A stretch of DNA of 60,072 nucleotides, taken from the NCBI GenBank assembly GCA_902778245.1, contig CACYXH010000004.1, positions 1-60,072 of the forward strand, written 5' to 3'. The position numbers and the translations under genes are program-made. Below the pieces are notes generated by a model, which did not search any database, had not been told where the DNA came from, and worked only from the letters and a program-made list of their open reading frames with translations. Source of the stretch: an uncultured Lachnospiraceae bacterium. GTDB lineage: Bacteria; Bacillota; Clostridia; Lachnospirales; Lachnospiraceae. Shown here piece after piece: positions 1-60,072 of the stretch. Each line of letters starts with the position of its first letter. Position 1 is the stretch's first letter.

Positions 1-3
1 AAT

Positions 4-37
4 ACAAAAAGCGGATACCTCGTAAGAGATACCCGCT
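4..37 (-). terminator. Rho-independent terminator-like hairpin (minus strand)
   Basis: The 12-bp arms at 10-21 and 26-37 pair fully only on the minus strand, where the two imperfect positions become G-U wobbles. On that strand the stem runs into a T-rich tract. On the plus strand the stem has two mismatches and no T-tract. No minus-strand gene was found between this site and trigger factor, so what it terminates is unclear. Confidence 0.5.
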
Positions 38-157
38 AGGTCGTACATCTGATATGATATTTAAAGAAATCCTATTCGGCTAGGCCATGAATGGTAACAA
101 CGGTAGCTATACGATAATAAAGTTTTTAAAATATGACTAGCCTTTTTGAAAACTCTG

Positions 158-166
158 TGATATACT
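158..166 (+). promoter_or_regulatory. Extended -10 promoter upstream of tig
   Basis: TGA-TATACT matches an extended -10 (TGn plus a TATAAT-like hexamer) about 85 bases before the trigger factor start. The -35 region is poor, which is common for extended -10 promoters. The leader between 166 and 250 ends in a strong AAGGAGG site. Apart from this promoter and the hairpin at 4-37 I see nothing else in bases 1-250. Confidence 0.45.
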
Positions 167-250
167 TGTGAAATGACTGTTAATATGGGAAATTGACATT
201 GCGCGAACAGATAGAAAACAGGAAAGCAAATCAAGGAGGAAATAAATAAA

Positions 251-1510
251 ATGAGTGTACAGGTTGAAAAGTTAGAGAAGAATATGGCAAAGCTGACCAT
301 TGAGGTTTCCGCCGAGGAATTTGAGGCTGCCATTGAAAAGGCATATCAGAAAGAAAAAGGGCAGATCGCCCTTCCGGGTTTCCGCAAAGGGAAAGCGCCC
401 CGCAAGATGATTGAGAAAATGTACGGAGTAGGCGTTTTCTATGAGGATGCCGCGAATATCGTGATTCCGGAAGCATATGATAAAGCGTTGAAGGATTGCG
501 AGGAAGAGATCGTGTCCCGGCCATCTATCGATGTGACACAGATTGAAGCGGGAAAGCCTTTCATCTTCACAGCAGAGGTGGCTCTGAAACCGGAAGTTAC
601 ACTGGGTGAGTATAAGGGAGTAGAGATTCCGAAGAAAGAAATTCAGGTTACTGAGGAAGAGGTTCAGGCAGCCATTGACAGAGAGAGAGACAATAACTCC
701 AGAACCATCGATGTGGATGACAGACCGGTGGAAAATGGAGATATGATCAAACTTGATTTTGACGGTTCTGTGGACGGTGTTCCTTTTGAGGGGGGAAAAT
801 CTGGCAGCTTTATCCCCGGCTTTGAAGAGCAACTCATCGGGGCGAAGATCGGTGAGGAACTGGATGTGAACGTCACTTTCCCGGAGGATTATCACGCGGA
901 GAAGCTGCAGGGGAAGGAAGCGGTATTCAAATGCAAGGTGAATGAGATCAAGGTAAAAGAACTTCCGGATGCAGACGATGATTTTGCACAGGATGTTTCA
1001 GAGTTTGATACACTGGAAGAGTACAAGGCAGATATTCGCAAGAATCTTCAGGCACAGAAAGAAGAAGCTGCCAAGAGAGAAAAAGAAAATGATGTAGTTG
1101 CCAAGATCGTGGAGAATGCCGCTATGGAGATTCCGGATGCTATGGTAGACGAGCAGGTGAGCCGCATGGCGGATGATTTCACCAGAAGAATCGAGTCTCA
1201 GGGCATCACCATGGAGCAGTATATGCAGTTTACCGGTATGACTCCGGACAAACTTCAGGAACAGATGAAACCTGAGGCATTGAAACGGATCCAGAACAGC
1301 CTGGTTCTGGAAGCGATTGCCAAGGCAGAGAATATTGAGATCAGTGATGAGAAGCTGGACGAAGAAATTGCTAAGCTGGCGGAGAGCTACAAGATGGAAG
1401 CGGATAAGCTGAAAGAACTGATGGGTGATTACGAGAAAGAACAGATGAAGAACGATCTGGCGATTCAGGCAGCAGTTGATCTGGTGACTGGAGCAGCCAG
1501 GGAAGTATAA
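251..1510 (+). CDS. tig: Trigger factor (ribosome-associated chaperone / prolyl isomerase)
   Basis: Binds ribosomal protein L23 at the tunnel exit and shields nascent chains; it also has peptidyl-prolyl isomerase activity. The N-terminal domain has the ribosome-docking signature GFRKGKAP at residues 43-50. An FKBP-like domain follows at about 150-235 ([19 protein letters not shown]), then a long helical, charged C-terminal chaperone domain. At 419 aa it is normal length for Firmicutes. The start is fixed by AAGGAGG about ten bases upstream. It heads the conserved block tig-clpP-clpX-lon-engB, linking co-translational folding to proteolysis. Nothing looks damaged. Confidence 0.97.
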
Positions 1511-1580
1511 AGAAATTTGCTGCATCAAATCGGTTTGGCAGAGTGTGTTTCTCGCCGTTTCGATAACAGGAGGAATGGAA

Positions 1581-2162
1581 ATGAGTTTAGTGCCTTATGT
1601 GATTGAACAGACCAGCAGAGGTGAGCGTTCTTACGATATCTATTCCAGATTGCTGAAAGACCGTATCATTTTTCTGGGGGAAGAAGTCAGCGATGTAAGC
1701 GCAAACCTGATCGTGGCACAGCTTCTGTTTTTAGAGGCAGAGGATCCGAACAAGGATATCCAGCTTTACATCAACAGCCCGGGCGGATCCGTTTCCGCAG
1801 GCTGGGCGATCTACGATACAATGCATTACATTAAATGTGATGTTTGTACTACCTGTATAGGTATGGCAGCCAGCATGGGCGCGTTTTTGCTGGCTGGCGG
1901 CGCAAAGGGAAAACGCTTTGCTCTGCCTAATGCGGAGGTGATGATCCATCAGCCTTCCGGCGGCGCTCAGGGACAGGCCACGGATATCAAGATCGTGGCA
2001 GATAAGATTATTGAGACCCGCAGGAAATTAAATCAGCACCTGGCGGAGAATACCGGTCAGCCATTGAATGTGATCGAGGTGGACACTGAGCGTGATCACT
2101 GGATGAGCGCAGAAGAAGCGAAAGCATATGGCCTGATTGATGAGGTAGTTACGACAAGATAA
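1581..2162 (+). CDS. clpP: ATP-dependent Clp protease proteolytic subunit
   Basis: Serine peptidase of the ClpXP/ClpCP machine; fourteen subunits form the degradation barrel. The catalytic triad is visible as Ser98 (GMAASMG), His123 (MIHQP) and Asp172 (DTERDHW), all at canonical positions. The chosen ATG gives 193 aa and follows AGGAGG by seven bases. An earlier in-frame ATG at 1545 has no ribosome site and would add twelve residues unlike the family. It sits 70 bases after tig and before clpX, its unfoldase partner, with a terminator-like hairpin between. Confidence 0.97.
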
Positions 2163-2175
2163 ATGTAGGTATGCA

Positions 2176-2224
2176 AAGCGGGCTGCTGCAAAATAAGTCT
2201 ATTTTGTGGCAGCCCGCCTTTGAT
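2176..2224 (+). terminator. Terminator hairpin between clpP and clpX
   Basis: A stem of about 18 bp (GCGGGCTGCTGCAAAATA pairing with its near-complement at 2201-2218) has a four-base loop and a short CTTT tail. It probably separates tig-clpP from clpX transcription. The GGGCTGYYG...CAGCCC pattern recurs in other intergenic hairpins of this window. Confidence 0.65.
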
Positions 2225-2268
2225 AACAATAGAAAGAATGTCTAATTTATGATGTGTGAGGTGGAACT

Positions 2269-3570
2269 ATGCCGGGAAAAATCGGTGACAGAATCAGATG
2301 CTCCTTCTGCAATAAAACAGAAGACCAGGTCAGAAAACTGATCGCAGGGCCGGGAGGAGTGTATATTTGTGACGAATGTATTGATATTTGCTCTGAAATT
2401 ATAGAGGAAGAGCTGGGGGAAGAATACGAGGAGGAGACTCTTGACGCTGGAGAGATCAATCTATTAAAGCCTGCAGAGATCAAGAAATTTCTGGACGAAT
2501 ATGTGATCGGACAGGAGGACGCGAAAAAAACTCTTTCCGTCGCAGTATACAATCATTACAAACGTATTCTTGCAGGTGAACGAGGGCGCAAAGATGATGT
2601 GGAACTGCAAAAAAGCAATATATTGATGCTGGGTCCCACTGGTTCGGGCAAGACATTTCTGGCCCAGACGCTGGCGAAGATCCTGAATGTGCCCTTTGCC
2701 ATTGCGGACGCCACTTCCCTGACGGAAGCCGGCTATGTGGGGGAAGACGTGGAAAATATTCTGCTGAAGATCATACAGGCGGCGGATTATGATGTGAAGC
2801 GTGCAGAACACGGCATTATTTATATTGATGAAATTGATAAAATTACCAGAAAATCTGAGAATGTTTCCATTACCAGAGATGTATCCGGTGAGGGGGTGCA
2901 GCAGGCGCTATTAAAGATACTGGAGGGAACACAGGCTTCCGTGCCGCCCCAGGGCGGACGCAAGCATCCGCATCAGGAATTGATCCAGATTGATACCACC
3001 AATATCTTGTTTATTTGCGGCGGGGCTTTCGAAGGCCTGGACAAGCTGATCGAGAGCCGGATGGATTCCCGCTCCATGGGCTTCATGGCAGAGATCACCA
3101 GCAAGACGGAGACCAACGTGGGTGAACTGCTGCGTCAGGTGATGCCAAGAGACCTGATCAAGTTCGGGATGATCCCGGAGTTTATCGGACGTGTACCGGT
3201 GGTGGTAGCGCTGGATGAACTGGATCGAAGCGCTCTTATCCGCATCCTGCGGGAGCCGAAGAATGCCATTATCCGTCAGTACCAGAGACTGTTTGAACTG
3301 GATGGCGTGGAGCTGGAGTTTGAGGAAGCGGCAGTTGAGGATATTGCGGACAAGACCATTGAGCGGAAGACCGGGGCCAGAGGATTAAGGGCCATTATTG
3401 AAACTTCTATGAGGGACTTGATGTTTGAAATTCCCTCAGATGACAACATTGTGCGCTGTTTGGTAACGAAGGACACCATTGATGGAACCGGGGAACCGAT
3501 TGTAACTTACAAAGACGGAGCGATAAGCGGACAAGTAAAAGCACAGGAATTGATAGAAGAGACTGCGTAA
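2269..3570 (+). CDS. clpX: ClpX unfoldase, ATP-binding subunit of ClpXP
   Basis: AAA+ hexameric unfoldase that recognises tagged proteins and threads them into ClpP. The N-terminal zinc-binding domain shows Cys11, Cys14, Cys34 and Cys37. Walker A GPTGSGKT lies at 122-129 and Walker B IIYIDEID at 183-190. The pore loop GYVGED is at about 155-160 and sensor-2 GARG near the C-terminus. The ClpP-docking loop reads SMGF, close to the usual IGF. At 433 aa it is full length. The GAGGTGG ribosome site lies a few bases upstream. It ends five bases before lon. Confidence 0.97.
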
Positions 3571-3574
3571 ATTT

Positions 3575-5872
3575 ATGAGTGAACTGATGAAAAACATACC
3601 TGCCATTGCACTTCGCGGCATGACGGTACTGCCCTCCATGATCGTGCATTTTGATATCAGCAGGGAGAAATCCAGGAAAGCGCTGGAAGCCGCAATGCAG
3701 GCAGACCAGATGATATTTTTGATAACCCAGCAAAATCCCAATATAGCCGACCCCGGATTTGGGGATCTGTACCGGATCGGTACGGTAGCCCGGATCAAAA
3801 ATCTGGCAAAGCTCCCCCAGAACATCGTCCGGGTGATGGTGGAAGGGCTGGAACGGGCGGAAATGAACGATCTGAATGAGGAAGAAGGTTACCTGAGGGC
3901 GGAAATCGTCACATATCCGGAGGCGGAGCATAAGAAGCTCAGCGAGTCGGCCCATGTAGCCATGACCCGGGCTCTGAAGGATATTTTTGCCGGGTATTGC
4001 ATGGAAAACCCCAAGGTGGGAAAAGAATTATCCCGACAGCTTCTGGAACTGAATGATCTGGAAAAACTGGTGGATCAGATTGCCATCAATCTGCCCCTCT
4101 ATTATGAGGATAAACAGCGCTTGCTGGAAGCGGTGGAACTGGAAGAACGCTATGAGACGCTCTGCGTCATTATCGCCAATGAGCTTGAGATCATGCGCAT
4201 CAAAAATCAGCTCCAGCAAAAAGTGAAGGAACAGATCGACAAAAACCAGAAGGATTATATCCTGCGGGAACAGTTGAAGGTGATCCAGAAAGAATTGGGA
4301 GAAGACTCTCCCATTAATGACGCAGATCATTACCGGGAACTTTTCGCAAAGCTAGAAGCGTCGGAAGAGATCAAGAAAAAGATATCCAAAGAAATTGATC
4401 GCTTTAAGAGTCTGGGATCCAACTCTGCTGAGGCCTCTGTATCCAGGGGTTACATAGAGACATTGCTGGATCTGCCTTGGGATAAGATGTGCCGGGACAA
4501 TAGTGACTTAAAATACGCCAAAAAGGTACTGGATGAAGATCATTATGGCCTGGAGAAAGTGAAAGAGAGAGTGCTGGAATTTCTGGCGGTGCGGGCCTTG
4601 ACAAAGAAAGGGGACAGTCCGATCCTCTGTCTGGTGGGACCGCCCGGAACCGGAAAAACATCCATCGCCCGCTCCGTGGCGAGAGCTTTGGACAAAAAGT
4701 ATGTGCGCATCTCTCTGGGAGGCGTCCGGGACGAAGCGGAGATCCGGGGGCATCGCAGAACTTACATCGGGGCCATGCCGGGACGGATTGCCAGCGGAAT
4801 GCGGACAGCAGGTGTGAAAAATCCACTGATGCTGCTGGATGAGATTGATAAAGTCAGCAGTGATTATAAAGGAGACACTTCCTCAGCATTGCTGGAGGTG
4901 TTGGACTCTGAGCAGAACAGCAAGTTCCGGGATCATTATGTGGAATTGCCCATCGACCTGTCCGAAGTGTTGTTTATTGCCACAGCCAACGATCTGCACA
5001 CAGTTCCCCGGCCTTTGCTGGATCGCATGGAGATCATCGAAGTCAGCAGCTACACGGAAAATGAAAAACTGCACATTGCGAAAGACAAAGACGGCCAGCT
5101 CACGATCACAAACGGCGCCCTTTTGAAGATTATTTCGGGGTATACAAAGGAAGCCGGCGTGCGTCAGCTGGAGCGCAAGATTGGAGAGATCTGCCGTAAG
5201 GCGGCCAGACAGATCCTGGAAGACAAAAAAGAGACTGTCAAGGTTAAGACTGGGAATCTGGAAGATTACCTTGGCAGAGAAAAATACACCATCCAGAAAC
5301 TCAATGACAAGGATGAGGTGGGTATCGTTCGCGGCCTGGCCTGGACCAGTGTGGGCGGTGACACGCTTCAGATCGAAGTCAATATCATGCCGGGCAAAGG
5401 GGAATTTCTGCTCACCGGACAGTTGGGAGATGTGATGAAGGAGTCCGCCCAGGCGGGCATCAGCTACATCCGTTCCGTCAGCGAACAATATGGAATTGAG
5501 GAAGAATTCTTCAAAAAGCATGATATCCACATCCATATTCCGGAGGGGGCCGTACCCAAGGATGGCCCGTCAGCGGGCATCACCATGGCCACGGCCATGC
5601 TGTCTGCCATTACCCATACTCCGGTTCGGGCGGATGTGGCTATGACCGGAGAGATAACCCTGCGGGGGCGGGTACTGCCTATCGGCGGGTTGAAAGAGAA
5701 GCTGTTGGCGGCAAAGAATGCCGGAATGAAGACCGTGGTAGTTCCGGCGGATAACCGGCCGGATGTGGAAGAACTGTCACACGAGATCACCGGAGGATTG
5801 AAAATAGTATATGCGAAAACTATGACGGACGTGTTGAAAGTGGCACTGGTGGATTGTCAGCAGGTTGTATGA
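3575..5872 (+). CDS. lon: ATP-dependent protease La (Lon), with small internal deletion
   Basis: Homohexameric AAA+ serine protease for misfolded and regulatory proteins in the cytosol. The order is: N-terminal substrate domain (about 1-200), coiled-coil linker, AAA domain with Walker A GPPGTGKT near 354-361 and Walker B LMLLDEIDK, then protease domain with catalytic Ser about 666 in PKDGPSAG and Lys in GGLKEKLLAA. Near residue 503 the sequence jumps from LHIAK to DKDGQLTIT. Family members normally have about 13-15 more residues there (an LxPKQ-type helix of the AAA small domain). The reading frame is kept. The start overlaps the clpX end region, so translation is probably coupled. Function is uncertain because of the gap. 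Confidence 0.93.
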   Translation: MSELMKNIPAIALRGMTVLPSMIVHFDISREKSRKALEAAMQADQMIFLITQQNPNIADPGFGDLYRIGTVARIKNLAKLPQNIVRVMVEGLERAEMNDLNEEEGYLRAEIVTYPEAEHKKLSESAHVAMTRALKDIFAGYCMENPKVGKELSRQLLELNDLEKLVDQIAINLPLYYEDKQRLLEAVELEERYETLCVIIANELEIMRIKNQLQQKVKEQIDKNQKDYILREQLKVIQKELGEDSPINDADHYRELFAKLEASEEIKKKISKEIDRFKSLGSNSAEASVSRGYIETLLDLPWDKMCRDNSDLKYAKKVLDEDHYGLEKVKERVLEFLAVRALTKKGDSPILCLVGPPGTGKTSIARSVARALDKKYVRISLGGVRDEAEIRGHRRTYIGAMPGRIASGMRTAGVKNPLMLLDEIDKVSSDYKGDTSSALLEVLDSEQNSKFRDHYVELPIDLSEVLFIATANDLHTVPRPLLDRMEIIEVSSYTENEKLHIAKDKDGQLTITNGALLKIISGYTKEAGVRQLERKIGEICRKAARQILEDKKETVKVKTGNLEDYLGREKYTIQKLNDKDEVGIVRGLAWTSVGGDTLQIEVNIMPGKGEFLLTGQLGDVMKESAQAGISYIRSVSEQYGIEEEFFKKHDIHIHIPEGAVPKDGPSAGITMATAMLSAITHTPVRADVAMTGEITLRGRVLPIGGLKEKLLAAKNAGMKTVVVPADNRPDVEELSHEITGGLKIVYAKTMTDVLKVALVDCQQVV

Positions 5873-5884
5873 TAGGAGAGATAT

Positions 5885-6475
5885 ATGGTTATCAAACAGG
5901 TAGAACTGGAGACTGTGTGCGGAGTTACCAGCAAACTTCCGGAGAACGTATTGCCGGAGGTCGCCTTTGCGGGAAAATCTAACGTGGGAAAGTCCTCCCT
6001 CATAAACGGGCTAGTGAATCGCAAGAGTCTGGCACGTACCAGCTCCCAGCCCGGCAAGACCCAGACCATCAATTTTTACAATGTGAATCAGGAACTTTAC
6101 CTGGTGGATCTTCCGGGTTACGGCTACGCCAAGGTTTCAGTGGAGGCGAAGAAGCAGTGGGGGAAGCTGATCGAGCGATATCTGCACGGATCAAAACAAC
6201 TGAAGGCAGTGTTCCTGCTGATTGACATTCGCCATGATCCGGGAGAGAATGACAAAATGATGTATGACTGGATCTGCCATAATGGCTTCGATCCCATTAT
6301 CATTGCCACCAAACTGGACAAGATCAAGCGCAGCCAGTTGCAACGAGACCAAGCAGGGCCGGGAAGAAATCTGGGGACTGGTGGAACAGATCATGACCGG
6401 CGAAACAGAAGAATGAAACATTTTTGTGCATGGAAACAGCAGGCGTGCAGAGCGCCTGCTGTTTTTATCGTATAG
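5885..6475 (+). CDS. engB: Ribosome-biogenesis GTPase EngB/YsxC, C-terminus deleted and frameshifted
   Basis: TrmE-Era-EngA-YihA-type GTPase needed for 50S subunit assembly. G1 is GKSNVGKS (30-37), G3 is DLPGYG (75-80) and G4 is TKLDK (142-146). After KRSQLQ the frame is lost. The usual family ending (ETKQGREEIWGLVEQ...TEE, stop) is present in the +1 frame from 6345 to 6416. The stretch between, including the G5 loop (usually SS/SA), is missing. A deletion that is not a multiple of three therefore joined the two parts. As written the protein runs on in the wrong frame to 6475, through the terminator hairpin. The gene is normally essential, so this is either a sequence/assembly error or a true lesion. 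Confidence 0.85.
   Translation: MVIKQVELETVCGVTSKLPENVLPEVAFAGKSNVGKSSLINGLVNRKSLARTSSQPGKTQTINFYNVNQELYLVDLPGYGYAKVSVEAKKQWGKLIERYLHGSKQLKAVFLLIDIRHDPGENDKMMYDWICHNGFDPIIIATKLDKIKRSQLQRDQAGPGRNLGTGGTDHDRRNRRMKHFCAWKQQACRAPAVFIV
6434..6466 (+). terminator. Rho-independent terminator after engB
   Basis: A stem of about twelve bases (AACAGCAGGCG with its complement CGCCTGCTGTT) has an eight-base loop followed by TTTTT. It closes the protease block. It lies inside the frameshifted tail of EngB, supporting 6416 as the original stop. Confidence 0.8.
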
Positions 6476-6511
6476 GAAACTTCGCCTCCTATACGATAAA
6501 GCCCTTCGGGC
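6468..6511. repeat. Tandem small hairpins downstream of engB
   Basis: A ten-base inverted repeat (TCGTATAGGA at 6468-6477 and TCCTATACGA at 6487-6496) is followed directly by a GCCC-TTC-GGGC hairpin (6501-6510). A further TGCG...CGCA hairpin lies just beyond. They are not followed by T-tracts and look like an intergenic repeat element rather than a terminator. Confidence 0.45.
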
Positions 6512-6568
6512 AAGAGATGCGCAGCTTCGCACGCAGAACAATGGAAGTAGGAAAAACATAAAAATATA

Positions 6569-6597
6569 TTGACAGAACCCGTTAAATCAGCCAAAAT
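6569..6597 (+). promoter_or_regulatory. Putative promoter of the giant surface-protein gene
   Basis: A perfect TTGACA -35 (6569-6574) is followed after 17 bases by CAAAAT (6592-6597), four of six matches to TATAAT. It lies about 70 bases before the gene's start. The -10 is mediocre, so the call is tentative. Confidence 0.45.
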
Positions 6598-6665
6598 AAC
6601 AATAGAAAATTCTGTAAATACCCGGCGATTTGCCGATGGGAATAGAATATATAAAGGAGAAGATT

Positions 6666-9600
6666 ATGGGAAAGAAAATGTTTCGCTTTATCGTAACAGC
6701 CTTGGTATTTTTAATGCTGATCTGCGTTCCGGCAAGTGCGGCAACCTCTTCCGTGACGATCGCAAAAGGGGGAACCAAGCAGTTAAAGGTCAAAGGAACC
6801 TCTATTAAAAAGGCGGTCAGCAGCAAAAAGTCTGTGGCGTCAGTCACAAACAAAGGACTGGTCACGGCAAAGAAAAAGGGCACGGCCGTTATTACTGTAA
6901 CAGGCAAGAATAACAAAAAGTATAAATTTCATGTTACGGTAGAGAAGCCTTCTCTGAACAAAACGTCCTTGACCATCAATCAGGGAAAAACATATGTGTT
7001 AAAGCTGAAAAATAATACGCAAAAGGTGAAATGGTCCAGCAGTAATAAAAAAGTGGCGACTGTTTCATCCAGCGGTGGTGTCACAGCGAAGTCATCCGGA
7101 AAGGCAGTGATCACGGCCAAAGTCCCCAATGGACCATCATACAAATGTAGAGTTACCGTAAAAAAAGTAAAAGCAGCCGATACTTCTTCTGCGCCAGAAG
7201 AGGAGACTGAAAAGCAGACGTTAGTTTCGGCAAACACCATCATTGCCACGAAAAATGAGCTGGATACAATCAACACCACATCCAGCGTGGTTAATCGTGC
7301 GCCTGCAGTCCAAGCCTCCGGGGCGGGGACCGGATACCGCAAGGTGACAATTCAGCCCAGCGGTGATACAGGGGTGCTGAACTACTCCTATAAGGGGAGC
7401 GGGTCTAGCAGCTATACCTATTACCAGAAGGTTTCCTTCGGAACATACAGTGCCAGTCTTGAAGACGGCAGTGATTTTAAGTATAGCGGCTATACATGGG
7501 AGCTTCAGAACAGCAATGCAGTCGATCGCTATATTAAGGTTGCGGACAGCACGATCAAAGTCGCTTTGACTGATTCTATCAGACTTTCCCGTGTTGCAAG
7601 CTATCATGTCTATGTTGTTCATTCTGACGAAAGCAGGGACGAACTAGGGGAAGACGGCAACTCATCATACGGTACGATCACGCTCACAAATCCGACGACT
7701 ACCGCAAATCTTACCATTACCCTTACAAGTGGCGCAATTAGAGACGATGACAGCATTTTAATCGTCGTGGAATATAAGAGAACCTATAAGAATATCCGCA
7801 GCGAGCTGACCTTTTTCAACCAATACGAGTCTCCAGCGTCTATTGCGTTCACGACAACGGAAAAGAAGATCATCAATGGTACCTATAGCGGCGCTGTAAC
7901 GAATGAGATTTCTGTTTCAGAGGCGAATTACGAATCCGCTGTAATTGCGACGACTACAGACTTGAATGAGATCACCCTTGAGTTGCCGTCTCCAATTTAT
8001 ATCGACAAAACAAAAGTTAAGGTCTATCAATGCGACGCTGGCGGGAACAGGACAGAGCTGAATGTCATCGTGGAGGAGCAGCCTCGGGTCACATATCTGG
8101 GCACAGACAGTGACGAGAAAATGCGCCTTAAAATCAGTGGGATCGGCACGTGTACGGACGACATTGTAATTGCGGCAGAGCTCAAACATGCCAAGTCTTA
8201 CATTGGCCTGACTGTGGTTGGAGCGCGCAAGTATGACTCTTATATCAACCCGACGCTGCCGGGGGCGATTTCTGTGGGGGGAAACCGTGGTACGCAAAAG
8301 ATAGGTGCGTCAGGCGATGGTATAACAAATTTCAGCGGCACATATCTTTATTCCGGTGAAACGTATACAATCAGTTACGATGATGCCGTGAACTCCTCAG
8401 AGCTGCTAAGTGCGGTTCTGACCTATAAGGATGCCGATGGAGTGATACAAACGGAGACGTTCCGGCCAAAGCAGGGAGTGAACAACCAGATTGAGTTTAC
8501 CATGCCATTCCTCGCGGATCCCTACGACGCAACGAATAATAAATTAACGCTCAACTATCAATATAACCGCAATTCTGCTGTTGTTACCTTGGACGATGAG
8601 AATAAGGGTGAGGTTCGCATTACTGATACGGAGCAAGGAGCGCAGTCAATTTTTTGGTATAACGGCACTCAGAGTTACTCCGAACAAAGTTTTACCGCAA
8701 CTCGTAATCAAAGCTACCATTTAATCAGTGGTCGTACCTATAAGCTGGAAAGTACATACCAGAATTATGATGGGAATCGACTTATTTGCACCGGCTTTAT
8801 CATCTATCAGCTGAATAGCGATTTGACCAGAAAGACGGATGAAAACGGGGACTATATTACCTATAACGAGATTACCGGCAGCGGAAACGTCTACACCTTT
8901 ACCATGCCGGCTTACCCAGTCGAGATCCATCCCCTGTATGAGGAGCACCTTCATAGTATCAATGTGAAGGTGGACACCGTTGGTGAGATCGTGGGCGGCG
9001 TCACGTTGTCTGGTACAGAAGCGGGCGAAGATGGAACTGGCGGAAACCATTTCTTTGGAGGCACTCCGCTCTATAAAAACGGAAAGAATAATGCGAGCCT
9101 GACGTGGTCGAGCAGCAATTGCTACGCCTCAGATAATCAGACCTATACGCTGACCCCCAATTTTGATCCAAGCGCTTATCGTGTGACTGACGTAAGAGCA
9201 TATTACTTTACGCCTACCACAACCAACTATTCAAATACATATGGATTCTATGGCGCAGCTGCAATCGGTAATCGCAGCCTAGGAACACTGACTCAGTTAA
9301 CAGATGACGAAATTACTATCATAAATAACAATGACACGGATGGGACGTGGACGATCACATTGCCAAACGGCTTCGCCTACAAAAACATTCAGATCGAGAT
9401 CCAAGTGGAAAAAATTCCCGAGTCTTTTGTCAAGTTTACCTATGCGCTGGACGGAACCAGCTCTTCCGGCGGTATGACGCTGAACTCCAAATTTGTCGGT
9501 AAATTTGTCTATACAAAAGCCGGCGATGTCACTTACCCAAGTACAGGTACGCTTACGAATGCCAGCTTTGGAAAGGTAGACCTGTGGAATAAATGGAATA

Positions 9601-12600
9601 ATTCCAAAGAGTTGGAGAATGATGAAGTTCAGAAGAACAGCGTGATAAACGTCACGCTGGGTTATGACGCTGTGCAGTCCGAGACCAACGCATACCGTGG
9701 CAGCCGTCTGGCCTACCGAAACCTGATCATTTCGCTGACGGACGAACAGACCGACGAAGTGTTGTCCACCTTCCGTTATTTCGACGGGGATATCTACGAT
9801 CTTTCGGGAACGAATACCAGCCGGGTCTCCACGCCGGAGACGACCCAGCATTTCAATGAAATGCTTCAATCCATCACCTTTCAGGTCTCGGTAGGGGAGA
9901 ACCCGCTCAAACTGACGATCAAGTATTTTGACAACTATATCCCCGTGACTATCAACCAGATGATCATCGAGGAGGACGGTAATGTTCGTGAGGCAACCGA
10001 GACGGACGGCATCGAAACGACAATCTCAAAGTACGCAAGTGGTTATACGACTGCCCCGGCCTATCAGCAGAAGTTCTTTACCAATGCCTACCGGGCAGGG
10101 GACTATTATCAAGCCTCGGATCTCAGCACAAACTATGTTAGCGAATTTAAGGTCTCTGGCTCAAGAGAGTCCCGAAATATGCTGACGCAGTATCCCAATT
10201 CCGGCCTGCTGGTGACGCCGCCCACATCCGGCTCCTATGTGCTGGCAGGAATCAGCACCAAAACGCTGAACCGAAACGGTGTTGAAGTCGCTACGGAGGA
10301 CACCAATACTACCAAGAAGGGCATTACGCCTGCCATCAGCTATCTGTCAACACAAGCTGCAAACTGGGTTCATTTTAATTCTCGCCTGCCGCTCTCCCAG
10401 CAGCTGGTGGTCAACGTCTACTACACCAAGGCGCTGACAAACCTCACCGTTACTGAGTACGACAACACCAGCACCAGCAAGAATAAGGTCGTGCTGAGCA
10501 ACTACAACACCGAGCGGGACGAGCCGACAATGCCCTATCTGCTCGATCATGTCGATCAGTATGAGACCTATACCATCAATAAGACTGCCAATTCGGCAGG
10601 CGTCTCTACAAACTTTGGCGTCAACCGGGATACCGGCATCCAGTTTGAGATTACCCCGATCAGCACCCGGAATATCTCCGAGGTCAGGGCGTATAAGCTG
10701 CTGGAAAACGATGTGAAGCAAGAGCTGGAAGTGGAGCGTGTCAGCGGCAGCGCATATCCGGGCGAAAAGACGACCTACCGGATCGTCAATTATCTGGCCA
10801 CGCCCGGCGATGATATCCATGTTGAGATCATCTATGACTATATGCAGCGGCTCACCGTCCGTGTGATGATGCTCGACGATGCCAACAAGCTGGTGCCGAA
10901 CCAATCCGATGTGCGGGTCAATGTGACCGGCACAGTCACAGATAGCAGCAACGTATTCTGGCGCGGCGAGAACCAGGTGGTGGACGGGAACACCATCGAG
11001 GTCGGTGCGTATGACGAGACCAACAAGTCCGAGGATTCGGTCTATGTGGCGCCCAACGCCAAAATCGACCTTGAAACAGAGCTCAATGGATCCAATTACA
11101 GGGTTGCAAACGTGGTGGCGTATCAGATAGACAACAATGGAAATACCAAGGGCGACCCCATAGCGCTGACCTATTCCAGAACCAAGAGCGCCGGACAGGA
11201 CGGCGAGGGCGGAGGCATCGACTTTTCCCTCAGTACGCTGCCCTCGATGCCCGTGGGTCAAAACGTGCTGATCACTGTCTATCTGGCAAGGCCGGTGAAT
11301 ATGACAGTCACGATCAAAATGGAGAATGAAAACGGCATAGATGTGGACGGCGCACCTGCTGACTCCTATGTCAATGTGTACGGCAAAAATAGCCAGATCG
11401 GTGCCAACGAGTATACCATTGTCACCGATGAAACTGAGGGCAAATTCAACACAAAGAGCATCACCATCACGGACAATCCCGCCACGCGAACGGTTCAGAT
11501 CTTCCAAGGTTCCACGCTGGAGGCATTTGCCAATGCTTTGTTGGCAGAGGACTGGGTCATTAAAAAGGTGACGGTCACGGACAAGGACGGGAATGAGGTG
11601 GGCAACCTCTACACCGGCGAGAGCTCACAGGTGACGGCGGAGGACACCGGCAATACTTTTCTCCGGGTCAAGTTCGGCACAAGGCAGCAGTTCCTTCCCA
11701 ACAATAACTATACGGTGACGGTCTATCTGGCCAAGGCAAAGAGCGTTATCGTCACCACCTCGATCACCAACAGCACGTTTGCTTCTCCCACGCAGGCGGG
11801 AAGCGTTGAGGTGTACGGCGAAAATGCGGATATTGATACGATCCTCTTTACAAGGATCGATCCCACCGGGACCATATCCGCAAATCACTATGACGCGATC
11901 AATACCAAGCGCAGCGACAGCTACGGCTATCGCTCTGAGACCAAGTGTATCGCCAAAACGGAACTCACGGTGAAGGTGAAACCGAAGAACAGCAATTATA
12001 TTGTCGGCTCCTTTACTGCAAAGCTTGATAATTCCGAAGACTTGGTCTGCACCCCCTCCGAGCCGGACAGCGACGGCGTCATCACCTATACGCTGGCGTA
12101 TGCAAATGGTTCTGCGTTTGAGATGAATAAGCTGCAGGATCTCTACATTGATGTGGAGTTTACCCCTGTAACATCGTCGCATGTGACCATCGACTACTGG
12201 TATACCGACGACTACAAGACGATGAAGCCCGCCCCCGGCAGCGAGGTCACTACCGCCTACATTGAACAGCACTACGGCAGCTCGGTCTATCCCAACGAGC
12301 CAACGGTCTATGATGCGGACAATGGCGTGTGGGTCTCCGGCTTCACGAATATTCCGGCAAACGGAACCTACGACGTGCTGGTCGGCACCAGACTGTATCT
12401 GGGCGTACACCTGATCAACGGGAATATCTACGCTCCCATTGAGAACTGGATCGACCGCACGGATACCGCCACCGGGAAAACAAGCCGCGAGACCTCGTAT
12501 GCGATGCCCACCAATGGCGTGAATCAGGATGTGTCGGTCAAAGCGGGAGAGGATCTGTTCTGCCATATCCTTCTCGCCCCGGTTTCGGTCATCGACTTTA

Positions 12601-15600
12601 CGCAGCGGGACCGCAACGTAGTCGGCGATTCGCCGACAGGCACCGACGCCATTGCCACCACCTGCTACAACAATACCAAATATTGTCCCGAGGCCAAGAT
12701 GGAGCTGGAGCTGGACGCCGACCTCGCCGCTGCCGTTGCATCCGGCAACATCAATAACTCCATTTCCGGCTCCATGTTCCATAAGAATCATTACACCAGC
12801 GAGCTTACGGAGAACACCAGCAATGTGGTCGTTTTCCAGGGCAGCAGCAACCTGACCGTCAGCCTGAATAAAGCAAAGGTTGATCCTGGAGCAGTGGTTT
12901 CGGTCAAGGCATATGATGGTGACACCCTTGTTGCGACGCTGACTGAGACGGAAACAGCGGGCGTCTATACCGCGCCTGATAACTTTGTCATTGAGGCGAA
13001 CAAGCACTACAAGGTGGTCGTCACCATGGACTGCGTGGATACATGGACGAGCTTGAACGGGACGGGAGAGGATGCCGGCGTCTATCTGGTCACGCCCAAG
13101 ACGGCAGATCAGAACGTCAAGACCATCGACATCTACAATTCCGAGACATACGGCATGCTGAAACAGATCAAGTTCGGCACGGGCAGAGAGCAGTACCGGC
13201 TGGACGAGACATGGCGGAATGTGACGGGGCCGGTCTACGTCATTGTTCAGGTGAGCCAGCCCTCGGGCGAGCTCAATCTGGATGTGGCGGAGTGGCGTGA
13301 CTACTATGACGACTATGCCAAGGACGGCAAGTTCGACCAGAAGGGCGGAGTGAACGTCAAAAGCGAGATGCTCGCCAACTACTTTACGGTGCAGGATGGC
13401 AACGGCTTTACTCGGTACTGCTACGCCTTCCAGATCACGCCTGCATATCCGAGTGGGAACACGTTACCGCTGGATAACTCCCAGCACTTCGCGTTTACCT
13501 TCTTCACGCCCAAAACGCCCAGCGTTCACGACACGGAGGACACGCCTTCCACCATCACCCTGTGGCAGAAGAAGAGAACCAGCAATTCCGACTATGTCAT
13601 GACTACCGACGGAACTGCGGTCATGACACTGGCAGACGGTTCCCAGTTTACCTACGAGGGCGAGAGCGTATCCTCGGTTCAGGCGCCGGGACACAACCGT
13701 CAGGAGAGTGTGGTGCTGGCAAATACTGTGGTCGGCAAGTCTATCCGGCTACAGGTGACGCCGCCGGAAAACTGCATCGTCACAAAGGTAGTCGTGACCG
13801 ATGACAACGGCGTCCATGAGTATAAGCCCAACGAGGATAACCTCTATAACATCCAAGTCAGCTTTGCCAAGGAAGAGATCGTTGTCTATTACTCGTGGCC
13901 GCAGATCACCGTCTCTACCAACAACAAGGCCGGAGATGAAAAGGGTACCGTCTGGAAGGACGCGGTAACGCCGGAAAACACAGACAACCTGATCGTGGAC
14001 TCCGGCGTGTACATGGGCAGTACGCTGGTGGAAAAGGGCGTGAACAAGCAGCTCGTTATCGAACCCAAGACCTATGAGACGGAGAACGGCGTGGAGGACT
14101 ATCAGGTCGCCTATGTGCTTGTGGGTCGGGACGGCCGAAACAGTATGCTGCCCATCAGCAGCGATTTAATCGTGCCCGATGCGAACGGACGGATCACGGT
14201 GGAGCTGGGCGAGATCAATACGGACGTGGACGTCCATGTGCAGTTTGCCAAAAAGACTGCGCTAAAGACCATGACGCTTATCGTCTCCCACTTTGTCTGG
14301 GACGGCAGCGACTGGATCCCCTGCAATACCACCTATCACGGCACGGTGACAACGGTCGGTACACTGGAGGGTGTGGATGACCCCATCCTCGATGAGAATG
14401 AGAACCCTGCCAACCCGCTGGTGCTGGAGGAAGACCCCAGCGTCACCGCCACAGTGGTGCAGGGGACGAAACTCGATTTTACTGCAAAGCCGGCGGAGCT
14501 ATTCCTGGTAGATCATGTTGACTACCGGCTCAACAGTGAAAGCACAGTGACTTTATCAGGAACCACGGTGCCTGGTGCGGAGCGGCAATTTGGCTTTACC
14601 GCGGAGAACTACAGCGTCATTTGTGTGGATGTCTACTACAAGGAGCCGGTTTACAAGCTGACCTACCACGGAAATAACAATACAGACGGCAACGCTCCTG
14701 ATCCCGTGGAAAACTGCTTCTACAATGAAGGACTCACGATTGCTGATCAGGGCACACTTGTAAAGGCGAGAAATACATTCCTGGGCTGGAGCAAAAATCC
14801 CGAAGCCACAGAGCCCGAATTCTTGCCAGGCGCAATCTTCCATATTACGGAAAATACGGATCTTTATGCTGTCTGGGAACCTATGACCCGGCATAAACTG
14901 GTTTACAGCTACAAGAACCGATTTGTTAATGATCTGGATGAAGTAGCAAACCGACAGTACATCGTCTTTGTATGGCTTGACAGCGATCAGAAAGTAAAAG
15001 TGCAAAATACAGATGGAACGTATGCAGAGCAGCCAACGAAACAGATTCTGAAAGAGAATGCGCCGTACATTGACGATCTGTACAAAGATTGCAAATGGGA
15101 TTTTGACAATGCGAAGACCGTGGACAATGTAACTACGATACCAGCCATTCAGACCCTGAAAAAGTATAAGATCTACTGGGAAATTGCAGAAGAAAAGACG
15201 GGGGAAAGCAGCAGCGGAACCATCGACGTAAGCGAACTGAAAGAAACGAATACAGCGGAAATCGTTAAGAATGGAAGAAAGATAACATGCCATTACGTTG
15301 ACCACCCCTACAACGTACTGTGTCCTCTGAGAGCAGTGAAGAGGAATGGTGTAACGGACTTCCTGTATTGGCAGGCAACGGATGTGGATGCCAACGGAAA
15401 CCTGATTGAAGGAACCACCAAGCCTGTGTGCTACACAGAGTACTACAGCTACCGTATCACCAAGGATATCTATGTAGAGCCTGTTTATTATGGAGATGGG
15501 ACGAAGGGCTGGGATCTTACTCTGGGCGAGACGATCTATTCCCGGGAACAGTATACAGGTGAGCTAGAGGAAGAGACGGAAGAAGGGGGAAATTCGACAA

Positions 15601-16445
15601 CAGGGATCGAAAAGACGACTGTATACGATTACGTCTATACCGATTATCTGATTTCCATCCTGTCACCGTATCAGGAACTGGTGGATGATATCAATAAAGC
15701 TGTTCAAAATGAGAACGATGAGAGTACCCAGGGCGAAATAACGAATATCCAGTTCGGCCTTGTGCTGGAGCGGGATACAAGCTATGAATACGACCATGAC
15801 CAAAACGAGAATGTTGTTTATCCGGAAAAGGCACAGGAAGATATTTGCAGTCTGCTGGATGGGAAAAAGGCTGAAATTGGCAGTGGTACAAGCAAGAAAG
15901 TTTCGGCAGAAGAAAAAAAACGTGAATACTTCATCTTCGACAGAACGGACTCGGCAACGCTGCTGACCAATAAGAACCGCATTGATGTGTACATCAGATT
16001 TGCGAATAACGAATTGAATCCGAAGTATGCCTACAACGTGTACGCATATATGATCATCACGAGGGATGATGCGCAGACAGTCATTGTCAGCAAGGATGTT
16101 TCCAGACTGAATATCTATGACTACGGTCACAGGATCTATTCTGCTTTTGAGGTATTGCCGGAGCCGGAGGATCCGGATTCAACTGAACCGGAAACGCTGC
16201 CTAGCAGTGCGGCAGCGCCTGCCGCATTGTACTCTGATGTGGACTATGCCGATGACGGTCTGATCGAGGACGCGGAGGATATGAGCGAAGACGCCACGGA
16301 CAACTGGTCTGACGAGAGAGAACCTGATGTGCAGGAAGAGACGGATACAGATGGTTACCCGACGGATGACGCGGAAAATGAGGACGCGCCTGAAGTGCTT
16401 GACGATACCGTTTTAGAGAATGACACGGAAGAGATTTTAGAATAG
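6666..16445 (+). CDS. Giant secreted repeat protein (BIG2 + InlB-like repeats), about 3260 aa
   Basis: Signal peptide at residues 1-26 (MGKKMFRF, hydrophobic core, PASAA). Two bacterial Ig-like (BIG2) domains follow (about 27-170; SVASVTNKGLVTAKKKGTA, VATVSSSGGVTAKSSG). Next comes roughly 2500 residues of degenerate beta-rich repeats of about 120-180 aa. These carry the theme L-x-V-x-P...Y-x-V-x-x-V-x-A-Y...F-x-M-P...V-x-V-x-Y...V-T-V, close to divergent InlB B-repeats. One clear InlB/Listeria-Bacteroides repeat (TFLGWSKNP, NTDLYAVWEP) lies near 2650-2735. The last 120 residues are D/E-rich. I see no LPXTG, C-terminal TM, SLH or choline-binding repeats. The start was chosen for AAGGAGA six bases upstream; the ATG at 6630 lacks a site and spoils the signal peptide. 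Probably an adhesin or matrix protein; substrate unknown. Confidence 0.88.
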   Translation: MGKKMFRFIVTALVFLMLICVPASAATSSVTIAKGGTKQLKVKGTSIKKAVSSKKSVASVTNKGLVTAKKKGTAVITVTGKNNKKYKFHVTVEKPSLNKTSLTINQGKTYVLKLKNNTQKVKWSSSNKKVATVSSSGGVTAKSSGKAVITAKVPNGPSYKCRVTVKKVKAADTSSAPEEETEKQTLVSANTIIATKNELDTINTTSSVVNRAPAVQASGAGTGYRKVTIQPSGDTGVLNYSYKGSGSSSYTYYQKVSFGTYSASLEDGSDFKYSGYTWELQNSNAVDRYIKVADSTIKVALTDSIRLSRVASYHVYVVHSDESRDELGEDGNSSYGTITLTNPTTTANLTITLTSGAIRDDDSILIVVEYKRTYKNIRSELTFFNQYESPASIAFTTTEKKIINGTYSGAVTNEISVSEANYESAVIATTTDLNEITLELPSPIYIDKTKVKVYQCDAGGNRTELNVIVEEQPRVTYLGTDSDEKMRLKISGIGTCTDDIVIAAELKHAKSYIGLTVVGARKYDSYINPTLPGAISVGGNRGTQKIGASGDGITNFSGTYLYSGETYTISYDDAVNSSELLSAVLTYKDADGVIQTETFRPKQGVNNQIEFTMPFLADPYDATNNKLTLNYQYNRNSAVVTLDDENKGEVRITDTEQGAQSIFWYNGTQSYSEQSFTATRNQSYHLISGRTYKLESTYQNYDGNRLICTGFIIYQLNSDLTRKTDENGDYITYNEITGSGNVYTFTMPAYPVEIHPLYEEHLHSINVKVDTVGEIVGGVTLSGTEAGEDGTGGNHFFGGTPLYKNGKNNASLTWSSSNCYASDNQTYTLTPNFDPSAYRVTDVRAYYFTPTTTNYSNTYGFYGAAAIGNRSLGTLTQLTDDEITIINNNDTDGTWTITLPNGFAYKNIQIEIQVEKIPESFVKFTYALDGTSSSGGMTLNSKFVGKFVYTKAGDVTYPSTGTLTNASFGKVDLWNKWNNSKELENDEVQKNSVINVTLGYDAVQSETNAYRGSRLAYRNLIISLTDEQTDEVLSTFRYFDGDIYDLSGTNTSRVSTPETTQHFNEMLQSITFQVSVGENPLKLTIKYFDNYIPVTINQMIIEEDGNVREATETDGIETTISKYASGYTTAPAYQQKFFTNAYRAGDYYQASDLSTNYVSEFKVSGSRESRNMLTQYPNSGLLVTPPTSGSYVLAGISTKTLNRNGVEVATEDTNTTKKGITPAISYLSTQAANWVHFNSRLPLSQQLVVNVYYTKALTNLTVTEYDNTSTSKNKVVLSNYNTERDEPTMPYLLDHVDQYETYTINKTANSAGVSTNFGVNRDTGIQFEITPISTRNISEVRAYKLLENDVKQELEVERVSGSAYPGEKTTYRIVNYLATPGDDIHVEIIYDYMQRLTVRVMMLDDANKLVPNQSDVRVNVTGTVTDSSNVFWRGENQVVDGNTIEVGAYDETNKSEDSVYVAPNAKIDLETELNGSNYRVANVVAYQIDNNGNTKGDPIALTYSRTKSAGQDGEGGGIDFSLSTLPSMPVGQNVLITVYLARPVNMTVTIKMENENGIDVDGAPADSYVNVYGKNSQIGANEYTIVTDETEGKFNTKSITITDNPATRTVQIFQGSTLEAFANALLAEDWVIKKVTVTDKDGNEVGNLYTGESSQVTAEDTGNTFLRVKFGTRQQFLPNNNYTVTVYLAKAKSVIVTTSITNSTFASPTQAGSVEVYGENADIDTILFTRIDPTGTISANHYDAINTKRSDSYGYRSETKCIAKTELTVKVKPKNSNYIVGSFTAKLDNSEDLVCTPSEPDSDGVITYTLAYANGSAFEMNKLQDLYIDVEFTPVTSSHVTIDYWYTDDYKTMKPAPGSEVTTAYIEQHYGSSVYPNEPTVYDADNGVWVSGFTNIPANGTYDVLVGTRLYLGVHLINGNIYAPIENWIDRTDTATGKTSRETSYAMPTNGVNQDVSVKAGEDLFCHILLAPVSVIDFTQRDRNVVGDSPTGTDAIATTCYNNTKYCPEAKMELELDADLAAAVASGNINNSISGSMFHKNHYTSELTENTSNVVVFQGSSNLTVSLNKAKVDPGAVVSVKAYDGDTLVATLTETETAGVYTAPDNFVIEANKHYKVVVTMDCVDTWTSLNGTGEDAGVYLVTPKTADQNVKTIDIYNSETYGMLKQIKFGTGREQYRLDETWRNVTGPVYVIVQVSQPSGELNLDVAEWRDYYDDYAKDGKFDQKGGVNVKSEMLANYFTVQDGNGFTRYCYAFQITPAYPSGNTLPLDNSQHFAFTFFTPKTPSVHDTEDTPSTITLWQKKRTSNSDYVMTTDGTAVMTLADGSQFTYEGESVSSVQAPGHNRQESVVLANTVVGKSIRLQVTPPENCIVTKVVVTDDNGVHEYKPNEDNLYNIQVSFAKEEIVVYYSWPQITVSTNNKAGDEKGTVWKDAVTPENTDNLIVDSGVYMGSTLVEKGVNKQLVIEPKTYETENGVEDYQVAYVLVGRDGRNSMLPISSDLIVPDANGRITVELGEINTDVDVHVQFAKKTALKTMTLIVSHFVWDGSDWIPCNTTYHGTVTTVGTLEGVDDPILDENENPANPLVLEEDPSVTATVVQGTKLDFTAKPAELFLVDHVDYRLNSESTVTLSGTTVPGAERQFGFTAENYSVICVDVYYKEPVYKLTYHGNNNTDGNAPDPVENCFYNEGLTIADQGTLVKARNTFLGWSKNPEATEPEFLPGAIFHITENTDLYAVWEPMTRHKLVYSYKNRFVNDLDEVANRQYIVFVWLDSDQKVKVQNTDGTYAEQPTKQILKENAPYIDDLYKDCKWDFDNAKTVDNVTTIPAIQTLKKYKIYWEIAEEKTGESSSGTIDVSELKETNTAEIVKNGRKITCHYVDHPYNVLCPLRAVKRNGVTDFLYWQATDVDANGNLIEGTTKPVCYTEYYSYRITKDIYVEPVYYGDGTKGWDLTLGETIYSREQYTGELEEETEEGGNSTTGIEKTTVYDYVYTDYLISILSPYQELVDDINKAVQNENDESTQGEITNIQFGLVLERDTSYEYDHDQNENVVYPEKAQEDICSLLDGKKAEIGSGTSKKVSAEEKKREYFIFDRTDSATLLTNKNRIDVYIRFANNELNPKYAYNVYAYMIITRDDAQTVIVSKDVSRLNIYDYGHRIYSAFEVLPEPEDPDSTEPETLPSSAAAPAALYSDVDYADDGLIEDAEDMSEDATDNWSDEREPDVQEETDTDGYPTDDAENEDAPEVLDDTVLENDTEEILE

Positions 16446-16460
16446 GAACCAAACACACAA

Positions 16461-16630
16461 GGGGCTGTTGTAAAATACTGGTAAGGGGTTCCGCGTATCC
16501 ATATGTACGCATCTCCGAGACACTGTAAGAGATAGGACGGACTTTAGTCCGTCATAGACATACAGTGTCGGAAGGAGCAAGCGAACATAGGATATCGGAA
16601 ATCCATTAGCCAGTATTTTGCAACAGCCCC
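16461..16630. repeat. 170-bp imperfect palindrome (MITE-like or bidirectional terminator)
   Basis: The outer arms at 16461-16484 and 16607-16630 pair almost perfectly (GGGGCTGTTG-T/C-AAAATACTGG). Pairing continues inward: 16488-16506 with 16586-16604, then GACACTGTA at 16519-16527 with TACAGTGTC at 16561-16569. The centre holds GGACGGACT-TTAGTCCGTC. Nearly the whole element folds into one long nested hairpin between two convergent genes. No coding sequence and no obvious target-site duplication were seen. Confidence 0.75.
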
Positions 16631-16638
16631 CATTATGG

Positions 16639-17079
16639 TTAATTATGTTTTTTGACAGTCAGTTTTTGAAGGAGAATTTCACAGGTTCTGTATCCATACC
16701 GCAGTATTCGCCGGGTGGGAAAGGAGAGACACCAGAAGTGTACATAGAACTTATACCATATATTATCACAGGAACAGGATTTTCCGTTTCGCGTAAATTC
16801 GATCATAACGGCAAGTACCTGATCTCTCCGGATGCGTTCCATGCTAAATTCATTATCGCCGCACATGTTTAACGTGTCGCCATCAATTTTCAGGATACGA
16901 TGAAGAACAAATTGACCATTGTCCCGCTGAAAAAGCACGGTATCGTATTTCTTCAGAGGCTCCCGCTTTTCCAGGTAGACCACATCCCGACGATCATGGA
17001 GCAGCGGATACATGCTGCAGCCGTGAACAGCTGCGGCATAGCAGCCAAGCAGGTCGATGGTCTCACCGGGATTATTCAT
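16639..17079 (-). CDS. S26/S24-like signal peptidase of the RiPP-like operon
   Basis: A 146-aa peptidase-like protein. The Ser box GCSMYP puts the nucleophile at Ser22. VLHRIL gives His60 where bacterial type I signal peptidases have Lys, as in the archaeal/ER (SipW-like) type. GDNEFS at 74-79 matches the terminal GDN box. It lacks the usual N-terminal membrane anchor; the only hydrophobic stretch is near residues 107-120. It is the last gene of the minus-strand operon and overlaps the PqqD-like gene by eight bases. Inference: it cleaves the leader of the modified peptide or a partner protein. A role as a general secretion signal peptidase is less likely. Confidence 0.75.
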   Translation of the reverse strand: MNNPGETIDLLGCYAAAVHGCSMYPLLHDRRDVVYLEKREPLKKYDTVLFQRDNGQFVLHRILKIDGDTLNMCGDNEFSMERIRRDQVLAVMIEFTRNGKSCSCDNIWYKFYVHFWCLSFPTRRILRYGYRTCEILLQKLTVKKHN

Positions 17080-17338
17080 CGATCAGCCCTGCACTTCGGG
17101 TTTTTTCCAGAAACTCATCCAGATCGCGTATAGCAGTCTCCCTGTCCACCTCATAATTCTCCAGCATCTGTTCAATTACAAAATCGTATGACACATCCTC
17201 CTGCATGAGATCCCAGACAAAGGCTCCGGTTTCATTTAGGGTGATCAGAACATTAAACTCATCCGCGGCATTTCCTACAGCTACCGAAAGGTATTTGTCG
17301 GCAAATTTTCTCAGGATAAATCCATCTTTGATTTTCAT
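17072..17338 (-). CDS. PqqD-like peptide recognition protein
   Basis: An 88-aa protein with the PqqD winged-helix pattern: an N-terminal strand pair (FADKYLSVAVG), then LNETGAFVWDLMQ and a C-terminal helix ending LDEFLEKTRSAGLI. PqqD-family proteins are RiPP recognition elements that hold the precursor's leader for the modifying enzymes. AAGGAG lies upstream of its ATG. It starts four bases after the kinase gene ends and overlaps the peptidase gene, so these genes are translationally coupled. Its place beside a radical SAM enzyme supports the RiPP reading. Confidence 0.85.
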   Translation of the reverse strand: MKIKDGFILRKFADKYLSVAVGNAADEFNVLITLNETGAFVWDLMQEDVSYDFVIEQMLENYEVDRETAIRDLDEFLEKTRSAGLIDE

Positions 17339-17342
17339 ATAT

Positions 17343-18044
17343 TCAGTCTCCTTTTATCTGTTGAAATGCTGTGTAAGCAGCATCGTCGCTCTGGTTGCAT
17401 GCCAAGTGGAACATTCTGGCGGTTGAGGTAATCACATCCAACAGATCCAATACTTTCATTCGGCCCGCTAAGTCGTGGGGGAGGGGAGTTGCGCTTATTA
17501 GCCGGGGAAGGACGTCCGTTGAAGAAATTTGCCTGCAATGGTTTTCGGCTCCCCTTGTCAGCCAGAAGATCCCTCCCAACTCCGCGCTGGTGTTGGAACC
17601 GTAATTCTCCTTTCCGCGCCAGGGAGTTCCATACACGATTACCTTTCCGTCTCTAATGCGCAGGATGGGCTTATCCCCATTAATAATCGATACTCGATCG
17701 CCAAAACATTTTTTCCAAATCCGGATATGTGTCGTTTTCCCGGTGCCGGAAGGGGCAGTAAAAAGGTATGCCCTGTTGTTATAGCAGACGGCGGCGCTGT
17801 GGAGCAAAAGTCCGTCATAATGATACAGTAGTTCCTGGCTGATCTTCCGAAGATGCGCCGAAGATTCGCAGATTTCATCAGAAAAGCCGGAGCGTTCCTT
17901 TTCGCAGACAATATCCTTCCCGGTAACAATTATTTCAAAATCGTACAGTTTGTCTTCCGTTCGATAGTCCTGCAGCACCCTCCGGGCATAAACGCTCTGT
18001 GGGGTAATTTTCATATTGAGATCTGCTATGCGGTATATAGCCAT
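17343..18044 (-). CDS. HprK-like serine kinase (PqqD-associated)
   Basis: A 233-aa protein with a P-loop APSGTGKTT at residues 97-105, preceded by LLLHSAAV as in HPr kinase C-terminal domains. VSIINGDKP follows at about 118-126, then YGTPWRGKENYG. It lacks the N-terminal domain of true HPr kinase/phosphorylase, so a role in carbon-catabolite signalling is unlikely. Homologues of this type sit in RiPP clusters; in paeninodin-type lasso-peptide clusters such a kinase phosphorylates the precursor's C-terminal Ser. Here it lies between the radical SAM gene (12-base gap) and PqqD. Inference: it phosphorylates the peptide or is a regulatory ATPase. Confidence 0.82.
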   Translation of the reverse strand: MAIYRIADLNMKITPQSVYARRVLQDYRTEDKLYDFEIIVTGKDIVCEKERSGFSDEICESSAHLRKISQELLYHYDGLLLHSAAVCYNNRAYLFTAPSGTGKTTHIRIWKKCFGDRVSIINGDKPILRIRDGKVIVYGTPWRGKENYGSNTSAELGGIFWLTRGAENHCRQISSTDVLPRLISATPLPHDLAGRMKVLDLLDVITSTARMFHLACNQSDDAAYTAFQQIKGD

Positions 18045-18056
18045 AAATTCTCCTTC

Positions 18057-19385
18057 TCAGGAAAGTTCCCGATGCAGCGATCTGAGTAAGGCATGTTCTT
18101 GTAATTCTTTGCAGCTGCTTCTGGTTATCGGACAAAGTGAAAAAGTAGTGCAATTGGGAAGAAATGCGCAGCCGCTGCATTTTTTTGGTACGGGCGGGTA
18201 TGAGGAGTATTGTTTCAAAATATTATTTTCAGAGATCCCATTGGTAATCGTTCCAATCGCTGTGCCCGGCAAACAATGCTCACAGGTATAAAGGAGTCCG
18301 TCGGGGGCGATCACAATATTATTATGAGGATTTTGCGCCATGCAGTATTGAAGCGCCAACTGATGAAGATTGCTGCCGCTCTTTTCTGAAAATCCATAGG
18401 CTGCCAGTTTATCGTTCATCCCAAAACAGCTTTCCCAAACCGAAAAGCTATTCTCTTTAGCCTGAACCTCATATAGAGGTGTGAAATAGGCTGATAAATT
18501 TGTCTTATCGGGGAACCGGCAGTTTAGATCCTCTATCAGCCGATGGCAGCTATTTAAGTTGCGGCTGTCAACATTGCAGCGCAAACGAACCTTGATGCCA
18601 TGGCGAAGAAGTATGCCGATATGATCCATTACTACACGGTAAGGGGAATTCTTTGCGGTATGGTATTGCTTCCGGTGGTTATACTCTGTCTCGTCTCCAT
18701 CTAAAGAAATCTGGATCAATTCCAAATTCCAGATGCCTGCCATATTATCTGCGATTTCATCCGTGATCAGACTGCCATTGGAAACCATGGTGGAATAGAA
18801 GTCAACGGATTGCTGCCTAAGACGCCGGCATATCGTGTCGATGGCTTTACTGCAGATCAGCGGTTCGCCTCCAAACCAGTGCAGGTGAATTTTCCCATCG
18901 TATCTGGAGGATAAAATGTAGGAAGTTACTTGTTCTATCATCTCCGGCGTCATCGTGACAGGTTTCTTATGGGCCTCAAAACAATAAAAACATCTGGCAT
19001 TGCAGGCAGTCGTGGGCAGGATCGTGAATCTGGTAAATCCTTTTTTTTGTTTCCTGTGTTTCAGGGAACGGGCAATTTCAGTCAAGTTTTCATATAATAA
19101 ATCTTCATCCTCGTGTTCCTGTACCAGAAAATAGTCTTTTGCCAGCTGCCCAAGGGAAGCGTTATTATCCATATCCAGAGTGGTATATAAATTGCGCGTG
19201 TTTATTGCGTTATCTGAAGCTTCCAATAAATAGCACTGCTTTGTTAGCGTATTGTAGATATAGTTTGCGTTTCCTTTTTGAAAATGATAAGCATATACAG
19301 ACCATTTATATTGCCTGGCGGGAGGGAGCTTTTGCTCTGATAGGACAATCCTGATCAGTGGGTCCATCTTCATTACTTCGATCAT
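18057..19385 (-). CDS. Radical SAM/SPASM peptide maturase
   Basis: The radical SAM cluster motif CNARCFYC (Cys128, Cys132, Cys135, CX3CX2C) opens the TIM-barrel. HWFGGEPLI and ISLDGD match the family's SAM-binding strands. The C-terminal SPASM region has C-EHC followed by CSGC...NC...C, for auxiliary Fe-S clusters. The first 110 residues (YNTLTKQCYLLE...) resemble the N-terminal leader-binding domain of SPASM maturases. These enzymes install thioether or C-C crosslinks in peptides. The start is uncertain: ATGs at 19397 and 19433 are in frame. I chose 19385 because AAAGGA lies about eleven bases before it. Chemistry cannot be deduced from sequence. Confidence 0.87.
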   Translation of the reverse strand: MIEVMKMDPLIRIVLSEQKLPPARQYKWSVYAYHFQKGNANYIYNTLTKQCYLLEASDNAINTRNLYTTLDMDNNASLGQLAKDYFLVQEHEDEDLLYENLTEIARSLKHRKQKKGFTRFTILPTTACNARCFYCFEAHKKPVTMTPEMIEQVTSYILSSRYDGKIHLHWFGGEPLICSKAIDTICRRLRQQSVDFYSTMVSNGSLITDEIADNMAGIWNLELIQISLDGDETEYNHRKQYHTAKNSPYRVVMDHIGILLRHGIKVRLRCNVDSRNLNSCHRLIEDLNCRFPDKTNLSAYFTPLYEVQAKENSFSVWESCFGMNDKLAAYGFSEKSGSNLHQLALQYCMAQNPHNNIVIAPDGLLYTCEHCLPGTAIGTITNGISENNILKQYSSYPPVPKKCSGCAFLPNCTTFSLCPITRSSCKELQEHALLRSLHRELS

Positions 19386-19445
19386 TGTAAAAGACATCCT
19401 TTCTTCAAGGCACTGCAGGATCGGCTTTAACATGTCGGAGATGTT

Positions 19446-19488
19446 AAAAATTGCTCATCCCTGCAGCAAAAGCTAAAAGGATGAGCAA
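19446..19488 (-). terminator. Attenuator between precursor peptide and radical SAM genes
   Basis: On the minus strand TTGCTCATCC (19479-19488) pairs with its complement at 19451-19460 across an 18-base loop and is followed by TTTTTAA. It lies 15 bases after the peptide's stop. Partial termination here would give more peptide than enzyme transcript, the usual arrangement in peptide-maturation operons. Confidence 0.75.
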
Positions 19489-19502
19489 AGCGTTTTGTCT
19501 TC

Positions 19503-19652
19503 CTAACAGTTACTCATGGTACCAAAGTCTATGCCAACTTCTGATATTGGAGATTCTGTTATTCGTTCTTCCTGGTCGCGTGACCCGGTCACAATATCAT
19601 CGTTTGAGATTTCGACAAATTCAATTTCCGGTTTTTGGTACAACTTCTTCAT
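19503..19652 (-). CDS. Putative 49-aa RiPP precursor peptide
   Basis: Begins MKKLYQKPEIEF and has the leader-like pattern KPEIEFVEISNDDIVTGS. The remaining 25 residues are rich in Glu, Ser, Thr, Ile and Asp and end in MSNC with a single, terminal Cys. The ATG at 19652 follows GGAGAGG by about nine bases; an earlier in-frame ATG at 19691 has no site and overlaps the leader mRNA. It has a near-consensus promoter and is followed by an attenuator and the maturation genes. Position, size and leader style support precursor status. With only one Cys, multiple thioether bridges are impossible, so the modification must be a single crosslink, phosphorylation or another type. Confidence 0.72.
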   Translation of the reverse strand: MKKLYQKPEIEFVEISNDDIVTGSRDQEERITESPISEVGIDFGTMSNC

Positions 19653-19730
19653 GTTTGCAGCGCCTCTCCATTGTATGTGTTCAGGAAACACAGTATTATC
19701 AACATTTTAAAATCGCAACTAATCACTCTC

Positions 19731-19759
19731 ATTCTACTTCAAAGGGACCGCATTGTCAA
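19731..19759 (-). promoter_or_regulatory. Promoter of the RiPP-like operon
   Basis: On the minus strand a perfect TTGACA (19754-19759) is followed by 17 bases and TAGAAT (19731-19736), a near-consensus sigma-A promoter. It is about 80 bases upstream of the peptide start and back to back with the plus-strand promoter at 19791. Confidence 0.75.
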
Positions 19760-19790
19760 TGTTTTTGCCGCCTTTTATTCGCTGAATCTA

Positions 19791-19819
19791 TTTACTTTTT
19801 GAGGAGAATGGCTTATACT
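19791..19819 (+). promoter_or_regulatory. Promoter of the sortase-substrate operon
   Basis: TTTACT (19791-19796) and TATACT (19814-19819) are separated by 17 bases, about 43 bases before the small wall protein's start. Only 31 bases separate it from the divergent -35 at 19754-19759, so one regulator could control both directions. Confidence 0.6.
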
Positions 19820-19861
19820 GAGACCATAAAGTTTCAGATTATTGGCGGGAGGGAGATTGGA

Positions 19862-20086
19862 ATGAGGAAATTCTTTGCGGGTATCGCTGCAATGATAGTG
19901 ATGTTATACTCTTTGAACATGTCCGCTCTTGCGGTGGGCAGTCCCGGGGGGACGCCGACAACGGAAACTACCGTAGAAAAGTCTCCGAAGACTGGAGACC
20001 AGACTCTTTTGTATGTGGAACTGGCAGGCGCCGCGCTTGCAGTAACTGCGGTTGTTGCCAAAAAACGTTCCGCACGGGAAGCATAA
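19862..20086 (+). CDS. Miniature sortase substrate (74 aa)
   Basis: An N-terminal signal peptide (MRKFFAGIAA, hydrophobic, ending SALAVG) leaves a mature part of only about fifteen Thr/Glu/Pro-rich residues. Then comes SPKTGD, a sortase-type motif, a hydrophobic segment (about 49-65) and a positive tail KKRSAREA. This is the full wall-anchoring signal with almost no cargo. The ATG follows GGGAGGGA. The longer in-frame ORF from 19451 has no start site and would hide the signal peptide. It lies directly upstream of a sortase B gene, its likely processing enzyme. It may be a carrier stub, pilus-like tip, or sortase regulator. Confidence 0.75.
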   Translation: MRKFFAGIAAMIVMLYSLNMSALAVGSPGGTPTTETTVEKSPKTGDQTLLYVELAGAALAVTAVVAKKRSAREA

Positions 20087-20101
20087 GTCAAATTCAGGGG
20101 G

Positions 20102-20121
20102 CTGTCAAATTTGTGTGACAG
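20102..20121 (+). other. Short hairpin before the sortase gene
   Basis: CTGTCA (20102-20107) pairs with TGACAG (20116-20121) over an eight-base loop with no T-tract. It may be a weak attenuator or processing site between the substrate and sortase genes. It begins with the GGGGGCTGTC theme seen in other intergenic hairpins here. Confidence 0.35.
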
Positions 20122-20192
20122 GGATGATGCCGAAACATTCTGTCAGATAAATGGGATAGCTCTTTTAGCATATTGGAAGGCTGGATGGGGCT

Positions 20193-21062
20193 ATGAGGAA
20201 AAGGCAAAAACAAAAGTTCTGGAGGGTGGTTTTCTGGATCGCGCTGCTGGGTTTTTTGAGCTGTGCCTGCTATGTGGGCTGGTATTACTGGAGCAGATAT
20301 CAGACAGAGCGGGAATATGAAGAATTGCGCTGGGAGATAGCCCGGCAGACTGAGACGGAGGAAGAGACGGGTCATGCCCCCACGCTGGAGGAGATTGAAG
20401 GCGCGGAGTTTACCGGTATTATTGATGCTCCTGCTCCGGCCATACCGGATGGTGTTCTGACAGACGCCTCGGAAAATCCCGTGAATTTCACATTGCTTTC
20501 GCAGATAAATCCCGAATTGTACGCATGGATAAGAATACCGAATACAAACATTGATTATCCGGTAGCTCAGCATAAGGGGGAGGATCAGACCTTTTACCTG
20601 CACCATGATATGTACGGGACTCCCCAGTTCGCGGGCTGCATCTATTCAGAAAGTGCCAACAGTACCGATTTCAAAGATCCGGTAACCGTTCTGTATGGAC
20701 ATAATATGAAAAACGGATCTATGTTTCAGAATCTGTTTCAATATAAAGACGAGTCGTTTTTTTTGGATAATCGTTATGTCTATATCTATACACCGGGAAT
20801 GGTCAGGGTCTACGAGATTTATTCCGCTTACCCATATGATGACAGAAATATTATGAAGTCGTTCGATTTCGCAGAACAGGAAGAATTGAAAAAATATATT
20901 GAGGAGAGTCAGCATCCCCGTTCCATGGAGGCTATGATGAGGGAGGGAGCAGAGGTGACGCAGGAGAGTAAAATACTCACTTTAAGCACCTGTATTGCCG
21001 GACAGACAGATGCGCGTTTTCTTGTCCAGGCAGTGCTGATATATGAAGAGAATGGGAAATAA
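20193..21062 (+). CDS. Class B sortase
   Basis: Membrane transpeptidase that cuts sorting signals and links the protein to peptidoglycan. It has an N-terminal membrane anchor (about 10-33) and a Glu-rich linker. The catalytic core has His170 in VLYGHNM, Cys267 in TLSTC and Arg275. The class B signature helix region DRNIMKSFDF...YIEESQHP is present. The 289-aa length fits. It follows its probable 74-aa substrate and overlaps the LCP gene by 20 bases, so the two are co-translated. The PKTG-type motif of the neighbour is more typical of class A/C/D sortases, so the pairing is inferred from position. Confidence 0.9.
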   Translation: MRKRQKQKFWRVVFWIALLGFLSCACYVGWYYWSRYQTEREYEELRWEIARQTETEEETGHAPTLEEIEGAEFTGIIDAPAPAIPDGVLTDASENPVNFTLLSQINPELYAWIRIPNTNIDYPVAQHKGEDQTFYLHHDMYGTPQFAGCIYSESANSTDFKDPVTVLYGHNMKNGSMFQNLFQYKDESFFLDNRYVYIYTPGMVRVYEIYSAYPYDDRNIMKSFDFAEQEELKKYIEESQHPRSMEAMMREGAEVTQESKILTLSTCIAGQTDARFLVQAVLIYEENGK

Positions 21063-22245
21063 GGAACTGGAGAAACTAAATAAGGAGTTGAATGCCCGCC
21101 TTGGAATGGAGAACATCAATGCCACAAAAAGTACGGAGAATCCGGAACGGACAGGAGATGGAGCTGCCGATCAGAGGGTCAAGAGGGCGTCTGCACTTCG
21201 TAAGGTAAAGAAGAAAGAAAAAAAACGGTTTCGTGTATGGAAAGCAGTGCTGGCAGTAATGATACTTTTGATCGTGGTGGTCATTGGTGTTTTTTTTGTG
21301 CTTCGGCAGTTGGGAAAACAGTCTCTGCTGCGGCATGAGAGCCTGGAAGATATACAGATTACGGCCCCTGATGGCGCCAAGGTAGAGGACAGCGGACAGA
21401 CTGTCACCTATCAAGGAAAAAAGTATCGAAGAAATGAAGCAGTAACCAGTATTCTCTGTATGGGCGTTGACCGGGAGGCGCTGGAACGCGAAGACGATGT
21501 GATCGGTGATAATGGACAGGCAGATACGCTGTTTGTGGCTGCGTTGGACACCGAGACCGGAAATATGACATTGGTCAATTTTTCCCGGGATTCCATGGTG
21601 GATGTGGATGTTTATAATATACAAGGAGGGTATGTAGAAACGAAACAGATGCAGCTCTGTCTGGCTTATGCTTACGGCGACGGAAAAGAAAAAAGCTGTG
21701 AGAATGAGATAAAGTCAGTATCGAGACTGCTGTATGGTATGCCCATTGATGCTTATGCTGCTATCGATCTGCCGGCTGTCAGTGTGTTAAATGACGCGAT
21801 CGGGGGAGTGGAGGTAGATGTGCTGGAGGATCTTTCTTCTCAAGATCCGGCGCTGGTACAGGGAGCTCATGTATTGCTGAGAGGAAATCAGGCGGAGATT
21901 TATGTGAGGAGCCGCGACCATGAAAATGTGGACGCCAACAACAGCCGAATGACACGTCAGAGGCAGTATCTGACTAATTTTATTGCAAAGACGTTGTCAC
22001 AGACCAGAAAAAACCTGTCTGTGCCCCTGACACTATATGACGCTGTTACCGCCTACATGGTGACGGACATTTCCGCTCCGGAAGTGACATATCTTGCGTC
22101 TTTGCTGCTCCAGGGCAGTTTTGGCAGTCAAAATATTGTGACCATCCCCGGTGAGGTAAAGATGGGGGAAGAGTATGCAGAGTACTATGTAAAAGAAGAA
22201 GCATTGTATCAGATTATTCTGGATGTATTTTATAAACCGGTATAG
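21043..22245 (+). CDS. LytR-CpsA-Psr (LCP) family glycopolymer transferase
   Basis: A cytoplasmic basic region (KKKEKKRFR) is followed by one membrane segment (about 70-90) and an extracellular LCP domain. Its motifs include CMGVDRE, GQADTLFVAALD, NFSRDSMVDV and the DAIGGVEVDV strand. LCP enzymes transfer undecaprenyl-linked glycopolymers to peptidoglycan or proteins. It starts inside the sortase gene; a second ATG at 21052 is equally plausible. Next to a large polysaccharide locus it could attach that glycan to the wall. A hairpin follows. Confidence 0.9.
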   Translation: MKRMGNKELEKLNKELNARLGMENINATKSTENPERTGDGAADQRVKRASALRKVKKKEKKRFRVWKAVLAVMILLIVVVIGVFFVLRQLGKQSLLRHESLEDIQITAPDGAKVEDSGQTVTYQGKKYRRNEAVTSILCMGVDREALEREDDVIGDNGQADTLFVAALDTETGNMTLVNFSRDSMVDVDVYNIQGGYVETKQMQLCLAYAYGDGKEKSCENEIKSVSRLLYGMPIDAYAAIDLPAVSVLNDAIGGVEVDVLEDLSSQDPALVQGAHVLLRGNQAEIYVRSRDHENVDANNSRMTRQRQYLTNFIAKTLSQTRKNLSVPLTLYDAVTAYMVTDISAPEVTYLASLLLQGSFGSQNIVTIPGEVKMGEEYAEYYVKEEALYQIILDVFYKPV

Positions 22246-22260
22246 AAGAACGATCTGGAA

Positions 22261-22318
22261 GCTGTCATACGAAGCATTTATGCAAAGTATGCATATGGTG
22301 CGACAGCCCCCAAAAAAA
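22261..22318 (+). terminator. Terminator between convergent genes
   Basis: GCTGTC (22261-22266) pairs with GACAGC (22302-22307), with inner imperfect pairing around GCATTTATGCA, followed by a C/A-rich tract. On the opposite strand the stem is preceded by a T-run, so it may serve both the LCP gene and the minus-strand gene ending at 22325. Confidence 0.5.
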
Positions 22319-22324
22319 TGTGGA

Positions 22325-23224
22325 TTACTTCACTGTTACGGTCAGCCGTTTAACCGGTGAACTTGTCCCGTTTGAATCGGTACAGTAGAATTCCAGTACA
22401 TATTCCCCGGGAGTGTAAGGGTCTACAGAGCCGTTCATGCTGATGCTGTTAAAGAGACTGTTGCCTTCCTCGTCTTCCGCTTTGGCGATATACTCATAAA
22501 AACTGAAACTGTCTCCGACACTTATAGTGACTTTATCGGTGGTGAGCTTCAATACAGGCCCATCAGGCTGTGTGTGAACGATCACATCGGTGGAAAAAGA
22601 ATCGTTCAGCATATTGACGATGCTCAAAGTTACAACGCTGTCATCAGAAACATTAGCCTGAGACTTTACCGTTGAAGTGATGGAAGATGTGACATCACTT
22701 CCGAAGCCATCGTTGGCGAAAATCAGATTTTCAGAGGTCAGAAGGGCAACAATGTTGTCTAATTCTTCCTCTTCTATATCCGGGATAGTACCCAGGATTT
22801 CAATGTTAGGACCAATATAATTACTGGAAAGACGCAGCGTCCGCTCCGCCGTAATGCGAGTGCCGTTCTCGTCTGTGACAGAGTATTCCACGATTTTTTC
22901 TGTTCTGGAGCTGCCTGATTTCAGAGTGGAAAATACCTTCACCCCGGACTGTTCAATACCGAAGAGATCCCGGACTACTACGCCATCCATGAGATCCAGT
23001 TTTCCCGTGCCATCGTACTCAATAGGTTTGGATGGAACAAATAGCTGCAGCAGCGCTAGACCGGCGGTGTCTGTTTCGTCATGTTCACTCTCAGTCTCCA
23101 CTGTGCCGCTATGGAGAAAGGGTATCTGATAGTCAAATAAAAAAAGTAATGCCAGATTTCCCACTGCGGCCAGAACAATCAGGCCTTTCAGCAGGAAGGT
23201 CAGAAATTTTGTAAATGTTTTCAT
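22325..23224 (-). CDS. Membrane-anchored protein with C-terminal Ig-like (DUF5011-type) domain
   Basis: A 299-aa protein: a short cytoplasmic N-terminus, one membrane segment (about 8-30), then an acidic extracellular region. The last 80 residues have an Ig-like pattern (VTISVGDSFSFYEYIAKAEDEEGN...YTPGEYVLEFYCTDSNG...LTVTV) as in DUF5011/cadherin-like domains. The ATG at 23224 follows AGAGGAA; the long in-frame extension to 23383 covers the promoter and has no site. It is divergent from cpsB. The gene at 24091 has similar domains, so both probably serve the same envelope machinery. No enzyme motif seen. Confidence 0.75.
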   Translation of the reverse strand: MKTFTKFLTFLLKGLIVLAAVGNLALLFLFDYQIPFLHSGTVETESEHDETDTAGLALLQLFVPSKPIEYDGTGKLDLMDGVVVRDLFGIEQSGVKVFSTLKSGSSRTEKIVEYSVTDENGTRITAERTLRLSSNYIGPNIEILGTIPDIEEEELDNIVALLTSENLIFANDGFGSDVTSSITSTVKSQANVSDDSVVTLSIVNMLNDSFSTDVIVHTQPDGPVLKLTTDKVTISVGDSFSFYEYIAKAEDEEGNSLFNSISMNGSVDPYTPGEYVLEFYCTDSNGTSSPVKRLTVTVK

Positions 23225-23257
23225 AAGTTGATGTTCCTCTTTTGATTTTGTAATCCT

Positions 23258-23287
23258 ATCATAACACATACGAAAATGTAGGTACAA
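23258..23287 (-). promoter_or_regulatory. Promoter of the DUF5011-like gene
   Basis: On the minus strand TTGTAC (23282-23287), an 18-base spacer and TATGAT (23258-23263) lie about 35 bases before the start of the 299-aa gene. Confidence 0.5.
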
Positions 23288-23315
23288 GAGGTTTTCTGGT
23301 ATCTCAGATATTTGC

Positions 23316-23344
23316 TTTATTATTTTATGGATGTATGCTATTAT
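23316..23344 (+). promoter_or_regulatory. Promoter of the polysaccharide locus
   Basis: An extended -10 TGC-TATTAT (23336-23344) has a weak TTTATT -35 after a 17-base spacer, 21 bases before the cpsB-like gene. It is the only clear promoter I found before the long run of plus-strand polysaccharide genes. Confidence 0.5.
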
Positions 23345-23364
23345 AGCAAAATGGAGTGATAGAA

Positions 23365-24075
23365 ATGATTGATATTCACGCACACATTCTTCCCCATGTA
23401 GATGACGGCGCAGCTGACATGCAGGATGCGCTGCTTATGGCCGAGCTGGCAGTGGAGGGTGGGGTACACACTATCATTGCGACGCCTCACAGTAATATTC
23501 CCGGGGAAGTGGATAATTATTATGATCCTGCGCTAATGCGGCGGATGACTGATCTGCAGGAGCGGATCAAGGAAAGAGAACTGCCGCTGATACTGCTCCC
23601 CGGCATGGAGATATTCGGAACGGAGGACGCGGCGCAGAAGATACAACAGGGGAGATTGATCTCTCTGAATAACTCTGGTTATTATCTGGTGGAGTTTGGG
23701 TTTCGACGCAGTGGATCATGGATCACGGATATTCTGATGAGTATCCGGAAAACAGGCGGGATTCCGGTGGTAGCTCATCCGGAGCGATATGACTGTATTC
23801 AGAAAAAGCCGGAACTGGCATTGGACTGGATTGATCTGGGCTGCCAGCTGCAAGTGAACCGTGGCAGTATTTTCGGGAAGTTTGGCCGTGCTTCGTTTCG
23901 GGCGGCAGACGAACTTCTGCGGAATGACTGGATCACGTATGTGGCCAGCGACGCTCACAGTCCGTATCAGCGTACAACGTTTATGGGAGACGTTTATGAT
24001 TTCCTTAGGGAAGAGTTTTCGGAAAAGCGGGCCAGATGTCTATTAGTAGAAAATGCGGAGAAGTATTTGATATAA
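23365..24075 (+). CDS. cpsB: CpsB/YwqE-type PHP-domain tyrosine phosphatase
   Basis: Mn-dependent phosphatase that dephosphorylates the tyrosine-kinase regulators of capsule synthesis. The PHP metal motifs are visible: DIHAHILP with His5 and His7, HVDDGA, ATPHSN, then GMEIFGT, VAHPERY and VASDAHSP. At 236 aa it is normal length. The ATG at 23365 is eight bases after GGAG; a GTG at 23356 is in frame but less likely. It comes before two Wzz/tyrosine-kinase fusions, its natural substrates. Confidence 0.92.
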   Translation: MIDIHAHILPHVDDGAADMQDALLMAELAVEGGVHTIIATPHSNIPGEVDNYYDPALMRRMTDLQERIKERELPLILLPGMEIFGTEDAAQKIQQGRLISLNNSGYYLVEFGFRRSGSWITDILMSIRKTGGIPVVAHPERYDCIQKKPELALDWIDLGCQLQVNRGSIFGKFGRASFRAADELLRNDWITYVASDAHSPYQRTTFMGDVYDFLREEFSEKRARCLLVENAEKYLI

Positions 24076-24090
24076 TATGGGAGAAGTCAG

Positions 24091-25026
24091 ATGAAGCGTT
24101 TAAAATGGTTGAGTGTTGTTATTCTGCTGATTGCCATCGGTATTTTTATCGATTACAACCGGAAAGTGATAATAAACAGGGACACATTAGGACCTGTCAT
24201 AGAGATGGAGGAAGAACGCATTTTTGTCAGTGTAAGTGACAAGGAAGACATGCTCCTGAAGGGAATACGGGCGACAGATTCCAAAGATGGCGATGTGACA
24301 GATACTCTTGTAGTGGAGAGTATGTCTGATTTTGTGGACGGGGCTACCCGTTATGTAAATTATGCAGCCTTTGATAAGGATAATCATGTCAGCAAAATTT
24401 CCCGGAAGCTGACTTATACAGATTACGTGCCAATACAGTTTTCTCTGGATGCGCCTATGCGTTTTCCGGCCGGAAACACTAACCAGGACATTCTAAATAA
24501 TATACATGCTATGGACTGCCTGGACGGAGATGTTTCGGATCGGGTTAATTTTACCCAGGAAAGTTCGATCAATCTGGCAAATACTTCTGATTATTCGGTT
24601 CAGCTGCAGGTAACCAACAGCGCAGGAGATACGGCGATACTTCCGGTGACGGTGACGATCTACGACCCTGCAAAGGAAAACACTTCGCCGAAAATTGAGC
24701 TGACGGACTATCTCATCTACATAAAGAAAGGGAAACGACTGGATCCGTTGAAGTATCTGGATTCTGTGAGTTATAGGGGAACTGTGTATGGTTTTACGGA
24801 GGAGCGGGGGACTTTTTGCGTGGATACCGCTGATATGACCAGTGAGGAAAGATCGTCATTTGAGCAGGAACAGAAACAAGATCCGACAGTATCCTACGAT
24901 AGGATACGTGTTTTAGATAAGACGGATCTGCGAACTCCCGGCGTCTATGAGATCCAGTATATGCTGGATGATGACGATTCCAACCGTGGCATGGTAAATC
25001 TGGTGGTAGTGGTAGAGGAGGAATAA
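24091..25026 (+). CDS. Membrane-anchored protein with repeated DUF5011-like domains
   Basis: A 311-aa protein. One N-terminal membrane segment (about 5-21) is followed by at least two Ig-like units marked by DSKDGDVTD (near 70) and DCLDGDVSDRV (near 150), the hallmark of DUF5011-type folds. A third part carries YLDSVSYRG and ends in VNLVVVVEEE. It lies between cpsB and the first Wzz-kinase gene with short gaps, so it belongs to the operon. It probably works outside the membrane in glycan assembly or anchoring. No catalytic motif is visible. Confidence 0.75.
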   Translation: MKRLKWLSVVILLIAIGIFIDYNRKVIINRDTLGPVIEMEEERIFVSVSDKEDMLLKGIRATDSKDGDVTDTLVVESMSDFVDGATRYVNYAAFDKDNHVSKISRKLTYTDYVPIQFSLDAPMRFPAGNTNQDILNNIHAMDCLDGDVSDRVNFTQESSINLANTSDYSVQLQVTNSAGDTAILPVTVTIYDPAKENTSPKIELTDYLIYIKKGKRLDPLKYLDSVSYRGTVYGFTEERGTFCVDTADMTSEERSSFEQEQKQDPTVSYDRIRVLDKTDLRTPGVYEIQYMLDDDDSNRGMVNLVVVVEEE

Positions 25027-25030
25027 GAAT

Positions 25031-26458
25031 ATGGCGGAATCAAAACTTCGGGAGAACACACTTGCCTCCGGAATGGACATTGATTTTTACAGTATTATAA
25101 AAGATGTGCTGAAAAATTGGTGGTTGGTTTTGATACTGGCCGTTTCAGCTGCATTGCTCTCTTATGTACAGGTGAATCGTTCCTACCATCCCGTGTACAC
25201 CATCGAATCGACTTATGCGGTGACCACCAGAGGCAGGAATAACAATGTCATTAACAATCTAAATACAGCGCAGGATACTGCTTCCCGTTTGGTTCAGATC
25301 ATCAACAGTCCAACACTGCAGGCGAAGGTGGCGGAGGAAATGGGGACAACGGGCGTCCAGGGGGAGATTACCTCAGAACTGGTTCCGGAGACGAATCTCC
25401 TGATGTTTCGGGTGACATCCTCCACTCCTGAAATGGCGTTTCGGATATTGCGCTCAGTGATGAATAATTATTCTACTCTATCAGATTACCTCATAGGAAA
25501 CGCCATTATGGATGTGCTGATCGCGCCGGTGATTCCCACGGAGCCAGATGATGCGCTGGCGGTGCGGGGGCCGGTGACAAAGGCTTTCCTGATCACTGCG
25601 TTGGTTGTACTTCTGGCGTTGGCACTGGTTTCTTATTGGAAAGATACAATACGAAAGCCTTCTGATGTGGGGAAAAAGCTGGATACCAGGCTGCTGGGAA
25701 CTATGTGCCATGAAAAGAAGCATAAAACAAAGTATTCTTTGTTGATCACCAATCCCATGGTGAGTTTTCGCTATGTGGAACTTGTGCAGAAAACCTGCCG
25801 GAAAGTATTAAACCGTATGGAGCAGAAAAATGTCAGTACTCTTCTGGTGACCAGTTATCTGGAAAATGAGGGCAAATCTACAGTGGCGGCTAATATTGCG
25901 CTGGCTTTGGCTCAAACAGGGAAAAGGGTGGTTCTGATGGATCTGGATCTGCGCAAACCTTCGCAATACAAGATTTTTGAGAGGAATGATCTGGAACGTG
26001 ATGTCCTGGGGAACGTCCTGAGTGGAAAACCACTGAAAGAAGATTTGATCGATTATTTAGAGGAGAAAAGCCTTTTCGCGGTATTGAACACGAAAGAGTA
26101 CTCCAGGTCCACGGAGATGCTGACCACTGGAAAACTGGAGACGATTCTGGAATATCTGAGAGAAGCCTTTGATTATGTAATTATTGATACACCACCCATG
26201 GCTTATGTGGCGGATACGGAGGAGATTGCCAATCTGGCGGATGCATCGCTGATCGTGGTAAGAGAGCATATAGCGGTGGCAAAAGATATTAATGATATGC
26301 TGGATGTGCTGAATGGCTGCAGGGCTGTTCCTATTGGCTGTGTTTTCAATGACGCCCACAGCAGTGCAGGTATGGCCGGATTCAGAGGTTACGGTTACGG
26401 AAAAGGTTATGGTTACGGCTATGGTTATGAGAATTACTATGGAAAGTCGGTCAAATAG
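25031..26458 (+). CDS. Wzz/BY-kinase fusion 1 (chain-length regulator and tyrosine autokinase)
   Basis: A 475-aa protein. The Wzz-type part has membrane segments at about 30-48 and 186-203 flanking an extracellular loop, with PxxP-like TEPDDAL before TM2. The cytosolic kinase has Walker A LENEGKST (277-284), Walker A' VLMDLDLRKP (301-310) and Walker B VIIDTPP. The tail has eight Tyr in Gly-Tyr repeats (GYGYGYGYENYYG), the autophosphorylation cluster. Firmicutes usually split this into CpsC and CpsD; here it is one chain, as in Gram-negative Wzc. Dephosphorylation by the nearby CpsB is expected. A paralogue follows immediately. Confidence 0.92.
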   Translation: MAESKLRENTLASGMDIDFYSIIKDVLKNWWLVLILAVSAALLSYVQVNRSYHPVYTIESTYAVTTRGRNNNVINNLNTAQDTASRLVQIINSPTLQAKVAEEMGTTGVQGEITSELVPETNLLMFRVTSSTPEMAFRILRSVMNNYSTLSDYLIGNAIMDVLIAPVIPTEPDDALAVRGPVTKAFLITALVVLLALALVSYWKDTIRKPSDVGKKLDTRLLGTMCHEKKHKTKYSLLITNPMVSFRYVELVQKTCRKVLNRMEQKNVSTLLVTSYLENEGKSTVAANIALALAQTGKRVVLMDLDLRKPSQYKIFERNDLERDVLGNVLSGKPLKEDLIDYLEEKSLFAVLNTKEYSRSTEMLTTGKLETILEYLREAFDYVIIDTPPMAYVADTEEIANLADASLIVVREHIAVAKDINDMLDVLNGCRAVPIGCVFNDAHSSAGMAGFRGYGYGKGYGYGYGYENYYGKSVK

Positions 26459-26481
26459 GACGTGCCTGATGAGGAGTGACA

Positions 26482-27975
26482 ATGAGTAAAGAATATAGTG
26501 AGGAAAGAGACGATAAAACAGAGAACCAGGAAAAAACCGAAGAGGGACTTTGGGATATCAGCGTGATCGTTGATGACGCGTTCAAGGGGCTGCGGCGTTA
26601 CTGGATCTTACTTCTGGTAATGGCAAGCTTGTGTGCCAGTTTGTTTTACTTTCGGGCAAAGAGTACTTATGTACCAAAGTACAATGCTTCCATGACTTTT
26701 ATCGTGAATACGACACTGGCTGTCAATTATAACGCAGAGTATTATAATAAAGCGACCGCGTCCCAGATTGCGAAGACCTTTCCTTATATTATTTCCAACA
26801 CTGCGCTGCAGCATATTATTGCGGATGATCTGGGGGTCAGCGAGATACCGGGTACTATTGACGCGAAAGCTATGGAGGATACCAATCTGATCACCATCAG
26901 TGTCATTGCCAATGAGGGAAATATGGCATATGATATCCTGCAGTCGGTGATCCGAAATTATCAGCAGGTGGCAAAGGCGGTGATCGGAGAGACGGAATTG
27001 AATGTTGTGGATGAAACAGGTATTCCCACAGAACCGGTAAACTCTGACAGCGCCAGGTCGGCAGCGAAGAAAGGCTTTTTGATCGGTCTGGCAATTGACG
27101 CGGTGATCTTGCTCCTCTACGCAATGACCAGAAAGACGATCCGAAGAGAAGAGGATTTAAAAAAATTACTGAATGTAAAATGCCTTGGCGCTATACCAAG
27201 AGTAAAATTAAAGAAGCGCAGTGACCGGGAGAAAAACCGGGTGATGATCGATAATCGGGGAGTGTCTTATGGATTTATTGAAGCCACCCGTACTGTGCGC
27301 ACCAGAATCGAGCGTGATGCGGCGGAGACGGGAGCCAGAGTGTATATGGTATCCAGCGCCGTTACGGGGGAGGGCAAGAGTACTGTCGCGTCAAATCTGG
27401 CTCTTTCTCTTGCGGGAAAGGGAAAGAAAGTACTGCTGATCGATCTGGATCTGCGTAATCCCTCCGTGACAGAGGTGCTGGGAATCAAGGATGTGAAAAA
27501 GGGTCTGATCGATGTGTTGACGGACAAGGCTTATCTGATGGAAGTAATCACGGATTACGGGCAAAGCGGTCTGAAGGTACTGCCGGGGGGAGAGCCGGTA
27601 CGGACCACGGCCAGGATTTTGAGTAACCAGAGAATTGAGCTTCTTTTTGAGTCCCTCCGTAGGGCAGCAGATTACATTATTGTGGACACACCGCCCAGTG
27701 GTCTTCTGATGGATGCGGCCCAGATCGTAAAGTGGGTGGATGCGGGTATCTTTGTGGTGCGGCAGGATTATGCGCCGGTGGAGCGGATTCTGGACGGTAT
27801 TGAGATGCTTTCTGATACGGGGCTGCGGCTGGCCGGCTGTGTGATGAATTATACGGAGGCGGGGATTACCGGCTATGGATACGGATATAGTTACGGCCGC
27901 TACGGTTACGGGAAATACGGTAAATATGGAACGAGCAAATATACCGAAAAAACACAGGGCGGGACAAACCATTAG
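26482..27975 (+). CDS. Wzz/BY-kinase fusion 2
   Basis: Same architecture as its upstream neighbour. It has an acidic N-terminus (MSKEYSEERDD), membrane segments at about 40-57 and 195-213, Walker A SSAVTGEGKST, Walker A' LLIDLDLRNP and Walker B IIVDTPPSG. The Tyr/Gly-rich tail is GYGYGYSYGRYGYGKYG and more. The two proteins are clearly diverged, so this is an old duplication. The ATG at 26482 follows GAGGAG; a GTG two codons earlier overlaps that site. The two kinases could cross-phosphorylate or form mixed rings; this cannot be judged from sequence. Confidence 0.92.
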   Translation: MSKEYSEERDDKTENQEKTEEGLWDISVIVDDAFKGLRRYWILLLVMASLCASLFYFRAKSTYVPKYNASMTFIVNTTLAVNYNAEYYNKATASQIAKTFPYIISNTALQHIIADDLGVSEIPGTIDAKAMEDTNLITISVIANEGNMAYDILQSVIRNYQQVAKAVIGETELNVVDETGIPTEPVNSDSARSAAKKGFLIGLAIDAVILLLYAMTRKTIRREEDLKKLLNVKCLGAIPRVKLKKRSDREKNRVMIDNRGVSYGFIEATRTVRTRIERDAAETGARVYMVSSAVTGEGKSTVASNLALSLAGKGKKVLLIDLDLRNPSVTEVLGIKDVKKGLIDVLTDKAYLMEVITDYGQSGLKVLPGGEPVRTTARILSNQRIELLFESLRRAADYIIVDTPPSGLLMDAAQIVKWVDAGIFVVRQDYAPVERILDGIEMLSDTGLRLAGCVMNYTEAGITGYGYGYSYGRYGYGKYGKYGTSKYTEKTQGGTNH

Positions 27976-27992
27976 AAAATAGGTATCTGCAT

Positions 27993-29864
27993 ATGAGAAA
28001 AATAGGTAGAAAACTGAGAGAGGATAAGATATGGAGCCGCAGGATCTTTCTGATCTTACTGGATATACTGGTAATCTCGCTGTCGGGTGCATTGGCTCTT
28101 CTCACCAGATTTGAGTTTATCTGGTCGGATATCGATCAGAGTTTTGTGGATGCATTTGTTTGTTATTTGCCGATGCATCTGGTAATTACATTGGGCATAT
28201 TCTGGGCATTTCGATTGTACCACAGCTTGTGGAAATATGCCAATCTGAATGAAATCGTAACGATATGTTTCGCCTGCGCGTTGGCTGAAATTGCCGATTT
28301 CATGGTAATCCGGGGGATGAAAGGGTATTTGCCTCGTTCCTACTATCTGCTGAATGTAATGTACACGTCTTTTGGCATCAGCTTAGTTCGCTTCTCCTAT
28401 CGTTGTGTGCGCATGATGCGGCGCAGGCTGAGAGAAGAAGGAAACGTCAAAAACGTGATGGTTGTTGGTGCCGGAGCTGCCGGTACCATGATCATCAAGG
28501 AAATGATAGACAGCCGATATCTGCATTGTAAAGTGAAGTGCATCATCGATGATGATCGTGCAAAGAGGGGATGCTATATTCACGGTATCCGTGTAGTGGG
28601 GGGACGTGATATGATACTGAACAGTGCGAAAAAGTATCAGATCCGCCAGATCATTATTGCCATGCCTTCCCAGTCTCAGCGCACCATCCGGGAGATTCTG
28701 GATATCTGTAAGGAGACGGACTGTGAGTTGAAGACCCTTCCCGGGATGTATCAGCTGGTGAACGACGAGGTGCAGGTGAAGCACCTGAGAGATGTAGATA
28801 TCAATGATCTGCTGGCAAGAGATACCGTTGTGATCGATGATGTCTCCATCTCCGGGTACATAGCCGGAAAGATCGTTCTGGTGACCGGTGGTGGAGGATC
28901 TATTGGAAGTGAGTTGTGCCGTCAGATTGCGGCCAGAGAACCCAAGCAGCTGGTGATCGTAGACATTTACGAGAATAACGCGTATGATATACAGCAAGAG
29001 CTGATAAGCCGCTATCCGAAACTGGATCTGAAGGTACTGATCGGATCCGTGCGCAACACGAAGCGCATGGATGATATCATGGGCACCTACCGCCCGGACG
29101 TTGTCTATCACGCGGCGGCTCATAAGCATGTGCCGCTGATGGAGATCAGCCCGGACGAGGCCATCAAGAATAATGTGCTGGGCACCCTGAAAACCGTGCA
29201 GGCGGCAGATAAATGGGGCGTGAAACGATTTGTTCTGATCAGCACGGACAAGGCGGTGAATCCCACCAACATTATGGGGGCATCCAAGCGCCTCTGCGAA
29301 ATGATCATCCAGATGTATGACCGCCGCTCCGAAACGGAGTTTGTAGCGGTACGCTTTGGCAACGTGCTGGGCAGTAATGGCAGTGTGATCCCGCTGTTTC
29401 GCAGACAGATTGCAAATGGCGGCCCGGTGACGGTGACCCATCCGGATGTCATCCGCTATTTTATGACGATACCGGAGGCAGTCTCGCTGGTGCTCCAGGC
29501 GGGTATGTACGCGAAAGGCGGCGAGATTTTTGTCCTGGATATGGGAGAACCGGTAAGGATTTTGGATCTGGCTAAGAACCTGATCCGCCTCTCCGGCCTT
29601 AAGGAGGGCGAGGATATTGAGATCGTCTTTACGGGGCTGCGCCCCGGAGAGAAGCTCTACGAGGAACTTCTGATGGATGAGGAGGGGCTGAGGGAGACGG
29701 AAAATAAGCTGATATACATCGGAAAGCCCATTGAGTTTGACGAAGAATGGTTTGAACAGGAACTGAAGAATCTGAGGAGAGCCGCCGAGGGTGAGGCGAA
29801 GGATATCCGCGAGATGGTACGAAGAATGGTGCCGACGTACCAATCGGATAATGCGGATAGATAG
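27993..29864 (+). CDS. Membrane-bound nucleotide-sugar 4,6-dehydratase (EpsC/PglF/CapD type)
   Basis: Converts UDP-GlcNAc to a 4-keto-6-deoxy sugar, the first step to bacillosamine- or FucNAc-type residues. Four membrane segments lie in the first 135 residues. A first Rossmann domain (VMVVGAGAAG at 155-164) and a second, catalytic SDR domain (VLVTGGGGSIGSE at 296-308) follow. The motif STDKAVNPTNIMGASKR has the Met/Lys variant of the PglF group instead of Tyr/Lys. At 623 aa it is full length. It is followed by the matching phosphoglycosyltransferase, so its product is probably the first sugar on the lipid. A matching aminotransferase is not in the window. Confidence 0.92.
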   Translation: MRKIGRKLREDKIWSRRIFLILLDILVISLSGALALLTRFEFIWSDIDQSFVDAFVCYLPMHLVITLGIFWAFRLYHSLWKYANLNEIVTICFACALAEIADFMVIRGMKGYLPRSYYLLNVMYTSFGISLVRFSYRCVRMMRRRLREEGNVKNVMVVGAGAAGTMIIKEMIDSRYLHCKVKCIIDDDRAKRGCYIHGIRVVGGRDMILNSAKKYQIRQIIIAMPSQSQRTIREILDICKETDCELKTLPGMYQLVNDEVQVKHLRDVDINDLLARDTVVIDDVSISGYIAGKIVLVTGGGGSIGSELCRQIAAREPKQLVIVDIYENNAYDIQQELISRYPKLDLKVLIGSVRNTKRMDDIMGTYRPDVVYHAAAHKHVPLMEISPDEAIKNNVLGTLKTVQAADKWGVKRFVLISTDKAVNPTNIMGASKRLCEMIIQMYDRRSETEFVAVRFGNVLGSNGSVIPLFRRQIANGGPVTVTHPDVIRYFMTIPEAVSLVLQAGMYAKGGEIFVLDMGEPVRILDLAKNLIRLSGLKEGEDIEIVFTGLRPGEKLYEELLMDEEGLRETENKLIYIGKPIEFDEEWFEQELKNLRRAAEGEAKDIREMVRRMVPTYQSDNADR

Positions 29865-29889
29865 CATATGTCTGCAAGGATGATAAAGA

Positions 29890-30507
29890 ATGTACAAAGA
29901 ATATATAAAACGCTTCATCGATATTATTCTTTCCGTATCAGGAATGATCCTGGCATTTTGGCTTTATTTGCTCATAATTGTTGCAATTAAAATGGATGAT
30001 CCGGGTCCGGTGTTTTTTAAACAGGAAAGGATTGGTGTGCACAAGAAAAAATTTTTCTTATGGAAGTTTAGAACCATGAAAGCGTCGACGCCCCATGATA
30101 CCCCAACCCATTTGTTGGAAAATCCAGATCAATATATCACTCGCGTGGGTAAGTTTCTCCGAAAGAGTTCGCTGGATGAAATACCCCAGCTTTGGAATAT
30201 TCTGAAAGGCGACATGAGTGTCATCGGTCCCCGTCCGGCACTATGGAATCAATATGATTTGCTTGAGGAAAGAGACAAGTATGGGGCAAATGATGTGAAA
30301 CCGGGATTGTCCGGTTGGGCACAGATTTGCGGGCGTGATGAACTTGAAATTGAGGAAAAAGCCCGCCTGGACGGTGAATATGTTCGAAAAATGAGCTTTC
30401 TCTTTGATTGTCGTTGCTTTTTTGGAACTGTGATCGGAACACTCAGAGCCGATGGAGTTGTTGAAGGCGGTACTGGAAAGATACATAAGGCGGGATTGAG
30501 AAAATGA
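29890..30507 (+). CDS. Initiating phosphoglycosyltransferase (PglC/WcaJ type)
   Basis: A monotopic enzyme that moves a sugar-1-phosphate from UDP-sugar to undecaprenyl phosphate. It has an N-terminal re-entrant hydrophobic helix (about 10-33), PVFFKQERIG, FRTMK, then the catalytic DE pair in SSLDEIPQLWNIL. GPRPAL and KPGLSGWAQ follow. At 205 aa it is the short PglC-like form without the extra membrane domain. It overlaps the next gene by four bases (ATGA). Together with the dehydratase it sets the first residue of the repeat unit. Confidence 0.93.
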   Translation: MYKEYIKRFIDIILSVSGMILAFWLYLLIIVAIKMDDPGPVFFKQERIGVHKKKFFLWKFRTMKASTPHDTPTHLLENPDQYITRVGKFLRKSSLDEIPQLWNILKGDMSVIGPRPALWNQYDLLEERDKYGANDVKPGLSGWAQICGRDELEIEEKARLDGEYVRKMSFLFDCRCFFGTVIGTLRADGVVEGGTGKIHKAGLRK

Positions 30508-31601
30508 AATTTCTGATTATTACGAATCATTCTTATATGCTGTGGCAGTTCCGAAGGGAAGTAATTGTTGAATTACAAAGACGGGGGGAGGTTGTTGTCA
30601 GTACGCCGTTTGTCGGTCACGAAGAAGATTTTGAGGAAATGGGCTGCCGGATGATAAATACAGAATTAGACAGGCGCAGCATAAATCCAGTCACCGACCT
30701 GAGATTGTACTGGTTTTATAAAAAACTGTTAAAGACGGAAAGACCGGATATAGTGATTACTTATTCTATCAAGCCAAATGTTTATGCGGGTTATGCGTGC
30801 AGAAGATTGAAAATTCCATATTGTGTAAATGTTCAGGGGCTTGGGACGGCATTTCAAAAGAGGTTAACGGCTTTAATTGCTGCCTTTATGTATAAGATTG
30901 CTTTGAAGAATGCAAAGGCGGTCTTTTTTGAAAATACAGTCAATGCAGAAGAATTTGCAAGGGCTGGGATCGTTTTGGCGGACAAAGAAATTGTTTTACC
31001 TGGAGCCGGAGTGAATTTGGATTATTATAAGTTTGAACCCTATCCCGCCGAAGAAGGAGGGATCCGTTTCTTATTTCTTGGAAGAATTATGAAGGAAAAG
31101 GGTGTGGACGAGTTATTTGATGCCGCTAAAAAGCTTAAGGGAAAATACGGTGACAAAATTAAGATTGACCTGGTCGGCTTTTTTGAGGATGAATACAAAG
31201 AAACTGTAAATCAATTAGCAGCAGATGGAATAGTGGCGTTCCATGGCTTTCAGGAGGAACCGAGGCCGTTTTACGCTGCAGCCCATTGCATAGTCCTTCC
31301 CAGCTATCATGAGGGTATGAGCAATGTCCTGTTGGAAGCAGCGGCAACCGGAAGAGCATTAATAGCCAGTGATATTCCGGGGTGTCGCGAGGCGGTTGAC
31401 GATGGCGTGAATGGTTTCATTTGCAAAGGGATGGATAGTGAAAGCCTGGCAAAATGCATGGACAGGTTTATGCTTCTGGATTCCGCATCCCGCAAAGCGA
31501 TGGGGATGCGCGGAAGAAGAAAAATGGAAGAAGTGTTTGATAGAAATATGGTGGTAAATGAAACTCTCACAGCTATTGCGGGAGAAACGGTTACCGGATG
31601 A
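30504..31601 (+). CDS. Glycosyltransferase family 4, second-sugar transferase (PglA-like)
   Basis: GT-B fold enzyme of 365 aa. The N-terminal half begins FLIITNHSYMLWQFRREV and includes YSIKPNVYAGYACRRL. The C-terminal half has FLGRIMKEKGVDELFDAAKKL and the donor-binding PSYHEGMSNVLLEAAATGR with the E-x7-E pattern. It resembles transferases that act just after PglC-type enzymes. Coupled by ATGA overlap to the phosphoglycosyltransferase, which supports that order. Sugar specificity unknown. Confidence 0.88.
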   Translation: MKFLIITNHSYMLWQFRREVIVELQRRGEVVVSTPFVGHEEDFEEMGCRMINTELDRRSINPVTDLRLYWFYKKLLKTERPDIVITYSIKPNVYAGYACRRLKIPYCVNVQGLGTAFQKRLTALIAAFMYKIALKNAKAVFFENTVNAEEFARAGIVLADKEIVLPGAGVNLDYYKFEPYPAEEGGIRFLFLGRIMKEKGVDELFDAAKKLKGKYGDKIKIDLVGFFEDEYKETVNQLAADGIVAFHGFQEEPRPFYAAAHCIVLPSYHEGMSNVLLEAAATGRALIASDIPGCREAVDDGVNGFICKGMDSESLAKCMDRFMLLDSASRKAMGMRGRRKMEEVFDRNMVVNETLTAIAGETVTG

Positions 31602-31617
31602 AAGTACAGGGGAGACT

Positions 31618-32718
31618 ATGGTAAATCAGTATATCCTAATCTTTGTTTGGCTGGGATTTTGTGCTATAATAGCTGAAAAATCAAGTGTGATAAAAACAGA
31701 AGTAGTTTGCGGGGGAACAGTGGAGAGGTTTCCATGGTGGTTTGCGTTTGTTGCTTTTGTGCCGGTGATCTGGATGGCGGGGCATAGAGGAAATGTTGGC
31801 GACACCGGGGCATATTTGAGTGGATTCCTTAACATGCCGGACTCGTTTGCCGGAATTCCGGCATATGCGGAAACACAGGCAAAGGATCCTGGATTTTACG
31901 TCTTTTCCGCAATATTGAAACAATTTATTGGGAATCACAGCGTTCGGTATTTTACAGTTCTCGCTGCCATTCAGGGAATCATTTTACTGACCGTATATCG
32001 TAAATATTCATCAGCTTATATTGTCTCTCTTTTCTTGTTTCTTGCTTCAACGGATTACATTTCCTGGATGTACAACGGAATTCGGCAGTTTATGGCAGTG
32101 ACGATTATATTTGGGGGCACCTCATTAATGTTGAGGAATAAGTATGTTTCTTTAATTCTTGTCATACTTCTTGCGTCTCTATTTCATCAATCAGCGCTGA
32201 TCATGATACCAATCGTATTGATCGCGCAGGGAAAGGCATGGAATACACGTACACTTCTCTTTATTGCAATTATCATTATAGCAGTTCTCTTTGTTGGCCG
32301 GTTTACGAGCTTGTTGGATGCCGTACTTGAAGAGACGCAGTATGCCAGCGTAGTAAGCGATTATACATCGTGGAATGATGATGGTACAAATCCTATTCGG
32401 GTTCTTGTATACTCCTTGCCCGCAATCCTTGCGTTCCTTGGAAGGAAAAGAATCATGTATGAGGATGACCAACTTATCAATCTGTGTACAAATTTTTCGT
32501 TGGTCACTGCCGGATTGTATCTGGTTTCCATGTTCACAAGCGGTATTTTTCTGGGAAGACTTCCGATCTATACCAGTTTATATAGCTACATTTTGCTGCC
32601 GTGGGAGATTGAGAATCTGTTTATAAGGGAATCCAAAAGGTTGATGTATGTGGCGATGATTGTTGGTTATCTGGGGTTTTATTATTATCAGATGCATGTG
32701 GGTTTTCGACTATTATGA
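31618..32718 (+). CDS. EpsG-like polysaccharide polymerase
   Basis: A 366-aa, strongly hydrophobic protein with about ten membrane segments. Family features are GHRGNVGDTGAYLSGF, a loop with DPGFYVFSAILKQF, and DYISWMYNGIRQFMA. EpsG proteins are Wzy-type polymerases of exopolysaccharide repeat units on the outer membrane face. I chose ATG 31618 (after AGGGGAG); the earlier ATG at 31558 lies inside the previous gene and adds a hydrophilic lead. No Wzx flippase gene is present in this window. Confidence 0.85.
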   Translation: MVNQYILIFVWLGFCAIIAEKSSVIKTEVVCGGTVERFPWWFAFVAFVPVIWMAGHRGNVGDTGAYLSGFLNMPDSFAGIPAYAETQAKDPGFYVFSAILKQFIGNHSVRYFTVLAAIQGIILLTVYRKYSSAYIVSLFLFLASTDYISWMYNGIRQFMAVTIIFGGTSLMLRNKYVSLILVILLASLFHQSALIMIPIVLIAQGKAWNTRTLLFIAIIIIAVLFVGRFTSLLDAVLEETQYASVVSDYTSWNDDGTNPIRVLVYSLPAILAFLGRKRIMYEDDQLINLCTNFSLVTAGLYLVSMFTSGIFLGRLPIYTSLYSYILLPWEIENLFIRESKRLMYVAMIVGYLGFYYYQMHVGFRLL

Positions 32719-32729
32719 GGTGTATATGA

Positions 32730-33617
32730 ATGAAAATTGCAATCATGCTTGCGTTACACAACAATCCCAAACAGGCGAACATCTTTATGAAACAATGCAT
32801 ACAAAATGAGGGCTGTCATGTTTTTGTTCATATTGATAAGAAGGGTCTGGATATTAAAAGTGAACTGATAGCGCATGGGCGTATTCACATCCTTCCAAAA
32901 TCGTATTCCGTCCGCTGGGGGGATTATAGCCAAATTGAATATGTCATTGAACTGATGAAGTATGCAAAAGACTTTGGAGAGTTTGACTATTATTCAATAC
33001 ATAGCGGCAATGATTTAATGGTCCGGCCTTTCTGTGAATTATCAGATTTTTTAAAAACAGATAATAAGTATGCATACTTAGACTGTGAGAGCCTTCCGTG
33101 GAGTGAGTGGCAGTATGGCGGAGGCCTGGGCAGATTAGCCTTGCCATGGCCCAGATGGATGAGAAGCAGGCTAAAGCCGAATTCTGTACAAAGATATCTT
33201 AGATCGCTATATGGTCATCTGTATGGATGGCATCTTATCCCCGGGAAAAAGCTTCCGGCAGAGATACCGTTTTGGGGAAAAGCAGCTTGGTATACACTTA
33301 GAAGTGACTGTGTTGAAAAGTGCCTTGATTATATTTGTATGCATCCGGAATTTCTTGATCTGTTCAGAGAATCGCTTTGCGGTGATGAGATCTTCTTTAA
33401 CACGCTGGTAAATATGACAGCTGAAGATGAAGTGGTGGAGCGGCACAATAACCTTCGTTATGTTGATATGAGAACGGTAGATAAAAAAGTTGTTGGAGCT
33501 CCAAAAACTCTGACCATGAGCGATGTAGAGAAAATTCGAAAATCGGGTGCTTTTTGGGCACGTAAGTTTGATGCTCAGGTTGATGAAGAAGCAGTTTATC
33601 ACTTTTCTACAATGTAG
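32730..33617 (+). CDS. GT14-like (core-2/I-branching) beta-N-acetylglucosaminyltransferase
   Basis: A 295-aa protein starting MKIAIMLALHNNPKQANIFM. It has FVHIDKK, then YYSIHSGNDLMVRPF, FWGKAAWYTLRSDCV and LCGDEIFFNTL, the usual order in bacterial GT14 branching enzymes. It probably adds a branch GlcNAc or a related sugar to the repeat unit. It is a stand-alone soluble enzyme in the cytoplasm. It begins eleven bases after the polymerase gene. Confidence 0.83.
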   Translation: MKIAIMLALHNNPKQANIFMKQCIQNEGCHVFVHIDKKGLDIKSELIAHGRIHILPKSYSVRWGDYSQIEYVIELMKYAKDFGEFDYYSIHSGNDLMVRPFCELSDFLKTDNKYAYLDCESLPWSEWQYGGGLGRLALPWPRWMRSRLKPNSVQRYLRSLYGHLYGWHLIPGKKLPAEIPFWGKAAWYTLRSDCVEKCLDYICMHPEFLDLFRESLCGDEIFFNTLVNMTAEDEVVERHNNLRYVDMRTVDKKVVGAPKTLTMSDVEKIRKSGAFWARKFDAQVDEEAVYHFSTM

Positions 33618-33697
33618 ATGCTTTTTATAACGAACGTCTGCAGGTAGAATGATGTTGTACGAGGTAAATTGCGATTGGAATAGGGGACAGTGAGACA

Positions 33698-34501
33698 ATG
33701 AACCATAGACCGGAAGTATCAATAATAATGGGAGTATTTAATGGAGCTGCCACATTGTGGGCTGCTATTGAATCAATTCGGCGGCAGACTTTTGAAGATT
33801 GGGAATTTATTATTTGTAATGATTGTTCCACAGATAACACTCTGGATGTATTACAAGAATTTGCAGATAGAGATAGCCGCATAAAGATAATTTGCAACGA
33901 ACAGAATTGTGGATTGGCGGCATCATTGAATCATTGCTTAGAGTTTGTACAGGGAGAATATGTTGCACGGATGGATTGTGATGATGTATCACTCCCCCAG
34001 CGTATAGAACGCCAGATTGCGTACTTGAAAGATCATCCGGAATACGATCTGGTGGGAACCTATATGCAAGCATTTGATGATTGTGGGAAAAAGGAAATCG
34101 TACAGACAAAGCTGCGGCCGGAAAGATATGATTTACCAAAGGGAGCGCCGTTTTGTCATGCCACGATCGTCATGCGCACAGAGGCGATGAAGAAACTAAA
34201 TGGATATTGTGTTTCAAACCATACACTTCGCACGGAAGATATTGATCTTTGGTATCGTTTCTTTGCGGCAGGGTTTGTCGGGGGAAATATCCCGGAACCG
34301 TTGTATCTTGTGCGTGTAGATGAGGCAGCGTATAAACGTCGAAAGCTAAAATATATGCTGCATGCGTCCTATATCGTTTGGTATGGATGCGATATGCTTG
34401 AGCTTCCGCTTTATTATAAGATATATTGTATCAAACCGATTATGTCGTGGCTGCTTCCCAGGAAAATTAAAATGTCAATGAGGAAGTGGATCATCAAGTG
34501 A
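33698..34501 (+). CDS. Family 2 glycosyltransferase
   Basis: GT-A fold, 267 aa. The N-terminal pattern VSIIMGVFNGAATLWAAIESI, NDCSTDNT and the metal-binding VARMDCDDVSLP (DXD-type) are clear, followed by FCHATIVMR and TEDIDLWYRFFAAG. It adds one sugar from a nucleotide donor to the lipid-linked glycan. AGGGGA lies upstream of the ATG. Base composition is more AT-rich than the first genes of the locus. Donor and acceptor unknown. Confidence 0.88.
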   Translation: MNHRPEVSIIMGVFNGAATLWAAIESIRRQTFEDWEFIICNDCSTDNTLDVLQEFADRDSRIKIICNEQNCGLAASLNHCLEFVQGEYVARMDCDDVSLPQRIERQIAYLKDHPEYDLVGTYMQAFDDCGKKEIVQTKLRPERYDLPKGAPFCHATIVMRTEAMKKLNGYCVSNHTLRTEDIDLWYRFFAAGFVGGNIPEPLYLVRVDEAAYKRRKLKYMLHASYIVWYGCDMLELPLYYKIYCIKPIMSWLLPRKIKMSMRKWIIK

Positions 34502-34590
34502 GTGTGGCAATGAGATGATGGATAATATCCTGTGAGCATTTTGCAGTAGTTTAATTAAGAGAAAAGAAGGCACTGATGGGGGAGGGCAAT

Positions 34591-35700
34591 ATGGTTAGAA
34601 TCCTCTTTCTGATCCACAATCTTGGTCAAGGCGGAGCTGAAAAGGTTCTCGTGAATTTGGTCAATAACATGGATCGCACAAAATTCGACATTTCGCTTAC
34701 AGTCTTGTTTGGTGGTGGAGTGAACGAGCAGTTTATTAAGCCGGATATTCACTTCCATTCTGTTTGGCCAAAAGAAGTTCCCGGCAACAGTAAGCTGATG
34801 AAATTACTGTCGCCGCAGCAATTGCATAAGCTTTGCGTTAAGAAACGGTATGACATTGAGATTGCTTACTTAGAAGGACCATCAGCCAGGGTGATTTCCG
34901 GGTGCTGTTTCCCAAATACCAGATTGATAAGCTGGGTACACGCCGAACAGCGCACACGGGTAGCGGCGTCTCGCAGTTTTCGTTCTGAAAGAGAAGCGGA
35001 TGGTTGCTATAACCGATTTGATCGGGTTGTGTGTGTTTCGGATACGGTAAAAAGGGATTTTGAATCCATAATAAGACTTGAACAGGAATGTATTGTTTTG
35101 TATAACACGGTTGAGTCAGAGCAAATTCGGGAACTTTCAAAAGACGATGCTCCGGAAGTGATAGATGATGGTTGTATCCGGCTTGTCGCAGTCGGAACAT
35201 TGAAAGAAGTCAAGGGCTTTGACCGGCTGCTCCGTATTGTAAAGCGATTGAGGGACGAAAAAAGGGAGGTTCACCTATATCTTATTGGCCGAGGCAAATT
35301 AGCGAAACAATTTGAGCGATTCATTATAGAAAACAGGCTTGATGACTGTGTAACCATGTTGGGGTATCAAACCAATCCGTATAAATATGTGACAAAATGC
35401 GATCTGTTTGTCTGTTCCAGCTACTCAGAGGGTTTTTCCACTGCAGCGACAGAGGCTTTAATTGTTGGAACGCCGGTGATCACGACATTGGTTTCCGGTG
35501 TGAAGGAAATGCTGGGAGAGAACAACGAGTATGGAGTTGTCACAGAGAATGAAGAGGAAGCGCTTTATCGGGGAATAAAACAATTATTAGATTATCCGGA
35601 CCTGTTGGATTACTATAGAAAGCAGGCATTGATTAGAGGGAAGGACTTCAGCACTGAGCATACTGTAGAAGCAGTTGAGGATATGTTACTGTCCCTTTGA
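34591..35700 (+). CDS. Glycosyltransferase family 4
   Basis: GT-B enzyme, 369 aa. It begins MVRILFLIHNLGQGGAEKVLVNL, the usual GT4 opening with the GGAE acceptor loop. DRVVCVSDTVK, VGTLKEVKGFDRLLRIV and CSSYSEGFSTAATEALIVGTPVI (donor site, E-x7-E) follow. The start was chosen because GGGGGAGGG directly precedes ATG 34591; ATG 34576 overlaps that site. It ends ten bases before the acetyltransferase gene. Confidence 0.9.
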   Translation: MVRILFLIHNLGQGGAEKVLVNLVNNMDRTKFDISLTVLFGGGVNEQFIKPDIHFHSVWPKEVPGNSKLMKLLSPQQLHKLCVKKRYDIEIAYLEGPSARVISGCCFPNTRLISWVHAEQRTRVAASRSFRSEREADGCYNRFDRVVCVSDTVKRDFESIIRLEQECIVLYNTVESEQIRELSKDDAPEVIDDGCIRLVAVGTLKEVKGFDRLLRIVKRLRDEKREVHLYLIGRGKLAKQFERFIIENRLDDCVTMLGYQTNPYKYVTKCDLFVCSSYSEGFSTAATEALIVGTPVITTLVSGVKEMLGENNEYGVVTENEEEALYRGIKQLLDYPDLLDYYRKQALIRGKDFSTEHTVEAVEDMLLSL

Positions 35701-35710
35701 GGAGTAGAAT

Positions 35711-36253
35711 ATGGATATCATTAAGGAAATCGTATACAGATTTCGAGGCGATTACACAACTGAAAAACTGATTTCAATGGGAATGAAAGTTGGAAAAAAC
35801 TTTAAGCGGTTAAATGGAGTTATTCTAGATCCTGCCCATTGTTGGTTGATCGAAATTGGGGATAATGTTACGATGGCTCCAAGAGTTCACATTCTTTGTC
35901 ATGATGCGAGCACCAAAACGTTTCTCGGCTATACCAAAATTGGACGAGTGACCATAGGGAATAATGTTTTTGTTGGCGCTGAGTCTGTTATCCTACCCGG
36001 CGTGACGATCGGCAATAACGTTGTGATCGGTGCGAACAGCACGGTAACTCATGATGTGCTGGATAATACAGTCGTTGCCGGGACACCGGCAAAACAAATT
36101 TGCACCTTGGATGAATATCTAAATAAAGAGAAGAAAAGAATGGGGAAATCTCCGGTTTTTGATGATACATATACGTTGCCCCAAAAAATCTCAATGGAAT
36201 TGCGGATGACACAGAAAGAAGCACTAACCGGGAAGATAGGGTATATTGACTGA
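35711..36253 (+). CDS. Hexapeptide-repeat (left-handed beta-helix) acetyltransferase
   Basis: A 180-aa protein with repeated [I/V]-G-x4 units (IGRVTIGNNVFVGAESVILPGVTIGNNVVIGANSTV), the left-handed beta-helix of MAT/LbH acyltransferases. DPAHCWLIEIGDNV precedes them, and VVAGTPAKQI is the typical end of the helix. It probably O-acetylates a sugar of the glycan from acetyl-CoA. Its stop overlaps the next start (TGATG). Confidence 0.9.
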   Translation: MDIIKEIVYRFRGDYTTEKLISMGMKVGKNFKRLNGVILDPAHCWLIEIGDNVTMAPRVHILCHDASTKTFLGYTKIGRVTIGNNVFVGAESVILPGVTIGNNVVIGANSTVTHDVLDNTVVAGTPAKQICTLDEYLNKEKKRMGKSPVFDDTYTLPQKISMELRMTQKEALTGKIGYID

Positions 36254-37266
36254 TGGAGATGGATAAGATTTCGATTATTGTGCCTGCATACAACATCGAG
36301 CATTACATTGAGAATACCGTAAAAAGCATCTGCGACCAAACGTATCGGAATCTGGAAATCATTTTGGTGGATGACGGGTCAATGGATCGTACGCCGGAAA
36401 TTCTTGATCGACTAGCTGAGAAAGATGACCGGATTCGTGTCATTCATAAGGAGAACGGTGGTGCGACCAGCGCTCGCCTTTGCGGCGTTAAAGTAGCAAC
36501 AGGTGAATGGATCGGCTTTGTTGACGGCGATGATTATATTGAGCCGGAAATGTATGAAATGCTGATTGGAAACGCAAAAAAATATGGAGCAGATATTTCG
36601 CATTGTGGCTATCAGATGATATTTCCCAGCCGGGTCGATTACTACTACAACACAGGCTGTCTTGCGGAGCAAGACAACCTAACAGGTCTGAAAGACTTGC
36701 TAGAAGGCTCATTTATTGAACCGGGTCTGTGGAACAAACTCTTCCGCAAGACCTTGTTCTACAACTTGATGCACGACAATGTGATGGACAATAAAATTAA
36801 GAATTATGAAGATCTGCTGATGAATTACTACTTGTTTCAATCTGCCAGAAAAACCGTTTATTATGATATTTGCCCGTATCACTATGTTCTTCGCCCAAAT
36901 TCTGCTGCAACGTCAGGTATGAACGAACATAAGCTGAGAGACCCGATTCGTGTTATGAGCAAGATATGCGAAGAAACAGTTGAATGCCCCGAACTGAATC
37001 ATTTGGCGGAAAAGCGCCTTACAGGGCAAATGATTGATGCGGCAGTGATGCCGTTAGGGCAACAGCCGGATGTGATTTCTTCGTTTCGTCGTGAAATGTG
37101 CGTGGAGCTGCGTAAACGGCTGCCGTATGTTCTCAAGTCTAGCTATATGGGTATCAATTTAAAATTCAAAGCGCTATGGGTATCGATTTGGCCAGCAAGC
37201 TATCGTTTCGTACATACAATATATGCAAAAGCAATAGGATTAGACCGAAAATACAGAGTAGAGTGA
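36253..37266 (+). CDS. Family 2 glycosyltransferase
   Basis: 337 aa. ISIIVPAYNIEHYIENTV, VDDGSMDRTPEI, VIHKENGGATSARLCG and FVDGDDYIEPEM are the GT-A nucleotide- and metal-binding motifs. The C-terminal half (GLWNKLFRKTLF, NYEDLLMNYYLF) is typical of EpsH/EpsJ-like transferases. Translation is coupled to the acetyltransferase by a one-base overlap. It shows family-level similarity to the next gene, which may be an old duplicate. Confidence 0.9.
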   Translation: MEMDKISIIVPAYNIEHYIENTVKSICDQTYRNLEIILVDDGSMDRTPEILDRLAEKDDRIRVIHKENGGATSARLCGVKVATGEWIGFVDGDDYIEPEMYEMLIGNAKKYGADISHCGYQMIFPSRVDYYYNTGCLAEQDNLTGLKDLLEGSFIEPGLWNKLFRKTLFYNLMHDNVMDNKIKNYEDLLMNYYLFQSARKTVYYDICPYHYVLRPNSAATSGMNEHKLRDPIRVMSKICEETVECPELNHLAEKRLTGQMIDAAVMPLGQQPDVISSFRREMCVELRKRLPYVLKSSYMGINLKFKALWVSIWPASYRFVHTIYAKAIGLDRKYRVE

Positions 37267-37277
37267 GGTGTGAGTTG

Positions 37278-38255
37278 ATGGGTTTAATCAGTGTTATTGT
37301 ACCCGTTTATAAAGTGGAGCAATATCTGGATCGATGTGTTGAATCCATTGTCAATCAGACCTATCAACATCTCGAGATCATTCTGGTAGATGACGGTTCG
37401 CCGGATCGCTGCCCCGAAATGTGTGACGAGTGGGCGGAGAAAGACAGTCGTATCAAAGTGATTCATAAGGAAAATGGCGGACTGTCTGACGCAAGAAATG
37501 CGGGGTTGGAAGCAGCAACAGGGCAATATATTGCGTTCGTTGACAGTGACGATTGGATTGATAAAACATTTATTGATTACCTATACCGAGCGATTACAGA
37601 TACTGGCGCGGATTTATCTGCTTGCGATGTTTGCTTTGTTCCGGATGGTGAAGAGCTTCCTGATTGTATGGAGTCATTTGGAACGGTTCAGACTTGTTTT
37701 CCTGAAGAGGCAATTGGGGAACTTTTAAAGGGAAGCAGCTTCAGGGCGACTGTCTGGAACAAAATCTATAAGGCAGAGCTACTTTACGGAGAGACATTTG
37801 AGATAGGACGACTACATGAAGATGAGTTTTTCAGCTATCGAATCTTTGATAAATGCAGTCGGTTGGCATTTGTAGATCTTCCGCTTTATTGCTACCGCCA
37901 GCGAGCGGACAGTATTATGTCCACTTATTCCATCGGGCATTTGGATGCATTAGAGGCATACAGCAGGAGACTTGAATTACTGAAACATAAGTATCCGGAT
38001 CTGTATCGGCGAGATAAGGTGTTATTTTGTGTAGCTTGCCTGAACTTATATTGCGATGCGCTGATGCATCAATTTGACAACAATATAGTGGCACGGAACA
38101 GAATTAAAGAATATCGCAGAAGGATTCATTTTTCGTTCAGCGAGATCGTGCGTCATTCCCTAAAAAAAAAGATTTACATCATTGGCTCACTGCCGTTGAT
38201 CATTGATTTATTTGCGAAATTACGAGTGTGTAGAGGATATCAACAAGATGGGTAA
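37278..38255 (+). CDS. Family 2 glycosyltransferase
   Basis: 325 aa from the chosen ATG (GAGGTG upstream). The in-frame ATG at 37176 lies inside the previous gene and is rejected. Motifs are ISVIVPVYKVEQYLDRCVES, VDDGSPDRCPEM, NGGLSDARNAGL and FVDSDDWIDKTF. FRATVWNKIYKAELL and GRLHEDEFFSYRIF mark the acceptor half. It overlaps the next gene by eight bases. Confidence 0.9.
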   Translation: MGLISVIVPVYKVEQYLDRCVESIVNQTYQHLEIILVDDGSPDRCPEMCDEWAEKDSRIKVIHKENGGLSDARNAGLEAATGQYIAFVDSDDWIDKTFIDYLYRAITDTGADLSACDVCFVPDGEELPDCMESFGTVQTCFPEEAIGELLKGSSFRATVWNKIYKAELLYGETFEIGRLHEDEFFSYRIFDKCSRLAFVDLPLYCYRQRADSIMSTYSIGHLDALEAYSRRLELLKHKYPDLYRRDKVLFCVACLNLYCDALMHQFDNNIVARNRIKEYRRRIHFSFSEIVRHSLKKKIYIIGSLPLIIDLFAKLRVCRGYQQDG

Positions 38256-39228
38256 TTTGCCGCAGCGAATAAAAAAAAGATACGACATAACAGCGAGAAA
38301 TTGGAGGAACGATTGCAAGTTCTCCAAAGAGCTTGCCGTATATCGATTGATCGGAGATTTGTGCGGTAGAGCGCACATGAAGGGATTAGGCGCTTGGGGG
38401 AAAAGTAAAAAGGATGCGTGGATTTTAAATTACCTGAATGAGATGTTAAGCCCGATCATGAAAAGATATAGGTACATAGATCGCACGGGTATACGGTTAG
38501 AAAACGCCCCCATCTGGGTCTGCTGGTGGACAGGCGAAGTAACGGCACCGCCTCTTGTAAAGCAGTGCATCAAAAGCATCCGAAAGAATGCGGGAGATCG
38601 CCCTGTTCATCTGATTTCGGAAGAGAATTATAGGGATTATTTTGAACTTCCTGATTACATTATGCGGAAAATGAAGAACGGGCAGATTGGACTGGCCCAT
38701 TTTTCGGATTATCTGCGTGTTTCTCTGCTGAAGAAATATGGCGGTCTTTGGCTGGATGCGACTATATTTTGCGCTGAGAAGATACCCGAAGAGTATTTTA
38801 AATTTCCCTTTTTTACCGGCAAGAGTGAATACAGGGAAAGCAACTACATTTCCTGTTTTCAGTGGACTACATTTTGCCTGGGCGGCTGGAGAGGAAACGT
38901 TTTTTATTCATTTATGAAGGATGCCTTTGAACGTTATTGGAAGAGTGCAGATACAGCGATTGATTATCTTTTCTTTGACTATTTGATATATTTAGCAAAG
39001 GAGAATGTCCCTGCAGTTGAGAAATTGATGGATGCGGTCCCGGTGAATACCCCCCACCGTGATGACCTGCAGGCTGCCATGAATATGGGACTTCCAGCAG
39101 AAGAATTTTGGAACGTAGTCCGGCCGGACACGGCTCTGTATAAGCTTTCATGGAGAGAAACGTATGCACTTGAAACGAAAGACAGCGCAGAAAGCATATA
39201 TGGCTATTTTTTACACATGGAAATATGA
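38248..39228 (+). CDS. Capsular polysaccharide synthesis glycosyltransferase (Caps_synth, GT32-like)
   Basis: 326 aa. The family's signatures are IWVCWWTGEVTAPPLVKQC, then HFSDYLRVSLLKKYGGLWLDATIF, in which the LDAT stretch stands where GT32 enzymes have DXD. FFTGKSEY follows. The start at 38248 follows AGAGGA and overlaps the previous stop; a longer ORF from 38203 lies in the preceding gene. Function: a sugar transfer step in capsule synthesis. From 39229 to 39363 there is a gap with no gene and no clear signal. Confidence 0.85.
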   Translation: MGNLPQRIKKRYDITARNWRNDCKFSKELAVYRLIGDLCGRAHMKGLGAWGKSKKDAWILNYLNEMLSPIMKRYRYIDRTGIRLENAPIWVCWWTGEVTAPPLVKQCIKSIRKNAGDRPVHLISEENYRDYFELPDYIMRKMKNGQIGLAHFSDYLRVSLLKKYGGLWLDATIFCAEKIPEEYFKFPFFTGKSEYRESNYISCFQWTTFCLGGWRGNVFYSFMKDAFERYWKSADTAIDYLFFDYLIYLAKENVPAVEKLMDAVPVNTPHRDDLQAAMNMGLPAEEFWNVVRPDTALYKLSWRETYALETKDSAESIYGYFLHMEI

Positions 39229-39363
39229 GGTGTGAAGGATGATTTCGAAAGTGATTCATGCATGTGTTCTATACAAAACAGGGTGGAATTCGGAATAGAT
39301 CGGCAATATAGCAATATTAAGAAAAGAGATTGGACATTACAAAAAGAGGGGAGATAGAGAAAA

Positions 39364-40254
39364 ATGAATTTTAAATTCAAAATTACAGTCTTCACTCCCA
39401 CATACAACCGGGCATATATGCTTCACAACCTCTATGAATCACTGCAACGGCAAACTTTTCGTGACTTTGAATGGCTGGTAGTGGACGATGGCTCTACCGA
39501 CTGTACTGAAGCGCTGTTTACTGAGTGGATAAAGAACGAGAAGAAATTTACTATACAATATTTTAAGCAGCCCAATGGCGGTAAGTGCCGAGCGATTAAT
39601 TATGCCCTTGATTTGGCACAGGGAGAGCTGTTCTTCACGGTTGATTCGGATGATTATCTCACCGATGATGCATTGGAAAAAATCGCAGCATGGGCGGACA
39701 CATTGCCACAAAATGCTTCTTATTGTGGGGTGGCAGGTAATCTTGGAACGGGTAAGGATGATGTGAAAAACGGTTTGTTTGATGGCGAATACTATGATGG
39801 TGATTTGCTTGACCGATACAAAAAGGTAGATGGCGAAAGAGCGGTTGTCGTATATACGGATATACATCGATGCTATAAATACCCGGAATTCAACGGCGAA
39901 AAATTTATGACAGAAGCAGTTGCTTGGAATCGCATGGCCCACGATGGCTATAAAATGCGTTTCTATAACGACATCATTTGGATTTACGAGTACCGGGAAG
40001 ACGGCCTGACCAAAGCTGGCAATCAACTGTTCATTAATAATCCACATGGCTATGGCCTGTGGCTAAAAGAGAAGGCAGAATTTACAGGCGCAAAATGGAT
40101 CGGCAAACTGAGATTATACTATACATTCACCTGTGAGTTGCTTAATTATCATGATAAGCGTACAATAGCAGAGTGTATCGGCACATCAACGCCTGTGATT
40201 GTACTGTGCAGTGCTGTACACAATATGGTCCGTTTTTTTAGGGGGAAAAGATAA
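39364..40254 (+). CDS. Family 2 glycosyltransferase
   Basis: 296 aa. FKITVFTPTYNRAYMLHNLY, VVDDGSTDCTEA, NGGKCRAINYALDLAQGE and FTVDSDDYLTDDAL form the GT-A core. The C-terminal half (YPEFNGEKFMTEAVAWNRMA, IIWIYEYREDGLTKAG) belongs to a subgroup common in Firmicutes capsule loci. Its stop abuts the next start with no spacer. Confidence 0.88.
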   Translation: MNFKFKITVFTPTYNRAYMLHNLYESLQRQTFRDFEWLVVDDGSTDCTEALFTEWIKNEKKFTIQYFKQPNGGKCRAINYALDLAQGELFFTVDSDDYLTDDALEKIAAWADTLPQNASYCGVAGNLGTGKDDVKNGLFDGEYYDGDLLDRYKKVDGERAVVVYTDIHRCYKYPEFNGEKFMTEAVAWNRMAHDGYKMRFYNDIIWIYEYREDGLTKAGNQLFINNPHGYGLWLKEKAEFTGAKWIGKLRLYYTFTCELLNYHDKRTIAECIGTSTPVIVLCSAVHNMVRFFRGKR

Positions 40255-41055
40255 ATGGGAATGTTCAGCCGTATCTGGACAAGCTATCAGGCAAGGGTCG
40301 CTCAGCCGAAAATGCAGGCTAATTTTGAGAAAACGAAGTGCGGAAAGAAGATTGCGCAATACAAAAACGTTTATGTCGGCAGAAGGTGCTTTTTGATAGG
40401 GAACGGTCCCAGTTTGTCCGCGAAAGATTTAACCGTCTTGCACCGACACGGAGAAATTACATTTGCCTTTAATCGGATTTATTACATGTTCGAACAGACG
40501 ACCTGGCGCCCAACTTTTTACATTTCCCAGGATGAAAAGATGCTGCAGGGTTGTGCCGATGTGGTAGATCGGCTGGATCTGCCCCGGAAACTTATTCCTA
40601 TTCAGTTGAACTGGTACTATGGCATCAATATCCATGATGCAATTTATTTCAACATGAATTGGCAGCAGACAGAGAATCCCATGCAATTTCTGTTTAGCGA
40701 TGATGCCGCGCATGAGCTGGATTGTGCCAGTACCGGCATGTATACTGCAGCACAGCTGGCTGCATACATGGGCTTTAAGGAGATATACCTTTTGGGCGTG
40801 GATCACCATTTCCGCGTTAGCCAGAACAATCAAGGCAAAATTGTGGTCGACTCCTCTGTGAAAGATTATTTTACGGACAAATATAATGGGGATAAGGAGA
40901 ACCTTTATATCCCCAACACGGAAAAAAGCACGCTTACTTATATAGCAATGAAGCTGCAGTGCGATAAACGAGGCATTCAGATTTTTAACGCAACCAGAGG
41001 CGGAAAGCTGGAGGTGTTTCCGAAAGTGGAGTTTGACACGCTTTTTACCGGCTAA
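40255..41055 (+). CDS. DUF115/MptE-like protein (possible CMP-sugar-type glycosyltransferase)
   Basis: 266 aa. The DUF115 signature FLIGNGPSLSAKDL (47-60) is followed by FAFNRIYYMFEQTTWRPTFYI, then STGMYTAAQLAAYMGFKEIYLLGVDHHF. This fold is shared by MptE-like and Maf-type proteins, and the latter transfer nonulosonic acids from CMP donors. In this locus the only CMP-activated sugar machinery seen is for Kdo, so this protein is a reasonable candidate transferase. That is inference only. It sits just before the ABC exporter genes. Confidence 0.78.
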   Translation: MGMFSRIWTSYQARVAQPKMQANFEKTKCGKKIAQYKNVYVGRRCFLIGNGPSLSAKDLTVLHRHGEITFAFNRIYYMFEQTTWRPTFYISQDEKMLQGCADVVDRLDLPRKLIPIQLNWYYGINIHDAIYFNMNWQQTENPMQFLFSDDAAHELDCASTGMYTAAQLAAYMGFKEIYLLGVDHHFRVSQNNQGKIVVDSSVKDYFTDKYNGDKENLYIPNTEKSTLTYIAMKLQCDKRGIQIFNATRGGKLEVFPKVEFDTLFTG

Positions 41056-41071
41056 AAGAAAGGATACATTT

Positions 41072-41929
41072 ATGGCAGACACAACAAGAGAGCAGTACTA
41101 TACATTAATAACTGCAAAACACAACTGGTTTGATCTGAACCTGAAGGAAGTGTGGCAATATCGAGACTTGATTGTCCTTTTCACCAAGCGCAACTTTCAG
41201 GTCCGATATAAGCAGACGATCCTCGGCCCTGCATGGCTGTTTATTAACCCGATTATCTCCAGTTTGATCTACTGCTTTATCTTTGGGAGAATCGCCGGCA
41301 TTGGCACGGGAGAAGTGCCTCAACTGCTTTTTTATATGTCGGGAAATGCGATTTGGGCGTTCTTCTCCAGCAGTGTGAATAGAAATGCGTCAACATTTAC
41401 GGCCAACGCAGCCTTATTTGGAAAGGTATATTTTCCCCGGCTCACGATGCCAATTTCTAATGTACTGACGTCGGTTCTGGAATTCGGTATCCAGATGATT
41501 TTAGTCCTGCTGTTCCTGATTTATTACGTGATCATGGGTGTGGTACATCCAAACTTACTGGCATGGCTGTTGGTGCCTGTGATACTGCTGCATCTAGGCG
41601 TTATGGGCATGGGCTGCGGCATTATTATTTCCAGTCTGACGACAAAATATCGTGATCTGTCCATCCTGGTCACCTTCGCAATCCAGCTGTGGATGTACAT
41701 CACCCCTGTTGTTTACCCGCTGTCTCAGGCAGGTAAGGGATGGATTAGAATGATCTTGCTTATCAATCCGGTAACAGCTCCTGCTGAGGCATTTCGCTAT
41801 GCTGTCCTGGGACAAGGAGAGATCCTTGCGATGCCGCTCGTTTGGTCTTGGACATTTACAATAGTTGTGGTACTGGCGGGAATCATGATTTTTAACAAGG
41901 TGGAAAGAACCTTTATGGATACAGTGTAA
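41072..41929 (+). CDS. Polysaccharide ABC exporter permease (Wzm/TagG type)
   Basis: 285 aa with six membrane segments and the ABC-2 entry motif LFTKRNFQVRYKQTILGPAWLFINPI. A central hydrophobic block and YITPVVYPLSQAGKGWIRMILLINPVTAPAEAFRYAVLG, usual for O-antigen/teichoic-acid exporters, follow. The ATG at 41072 follows GAAAGGA; the ORF start at 41033 lies inside the previous gene. It pairs with the ATPase immediately downstream. Confidence 0.93.
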   Translation: MADTTREQYYTLITAKHNWFDLNLKEVWQYRDLIVLFTKRNFQVRYKQTILGPAWLFINPIISSLIYCFIFGRIAGIGTGEVPQLLFYMSGNAIWAFFSSSVNRNASTFTANAALFGKVYFPRLTMPISNVLTSVLEFGIQMILVLLFLIYYVIMGVVHPNLLAWLLVPVILLHLGVMGMGCGIIISSLTTKYRDLSILVTFAIQLWMYITPVVYPLSQAGKGWIRMILLINPVTAPAEAFRYAVLGQGEILAMPLVWSWTFTIVVVLAGIMIFNKVERTFMDTV

Positions 41930-41940
41930 GGAGAGAAACG

Positions 41941-43239
41941 ATGGAGCAAAGTATAGAAAAAGGTGAAGTTGCCATTCGGATCTCCGGCATAAAAAAAATG
42001 TACAAGCTGGGTCAGATAGGCGGCGGAACGCTGCAGGCAGACCTGCAAAGCTGGTGGGCGCGGAAACGAGGCAAAGAGGATCCAAATACGAAAATCGGGC
42101 AGAAACAGCGTCTTGTAGGACAGACTTTCATGGCGCTAAACGGGATCGATCTGACTGTTTACAAAGGCGAAGCACTTGGCATTATTGGCGGCAATGGGGC
42201 AGGTAAAAGCACTCTGCTGAAGCTGCTTTCCCGCGTGACCGCCCCGACAGACGGAACGATTGAAATCTACGGACGAATTGCCTCCATGCTGGAAGTAGGT
42301 ACCGGATTTAACGGCGAGATGACCGGTCGTGAGAATGTTTACATGAACGGCGCCATCTTAGGCATGACAAAAGCAGAGATTGATGCTAAAATGGAAGATA
42401 TTATTGAGTTCTCTGAGGTGCGGGATTTTATTGATACACCTGTCAAACGCTATTCCTCTGGTATGTACGTCAAGCTGGCCTTCTCTGTGGCTGCTCATCT
42501 TGACAGCGAAATTATGATTATGGATGAAGTGCTGGCAGTTGGTGACATGGCCTTTCAGAAGAAGTGTCTTGACAAGATGCGGGAAGCGGCCAAAAGGGAA
42601 GGCCGCACTGTCCTTTATGTCAGCCATAACATGAACACCATACGGCAGTTGTGTGATCGGTGCGTTGTGTTGGATAAGGGGAAGGTTGCGTTTGAGGGGG
42701 ATGTGGAGGAAGCAATACAGATTTATTGGGGAACATCGGGTGTTCTTAGCACATTTTATAAATATGGGAAGGAATACCACTCCAATCATAGATCGTTCGG
42801 AAAGCTGGTGCTACAATCTCTTTCTGTTCTTAATTCTTCTAATATGAGATTTGATTATGGATCGCCGATTTGTTTGAAGCTAGTGTGTTCTGTTTCAGGG
42901 CAGCTAAAAAATGTAAAGTTTAGATTTGAGATTCAGTATCAAGACGGCTCAAAGGTAGGAACGGTTTTTTCTGATTACGGGGTAGACTTTTTCTCGGCAC
43001 AGGAGAGGTATATAGAACTGATATTTGATACTGAGCATCTTGCACCCGGAAAATATCGTGTTGATATAATTGCTTTTACTTATAACGAGTTTAGAGCTGA
43101 GGCGTTTCTGGATGGTGTGTATCCCGGCTTTTCCTTCGAGATTAATGACACGCTAAATGAACGGAATGAACTTGTATGGATGCATCAATATTGGGGAAGT
43201 GTGCATCTGCATGACGCAAAGATTGTGGGGGGGGGGTGA
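41941..43239 (+). CDS. Polysaccharide ABC exporter ATPase with Wzt-type carbohydrate-binding tail
   Basis: 432 aa. Walker A GGNGAGKST, signature YSSGMYVKLAFS, Walker B IMIMDEVLAVGD and switch His in VSHNM make a complete ATPase (about 1-250). The remaining 180 residues (SVSGQLKNVKFRFEIQYQDG, APGKYRVDI) form a beta-sandwich like Wzt-C, which in known systems recognises the modified end of the finished chain. The gene ends in a run of ten G (GTG then nine G, TGA). Such a tail domain implies the chain has a specific terminal cap, perhaps the Kdo or pyruvyl group made further along. Confidence 0.92.
   Translation: MEQSIEKGEVAIRISGIKKMYKLGQIGGGTLQADLQSWWARKRGKEDPNTKIGQKQRLVGQTFMALNGIDLTVYKGEALGIIGGNGAGKSTLLKLLSRVTAPTDGTIEIYGRIASMLEVGTGFNGEMTGRENVYMNGAILGMTKAEIDAKMEDIIEFSEVRDFIDTPVKRYSSGMYVKLAFSVAAHLDSEIMIMDEVLAVGDMAFQKKCLDKMREAAKREGRTVLYVSHNMNTIRQLCDRCVVLDKGKVAFEGDVEEAIQIYWGTSGVLSTFYKYGKEYHSNHRSFGKLVLQSLSVLNSSNMRFDYGSPICLKLVCSVSGQLKNVKFRFEIQYQDGSKVGTVFSDYGVDFFSAQERYIELIFDTEHLAPGKYRVDIIAFTYNEFRAEAFLDGVYPGFSFEINDTLNERNELVWMHQYWGSVHLHDAKIVGGG
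43227..43236 (+). repeat. Homopolymeric G10 tract at the end of the exporter ATPase gene
   Basis: Ten consecutive G directly before TGA. The run plus TGA (GGGGTGA) resembles an anti-16S site six bases before the GTG start of the next gene. Slippage would change only the ATPase's last residues but could alter initiation downstream. Confidence 0.6.
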
Positions 43240-43245
43240 CCGGAC

Positions 43246-44397
43246 GTGCCTGCGATTAGTATAATTGTTCCGGCCTACAATGTAGAAAAATATATTAATC
43301 GTTGCGTGGACAGCATTCTTGCCCAAACCTTCAAAGATTTCGAACTGATCTTTGTGGATGATGGTTCACCGGATAATTGCGGTGCAATTTGCGATGAATA
43401 CGCTGCGAGGGATAACCGGATTAAAGTGATTCACCAGAAAAATGCCGGAGTTTCTGTAGCTAGAAATAATGGTGTAAAAGAGGCAAATGGTAAATATATC
43501 ACTTTTATAGATAGCGATGACTGGGTTTCATCAAAATGTCTCGAGAGAATGTATTTTGCTTGCGAAGAAAACAATGCACAGATGGCCATATGTGATATTG
43601 CCATGGTTGATACAGAGAGTGTTGAGACGCCAATTCCAGTGAACGAACGTATTACGACGGGGGAGGATGCACTGAAAAAGTATGGGATCTTGATGGATTC
43701 ACGATTCAGAGGCCCATACGCGAAATTGGTCAAGCGTGAGATTGTGTTGGAGCATCCGTTCCCGGCAGGCAGAACATACGGGGAGGATTCTGCATGTGTG
43801 TATTTGTGGATGTGGGATGCGAAAAAGGTCGCAGATATAGAAGAAAAACACTATTACTATCTTCAACGAACTGAAAGTGCGGTACATACTGCATATGGAT
43901 GGCATAGGCTTGGCGTCTTTGACACATATAATGAGATGTTGGTGTTTTATCGGTCGATAGGTATGGAAAAGTTGCTCGACCGCACATTGTGCATATATTT
44001 AGACGACATGATTGTCGGATATGAGATTTGTATTGCAGATCATAAAATGGATATTGCTCAGAGGCTGCAGCAGATGATACATCAGGTTCTGCGCGAATGG
44101 TGTGGCTATAGTGAGAGTGGGATCATTGAGCATAGAGAAAAAATGGTTCATATTTTGTCTAAAATGAATGCTGATACAGTTAGAGAGGTATATATCGTAT
44201 TGTGCGCAAATCGAATGGCCACACATATACAACATCATACTCAAATCCCTGGGTTGCAGAAAAGATTGAGAAGATTTCTGTTAAGATATCATCCTAAAGT
44301 TAATCAATGTCCGTTTGCATATGAGTCGGCGTTTCCTCGATTGATGAATTTATATTGGATTGTCGTCGCGCAGGTTCGTAAGAGAAGGAGAGAATGA
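43246..44397 (+). CDS. Family 2 glycosyltransferase (tandem pair, copy 1)
   Basis: 383 aa starting at GTG, six bases after a G-rich run acting as ribosome site. ISIIVPAYNVEKYINRCVDS, VDDGSPDNCGAICDEYAA, NAGVSVARNNGV and FIDSDDWVSSKC are the GT-A motifs. The central part includes YGILMDSRFRGPYAKLVKREIV and GEDSACVYLWMWDA. It shares long stretches with the next gene, so the pair arose by duplication. It lies just after the exporter. Confidence 0.88.
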   Translation: MPAISIIVPAYNVEKYINRCVDSILAQTFKDFELIFVDDGSPDNCGAICDEYAARDNRIKVIHQKNAGVSVARNNGVKEANGKYITFIDSDDWVSSKCLERMYFACEENNAQMAICDIAMVDTESVETPIPVNERITTGEDALKKYGILMDSRFRGPYAKLVKREIVLEHPFPAGRTYGEDSACVYLWMWDAKKVADIEEKHYYYLQRTESAVHTAYGWHRLGVFDTYNEMLVFYRSIGMEKLLDRTLCIYLDDMIVGYEICIADHKMDIAQRLQQMIHQVLREWCGYSESGIIEHREKMVHILSKMNADTVREVYIVLCANRMATHIQHHTQIPGLQKRLRRFLLRYHPKVNQCPFAYESAFPRLMNLYWIVVAQVRKRRRE

Positions 44398-44398
44398 A

Positions 44399-45595
44399 AT
44401 GCCTTTGGTCAGTGTAATTGTTCCTGTCTACAACACAGAGCAATACCTTCAACGCTGTATTGACAGTATCCTTGCGCAAACCTTCAAAGATTTTGAACTG
44501 ATTTTGGTAGATGATGGTTCACCGGATAATTGTGGTGCAATTTGCGATGAATATTCCGCAAGATATGACTTTATTTTTAGCATTCATAAAGAAAATGGGG
44601 GTGTATCTGCTGCGAGAAATGATGGTGTTGGAAGGGCAACGGGGAAATATGTAACTTTTATCGATCCGGATGACTGGATTGATCGATTTTATTTAGAAAG
44701 ATTGTATCGAGCATGTGAAGACAATGACGCAGATATAGCAGTTGGAAGTAGTGAGCGGATATTTTGCGAAAAAGAAGCAACGACTCCGGATGAGGAGGGA
44801 ACAGTAGTCAGAAATCGCTACGAGGCATTGAACATATATGGAATGCATGGCGGTGCGGATATTAGATCATCCTGGGCGAAACTAATAAAAAGAGAGATTG
44901 TTTGTAAGGAGCTTTTTCCGATGGGACGAGTTATGGCAGAAGATGCCGCATGTGTATACCGCTGGTACTGGCAAGCAACTAAGATTGTTGAGGTGCGCGG
45001 AGCAAGGTATTATTACTTTCAGAATGCTGGCAGTATTTGTCATAGCGCATATGGTTGGCATAATATTGATTATTTTCGTACATATGATGAGATGCTGCAG
45101 TTCTATGAGGATAAAGGATTATATAAATTATTGGAGCAAAATATAGGAGATTATTTGTATTGCTTGTGTTCCGATTATGAAACTTGTATTCGACAAAATA
45201 AGAGTGAAATCGCAAGTTTCATTCAAACTATTATACACCGTGTTTTGGATAAATGGCTGAATTACAGGAATGTTGGCATCGTGGAAACAAGAGAAGGCAT
45301 GATCTCTGTATTGGAAAAGGCGGGCGCACAAAACATTATGAGAAATTATGTTTCCCATTGCGCGAAGGCACTCGCAGAGCAATGTATGAAAGAGTATATT
45401 AATGATAGAAAGTACGCAGCTATACTTCGAAAAAGACTCAAAAGGATGGTTCGAACGTATTATTTTGAAATAATAGAGTTTAGCATTGTTTATGAAGCTA
45501 TTTATCCTCGCGGGATGCAGCTTTACTGGATCATGCAGGCACAGATTAGTAAGCTTAGGAAAAAGACTAAAGTGTTACAAGATAAATTAATTTGA
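44399..45595 (+). CDS. Family 2 glycosyltransferase (tandem pair, copy 2)
   Basis: 398 aa from ATG 44399 after GAAGGAGAG. It shares SILAQTFKDFEL and VDDGSPDNCGAICDEY exactly with the preceding gene, and the same plan (SSWAKLIKREIVCKELFP, AEDAACVYRWYW). The expected DXD reads FIDPDDWIDRFY, with Pro where the first copy has Ser. The ORF from 44360 overlaps the previous gene and is rejected. The two copies probably add similar sugars to different acceptors. Confidence 0.88.
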   Translation: MPLVSVIVPVYNTEQYLQRCIDSILAQTFKDFELILVDDGSPDNCGAICDEYSARYDFIFSIHKENGGVSAARNDGVGRATGKYVTFIDPDDWIDRFYLERLYRACEDNDADIAVGSSERIFCEKEATTPDEEGTVVRNRYEALNIYGMHGGADIRSSWAKLIKREIVCKELFPMGRVMAEDAACVYRWYWQATKIVEVRGARYYYFQNAGSICHSAYGWHNIDYFRTYDEMLQFYEDKGLYKLLEQNIGDYLYCLCSDYETCIRQNKSEIASFIQTIIHRVLDKWLNYRNVGIVETREGMISVLEKAGAQNIMRNYVSHCAKALAEQCMKEYINDRKYAAILRKRLKRMVRTYYFEIIEFSIVYEAIYPRGMQLYWIMQAQISKLRKKTKVLQDKLI

Positions 45596-45597
45596 GG

Positions 45598-46243
45598 AAA
45601 ACCATTCGATATATTAAGACAAACAACGGTTCCATTGCACGTTTTGATGATGGCGAGTTTAATGCAATATTGCGAAGAAGGGATTGAGTATTTCGGGCCT
45701 TAAATGCGGAATTATCCAAGCGTCTCGAAGATGTATTGGATAACGAGAATAAGAATCTCCTGATATGCGTACCACATTGCTTCAATACTGTAAGCAAGCT
45801 TAGCATACGAGGGAAAAATTCTGGATTGATTTGGGAAAGGAAGGAATGTACTCATTGTGGAAGGAAACTAAACGCGTCTTGGAGTAGGGAATGACTTATT
45901 CGATGGAATTCGGTCTATAAAATGAATTTTAGCCCCGGCAATAAATGCGTTTGACGTATATGATGAAATAAGACAAGGGGTGATCGACCATTATGATAAA
46001 CAACTTGTTTTACTTGCGCTGGGACCGACGGCAACGGTACTTGCTTGCGATTTGTCGAAAGAAGGAATTCAGGCACTTGACATCGGACATGTGGATATAG
46101 AATACGAATGGTTCCAGAGGGGAGTTAAAGAGATAACTGTAGTTCCTGGAAAATGGACAAACGAGACCGCTGAAGGAAAGTCTTACTCTGTTTGCGTGGA
46201 TCCAAATTATATAAAGCAGATTGCTTGCAGAATTGGGTGCTGA
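45598..46243 (+). pseudogene. Degraded SP_1767-type (DUF1792, GT-D) glucosyltransferase
   Basis: Pieces of this family appear in order but in different frames. KTIRYIKTNNGSIARFDDGEFNAI starts at 45598 and soon meets a stop. ALNAELSKRLEDVL and NLLICVPHCF, then FWIDLGKEGMYSLWK, then VGNDLFDG, follow in other frames, and APAINAFDVYDEI continues to LLALGPTATVLA and DIGHVDIEYEWF up to 46243. Stops and frame changes plus a missing middle show it is dead. The open 88-codon piece 45980-46243 is only its C-terminal part. In streptococci this family adds glucose to serine-rich adhesin glycans. Confidence 0.8.
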
Positions 46244-46267
46244 GGTAATGGGGATAGAAAAAGTAAA

Positions 46268-47413
46268 GTGGAAATAATTCTTTCAAAATTAAAAAAAGAG
46301 ATTATGCACGTCATAGACAATAAAATGCTGCGACCTGTTCGACGCTTCAGATTAAAAAAGAAATGTGATAGCTTAATTAAGCTTACATCTAATTATGATT
46401 TGAAAAGCGCGGAAGAACAGCTTAGGGATTATCATGCATGTGGGGAGGTTGCGTTTTCACAAGATGCAATCCTTGATGCCGAATTTGATCTGATGATTGT
46501 AATCCCTGTATATAATGTTGAGCCATTTCTTGAAGAGTGCATTCAATCCGTAATCAATCAGCAGACATCATATAGTTATGTCGCCTATTTTGTTGATGAC
46601 GGGTCGACTGATCGCAGCAGTGAAATATTAGAGCGACATTTTGGAGATAGGCACATTCGTATTATTCATCAAAAAAATGGAGGGTTGTCTGCTGCCAGAA
46701 ATCGTGCAATAGAACATATTCTTGGAAGATATGTATTATTTCTGGATTCGGATGACTATTTGGCACCTAATGCTGTCGATGTCATGATGCGAGCAGCTGA
46801 TGAATTTGATGCTGACTTGGTAGAAGGCGGCCATGTGATGTTTGAAGATAACAGACAGTTGGCTTCGGTTAAATATGGATATCAAGTAAAAAAATCTATG
46901 CTTAATGAAATAACAGGGTACCCTTGGGGTAAGTTGCTCAAGGGTACACTGTTAAAACATAACTGCTTTCCAATAGGATTATGGTATGAAGATACAGTGA
47001 TAAAAACCCTGATCTGCCCGGAGTGTGAGACGATTGTCACCGTGCCGGAAGTGACATACTATTATAGACAAAATCCCAAAGGCATATCAAAGAAACATGC
47101 CGACAAACGGTGTGTTGACACTTATTGGATTACAAAACTTTATCTGGAGGAAAAATTTAGGCGTGGACATTTTCTTGGGAAAGAAGAGTATACTCAGTTT
47201 CTCAAACAACTCTGCACAAATCAGAGACGAGTAAAAGAGCTACCAATTGAAATACAGGAAGGCATTTTTGCACTCTCATGCGCTTTACGGGAAAAGTATT
47301 TTTCTGATATAAATCTGACGGATGATTTTCGACTTTCTATGTTATCTGAGGCGGTTCGTGGAAAAAGTTTTGTTGCGTTTTTGGAAATTATATCTGAATG
47401 GAATAACTTGTAG
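46268..47413 (+). CDS. Family 2 glycosyltransferase with N-terminal extension
   Basis: 381 aa from a GTG. A basic/helical lead of about 75 residues precedes the GT-A core: LMIVIPVYNVEPFLEECIQS, VDDGSTDRSSEI, QKNGGLSAARNRAI and FLDSDDYLAPNAV. YPWGKLLKGTLLKHNCFP and YEDTVIKTLI are in the acceptor half. The start is uncertain; ATG 46304 is an alternative. The lead may contact the membrane or a partner. Confidence 0.85.
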   Translation: MEIILSKLKKEIMHVIDNKMLRPVRRFRLKKKCDSLIKLTSNYDLKSAEEQLRDYHACGEVAFSQDAILDAEFDLMIVIPVYNVEPFLEECIQSVINQQTSYSYVAYFVDDGSTDRSSEILERHFGDRHIRIIHQKNGGLSAARNRAIEHILGRYVLFLDSDDYLAPNAVDVMMRAADEFDADLVEGGHVMFEDNRQLASVKYGYQVKKSMLNEITGYPWGKLLKGTLLKHNCFPIGLWYEDTVIKTLICPECETIVTVPEVTYYYRQNPKGISKKHADKRCVDTYWITKLYLEEKFRRGHFLGKEEYTQFLKQLCTNQRRVKELPIEIQEGIFALSCALREKYFSDINLTDDFRLSMLSEAVRGKSFVAFLEIISEWNNL

Positions 47414-47434
47414 TTAAAGGGGAGACAGTGACGC

Positions 47435-48223
47435 ATGATTCCTAAAATAATCCATTACTGCTGGTTTGGTTACAACCAAAAACCACGATCGGTTGAAAAA
47501 TGCATCCAAAGCTGGAAAAGATACATGCCAGACTATCAGATTGTAGAGTGGAACGAGAAAAACTACGATATACAAGCAGCACCGTTATATGTTCGTCAGG
47601 CCTATGATGCGAGAAAATGGGCATTTGTAACAGACTATGTACGTCTTTGGATTATCTATAATTATGGAGGGGTATATCTTGATACCGATGTTGAGGTAAT
47701 TCGCTCTTGGAATCAACTATTGTCACACCGATGCTTTATTGGTAGACAGCCGGGGTATCAGGTAAATACCGGAGCCGGATTTGGTGCAGAAAAAAAACAT
47801 CCAGCCATTAAGCGAATGATGTATGACTATGAAAACATTCCTTTTATTGATGAAAGTGGGGAAATGGACTTGTTGACATGCCCGAGTAGAAATAGTCAGT
47901 GGCTATTTGAATGTGGGTTACAAAAAGAGGATGTTTATCAAGAAATTGAGGGCGTTGCTATTTATCCGATCAATTACTTTTCACCTATGGATGCGTGGAC
48001 TCGAAGATTGAAGGTTACTAAGAATACGTATTCAATTCATCATTGCGATGCATCGTGGAGCAACACTGAAACGAAGCAATTGAAAAGAAAACGTAAAGCC
48101 GAGTCTTACAAAGCTGATGCGATAGATTTTGTGAAACATATTCCAAATCGAATTTGTATCTTTGTACTAGGTCGTAAAAGATATTATGCGTTGAAGAAAA
48201 AAATAAAAGGAGAGCAGCTATGA
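47435..48223 (+). CDS. GT32-family glycosyltransferase (DXD sugar-binding)
   Basis: 262 aa. It opens IPKIIHYCWFGYNQKP, the usual GT32 start. WAFVTDYVRLWIIYNYGGVYLDTDVEV holds the DXD metal site at 83-85, and HHCDASWS is the characteristic His-rich end of the core. Likely transfers a hexose (Och1/capsule type). Its last codon overlaps the kdsB start (ATGA). Its AT-rich codon use contrasts with the following Kdo genes. Confidence 0.9.
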   Translation: MIPKIIHYCWFGYNQKPRSVEKCIQSWKRYMPDYQIVEWNEKNYDIQAAPLYVRQAYDARKWAFVTDYVRLWIIYNYGGVYLDTDVEVIRSWNQLLSHRCFIGRQPGYQVNTGAGFGAEKKHPAIKRMMYDYENIPFIDESGEMDLLTCPSRNSQWLFECGLQKEDVYQEIEGVAIYPINYFSPMDAWTRRLKVTKNTYSIHHCDASWSNTETKQLKRKRKAESYKADAIDFVKHIPNRICIFVLGRKRYYALKKKIKGEQL

Positions 48224-48957
48224 AAATCATTGCCATGATTCCCGCTCGAGGCGGTTCCACTCGATTCAATAACAAACCCCTTGCACCTATCTGCGGTAAA
48301 CCCATGGTCTATTGGGTCTGGAAGCACAGCAAGGAAGCTCCTATATTTCAGGAGGTCTACATCGCCACCGACAGCGAAGAGATCAAAACGGTTGCCGAGG
48401 GCTTCGACGCCAAGGTCATTATGACCTCACCGGACTGCGAAACTGCCACCGAGCGCCTCTGGGAGGTCTCTCGCAAGGTGGAGGCCGATCTCTACGTCAT
48501 GGTCAACGGAGACGAGCCTCTGGTCTTGGCAGAGGATATTGTCAAGTGCATTCCTGAGAACATTCCAGAGGACGGCTTCTATGTGTCTAACCTGATGACG
48601 GATTTTTCCAACCCGGTGGAAGTAGTAGACCCAACCAATTTGAAGATCGTTACCAATCAGGATGGCATCTGCCTTTTCATCTCCCGTTCCCCCATTCCAT
48701 TCCCCAAGGGAGAGATGAACTATGCCTACCAGAAGTTTGTCGGCGTAGGAGCATTCACCCATGCGGCATTGGAGTACTATCACAATACACCGAGAGGCCT
48801 CGTGGAGAAGATTGAAGAGAACGACTCCTTCCGTTTTATCGAAAACCGGAAGGATTGTTACTACATCAATGCTCATTGTAAAACACTATCTGTGGACACG
48901 CCCAAAGACCGTATTCAGGTAGAGCGTTATATGATCGAGCGTGGAATGACCGATTAA
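48220..48957 (+). CDS. kdsB: 3-deoxy-manno-octulosonate cytidylyltransferase (CMP-Kdo synthetase)
   Basis: Activates Kdo with CTP to CMP-Kdo. [22 protein letters not shown] is the conserved cytidylyltransferase loop, followed by [28 protein letters not shown] (metal-binding Asp) and [10 protein letters not shown]. The 245-aa length fits. Alternatives are other CMP-sugar synthetases (NeuA/PseF), but the KdsA and KdsD neighbours favour Kdo. Kdo is normally a Gram-negative sugar; here it sits in a Gram-positive-type polysaccharide locus. Confidence 0.87.
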
Positions 48958-48974
48958 ACCGGAAAGGACAAGCT

Positions 48975-49745
48975 ATGTTTCAGTTAATTGCAGGCCCCTG
49001 CGTAATTGAGTCCGAAGAAATGGCTCTCTCCATTGCGGGACAGATGAAAGAAATCACGGGTGAGCTGGGTATTCCGTATACGTTTAAGGCGTCCTTTGAT
49101 AAAGCAAACCGCACCTCTATCAGCAGCTTCCGGGGTCCCGGCATTGAGGAAGGATTGCGTATTTTACAGAGGGTGAAGGATGTCTACCATTTGCCCATCT
49201 GTACGGACATTCATGAGCCGTGGCAGGCCGAGAGAGCGGCTGAAGTCTGCGATATTTTACAAATTCCGGCATTCCTGTGCCGTCAGACAGATCTTCTGGT
49301 GGCAGCGGCAAAAACGGGAAAGTGCATTAATATCAAAAAGGCGCAGTTTCTGGCGCCTTGGGATATGAAGAATTGCTTGGATAAGGTACGTCAATCCGGA
49401 AATGACAACGTTATGCTCTGTGAACGCGGTACTATCTTCGGCTATAACACCCTTGTAGTGGACATGACCGGGCTTCGTGTGATGAAAGAAATGGGCGTCC
49501 CTGTGGTGTTTGACGCCACACATAGCGTCCAGAAACCCGGCGGCAATGGTACCAGCACCGGAGGAAAACGACAGTACGTGGAGTATCTGGCAAAGGCGGC
49601 AATTGCGGTCGGTGCAGACGGCCTTTTCATGGAGACTCATCCCGAACCGGAGAACGCAAAGTCCGACGGTCCCAATATGGTACCGCTGGGGGAGATGAAG
49701 GAACTGCTGAGGAAGTTACAGAAGGTATATATGGCGGTGTGGTGA
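48975..49745 (+). CDS. kdsA: 3-deoxy-8-phosphooctulonate synthase (Kdo-8-P synthase)
   Basis: Condenses phosphoenolpyruvate with arabinose-5-phosphate to Kdo-8-phosphate. [39 protein letters not shown] and TDIHEPWQ are KdsA landmarks. [24 protein letters not shown] and [16 protein letters not shown] follow, with the PEP, phosphate and A5P-binding residues in place. At 256 aa it is slightly short. The ATG has GGAAAGGA upstream, 17 bases after kdsB. Confidence 0.95.
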
Positions 49746-49748
49746 GAA

Positions 49749-51026
49749 ATGAGTAAGATTCTGATATGGAGACAGATTATACCAGGCGATGGCGTAGATA
49801 TTTTTACACACACAGATTATACGAAACTCACCGCTCATATGGACAGGCTGTATAACGGTGCATGTCCTAACTGGGGAAATAAACTCTGGTTTCAGGGGCT
49901 TTACTCTGAAATTAATACGCCGGAAAATCAAATTACTTTTCGAAAAGATGAAACGATTGACTATATCAATCAGAACTTTGACCTGATTATCTACCCGATG
50001 GCGAATTTTTTCAGCGTTCAATACTGTTCGGACACCACAGAATTTACAAAAATACTTGTGCGGATTAAAATACCCGTTTATATTATCGCCTGCGGTGCTC
50101 AAGCAGACAGTTATGATGCTCTGGATGATCTCATAGAAAAGATAGGAGCACCCGCAAGTCGTTTTATTGAGGCGATTTATCATACCGGTGGCGAGTTTTG
50201 CCTCCGGGGAGACTTTACCAAGGAATTTTTTACAAAATTGGGTTTTCCTTCGGCTGTAGTAACAGGCTGTCCATCGATGTATCAGCTTGGTAGGAATTTT
50301 CGGGTCAATAAGCATGAAGCCTTACCAACCGTGCAGGAGCTGAAAATTGCGGTGAATGGGCATCTAAAGGCTTTTGAGGAAATCATGAAAGAGTTTCCTG
50401 GCAGCCTATTTTTTGATCAGGATCAATTTCTGAAACAACTTTATGAGCCAGGATATCTGTCATGTAAAAATCTGAGATTTAAGCTTTCGTTTTATCGTCA
50501 CCAGGGAGTTTATTTAGCGGAACTTATTGGCAAGGGAAGAATAAAAATGTTTGCCGATATTCCCACGTGGTATCATTATTTGAGAAGCAATGGCTTTCAT
50601 TATTCGTTTGGAACAAGAATTCATGGAAGTATCATGGCCTTATTGGCGGGCATACCGGTCACCGTCCTTGCCATTGACAGCAGGACAAGGGAAATGGCAG
50701 ATTTTTTTGATAATCCGTATATTGAATTCCGACCTGACCATGCGTACTCAGCCGAAGATGTTTATTCATCCTACGAGCGTGCGGACTACGGCAAGCTGAA
50801 TGCTTCCTTTTCCGATAAATTTGACAGATATGAGAGGTTCCTGATAGAACATAAAATTGTTACGAAACTAAACGAAAAAAATGAATTTTTATCTGAAAAC
50901 CAGCTTGCTGTAGTTGAAGAGTATCATCCGAACAAAGAAGCGTTTATGATGCTTGCAGAGAGCATGGAAAGAAAAGCAAAACTTCTGAACCTCATAAACG
51001 GAATGGTGCCGGTACGGAGGAGTTAG
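49749..51026 (+). CDS. Polysaccharide pyruvyl transferase-family protein
   Basis: 425 aa. The family's features are NWGNKLWFQGLYSEI near the start, LIIYPMANFFSV, VYIIACGAQADSY, CLRGDFTKEFFTKLGF and VVTGCPSMY. The best match is GTRIHGSIMALLAGIPVTVLAID, the PS_pyruv_trans signature with its conserved His/Gly. It would add a pyruvate ketal from PEP to a sugar, giving negative charge. It starts three bases after kdsA. Some members of the family have other roles, so the substrate is open. Confidence 0.85.
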   Translation: MSKILIWRQIIPGDGVDIFTHTDYTKLTAHMDRLYNGACPNWGNKLWFQGLYSEINTPENQITFRKDETIDYINQNFDLIIYPMANFFSVQYCSDTTEFTKILVRIKIPVYIIACGAQADSYDALDDLIEKIGAPASRFIEAIYHTGGEFCLRGDFTKEFFTKLGFPSAVVTGCPSMYQLGRNFRVNKHEALPTVQELKIAVNGHLKAFEEIMKEFPGSLFFDQDQFLKQLYEPGYLSCKNLRFKLSFYRHQGVYLAELIGKGRIKMFADIPTWYHYLRSNGFHYSFGTRIHGSIMALLAGIPVTVLAIDSRTREMADFFDNPYIEFRPDHAYSAEDVYSSYERADYGKLNASFSDKFDRYERFLIEHKIVTKLNEKNEFLSENQLAVVEEYHPNKEAFMMLAESMERKAKLLNLINGMVPVRRS

Positions 51027-51057
51027 ACGCAAAAAAATATTTGATTGGTGTATTAGT

Positions 51058-52035
51058 ATGAAAGATAATTTTGATTATATCGGCGAGGCAAGAAGCGTTT
51101 TTGACAAGGAAATATTTGCTCTGGAGCGGACACGGGATGTGCTGGGGCAGGATTTTGAGAATATCCTTCAGCTGATACTTGATTGTCGGGGTAAAGTCAT
51201 ATTCACTGGTATGGGAAAGCCCGGTCATATTGGAGCAAAGATGGCTGCGACCTTTTCAAGCCTCGGTACGCCAGCCTTCTTTATGCATCCTGGCGAAGCC
51301 ATGCACGGTGATCTGGGCATGGTGGAGCAGAAGGATGTCGTCATGCTGATGAGCTACAGCGGCGAAAGCGAGGAAGTGACCCGTCTGATGCCTGTGCTGC
51401 AGGAAATTGGCTGTACGACGGTGGCTATTACCGGAAATCCAAAATCAACCCTTGCGAAAGAATGTCAGTATCATTTTTATTTTCCGGAGTTTGAAGAAGC
51501 CTGCTACATGCATCTCGCACCGACCAGCAGTACCACAGCGTTACTGGTGTTGGGCGACGCCATGGCTGTGGTGGCTTCCCGCGCGAAAAATTACACGAAA
51601 GAGGACTTTGGCCTGCATCACCCTGCTGGCGCTCTGGGCAAGAAATTGCTTGTCAAGGTCAAAGACCTAATGTACACTGGAGATGCCAACGCCACGATTG
51701 CGGAAGGCAGCACGCTCCGAAGTGCCATTGTGGAGATGAGCAGCAAAGGCCTAAGCATGGTCACGATTGTGGATGCAAATTTCCATCTGAAAGGGATTAT
51801 TACAGATGGAGATCTGCGCCGTATGCTGGAACGAGGTGTTGATGTCTACAACGAATGTGTAGATGATGTCATGACCAAAGCGCCAAGAGCGATTGATTAC
51901 CGGGAAATGGCAGTTAATGCTCTGCAGTTTATGAGTGATCGAAAGATAACTTGCATGCCGGTGCTGGATGAGCATGAAAAGGTGGTTGGTTCTATTTTAA
52001 TGCAGGATATTTTTAAGGCAGGAATTGTGCGATGA
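51058..52035 (+). CDS. kdsD: Arabinose-5-phosphate isomerase (KdsD/KpsF)
   Basis: Makes arabinose-5-phosphate, the KdsA substrate, from ribulose-5-phosphate. The N-terminal SIS domain has FTGMGKPGHIGAKMAATFSSLGTPA and MSYSGESEEV. It then has HLAPTSSTTALLVLGDAMAV, and two CBS domains follow (about 205-325; MSSKGLSMVTIVD, DRKITCMPVLDE). 325 aa is full length. Its stop overlaps the ATG of the broken kdsC (ATGA), the normal kdsD-kdsC coupling. Confidence 0.93.
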   Translation: MKDNFDYIGEARSVFDKEIFALERTRDVLGQDFENILQLILDCRGKVIFTGMGKPGHIGAKMAATFSSLGTPAFFMHPGEAMHGDLGMVEQKDVVMLMSYSGESEEVTRLMPVLQEIGCTTVAITGNPKSTLAKECQYHFYFPEFEEACYMHLAPTSSTTALLVLGDAMAVVASRAKNYTKEDFGLHHPAGALGKKLLVKVKDLMYTGDANATIAEGSTLRSAIVEMSSKGLSMVTIVDANFHLKGIITDGDLRRMLERGVDVYNECVDDVMTKAPRAIDYREMAVNALQFMSDRKITCMPVLDEHEKVVGSILMQDIFKAGIVR

Positions 52036-52210
52036 GCATTAAATTACTTGTAATGGACGTAGATGGCACCTTAACGAACGGTCGCATCTATATCGTTACA
52101 ACACTATACTTTCTGAAATCGATTATATTGGTGATGATTTAAATGACTGTGAAAGAAGTGAAAAAACGGCGGCTCTTCGGATTCGCGTAATTATGGGCTC
52201 GACAGGTTAA
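52032..52210 (+). pseudogene. kdsC: Truncated Kdo-8-phosphate phosphatase (kdsC remnant)
   Basis: The ORF 52032-52142 opens IKLLVMDVDGTLTNGRIY, the HAD nucleophile motif of KdsC, then changes character and stops after 36 codons. From about 52115 another frame reads SEIDYIGDDLNDC...EKTAALRI up to a stop at 52210. YIGDDLND is the last HAD motif of KdsC. The middle 80-100 residues are therefore deleted and the frame broken. The Kdo pathway here lacks its own phosphatase unless another gene supplies it. Confidence 0.8.
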
Positions 52211-52283
52211 CCGGAGACTATGTAGCCTTTGTAGATAGCGATGACTGGATAGAGCCTGACATGTTTGGATCCCTGATTCCTAT
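52211..52283 (+). pseudogene. Fragment of a family 2 glycosyltransferase
   Basis: The frame from 52213 reads GDYVAFVDSDDWIEPDMFGSLI, the metal-binding segment of a GT2 enzyme, with nothing recognisable before or after it. It is fused directly to the kdsC remnant. This marks a recombination scar. Confidence 0.7.
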
Positions 52284-52312
52284 TACCATTACACGGAGGT
52301 CGCAAGAACCCC

Positions 52313-52840
52313 ATGAACCTATACGCATGGCCCCTCGGCCGAGTAACAGCGACCATTCTGCTCCTGGTGACAGTCTGGACCTGCATCACTTGCACCACGG
52401 TCCGAAACCCAAAGCATCAAGACCTCTGGCGCTGGGCAAACCGATTGTTATTGCTGCTTTCCATATCTGCTATATTATATATAACAGTATGGGGCAGAAC
52501 CCCATCAGCGGTACAGCCGCCCATTATGCACCCGCTGCATTCCTTCGCCGCAGCAAAGGGGCAGCCGGAACTCTACCGGGAAATGCTAATGAATCTTTTC
52601 CTCTTCGTCCCTCTGGGTTTATCCATGCCGGTGGCAATGTCGGAAAAAATAAGGTATAAATCTGGTCTGACGATACTCACGGCGCTTGCATTATCCTGTG
52701 TTGTCGAGTATACTCAATACCGCTTCGGACTCGGCCTGGCGGAGACCGATGATGTCATTATGAACACACTGGGAGCGGCAATCGGCAGCAGCGCCCAAGT
52801 AATCAGCCGAATCGCAACAGGGAGGAGAGCGCGGACATGA
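52313..52840 (+). CDS. VanZ-like membrane protein
   Basis: 175 aa with four predicted membrane segments. The VanZ pattern is REMLMNLFLFVPLGL, then SCVVEYTQYRFGLGLAETDDVIMNTLGAAIG, with the conserved E-x-x-Q and DD-x-x-x-N-x-x-G. VanZ-family proteins occur in glycopeptide-resistance and polysaccharide loci; their role is not firmly known. It overlaps the nucleotidyltransferase gene by four bases. The N-terminus overlaps rearranged DNA, so the native start might differ. Confidence 0.82.
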   Translation: MNLYAWPLGRVTATILLLVTVWTCITCTTVRNPKHQDLWRWANRLLLLLSISAILYITVWGRTPSAVQPPIMHPLHSFAAAKGQPELYREMLMNLFLFVPLGLSMPVAMSEKIRYKSGLTILTALALSCVVEYTQYRFGLGLAETDDVIMNTLGAAIGSSAQVISRIATGRRART

Positions 52841-54057
52841 AAAAATTGTCAGAGGAGCAGGAGATGGTTATTGCAATATTGTCCGCTCAGCTTTTCCATG
52901 CACAGGTAAAGATCACGAAAGAAATTGATTGGCAATCCGTTTGTGATGAAGCAATACAGCAGGCTGTTTTTCCTTTTGTGGCTTTAACCGCCGCACCATA
53001 CCTGTCGTCTAAAAAGCAATCAGTGGCGAAAAAAATTTTTATGTCTGCTATTGCGCGAAACATGCAGATTGACTATGAACACGCACAGCTGAATGAGCTG
53101 CTGACAGCAAATGATATTCCTTACGTCATTCTAAAGGGGGCGGCATCTGGGTTTTATTACCCTGAACCGATATTACGAATGATGGGAGATGTGGATTTTC
53201 TGATCCGTGAATCAGATTTTCAGCGGGCGGGGGCATTGCTGGAAACTGCCGGGTTCCGATCGGAGAAGGACTCAGGAGGAATACATGTAGGTTATCACCG
53301 GACAGGCTCTGTATGGGAAATGCATAGGATGGCCAACGGAGTTCCTGCGGGCATTGCCGGTAAACGGACAAAGGAGTATCTGTCAGATATTATAGATACT
53401 GCTGTCACGGTAAAATCTTCTAAAGGCAGTTACCGTATACCTGACCGTTTTCATCACGGCTTAGTACTTCTGCTGCACACCGTATCCCACATGACCTCTT
53501 CCGGCATTGGCCTGCGCCATCTGTGCGATTGGGCTGTTTTTGCGGCAAGCATGTCCGATCGTGAATTTTGTGATGTCTTTGAGCAGCCATTGAAGGAGAT
53601 CGGTATGTGGCGATTTGCACAGCTGCTGACACTTTGCGCTGTTCACTACCTGGGCTGTCCAGCTAAAACCTGGGCAGGAGAGGCGGATGAAGAACTTCTG
53701 ACTGCTATGATCTGCGACATTTTAAACAGCGGTAATTTCGGACAGAAAGACGCAGACCGCTATCGCCAAATTAAGTACATTGCTAATCGGGGGGAGAATA
53801 CCGTAGATGAAAAAGGTCCCATCCGGCAAGTGATCCATACAATGAACCGAAAAGTGAAAGCAGAGTGCAGTTTTGTTGCCAGACATCCTGTTTTACTTCC
53901 GGCAGGCTGGATTTTTGTTGGTGGAACATATCTGAGATTGGTATTTTTGGGAAAAAGACAACTGGACTCTGGAAAGACGATTGAGGCTGCAAAAGAACGA
54001 AAGGCTATCTATCAGGAATTTCATCTGTTTGAAACGGGAGGTGAAACATTTGTTTGA
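52837..54057 (+). CDS. PF14907-type uncharacterised nucleotidyltransferase
   Basis: 406 aa. YVILKGAASGFYYPEPILRMMGDVDFLI carries the G-x-D-x-D-like metal site of the nucleotidyltransferase fold. HVGYHRTGSVWEMHR and the helical LLLHTVSHMTSSGIGLRHLCDWAVF follow. Family members sit in polysaccharide and in RiPP clusters, the latter often beside HprK-like kinases. The last residues (GGETFV) come from a 25-bp duplication; without it the gene would end GGETL with a TGA overlapping the next ATG. Confidence 0.85.
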   Translation: MKKLSEEQEMVIAILSAQLFHAQVKITKEIDWQSVCDEAIQQAVFPFVALTAAPYLSSKKQSVAKKIFMSAIARNMQIDYEHAQLNELLTANDIPYVILKGAASGFYYPEPILRMMGDVDFLIRESDFQRAGALLETAGFRSEKDSGGIHVGYHRTGSVWEMHRMANGVPAGIAGKRTKEYLSDIIDTAVTVKSSKGSYRIPDRFHHGLVLLLHTVSHMTSSGIGLRHLCDWAVFAASMSDREFCDVFEQPLKEIGMWRFAQLLTLCAVHYLGCPAKTWAGEADEELLTAMICDILNSGNFGQKDADRYRQIKYIANRGENTVDEKGPIRQVIHTMNRKVKAECSFVARHPVLLPAGWIFVGGTYLRLVFLGKRQLDSGKTIEAAKERKAIYQEFHLFETGGETFV

Positions 54058-54075
54058 AACGGGAGGTGAAACATT
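54026..54075 (+). repeat. Perfect 25-bp tandem duplication at the nucleotidyltransferase 3' end
   Basis: The unit TGTTTGAAACGGGAGGTGAA plus ACATT occurs twice back to back (54026-54050 and 54051-54075). Each copy holds a strong GGGAGGTGA ribosome site. The duplication shifts the frame of the gene's end and separates its stop from the following ATG. Confidence 0.95.
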
Positions 54076-54117
54076 ATGAAAAGGCAGGAAGAAAGCTGGT
54101 TGGTCTGCTCCGCATAG
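54076..54117 (+). pseudogene. Start of a lost downstream gene (13 codons)
   Basis: ATG at 54076 has an excellent ribosome site (GGGAGGTGA nine bases before) but stops after MKRQEESWLVCSA. It is probably the 5' remnant of the gene that once followed the nucleotidyltransferase. From 54118 to 54307 I recognise no gene or signal, only unassigned sequence. Confidence 0.35.
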
Positions 54118-54307
54118 TTGTTATTTATTGGGATCTCACCGTTGGAAATAAGCGTCTGCTTTTTCAGGTAGGACAAGCTGATTACCAAAAACCAGTGAGG
54201 AGTTATTCTATTTTGTAACCATGCATTCTGCGGAGCCCAGCGGACTCCGATGCGTTTCAGAGCGGACGCTCCAAAATGTTCGATTTCATTGATTATTGGT
54301 TATGGAG

Positions 54308-55069
54308 TCATGATTCCTTTCTTAAACGCTTGTTTTTGTCTATCACCGCTTTCATCAGAGAGACGTCCGCTCCCATAGCCACCCCCTGGCACACAAGCGC
54401 CGAGGTGTCTTTTGGCAGGCAAGATCCGCCAAAACCGCGAGCGTTTTCATACACAAAGGTGTGGCTGCGCCCGATCCTGGGATCCAGCAGCCAGGTTTCA
54501 CGCACCTTGTCGTAGTTTACTCTCATTTTTTCTGCGAGATCGTAAAATTCATTGCAGAACGTGACTTTTGTTGCCAAAAAACAGTTTTCCATGTATTTTG
54601 CAAGTTCAGCCGTTTTTGCGTCCACGAGATTGATAATCAGTTCGGATGTAAACACAGTTTTATAGGCGCTTGCGGCAATTCTGACGGGATACTTATCACC
54701 GCCAATGGTTATCCAGTACTGATTTCTGATGTTAGAAAACGGATGCGCCACGGTTTCCCCATAATACTCCGGTTGAAAACAGATGTTTTTTCTGTATTTT
54801 CTCGCCATTTCATCCGTAAAGCCAACGGGGACAGTCGATCTGATCACGATAACATCAGAGCGGATCCACTGGATTACATACTCAACGATTGAGGTCTTGC
54901 AGCTGCCATCTGCATCCATGGGCATAGGCACGCAAATGAATGTCACATTGCATCCGTTGATCTCTTCTCGGGAACCCAATCCTTTTGGCTCATCGTAAAC
55001 GACGGCATCCGCAAAGAGCTTTTTCATTGCGCCGCCAACATGTCCAAATCCAACAATTCCAATTTTCAT
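54308..55069 (-). CDS. Short UDP-glucose/GDP-mannose dehydrogenase-like protein
   Basis: 253 aa. The N-terminal Rossmann motif GIVGFGHVGGA is followed by FICVPMPMDADG, VIRSTVPVGFTD, then FQPEYYGE, AELAKYMENCFLATKVTFCNE (central helix) and GFGGSCLPKD with the catalytic Cys217. Full-size enzymes (about 400-450 aa) have a further UDP-binding C-terminal domain that is missing here. The sequence ends cleanly, as in known short forms. GGAGGA lies before the ATG. If active it would make a uronic acid for the glycan, but it is transcribed opposite to the locus. Confidence 0.8.
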   Translation of the reverse strand: MKIGIVGFGHVGGAMKKLFADAVVYDEPKGLGSREEINGCNVTFICVPMPMDADGSCKTSIVEYVIQWIRSDVIVIRSTVPVGFTDEMARKYRKNICFQPEYYGETVAHPFSNIRNQYWITIGGDKYPVRIAASAYKTVFTSELIINLVDAKTAELAKYMENCFLATKVTFCNEFYDLAEKMRVNYDKVRETWLLDPRIGRSHTFVYENARGFGGSCLPKDTSALVCQGVAMGADVSLMKAVIDKNKRLRKES

Positions 55070-55546
55070 AAGTCATCCTCCGTATAATTACAGACACATA
55101 CTACATAATATTTCCAAAACCGACGCCTCAATATCGGGATATTTTCCGTACAACAGTTCAGCATTTGACCGGATCTTCCCACTGTGCGTATGTCGACAAT
55201 TTGCGCATTATCCGTATCTGTTCCCAAAACGGAATCTAAAATTGATGATGATTTTATGGATTTGATTTCAGAATAGCAGATTTGTGCTCTTTTTCAAGTT
55301 TTTGTGCTTACGTAAATTTTGTAGAAAAATCATCACTTGTGGGGATATGGAGAGGTACAGGATATGATATGGTAAACTAGAGAGAATTCAAAATCAGTTC
55401 AGTGAGCAGCCTCAATGGATTTGAAACTGAATTCAAAAAGGAGGAAAAAGTTTGAAACAAAGAGATAGTGGATAGAGAAAATGTTTAGGGCATAGCAAAC
55501 AAGCCTCCTATAGGCGGCTTCAAAATTGAATATAGACACGACTTAA
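55070..55546. other. Intergenic stretch between dehydrogenase and IS110 remnant
   Basis: No supportable gene in 477 bases. It contains the dehydrogenase leader (minus strand, AT-rich with GGAGGA at its end), an isolated GGAGGAAAAAG at about 55440 not followed by a convincing ORF, and a 20-bp near-palindrome at 55501-55520. It probably includes the downstream end of the IS element. Confidence 0.5.
55501..55520. repeat. 20-bp near-perfect palindrome near the IS110 end
   Basis: AAGCCtCCTATAGGcGGCTT: five-base outer arms, a C-T/C mismatch pair and a CCTATAGG core. It lies 27 bases beyond the transposase stop. It could be an element-end hairpin or a terminator; no T-tract follows. Confidence 0.5.
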
Positions 55547-56831
55547 TCAGAAAGTAGCAACAGTAGCGATATCGTCATCGGTGATAACATAGCCGCGGAG
55601 CTTCAGCAGATTAAGCGCCTGTGAAGTGGTGAGAATTTTCTCTTTCTTCACATGCCGTGGAGTCAGATAACCATCGGGTGTATATGGTTTTAAGTCTGAT
55701 AGTATGTGCCAGATAGCGGTCAGGAGCATACGGCAGACAGCGATGATGGCTTTCTTATGACCACGGTGGGATTTGATCCGGCGATATCGTTCTGTGATTT
55801 CCGGATGCTTTTTCGATTTGATTAAAGCGTTTGACACCTGCACCAATACTGGTTTAAGATAAGAACCGGCACGGGAAATCCGAGTGGATTTGATCGTCTT
55901 ATTGCTTTTATCATTACGGGGACAGCATCCTGCCCAGGAGACGAGGTTTTTATCTGTGGGGAAGACAGACATATCGCCGCCTATTTCCGAAAGGATCTGG
56001 ATCGCAGTAAATGGGTTTTTATCAAGCCCGGGAACCGTACGGATCAGGTTAAGAGCATCAAGATAGGGATCAGCGACACGAAAGATTTCTCGTTCTATCT
56101 CTTCTTTGCGCTTTTCCAATTCGTCGATGTGGTTCAGGCATTGACGGAGCTTTATTGCCTGTTCCGGCGAAATGGCTCCATCAACGGCAGCATGGATTTC
56201 CTCAATAAGGGTCTTTCAGCGACAATCCACAAAAGGCGCCACATCAAATGTTTCCCCAGGATGTGCGAGCATATATTTCGTGATAGATCTGGACGACTTT
56301 CCGAATACATCGCTGAATACATCGTCAAGCTTCAGGTTTGATACGGTAAGACAATTTTTGCGCACGGTTCTTCTCACCAGTTAACATGCAGGTGAGTTTG
56401 AACCGGTACCGCACCAGATCTCTGAGATGGCGGATATCAGCGGGTGGGATAAAAGAAGGCTTTGTCATCCCGCACATGAACAGATCACAGATCCATCGGG
56501 CGTCTTTACGGTCGGTCTTATTCCCCTTTTGAGGTTTCGTGTACTTTGGGTGGGCAAGTTCAACAGAACATGTCTTCTCAAGGATGTTGAACACCGGGAT
56601 CCAGTACTTGCCGGTTGCTTCCATGCAAACTTCCGTACATTTATGATTCGACAGCCATTCCGAAAGATTACGCAGTCCTTTGGAAAAGGACGAGAAACGC
56701 TTTTCGAAGTATTCTGTACGGCCGTTGGAATTGGTAATACCGATGCAGGCACAGATCCAGGTTTTGTGGACATCGAGTCCACAGCAATTTTTACGAATGA
56801 TTTTAAATGGCAACCGAAAACCTCCTGGCAT
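55547..56831 (-). pseudogene. IS110-family transposase, frameshifted and interrupted
   Basis: The N-terminal DEDD domain (CGLDVHKTWICACIG, VCMEATGKYWIPV, KTDRKDARWICDLF) is in the frame read from 56831. The frame is lost at a run of five A (plus-strand TTTTT at 56355-56359), where one extra base is present. It continues in the next frame (SNLKLDDVFSDVFGKS) to an in-frame TGA at 56216-56218. The C-terminal Transposase_20 part (LIRTVPGLDKNPFTAIQILS, SWAGCCPRNDKSNKT) then runs to 55547. One frameshift and one stop kill the gene. The start is approximate (MPGGFRLPF at 56831). Confidence 0.88.
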
Positions 56832-57030
56832 TTTATAGTTGCAAGACTGACAGTGACTAGTCATCCGGCTAGATCGAGTCGATTTCGAAAGAGATAAGTT
56901 ACGGGCTACGGTATGCGCCATTCGTTGATGCCTTACGGATGACCGACAACATATAAACATGCGGGGGTGGCCGCTATACCGCCCCGCCACTCACCTCTAC
57001 GTGTTCTGTAGTGTGTCAGTCTTACAAAAT
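55547..57030 (-). mobile_element. IS110-family insertion sequence remnant
   Basis: The broken transposase plus about 200 bases of structured non-coding DNA upstream of it. IS110-group elements carry a bridge RNA in this position, so 56832-57030 is where one would lie. The ends are not definable by eye because these elements lack clear terminal repeats. The coordinates are therefore approximate. Confidence 0.5.
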
Positions 57031-57054
57031 AAGAATAACAGGAAAGTAGATTGA

Positions 57055-57095
57055 GCGAAAGCCCCTCGGGTTTCATGCCCATCGGTGTCTTTCGC
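57055..57095 (+). promoter_or_regulatory. Hairpin in the leader of the LRR gene
   Basis: GCGAAAG (57055-57061) pairs with CTTTCGC (57089-57095), with inner GGG...CCC and CC...GG pairing. The GTG at 57085 lies inside this stem, which argues against it as the true start. It does not match a riboswitch class I know. Confidence 0.4.
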
Positions 57096-59901
57096 AGAAA
57101 GACGGGTTATTAAACATGAGAAAGAGGCTTTTTTATTGCCGGTTCTCAGTCTGACGATGGCGGCTGCGCTTGTGCCGGGTGTCGCTGTTCGGGCAGAAGA
57201 AGCATCAGAGTTTACCTATGATGCAATCAATCAGAGATTGACAGACTACAACGGTGCAGGAGGGGATGTGACCGTTCCCGCAGAAGTGGATGGAGCTGTG
57301 GTAGAAGTAATGTATGGCACGTTTAACTCAAAGGAAAACGTGACAAGTATTTCATTGCCGGATACCTTGAAGGTACTGGATTCCAGTTCGATCTATGCTT
57401 TGACAAACCTGACCGGGATCACACTCCCGGAAGGGCTGGAGATCATAGGCGACTATAACTTCTGGCTCTGCGATTCGCTTGAGGAGCTGACGATCCCGTC
57501 AACGGTTGCTTATATCGGAAATAATTGTTTCCAGGACTGCGGAAACCTGTCAAGCATTACCTTTACCGGTGAGGCTCCATTTATAGGAACAGACTGCTTC
57601 GGGTGGCTTTCTGACAACATCACGATTTATGTGCCGGACGATCAGTTTGAGGCATATCAGGCGGTACTTCCATCCGCATTACACATTGAGACAAGCGGAC
57701 AGAATGCGGTCATAGCAGATCATACCACGCCGGAAACAGATTTTGAGTTTGATGCGGCGACAGGCACGATCACTGCGATCAACAGCCTGGCATATTATCT
57801 GGATATTCCGGATACCATCGGTGGTACGCCGGTGAAAGCCATCGGAGATGCTGCCGCAGCCCAGCATACCTGTAACGCTTACCGCATCACGGTACCTGAG
57901 GGCGTGGAGAGTATCGGAAATGAGGCGTTTGCATTACCGAATCATCTTGTCTGGGTGAATCTGCCTTCTACGCTTCGAAGCATTGGGGATTCCGCATTCT
58001 ATTTTTATATGGGATACAAGGTGAATTTCAATGAAGGGTTGGAGAGCATTGGCACAGGAGCTTTTGAATCTTCCTCTCTTTACGGAGAGCTGCATCTTCC
58101 GGCAGGACTTAAAACCATTGCTCCGGAAGCTTTCAAAGGCTCATTCCGGATTACAGATGTCTATTTTCCGGATACAATTGAAACCATTGGGGCAAACGCA
58201 TTTACCGGGACGGGTGTGACCTATCTGAACTTTGCAGATACAAAGTTTCCGGAGATGGATGCGGCTGCGTTTGAAGGTCTGGAGATCGCGGATGTGGATA
58301 TGGACTGGCATACCACGATGGCAGAGGCGAAAGACCTTCAGGCTTACTTTGACAGCATTGGCCAGGATAGAGCAACGGTTTGGAGCAATAATCCATCTTC
58401 GTATGGTGTTGCGTCATTGATTGGCTATAGTGGGGGTGACTCCCTGGCCGCTGCCTATACGCAGGATGATAATGGGGAATATCTTCTGGAATCCTACGGT
58501 GGTACGGTAGAGGATGTGGCCGCTTATTCAAGCATGGATGGAAACCATGTGATCGGTGTGGGCTCCGGATGCTTTAAGGACAACCAGGTGCTTCGTTCTT
58601 TTTATCCGCACCATTGCGGCTGGTTTACAACGATTCAGGATGAAGCCTTTGCAGGAAGCACACTGGAATCCATTGATATGTTTGATTCCATTACCACCAT
58701 TGGTGACGGTGCGTTCCGGGATTGTAAGAACCTGACCGAGATCACTCTGCCGGAGTCTCTGACTTCCATAGGGGAAGGCGCTTTTGACGGATGCGATAAT
58801 CTGAAAAAGGTTAATGTACAGTGCAGCGCCGAGATCCTGCCGGATACCATTTTTGCTGATTGTGCTTCTTTGAAAGAGAATACAGAGGGTATTCTTCTGG
58901 CAGCAGATGTAGCGGACGATCAGATCGAACGTATCTCCGATGGTATGGGACTTCCATGGTACCAGCCTCTGCTGCGCGAAGGCGAGACAAGACCGGAACT
59001 GATCGCTATGCCGTTCACGCCGACCGATGCACAGTATTTTGAGTTTGACGGAGAAACCGGCACGATTACCGGATATACCGGTACAGACGCGGATGTGATC
59101 ATACCGCGTCAGATCGATGGAGTTGAAGTAAAAGCGATTGGTTACAGTGCTTTTGAAAACTGCCGCGACTATACGAATACGGATACGGTAACAAACCAGA
59201 CGAGCTGGACGCCGCTTCGTTCCATTGTACTTCCGGAGACTGTAACTGAGATCGCGGACAGTGCCTTCAGCTATTGTCAACAGTTGGAAACCTTCATTTG
59301 TTATGGTCCGGCGTTAAGCACCGGAAAAGGCACGTTCTCAAACTGCAAGCATCTGGAACAGGTGATCTTTGTTAATGGCGTTGGCATGATTGATAATTAT
59401 GCTTTTGAGAACACAGACTATTTTGAGACCTTCTACAGTCCGGTACCAATGAGATATCTGGGCGAGAGCGCTTTCCTGAACAGTGGTGTACAGGAGTTTG
59501 TGGTAGATGCGGCGTCCGTTGGCAATTCTGCATTCTGGAACTGCGGATCGTTGTATGAAATCCACTTCACGGATCATGTGAAACAGGTGAATGCGGCTGT
59601 TACAAATGGCTGTGAACATTTATATGAAGTTTGCTTCGAGACTACTGATCTTTCCTTTGTGCCGAATGACGGTATTATTGCAGGCACACCGGGCTATCTC
59701 ACGGTTCGTGTACCGGAAGGGACCGATGAAGAAAATCTGGAGAAAGCAAATCATGTGCTGACGTGGGGAACCGAGGACGCACAGGCCTATGTAACGCAGG
59801 GAGAATGCGACCGTACACCTGCAGAACTTCCGGACATCGAGGCAATTCTGCAGGCGTATGCAGATGATCCTTATGAGGCACCGGATTTCCCGGAAGCTTA
59901 G
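57085..59901 (+). CDS. BspA-like leucine-rich-repeat surface protein (start disrupted)
   Basis: The open frame begins at a GTG and encodes a signal-peptide core (FLLPVLSLTMAAALVPGVAVRAEE). Many BspA/LRR_5 units follow, e.g. VTSISLPDTLKVLDSS, LEELTIPSTVAYIGNNCFQDC, LTEITLPESLTSIGEGAFDGC and SIVLPETVTEIADSAFSYC. The last 100 residues have no anchor. Such proteins bind host or matrix proteins. A natural start ATG AGA AAG AGG at 57116 is one base out of frame. One more T in the T6 run at 57129-57134 would give MRKRLFLLPVLSL, a perfect signal peptide. So the gene may be switched off, or misread by one base. The IS110 remnant lies just upstream. Confidence 0.8.
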   Translation: MSFAERRVIKHEKEAFLLPVLSLTMAAALVPGVAVRAEEASEFTYDAINQRLTDYNGAGGDVTVPAEVDGAVVEVMYGTFNSKENVTSISLPDTLKVLDSSSIYALTNLTGITLPEGLEIIGDYNFWLCDSLEELTIPSTVAYIGNNCFQDCGNLSSITFTGEAPFIGTDCFGWLSDNITIYVPDDQFEAYQAVLPSALHIETSGQNAVIADHTTPETDFEFDAATGTITAINSLAYYLDIPDTIGGTPVKAIGDAAAAQHTCNAYRITVPEGVESIGNEAFALPNHLVWVNLPSTLRSIGDSAFYFYMGYKVNFNEGLESIGTGAFESSSLYGELHLPAGLKTIAPEAFKGSFRITDVYFPDTIETIGANAFTGTGVTYLNFADTKFPEMDAAAFEGLEIADVDMDWHTTMAEAKDLQAYFDSIGQDRATVWSNNPSSYGVASLIGYSGGDSLAAAYTQDDNGEYLLESYGGTVEDVAAYSSMDGNHVIGVGSGCFKDNQVLRSFYPHHCGWFTTIQDEAFAGSTLESIDMFDSITTIGDGAFRDCKNLTEITLPESLTSIGEGAFDGCDNLKKVNVQCSAEILPDTIFADCASLKENTEGILLAADVADDQIERISDGMGLPWYQPLLREGETRPELIAMPFTPTDAQYFEFDGETGTITGYTGTDADVIIPRQIDGVEVKAIGYSAFENCRDYTNTDTVTNQTSWTPLRSIVLPETVTEIADSAFSYCQQLETFICYGPALSTGKGTFSNCKHLEQVIFVNGVGMIDNYAFENTDYFETFYSPVPMRYLGESAFLNSGVQEFVVDAASVGNSAFWNCGSLYEIHFTDHVKQVNAAVTNGCEHLYEVCFETTDLSFVPNDGIIAGTPGYLTVRVPEGTDEENLEKANHVLTWGTEDAQAYVTQGECDRTPAELPDIEAILQAYADDPYEAPDFPEA

Positions 59902-60072
59902 GGAAGCTGTGAGTATTGCGGCGGCGCTGTAAATGGATAATAGATAACATTCACTGGAACAAATTAAAAAATATGATTAGCTTCCTGTATAATTCAAAGT
60001 GTAGACGACAGATAAGTCAGACTTAACAAAAAGAGATACCTCAGCTAAACTGTCATTACTGACCCGCAAAGT
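59902..60072 (+). other. Downstream intergenic region
   Basis: No gene was seen. TATAAT at 59988-59993 could be a -10 for a gene beyond the window, but no good -35 precedes it. An 8-base GAGATACC near 60031 also occurs in the hairpin at the window's start. No terminator for the LRR gene was recognised. Confidence 0.35.

Follow-up and report, generated by a model that had tools for sequence, protein, structure and literature searches.

A probable LPP-type RiPP operon with an additional radical SAM enzyme next to capsule genes of a gut-family bacterium

Introduction

Five open reading frames, all on the minus strand and within positions 16639-19652, adjoin the capsule genes of a gut-family bacterium in the stretch of 60,072 nucleotides analysed here (the window). 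They encode a small precursor peptide, a radical SAM/SPASM enzyme, an HprK-like kinase, a PqqD-type RRE and an S26-type peptidase. Which kind of peptide is made by such a set, and what do a kinase and a radical SAM enzyme do to a precursor with only one cysteine? An earlier note on this DNA had proposed a compact RiPP-like operon for a peptide that is crosslinked and/or phosphorylated near its C-terminus and then cut by a dedicated peptidase.

Linear Polyphosphorylated Peptides (LPPs), encoded by LppA-K-B-S-D-N of Paenibacillus alginolyticus, provide a published system for comparison (Popov et al. 2026, PMC13381572). The LPP leader carries a YxxP motif to which the RRE binds; the kinase adds phosphate to a serine of the core, and the leader is taken off by the peptidase. 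Work with the P. alginolyticus genes, in B. subtilis and in vitro, demonstrated these steps; the native product was not found, and LPPs were described in 2026 as linear phosphopeptides. The main text of that paper makes no mention of a radical SAM enzyme.

Results

Operon layout and precursor peptide

The existence of the compact operon was confirmed, and it is very probably a RiPP cluster. A predicted sigma-70-type promoter of the precursor gene (TTGACA-17-TAGAAT; 19731..19759, minus strand) matches the consensus in 11 of 12 positions, in line with the near-consensus promoter of the earlier note, but by itself this site is weak evidence, since the scan returned 13 promoter-like sites against 7.1 in shuffled sequences. 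The gap between the precursor and radical SAM genes contains a hairpin followed by a T run (19451..19488, minus strand). With a folding energy of -24.7 kcal/mol (z -5.45) it was equalled by none of 200 shuffles, so that the term attenuator, also used in the earlier note, is reasonable, although a simple terminator scan did not list this hairpin. Hairpins of -8 kcal/mol or lower with a T-rich tail are present in 20 of 57 related gaps, a count that has no shuffled control.

The precursor (19503..19652, minus strand) was assigned from its ORF, a leader profile and an alignment with relatives. Its 49 residues include a YxxP leader, a serine (Ser24) where leader and core are predicted to meet, and a C-terminal MSNC, whose Cys49 is the only cysteine. 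The leader profile was built from 21 seeds including this precursor, which scores about 40 bits. It matched 112 ORFs with at least 8 bits among 52,575, the 21 or so seeds included, and none in the reversed control, which sets the precursor apart from a chance ORF. Conservation of the small ORF beside homologous enzymes, on which the earlier note had staked its RiPP reading, was found in 57 cases, where a leader-type precursor precedes the radical SAM gene by 20-320 bases. In its own genome the precursor is the only one of leader type that was found.

Leader recognition and removal

The RRE (17072..17338, minus strand) is a discrete PqqD/LppB-like protein (Pfam PqqD 5e-16; LppB 9x8z E 0.006). 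Its Asn35 and Asp72 occupy the places of LppB Asn33, the Pro-kink Asn, and Asp70, the Tyr-binding Asp, with the same spacing of 37. The overall match to PbaB1 of a lasso cluster is almost as good (E 0.013), but PbaB1 carries Gly and Gln at these places. The distinction bears on a lasso peptide of the paeninodin type with its cyclase gene elsewhere, which we regard as highly improbable. Such phosphorylated lasso peptides do share with the window an HprK-like kinase acting on a peptide, an RRE and an NTP transferase. However, the window leader has Tyr for Trp, an S26 peptidase stands in for B2, and the Asn-synthetase motif SGGxDS, expected of a macrolactam cyclase, was found neither in ORFs longer than 300 aa at 80 kinase loci nor in those of the window between 11 and 27 kb.

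The peptidase (16639..17079, minus strand) is a predicted S26/SipW-type leader peptidase similar to LppS, with a Pfam match just over the cut-off (Peptidase_S24 5e-5). Ser22 and His60 are invariant in 9/9 sequences. Asp75 and Glu81 are both invariant as well; the catalytic acid of LppS is Asp93. The predicted removal of the leader fits the role of LppS in the LPP system and thereby the dedicated peptidase of the earlier note.

Kinase and Ser24

Assignment of the HprK-like, putative peptide kinase (17343..18044, minus strand; Walker A SGTGKTTH) is based on homologues, profile comparison and grouping with other kinases. A Pfam search with the window kinase itself gave no significant match, and in the PDB its profile ranked HPr kinases after ABC transporters, with E values of 0.26 at best. 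Among its homologues, the kinase of locus L210 matched Hpr_kinase_C (E 0.002, below cut-off) and that of L214 PEPCK_ATP (8e-4), while that of L176 matched nothing in Pfam. Comparison of the profile with the HprK of the same genome by hhalign gave a probability of 87 and an E value of 4e-6. This genuine HprK (E 1e-71) is a separate protein, and a role of the window kinase as housekeeping catabolite regulator was rejected.

Could the operon be a radical SAM operon of ranthipeptide type, with an HprK-like protein that is inactive or has a role other than peptide phosphorylation? At 45 of 79 related radical SAM loci the search within 6 kb revealed no kinase gene, and the counterpart of Ser24 is kept there too. 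Nevertheless, Walker A, N-x-DKP and YGTPW-x-GK are intact in the window kinase, which groups with kinases of LPP-type loci, where no radical SAM gene was found. Kinase and radical SAM genes are moreover paired repeatedly among the relatives, and a peptide with a comparable leader is a substrate of LppK (PMC13381572). An inactive or diverted kinase is consequently improbable.

Ser24 conservation was rejected as proof of the phosphorylation site. Serine occupies the predicted site in 39 of 40 peptides from loci without a detected kinase gene and in 34 of 44 with one, and the profile that selected the peptides itself favours serine at this position. Since it is equally conserved where no kinase gene was found, its conservation is not creditable to the kinase, and the serine may instead have a role in cleavage. 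As to the site, the earlier note had expected phosphorylation near the C-terminus, which found no support. The characterised relative is modified on core Ser3, beside the cleavage site, and the counterpart here is Ser24. By this analogy Ser24 is the likelier, though unproven, phosphosite.

Radical SAM enzyme and core cysteine

The radical SAM/SPASM enzyme, a predicted peptide maturase (18057..19433, minus strand; Pfam Radical_SAM 2e-14), has a longest ORF of 458 aa and probably starts near 19385. The cysteines of its CxxxCxxC motif (C128, C132 and C135) and seven further ones of SPASM type (C348 to C425) are invariant in 4/4 sequences. Its profile matches PDB entry 5wgg, which we take to be CteB, with an E value of 1e-18. 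The best NCBIfam match is TIGR04463, a radical SAM RiPP maturase, over residues 54-431, yet its 148 bits lie below the curated cut-off of 525.

A core cysteine occurs in precursors beside this enzyme family at 65 of 68 loci, compared with 1 of 13 loci where neither radical SAM type was found (Fisher p 8e-11). Phylogeny is a confounder here, since a single bacterial family supplied all loci without radical SAM genes, whereas most radical SAM loci came from a different collection. When similar cores were collapsed and only kinase-bearing loci were counted, the numbers were 40/43 peptides against 1/17. Leader cysteines, taken as a control, were present in 7/78 and 1/17. In the cores beside this family Cys-x-x-Asp/Glu was seen 71 times, where 30.2 (sd 4.6) were expected. 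As core cysteine tracks the radical SAM gene, often as Cys-x-x-Asp/Glu, the family probably makes Cys thioethers, judging from these patterns. The known maturase PapB joins Cys to Asp/Glu; its substrates range from CX0D to CX6D, both extremes being accepted incompletely.

For the window precursor the acceptor is a guess, since its core has no Cys-x-x-Asp/Glu and cores of the family do not end in Cys more often than expected. The earlier note had correctly seen the one-cysteine precursor and excluded a multi-bridge product, which holds for this peptide, but had missed the Cys-x-x-Asp/Glu habit of the family, from which this precursor departs.

These data also bear on a plain LPP operon, in which the radical SAM enzyme either has a different substrate peptide or performs, in place of thioether formation, some other chemistry such as carbon-carbon crosslinking or epimerisation. 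The missing motif and the single, terminal cysteine would suit it, as would the absence of core Cys from the precursors found at three of the 68 radical SAM loci (L020, L164 and L213) and from two of the three precursors at L220. However, L164 also has a Cys-bearing precursor that was missed by the leader profile, core Cys otherwise follows the radical SAM gene, and a second leader-type substrate was not found in the genome. Furthermore, the closest radical SAM relatives, at L164 and L165 (43-45% identity, no kinase on the stretch covered), have precursors ending in CWVCYM/CYVCYM, with Cys close to the C-terminus. We therefore consider a plain LPP operon unlikely, although not negligible.

A C-terminal Cys was rejected as a conserved hallmark. 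It ends 5 of 84 cores (9.1 expected from composition) and, among single-Cys cores, 3 of 27 (1.8 expected); L194 and L203 share a single Cys at the very end. A scaffold peptide, which gives up its modified terminal Cys as a small molecule in the manner of 3-thiaglutamate, would account for this position, and PMC9016710 describes a scaffold peptide with a modified terminal Cys. In contrast, the Cys of the relatives lies anywhere in the core, and none of the four operon enzymes resembles one that adds or cuts off a C-terminal residue, which makes a scaffold role very doubtful.

Recurrence and genome setting

Family and genus searches had limited the quartet of radical SAM enzyme, kinase, RRE and peptidase to the window and its congener L105. 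This limit was overturned by a wider alignment scan of genome contigs, which recovered relatives where a protein-only scan found none. All four genes lie within 6 kb at 23 of the 79 related radical SAM loci, nine of which also have ABC and NTP genes. Operons of this kind are carried by many rumen and gut bacteria and are also present in Bacteroidota. The kinase-radical SAM pair of the window was probably assembled separately from most others, because its two enzymes have different closest relatives.

Of 80 kinase loci no more than 12 had capsule markers nearby, and of 80 radical SAM loci 4. At the opposite end of the capsule cluster, 33 kb from the operon, an NTP_transf_5 nucleotidyltransferase (52837..54057, plus strand; Pfam PF14907 3e-36) is a candidate LppN and the better of two matches in the genome; NTP transferases are one of the LPP core gene types, and this one may belong to the pathway. 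A search of the 60-kb window for an MsbA-like exporter gave none; it yielded just a 432-aa protein that carries an ABC ATPase domain and is encoded within the capsule cluster.

Discussion

On balance, we favour with some reserve the reading of the window operon as an LPP-type RiPP operon augmented by a radical SAM enzyme. Common to both are the capsule-locus setting, the HprK-like kinase, the discrete RRE, the SpI/S26-type peptidase, and a precursor with a YxxP leader and a Ser close to the leader/core junction; the window also contains an NTP transferase gene, although not in the operon. The earlier note had recognised the kinase, RRE and peptidase, but not that this set belongs to the published LPP family. 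Unlike LPP, the window operon has a radical SAM/SPASM enzyme and a core Cys, its NTP transferase gene is distant and its exporter was not found. Of the LPP motif YxxPxVLxHQxIxFETxxS, its leader retains YxxP, a hydrophobic residue and Ser, and lacks HQ and FET. With ranthipeptides (freyrasin PapA/PapB; CteA/CteB) it shares the radical SAM/SPASM enzyme matching 5wgg, and the Cys-x-x-Asp/Glu cores of its relatives recall the CX3D of PapA. It differs from them in the CX2D/E spacing of these relatives, absent from its own precursor, in its separate RRE, kinase and S26 peptidase, and in the single C-terminal Cys.

What the sequences show directly is the gene order, the homologies, the conserved leader, the conserved catalytic and RRE residues and the link between the radical SAM gene and core cysteine. 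From these we infer the reactions, their sites and order, and any role of the product; the following pathway is proposed. The attenuator would limit readthrough into the enzyme genes and thus keep the precursor in excess. The free-standing RRE would bind the YQKPEI leader and present the peptide. The radical SAM/SPASM enzyme may then form a thioether from Cys49 to an upstream residue, giving one ring; a first guess for the acceptor is Asp42 or another acidic core residue. The kinase would place one or more phosphates on Ser24, and the peptidase would cut near DDIV/TGS, so that the core has roughly 28 residues. Genes elsewhere would serve export and further decoration, the NTP transferase beyond the capsule cluster being one candidate.

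More tentatively, with a chance somewhat below even, the window may belong to a widespread, undescribed RiPP family of rumen and gut bacteria. In this family one free-standing RRE would hand one precursor to two modifiers of unrelated chemistry: a radical SAM enzyme that forms thioethers and an HprK-like kinase that (poly)phosphorylates serine. Release of the core by an S26 peptidase would follow. The pairing would have arisen several times independently, and the window member would carry a single ring from its C-terminal Cys.

Two peptide families, each otherwise known on its own, meet in this combination, in a branch where an LPP-like leader, RRE and peptidase accompany a radical SAM enzyme tied to core cysteine. 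This suggests that the leader-RRE-peptidase set is a chassis that takes different modifiers. Its members offer substrates for asking whether two modifications of a single RRE-bound peptide follow a set order or compete with each other, and gene sets for expression, e.g. L210 from Ruminococcus flavefaciens YL228.

A literature search on TIGR04463, FlmE, OhkG and SynChlorMet returned nothing relevant. SynChlorMet (NCBIfam Scm) has weak matches to both modifying enzymes, namely ScmC for the kinase (E 0.0078; 15.6 of 125 bits) and ScmE for the radical SAM enzyme (E 1e-10; 40.9 of 400 bits), but both scores are far under the cut-offs.

The operon and its enzymes

The operon is located on the minus strand (16639–19759) of the window, which is a complete contig within a 2.96-Mb assembly. 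In the direction of transcription it comprises a promoter-like site, an ORF of 49 aa and, after an attenuator-like hairpin, four enzyme genes, each overlapping the next or at most 13 bases away from it. We regard the system as a chassis of the Linear Polyphosphorylated Peptide (LPP) type joined to a ranthipeptide-like radical SAM enzyme. A search of the main texts of open-access journal papers found no description of this combination. Neither radical SAM nor SPASM occurs in the main text of the LPP paper (PMC13381572).

As described there for Paenibacillus alginolyticus, LppB, a free-standing PqqD-like leader-binding protein (RRE), binds YxxP leaders, LppK attaches several phosphates to core Ser3, and the SipW-like peptidase LppS removes the leader with the aid of LppB, unphosphorylated precursor being cleaved poorly (PMC13381572). 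Genes from P. alginolyticus were used to demonstrate these steps, both in vitro and with B. subtilis as host; the native product was not found (PMC13381572). Also part of the LPP core are an MsbA-like exporter and an NTP transferase, and the clusters were first encountered within capsule loci (PMC13381572).

The radical SAM protein of the operon carries a CxxxCxxC motif and SPASM-type cysteines. Its best NCBIfam match, TIGR04463, lies far below the cut-off (148 versus 525 bits). A profile built from four radical SAM sequences matched PDB entry 5wgg ('Radical SAM domain protein') at E 1e-18; we take this entry to be the thioether-forming CteB. The PDB matches of the PqqD-like protein are TbiB1 (E 3e-4), LppB (9x8z, E 0.006) and PbaB1 (9x90, E 0.013). 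At the positions by which LppB holds the leader Pro kink and the leader Tyr, the PqqD-like protein has Asn and Asp, respectively; the corresponding residues of PbaB1 are Gly and Gln (PMC13381572). Among 91 free-standing homologues this Asn is found in 87 and the Asp in 71. Ser22 and His60 of the peptidase are invariant in nine homologues, in keeping with Ser29 and His68 in LppS; Asp75 and Glu81 are both invariant as well, and either is a candidate counterpart of LppS Asp93. Judged from its homologues and from profile comparison, the kinase is HprK-like. It has no direct hit in Pfam, and in a profile search of the PDB no HPr kinase scored better than E 0.26.

Distribution of the gene set

In a survey of 397 genomes of the same family, own genome included, the kinase is matched in 89 (E 1e-8) and the radical SAM enzyme in 14 (E 1e-20). 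We inspected 80 kinase loci, namely 77 top-ranked matches of the family search and three from a genus search. According to custom profiles, 42 of them contain kinase, RRE and S26 peptidase together. The window-type radical SAM enzyme is present in one only (L105), which comes from a congener.

When named genomes were searched with a set of four radical SAM sequences, at least 519 relatives emerged, of which the best 80, representing 79 loci, were kept. Within 6 kb of the radical SAM gene there is a kinase in 34 of these loci, an RRE in 51, an S26 peptidase in 29 and all three in 23; nine of the 23 also contain ABC and NTP genes. Contig ends truncate many of the 79 loci; of the 47 that retain 4 kb on either side, 13 contain the set. 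The entire order radical SAM–kinase–RRE–S26–ABC–NTP occurs in Ruminococcus flavefaciens YL228 (L210) and in L220. Pfam agrees for the genes of L210, the Hpr_kinase_C and S24 matches falling short of their cut-offs. The set is also present in records labelled Prevotella or Xylanibacter, Planctomycetales and Anaerolineaceae, the latter two being metagenome bins that may be mislabelled. Samples from the rumen or elsewhere in the gut are mentioned in many record titles.

A second, larger kinase–radical SAM group of the bacterial family comprises the 22 of the 80 kinase loci whose radical SAM enzyme is of another type, PqqE-like wherever it was scanned. An ORF of about 360–460 aa matches both kinase and PqqD profiles in 15 of the 80. 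Fusions were also observed among the kinase loci. In L094 (5711–7576) and L096 (695–2560) the HprK-like kinase is fused to the PqqE-like radical SAM enzyme in one protein of 621 aa, followed by a YxxP precursor, which also ends in SNC, and by a PqqD gene. The S26 peptidase is fused to the N-terminus of an ABC exporter in L084 (3906–6191) and L088 (7293–9407).

The core cysteine and the proposed maturation

A leader profile of 26 columns, built from 21 seeds including the window precursor, matched 112 ORFs with scores of at least 8 bits and none in the reversed control. An ORF of enzyme length (L021) was discarded, as were two duplicates (L212, L096), and 109 remained. Counted by locus, the core contains Cys in 65/68 cases beside the window-type radical SAM family, in 6/6 beside the other type and in 1/13 where neither type was found. 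With similar cores collapsed, the values are 71/78 peptides for the radical SAM family versus 1/17, and 40/43 versus 1/17 if only kinase-bearing loci are considered. Leader Cys, serving as a control, is rare in both groups (7/78 and 1/17).

Asp or Glu follows three residues past Cys 71 times, compared with 30.2 expected (sd 4.6; 1000 shuffles, maximum 50). In kinase-bearing loci there are 27 such cases versus 14.5 expected (shuffle maximum 25). Counted by locus, Cys-x-x-Asp/Glu is not clearly enriched in the kinase-bearing loci (14/32, 11.9 expected) and is enriched in the other set (25/36, 15.0 expected). PapB joins Cys with either Asp or Glu and tolerates spacings from CX0D to CX6D, both extremes incompletely (PMC9413430). 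Because of this linkage and tolerance, a thioether is the likeliest chemistry of the radical SAM family.

For the window we propose that the RRE guides thioether formation at the C-terminal Cys49, the acceptor residue being a guess, that Ser24 at the predicted leader/core junction is phosphorylated, and that the leader would be cut near DDIV/TGS. Ser occupies the predicted phosphosite in 39/40 peptides without a kinase gene and in 34/44 with one, in a column where the leader profile itself favours Ser. Since Ser24 is conserved independently of the kinase gene, we rejected its conservation as proof of a phosphosite.

Peculiarities of the window precursor and gene pairing

After Ser24 the window core contains a single Cys at its very end and no Cys-x-x-Asp/Glu. 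Single terminal-Cys cores also occur in L194 and L203, which have in common with L185 and L204 a core of LP-x-HG type whose Cys is terminal or nearly so. Terminal Cys is no commoner among the cores than composition predicts.

The closest radical SAM relatives of the window are those of L164 and L165 (support 100). Their precursors start with GTG and end in CWVCYM and CYVCYM, respectively, and no kinase gene was found in the 12,505 bases of the whole L164 contig or in 11,992 of 17,438 bases of L165. The window kinase groups with six kinases from loci in which neither radical SAM type was found (support 98/81). The radical SAM tree, built from 94 rows by a quick method, requires 21 changes of the kinase label, a number inflated by contig ends, and at least 16 by supported branches. 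The radical SAM label changes eight times in the kinase tree (100 rows), at least six times by supported branches. Both trees indicate that kinase and radical SAM enzyme were paired more than once, and the pair in the window is probably one of these separate pairings.

Genomic surroundings

As in LPP, a capsule cluster (23.4 to about 52 kb) is located near the operon, which lies on one of its flanks. Among 20 proteins scanned, CpsB/CapC, Wzz, a sugar transferase, glycosyltransferases and a pyruvyl transferase were identified. An NTP_transf_5 gene of the LPP core type (52837–54057) is present on the opposite flank of the capsule cluster, not in the operon. In contrast to LPP, the window yielded no MsbA-like exporter. 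Proximity to capsule genes is no general feature: any match to six capsule markers of the window occurs in only 12/80 kinase loci and 4/80 radical SAM loci.

Just 3' of the S26 gene is a MITE-like element (16461–16630) with inverted-repeat arms of 50 nt that are 70% complementary. It has 24 BLAST matches in its own genome, a count that takes in the element's own match and one copy matched on both strands. Of the other copies, the best comprise one of 172 bases (92%) and two of about 138 bases (96%). An ORF of 3271 aa with an N-terminal signal-like stretch (6630–16445) stops just ahead of this element and the operon. A mini-protein of 74 aa (19862–20086) has a sortase-type SPKTGD tail, with LPXTG_anchor at cut-off, and a sortase gene (20193–21062) follows directly downstream. 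Two neighbouring minus-strand ORFs (55547–56990) resemble halves of one broken transposase, presumably of the IS110 type.
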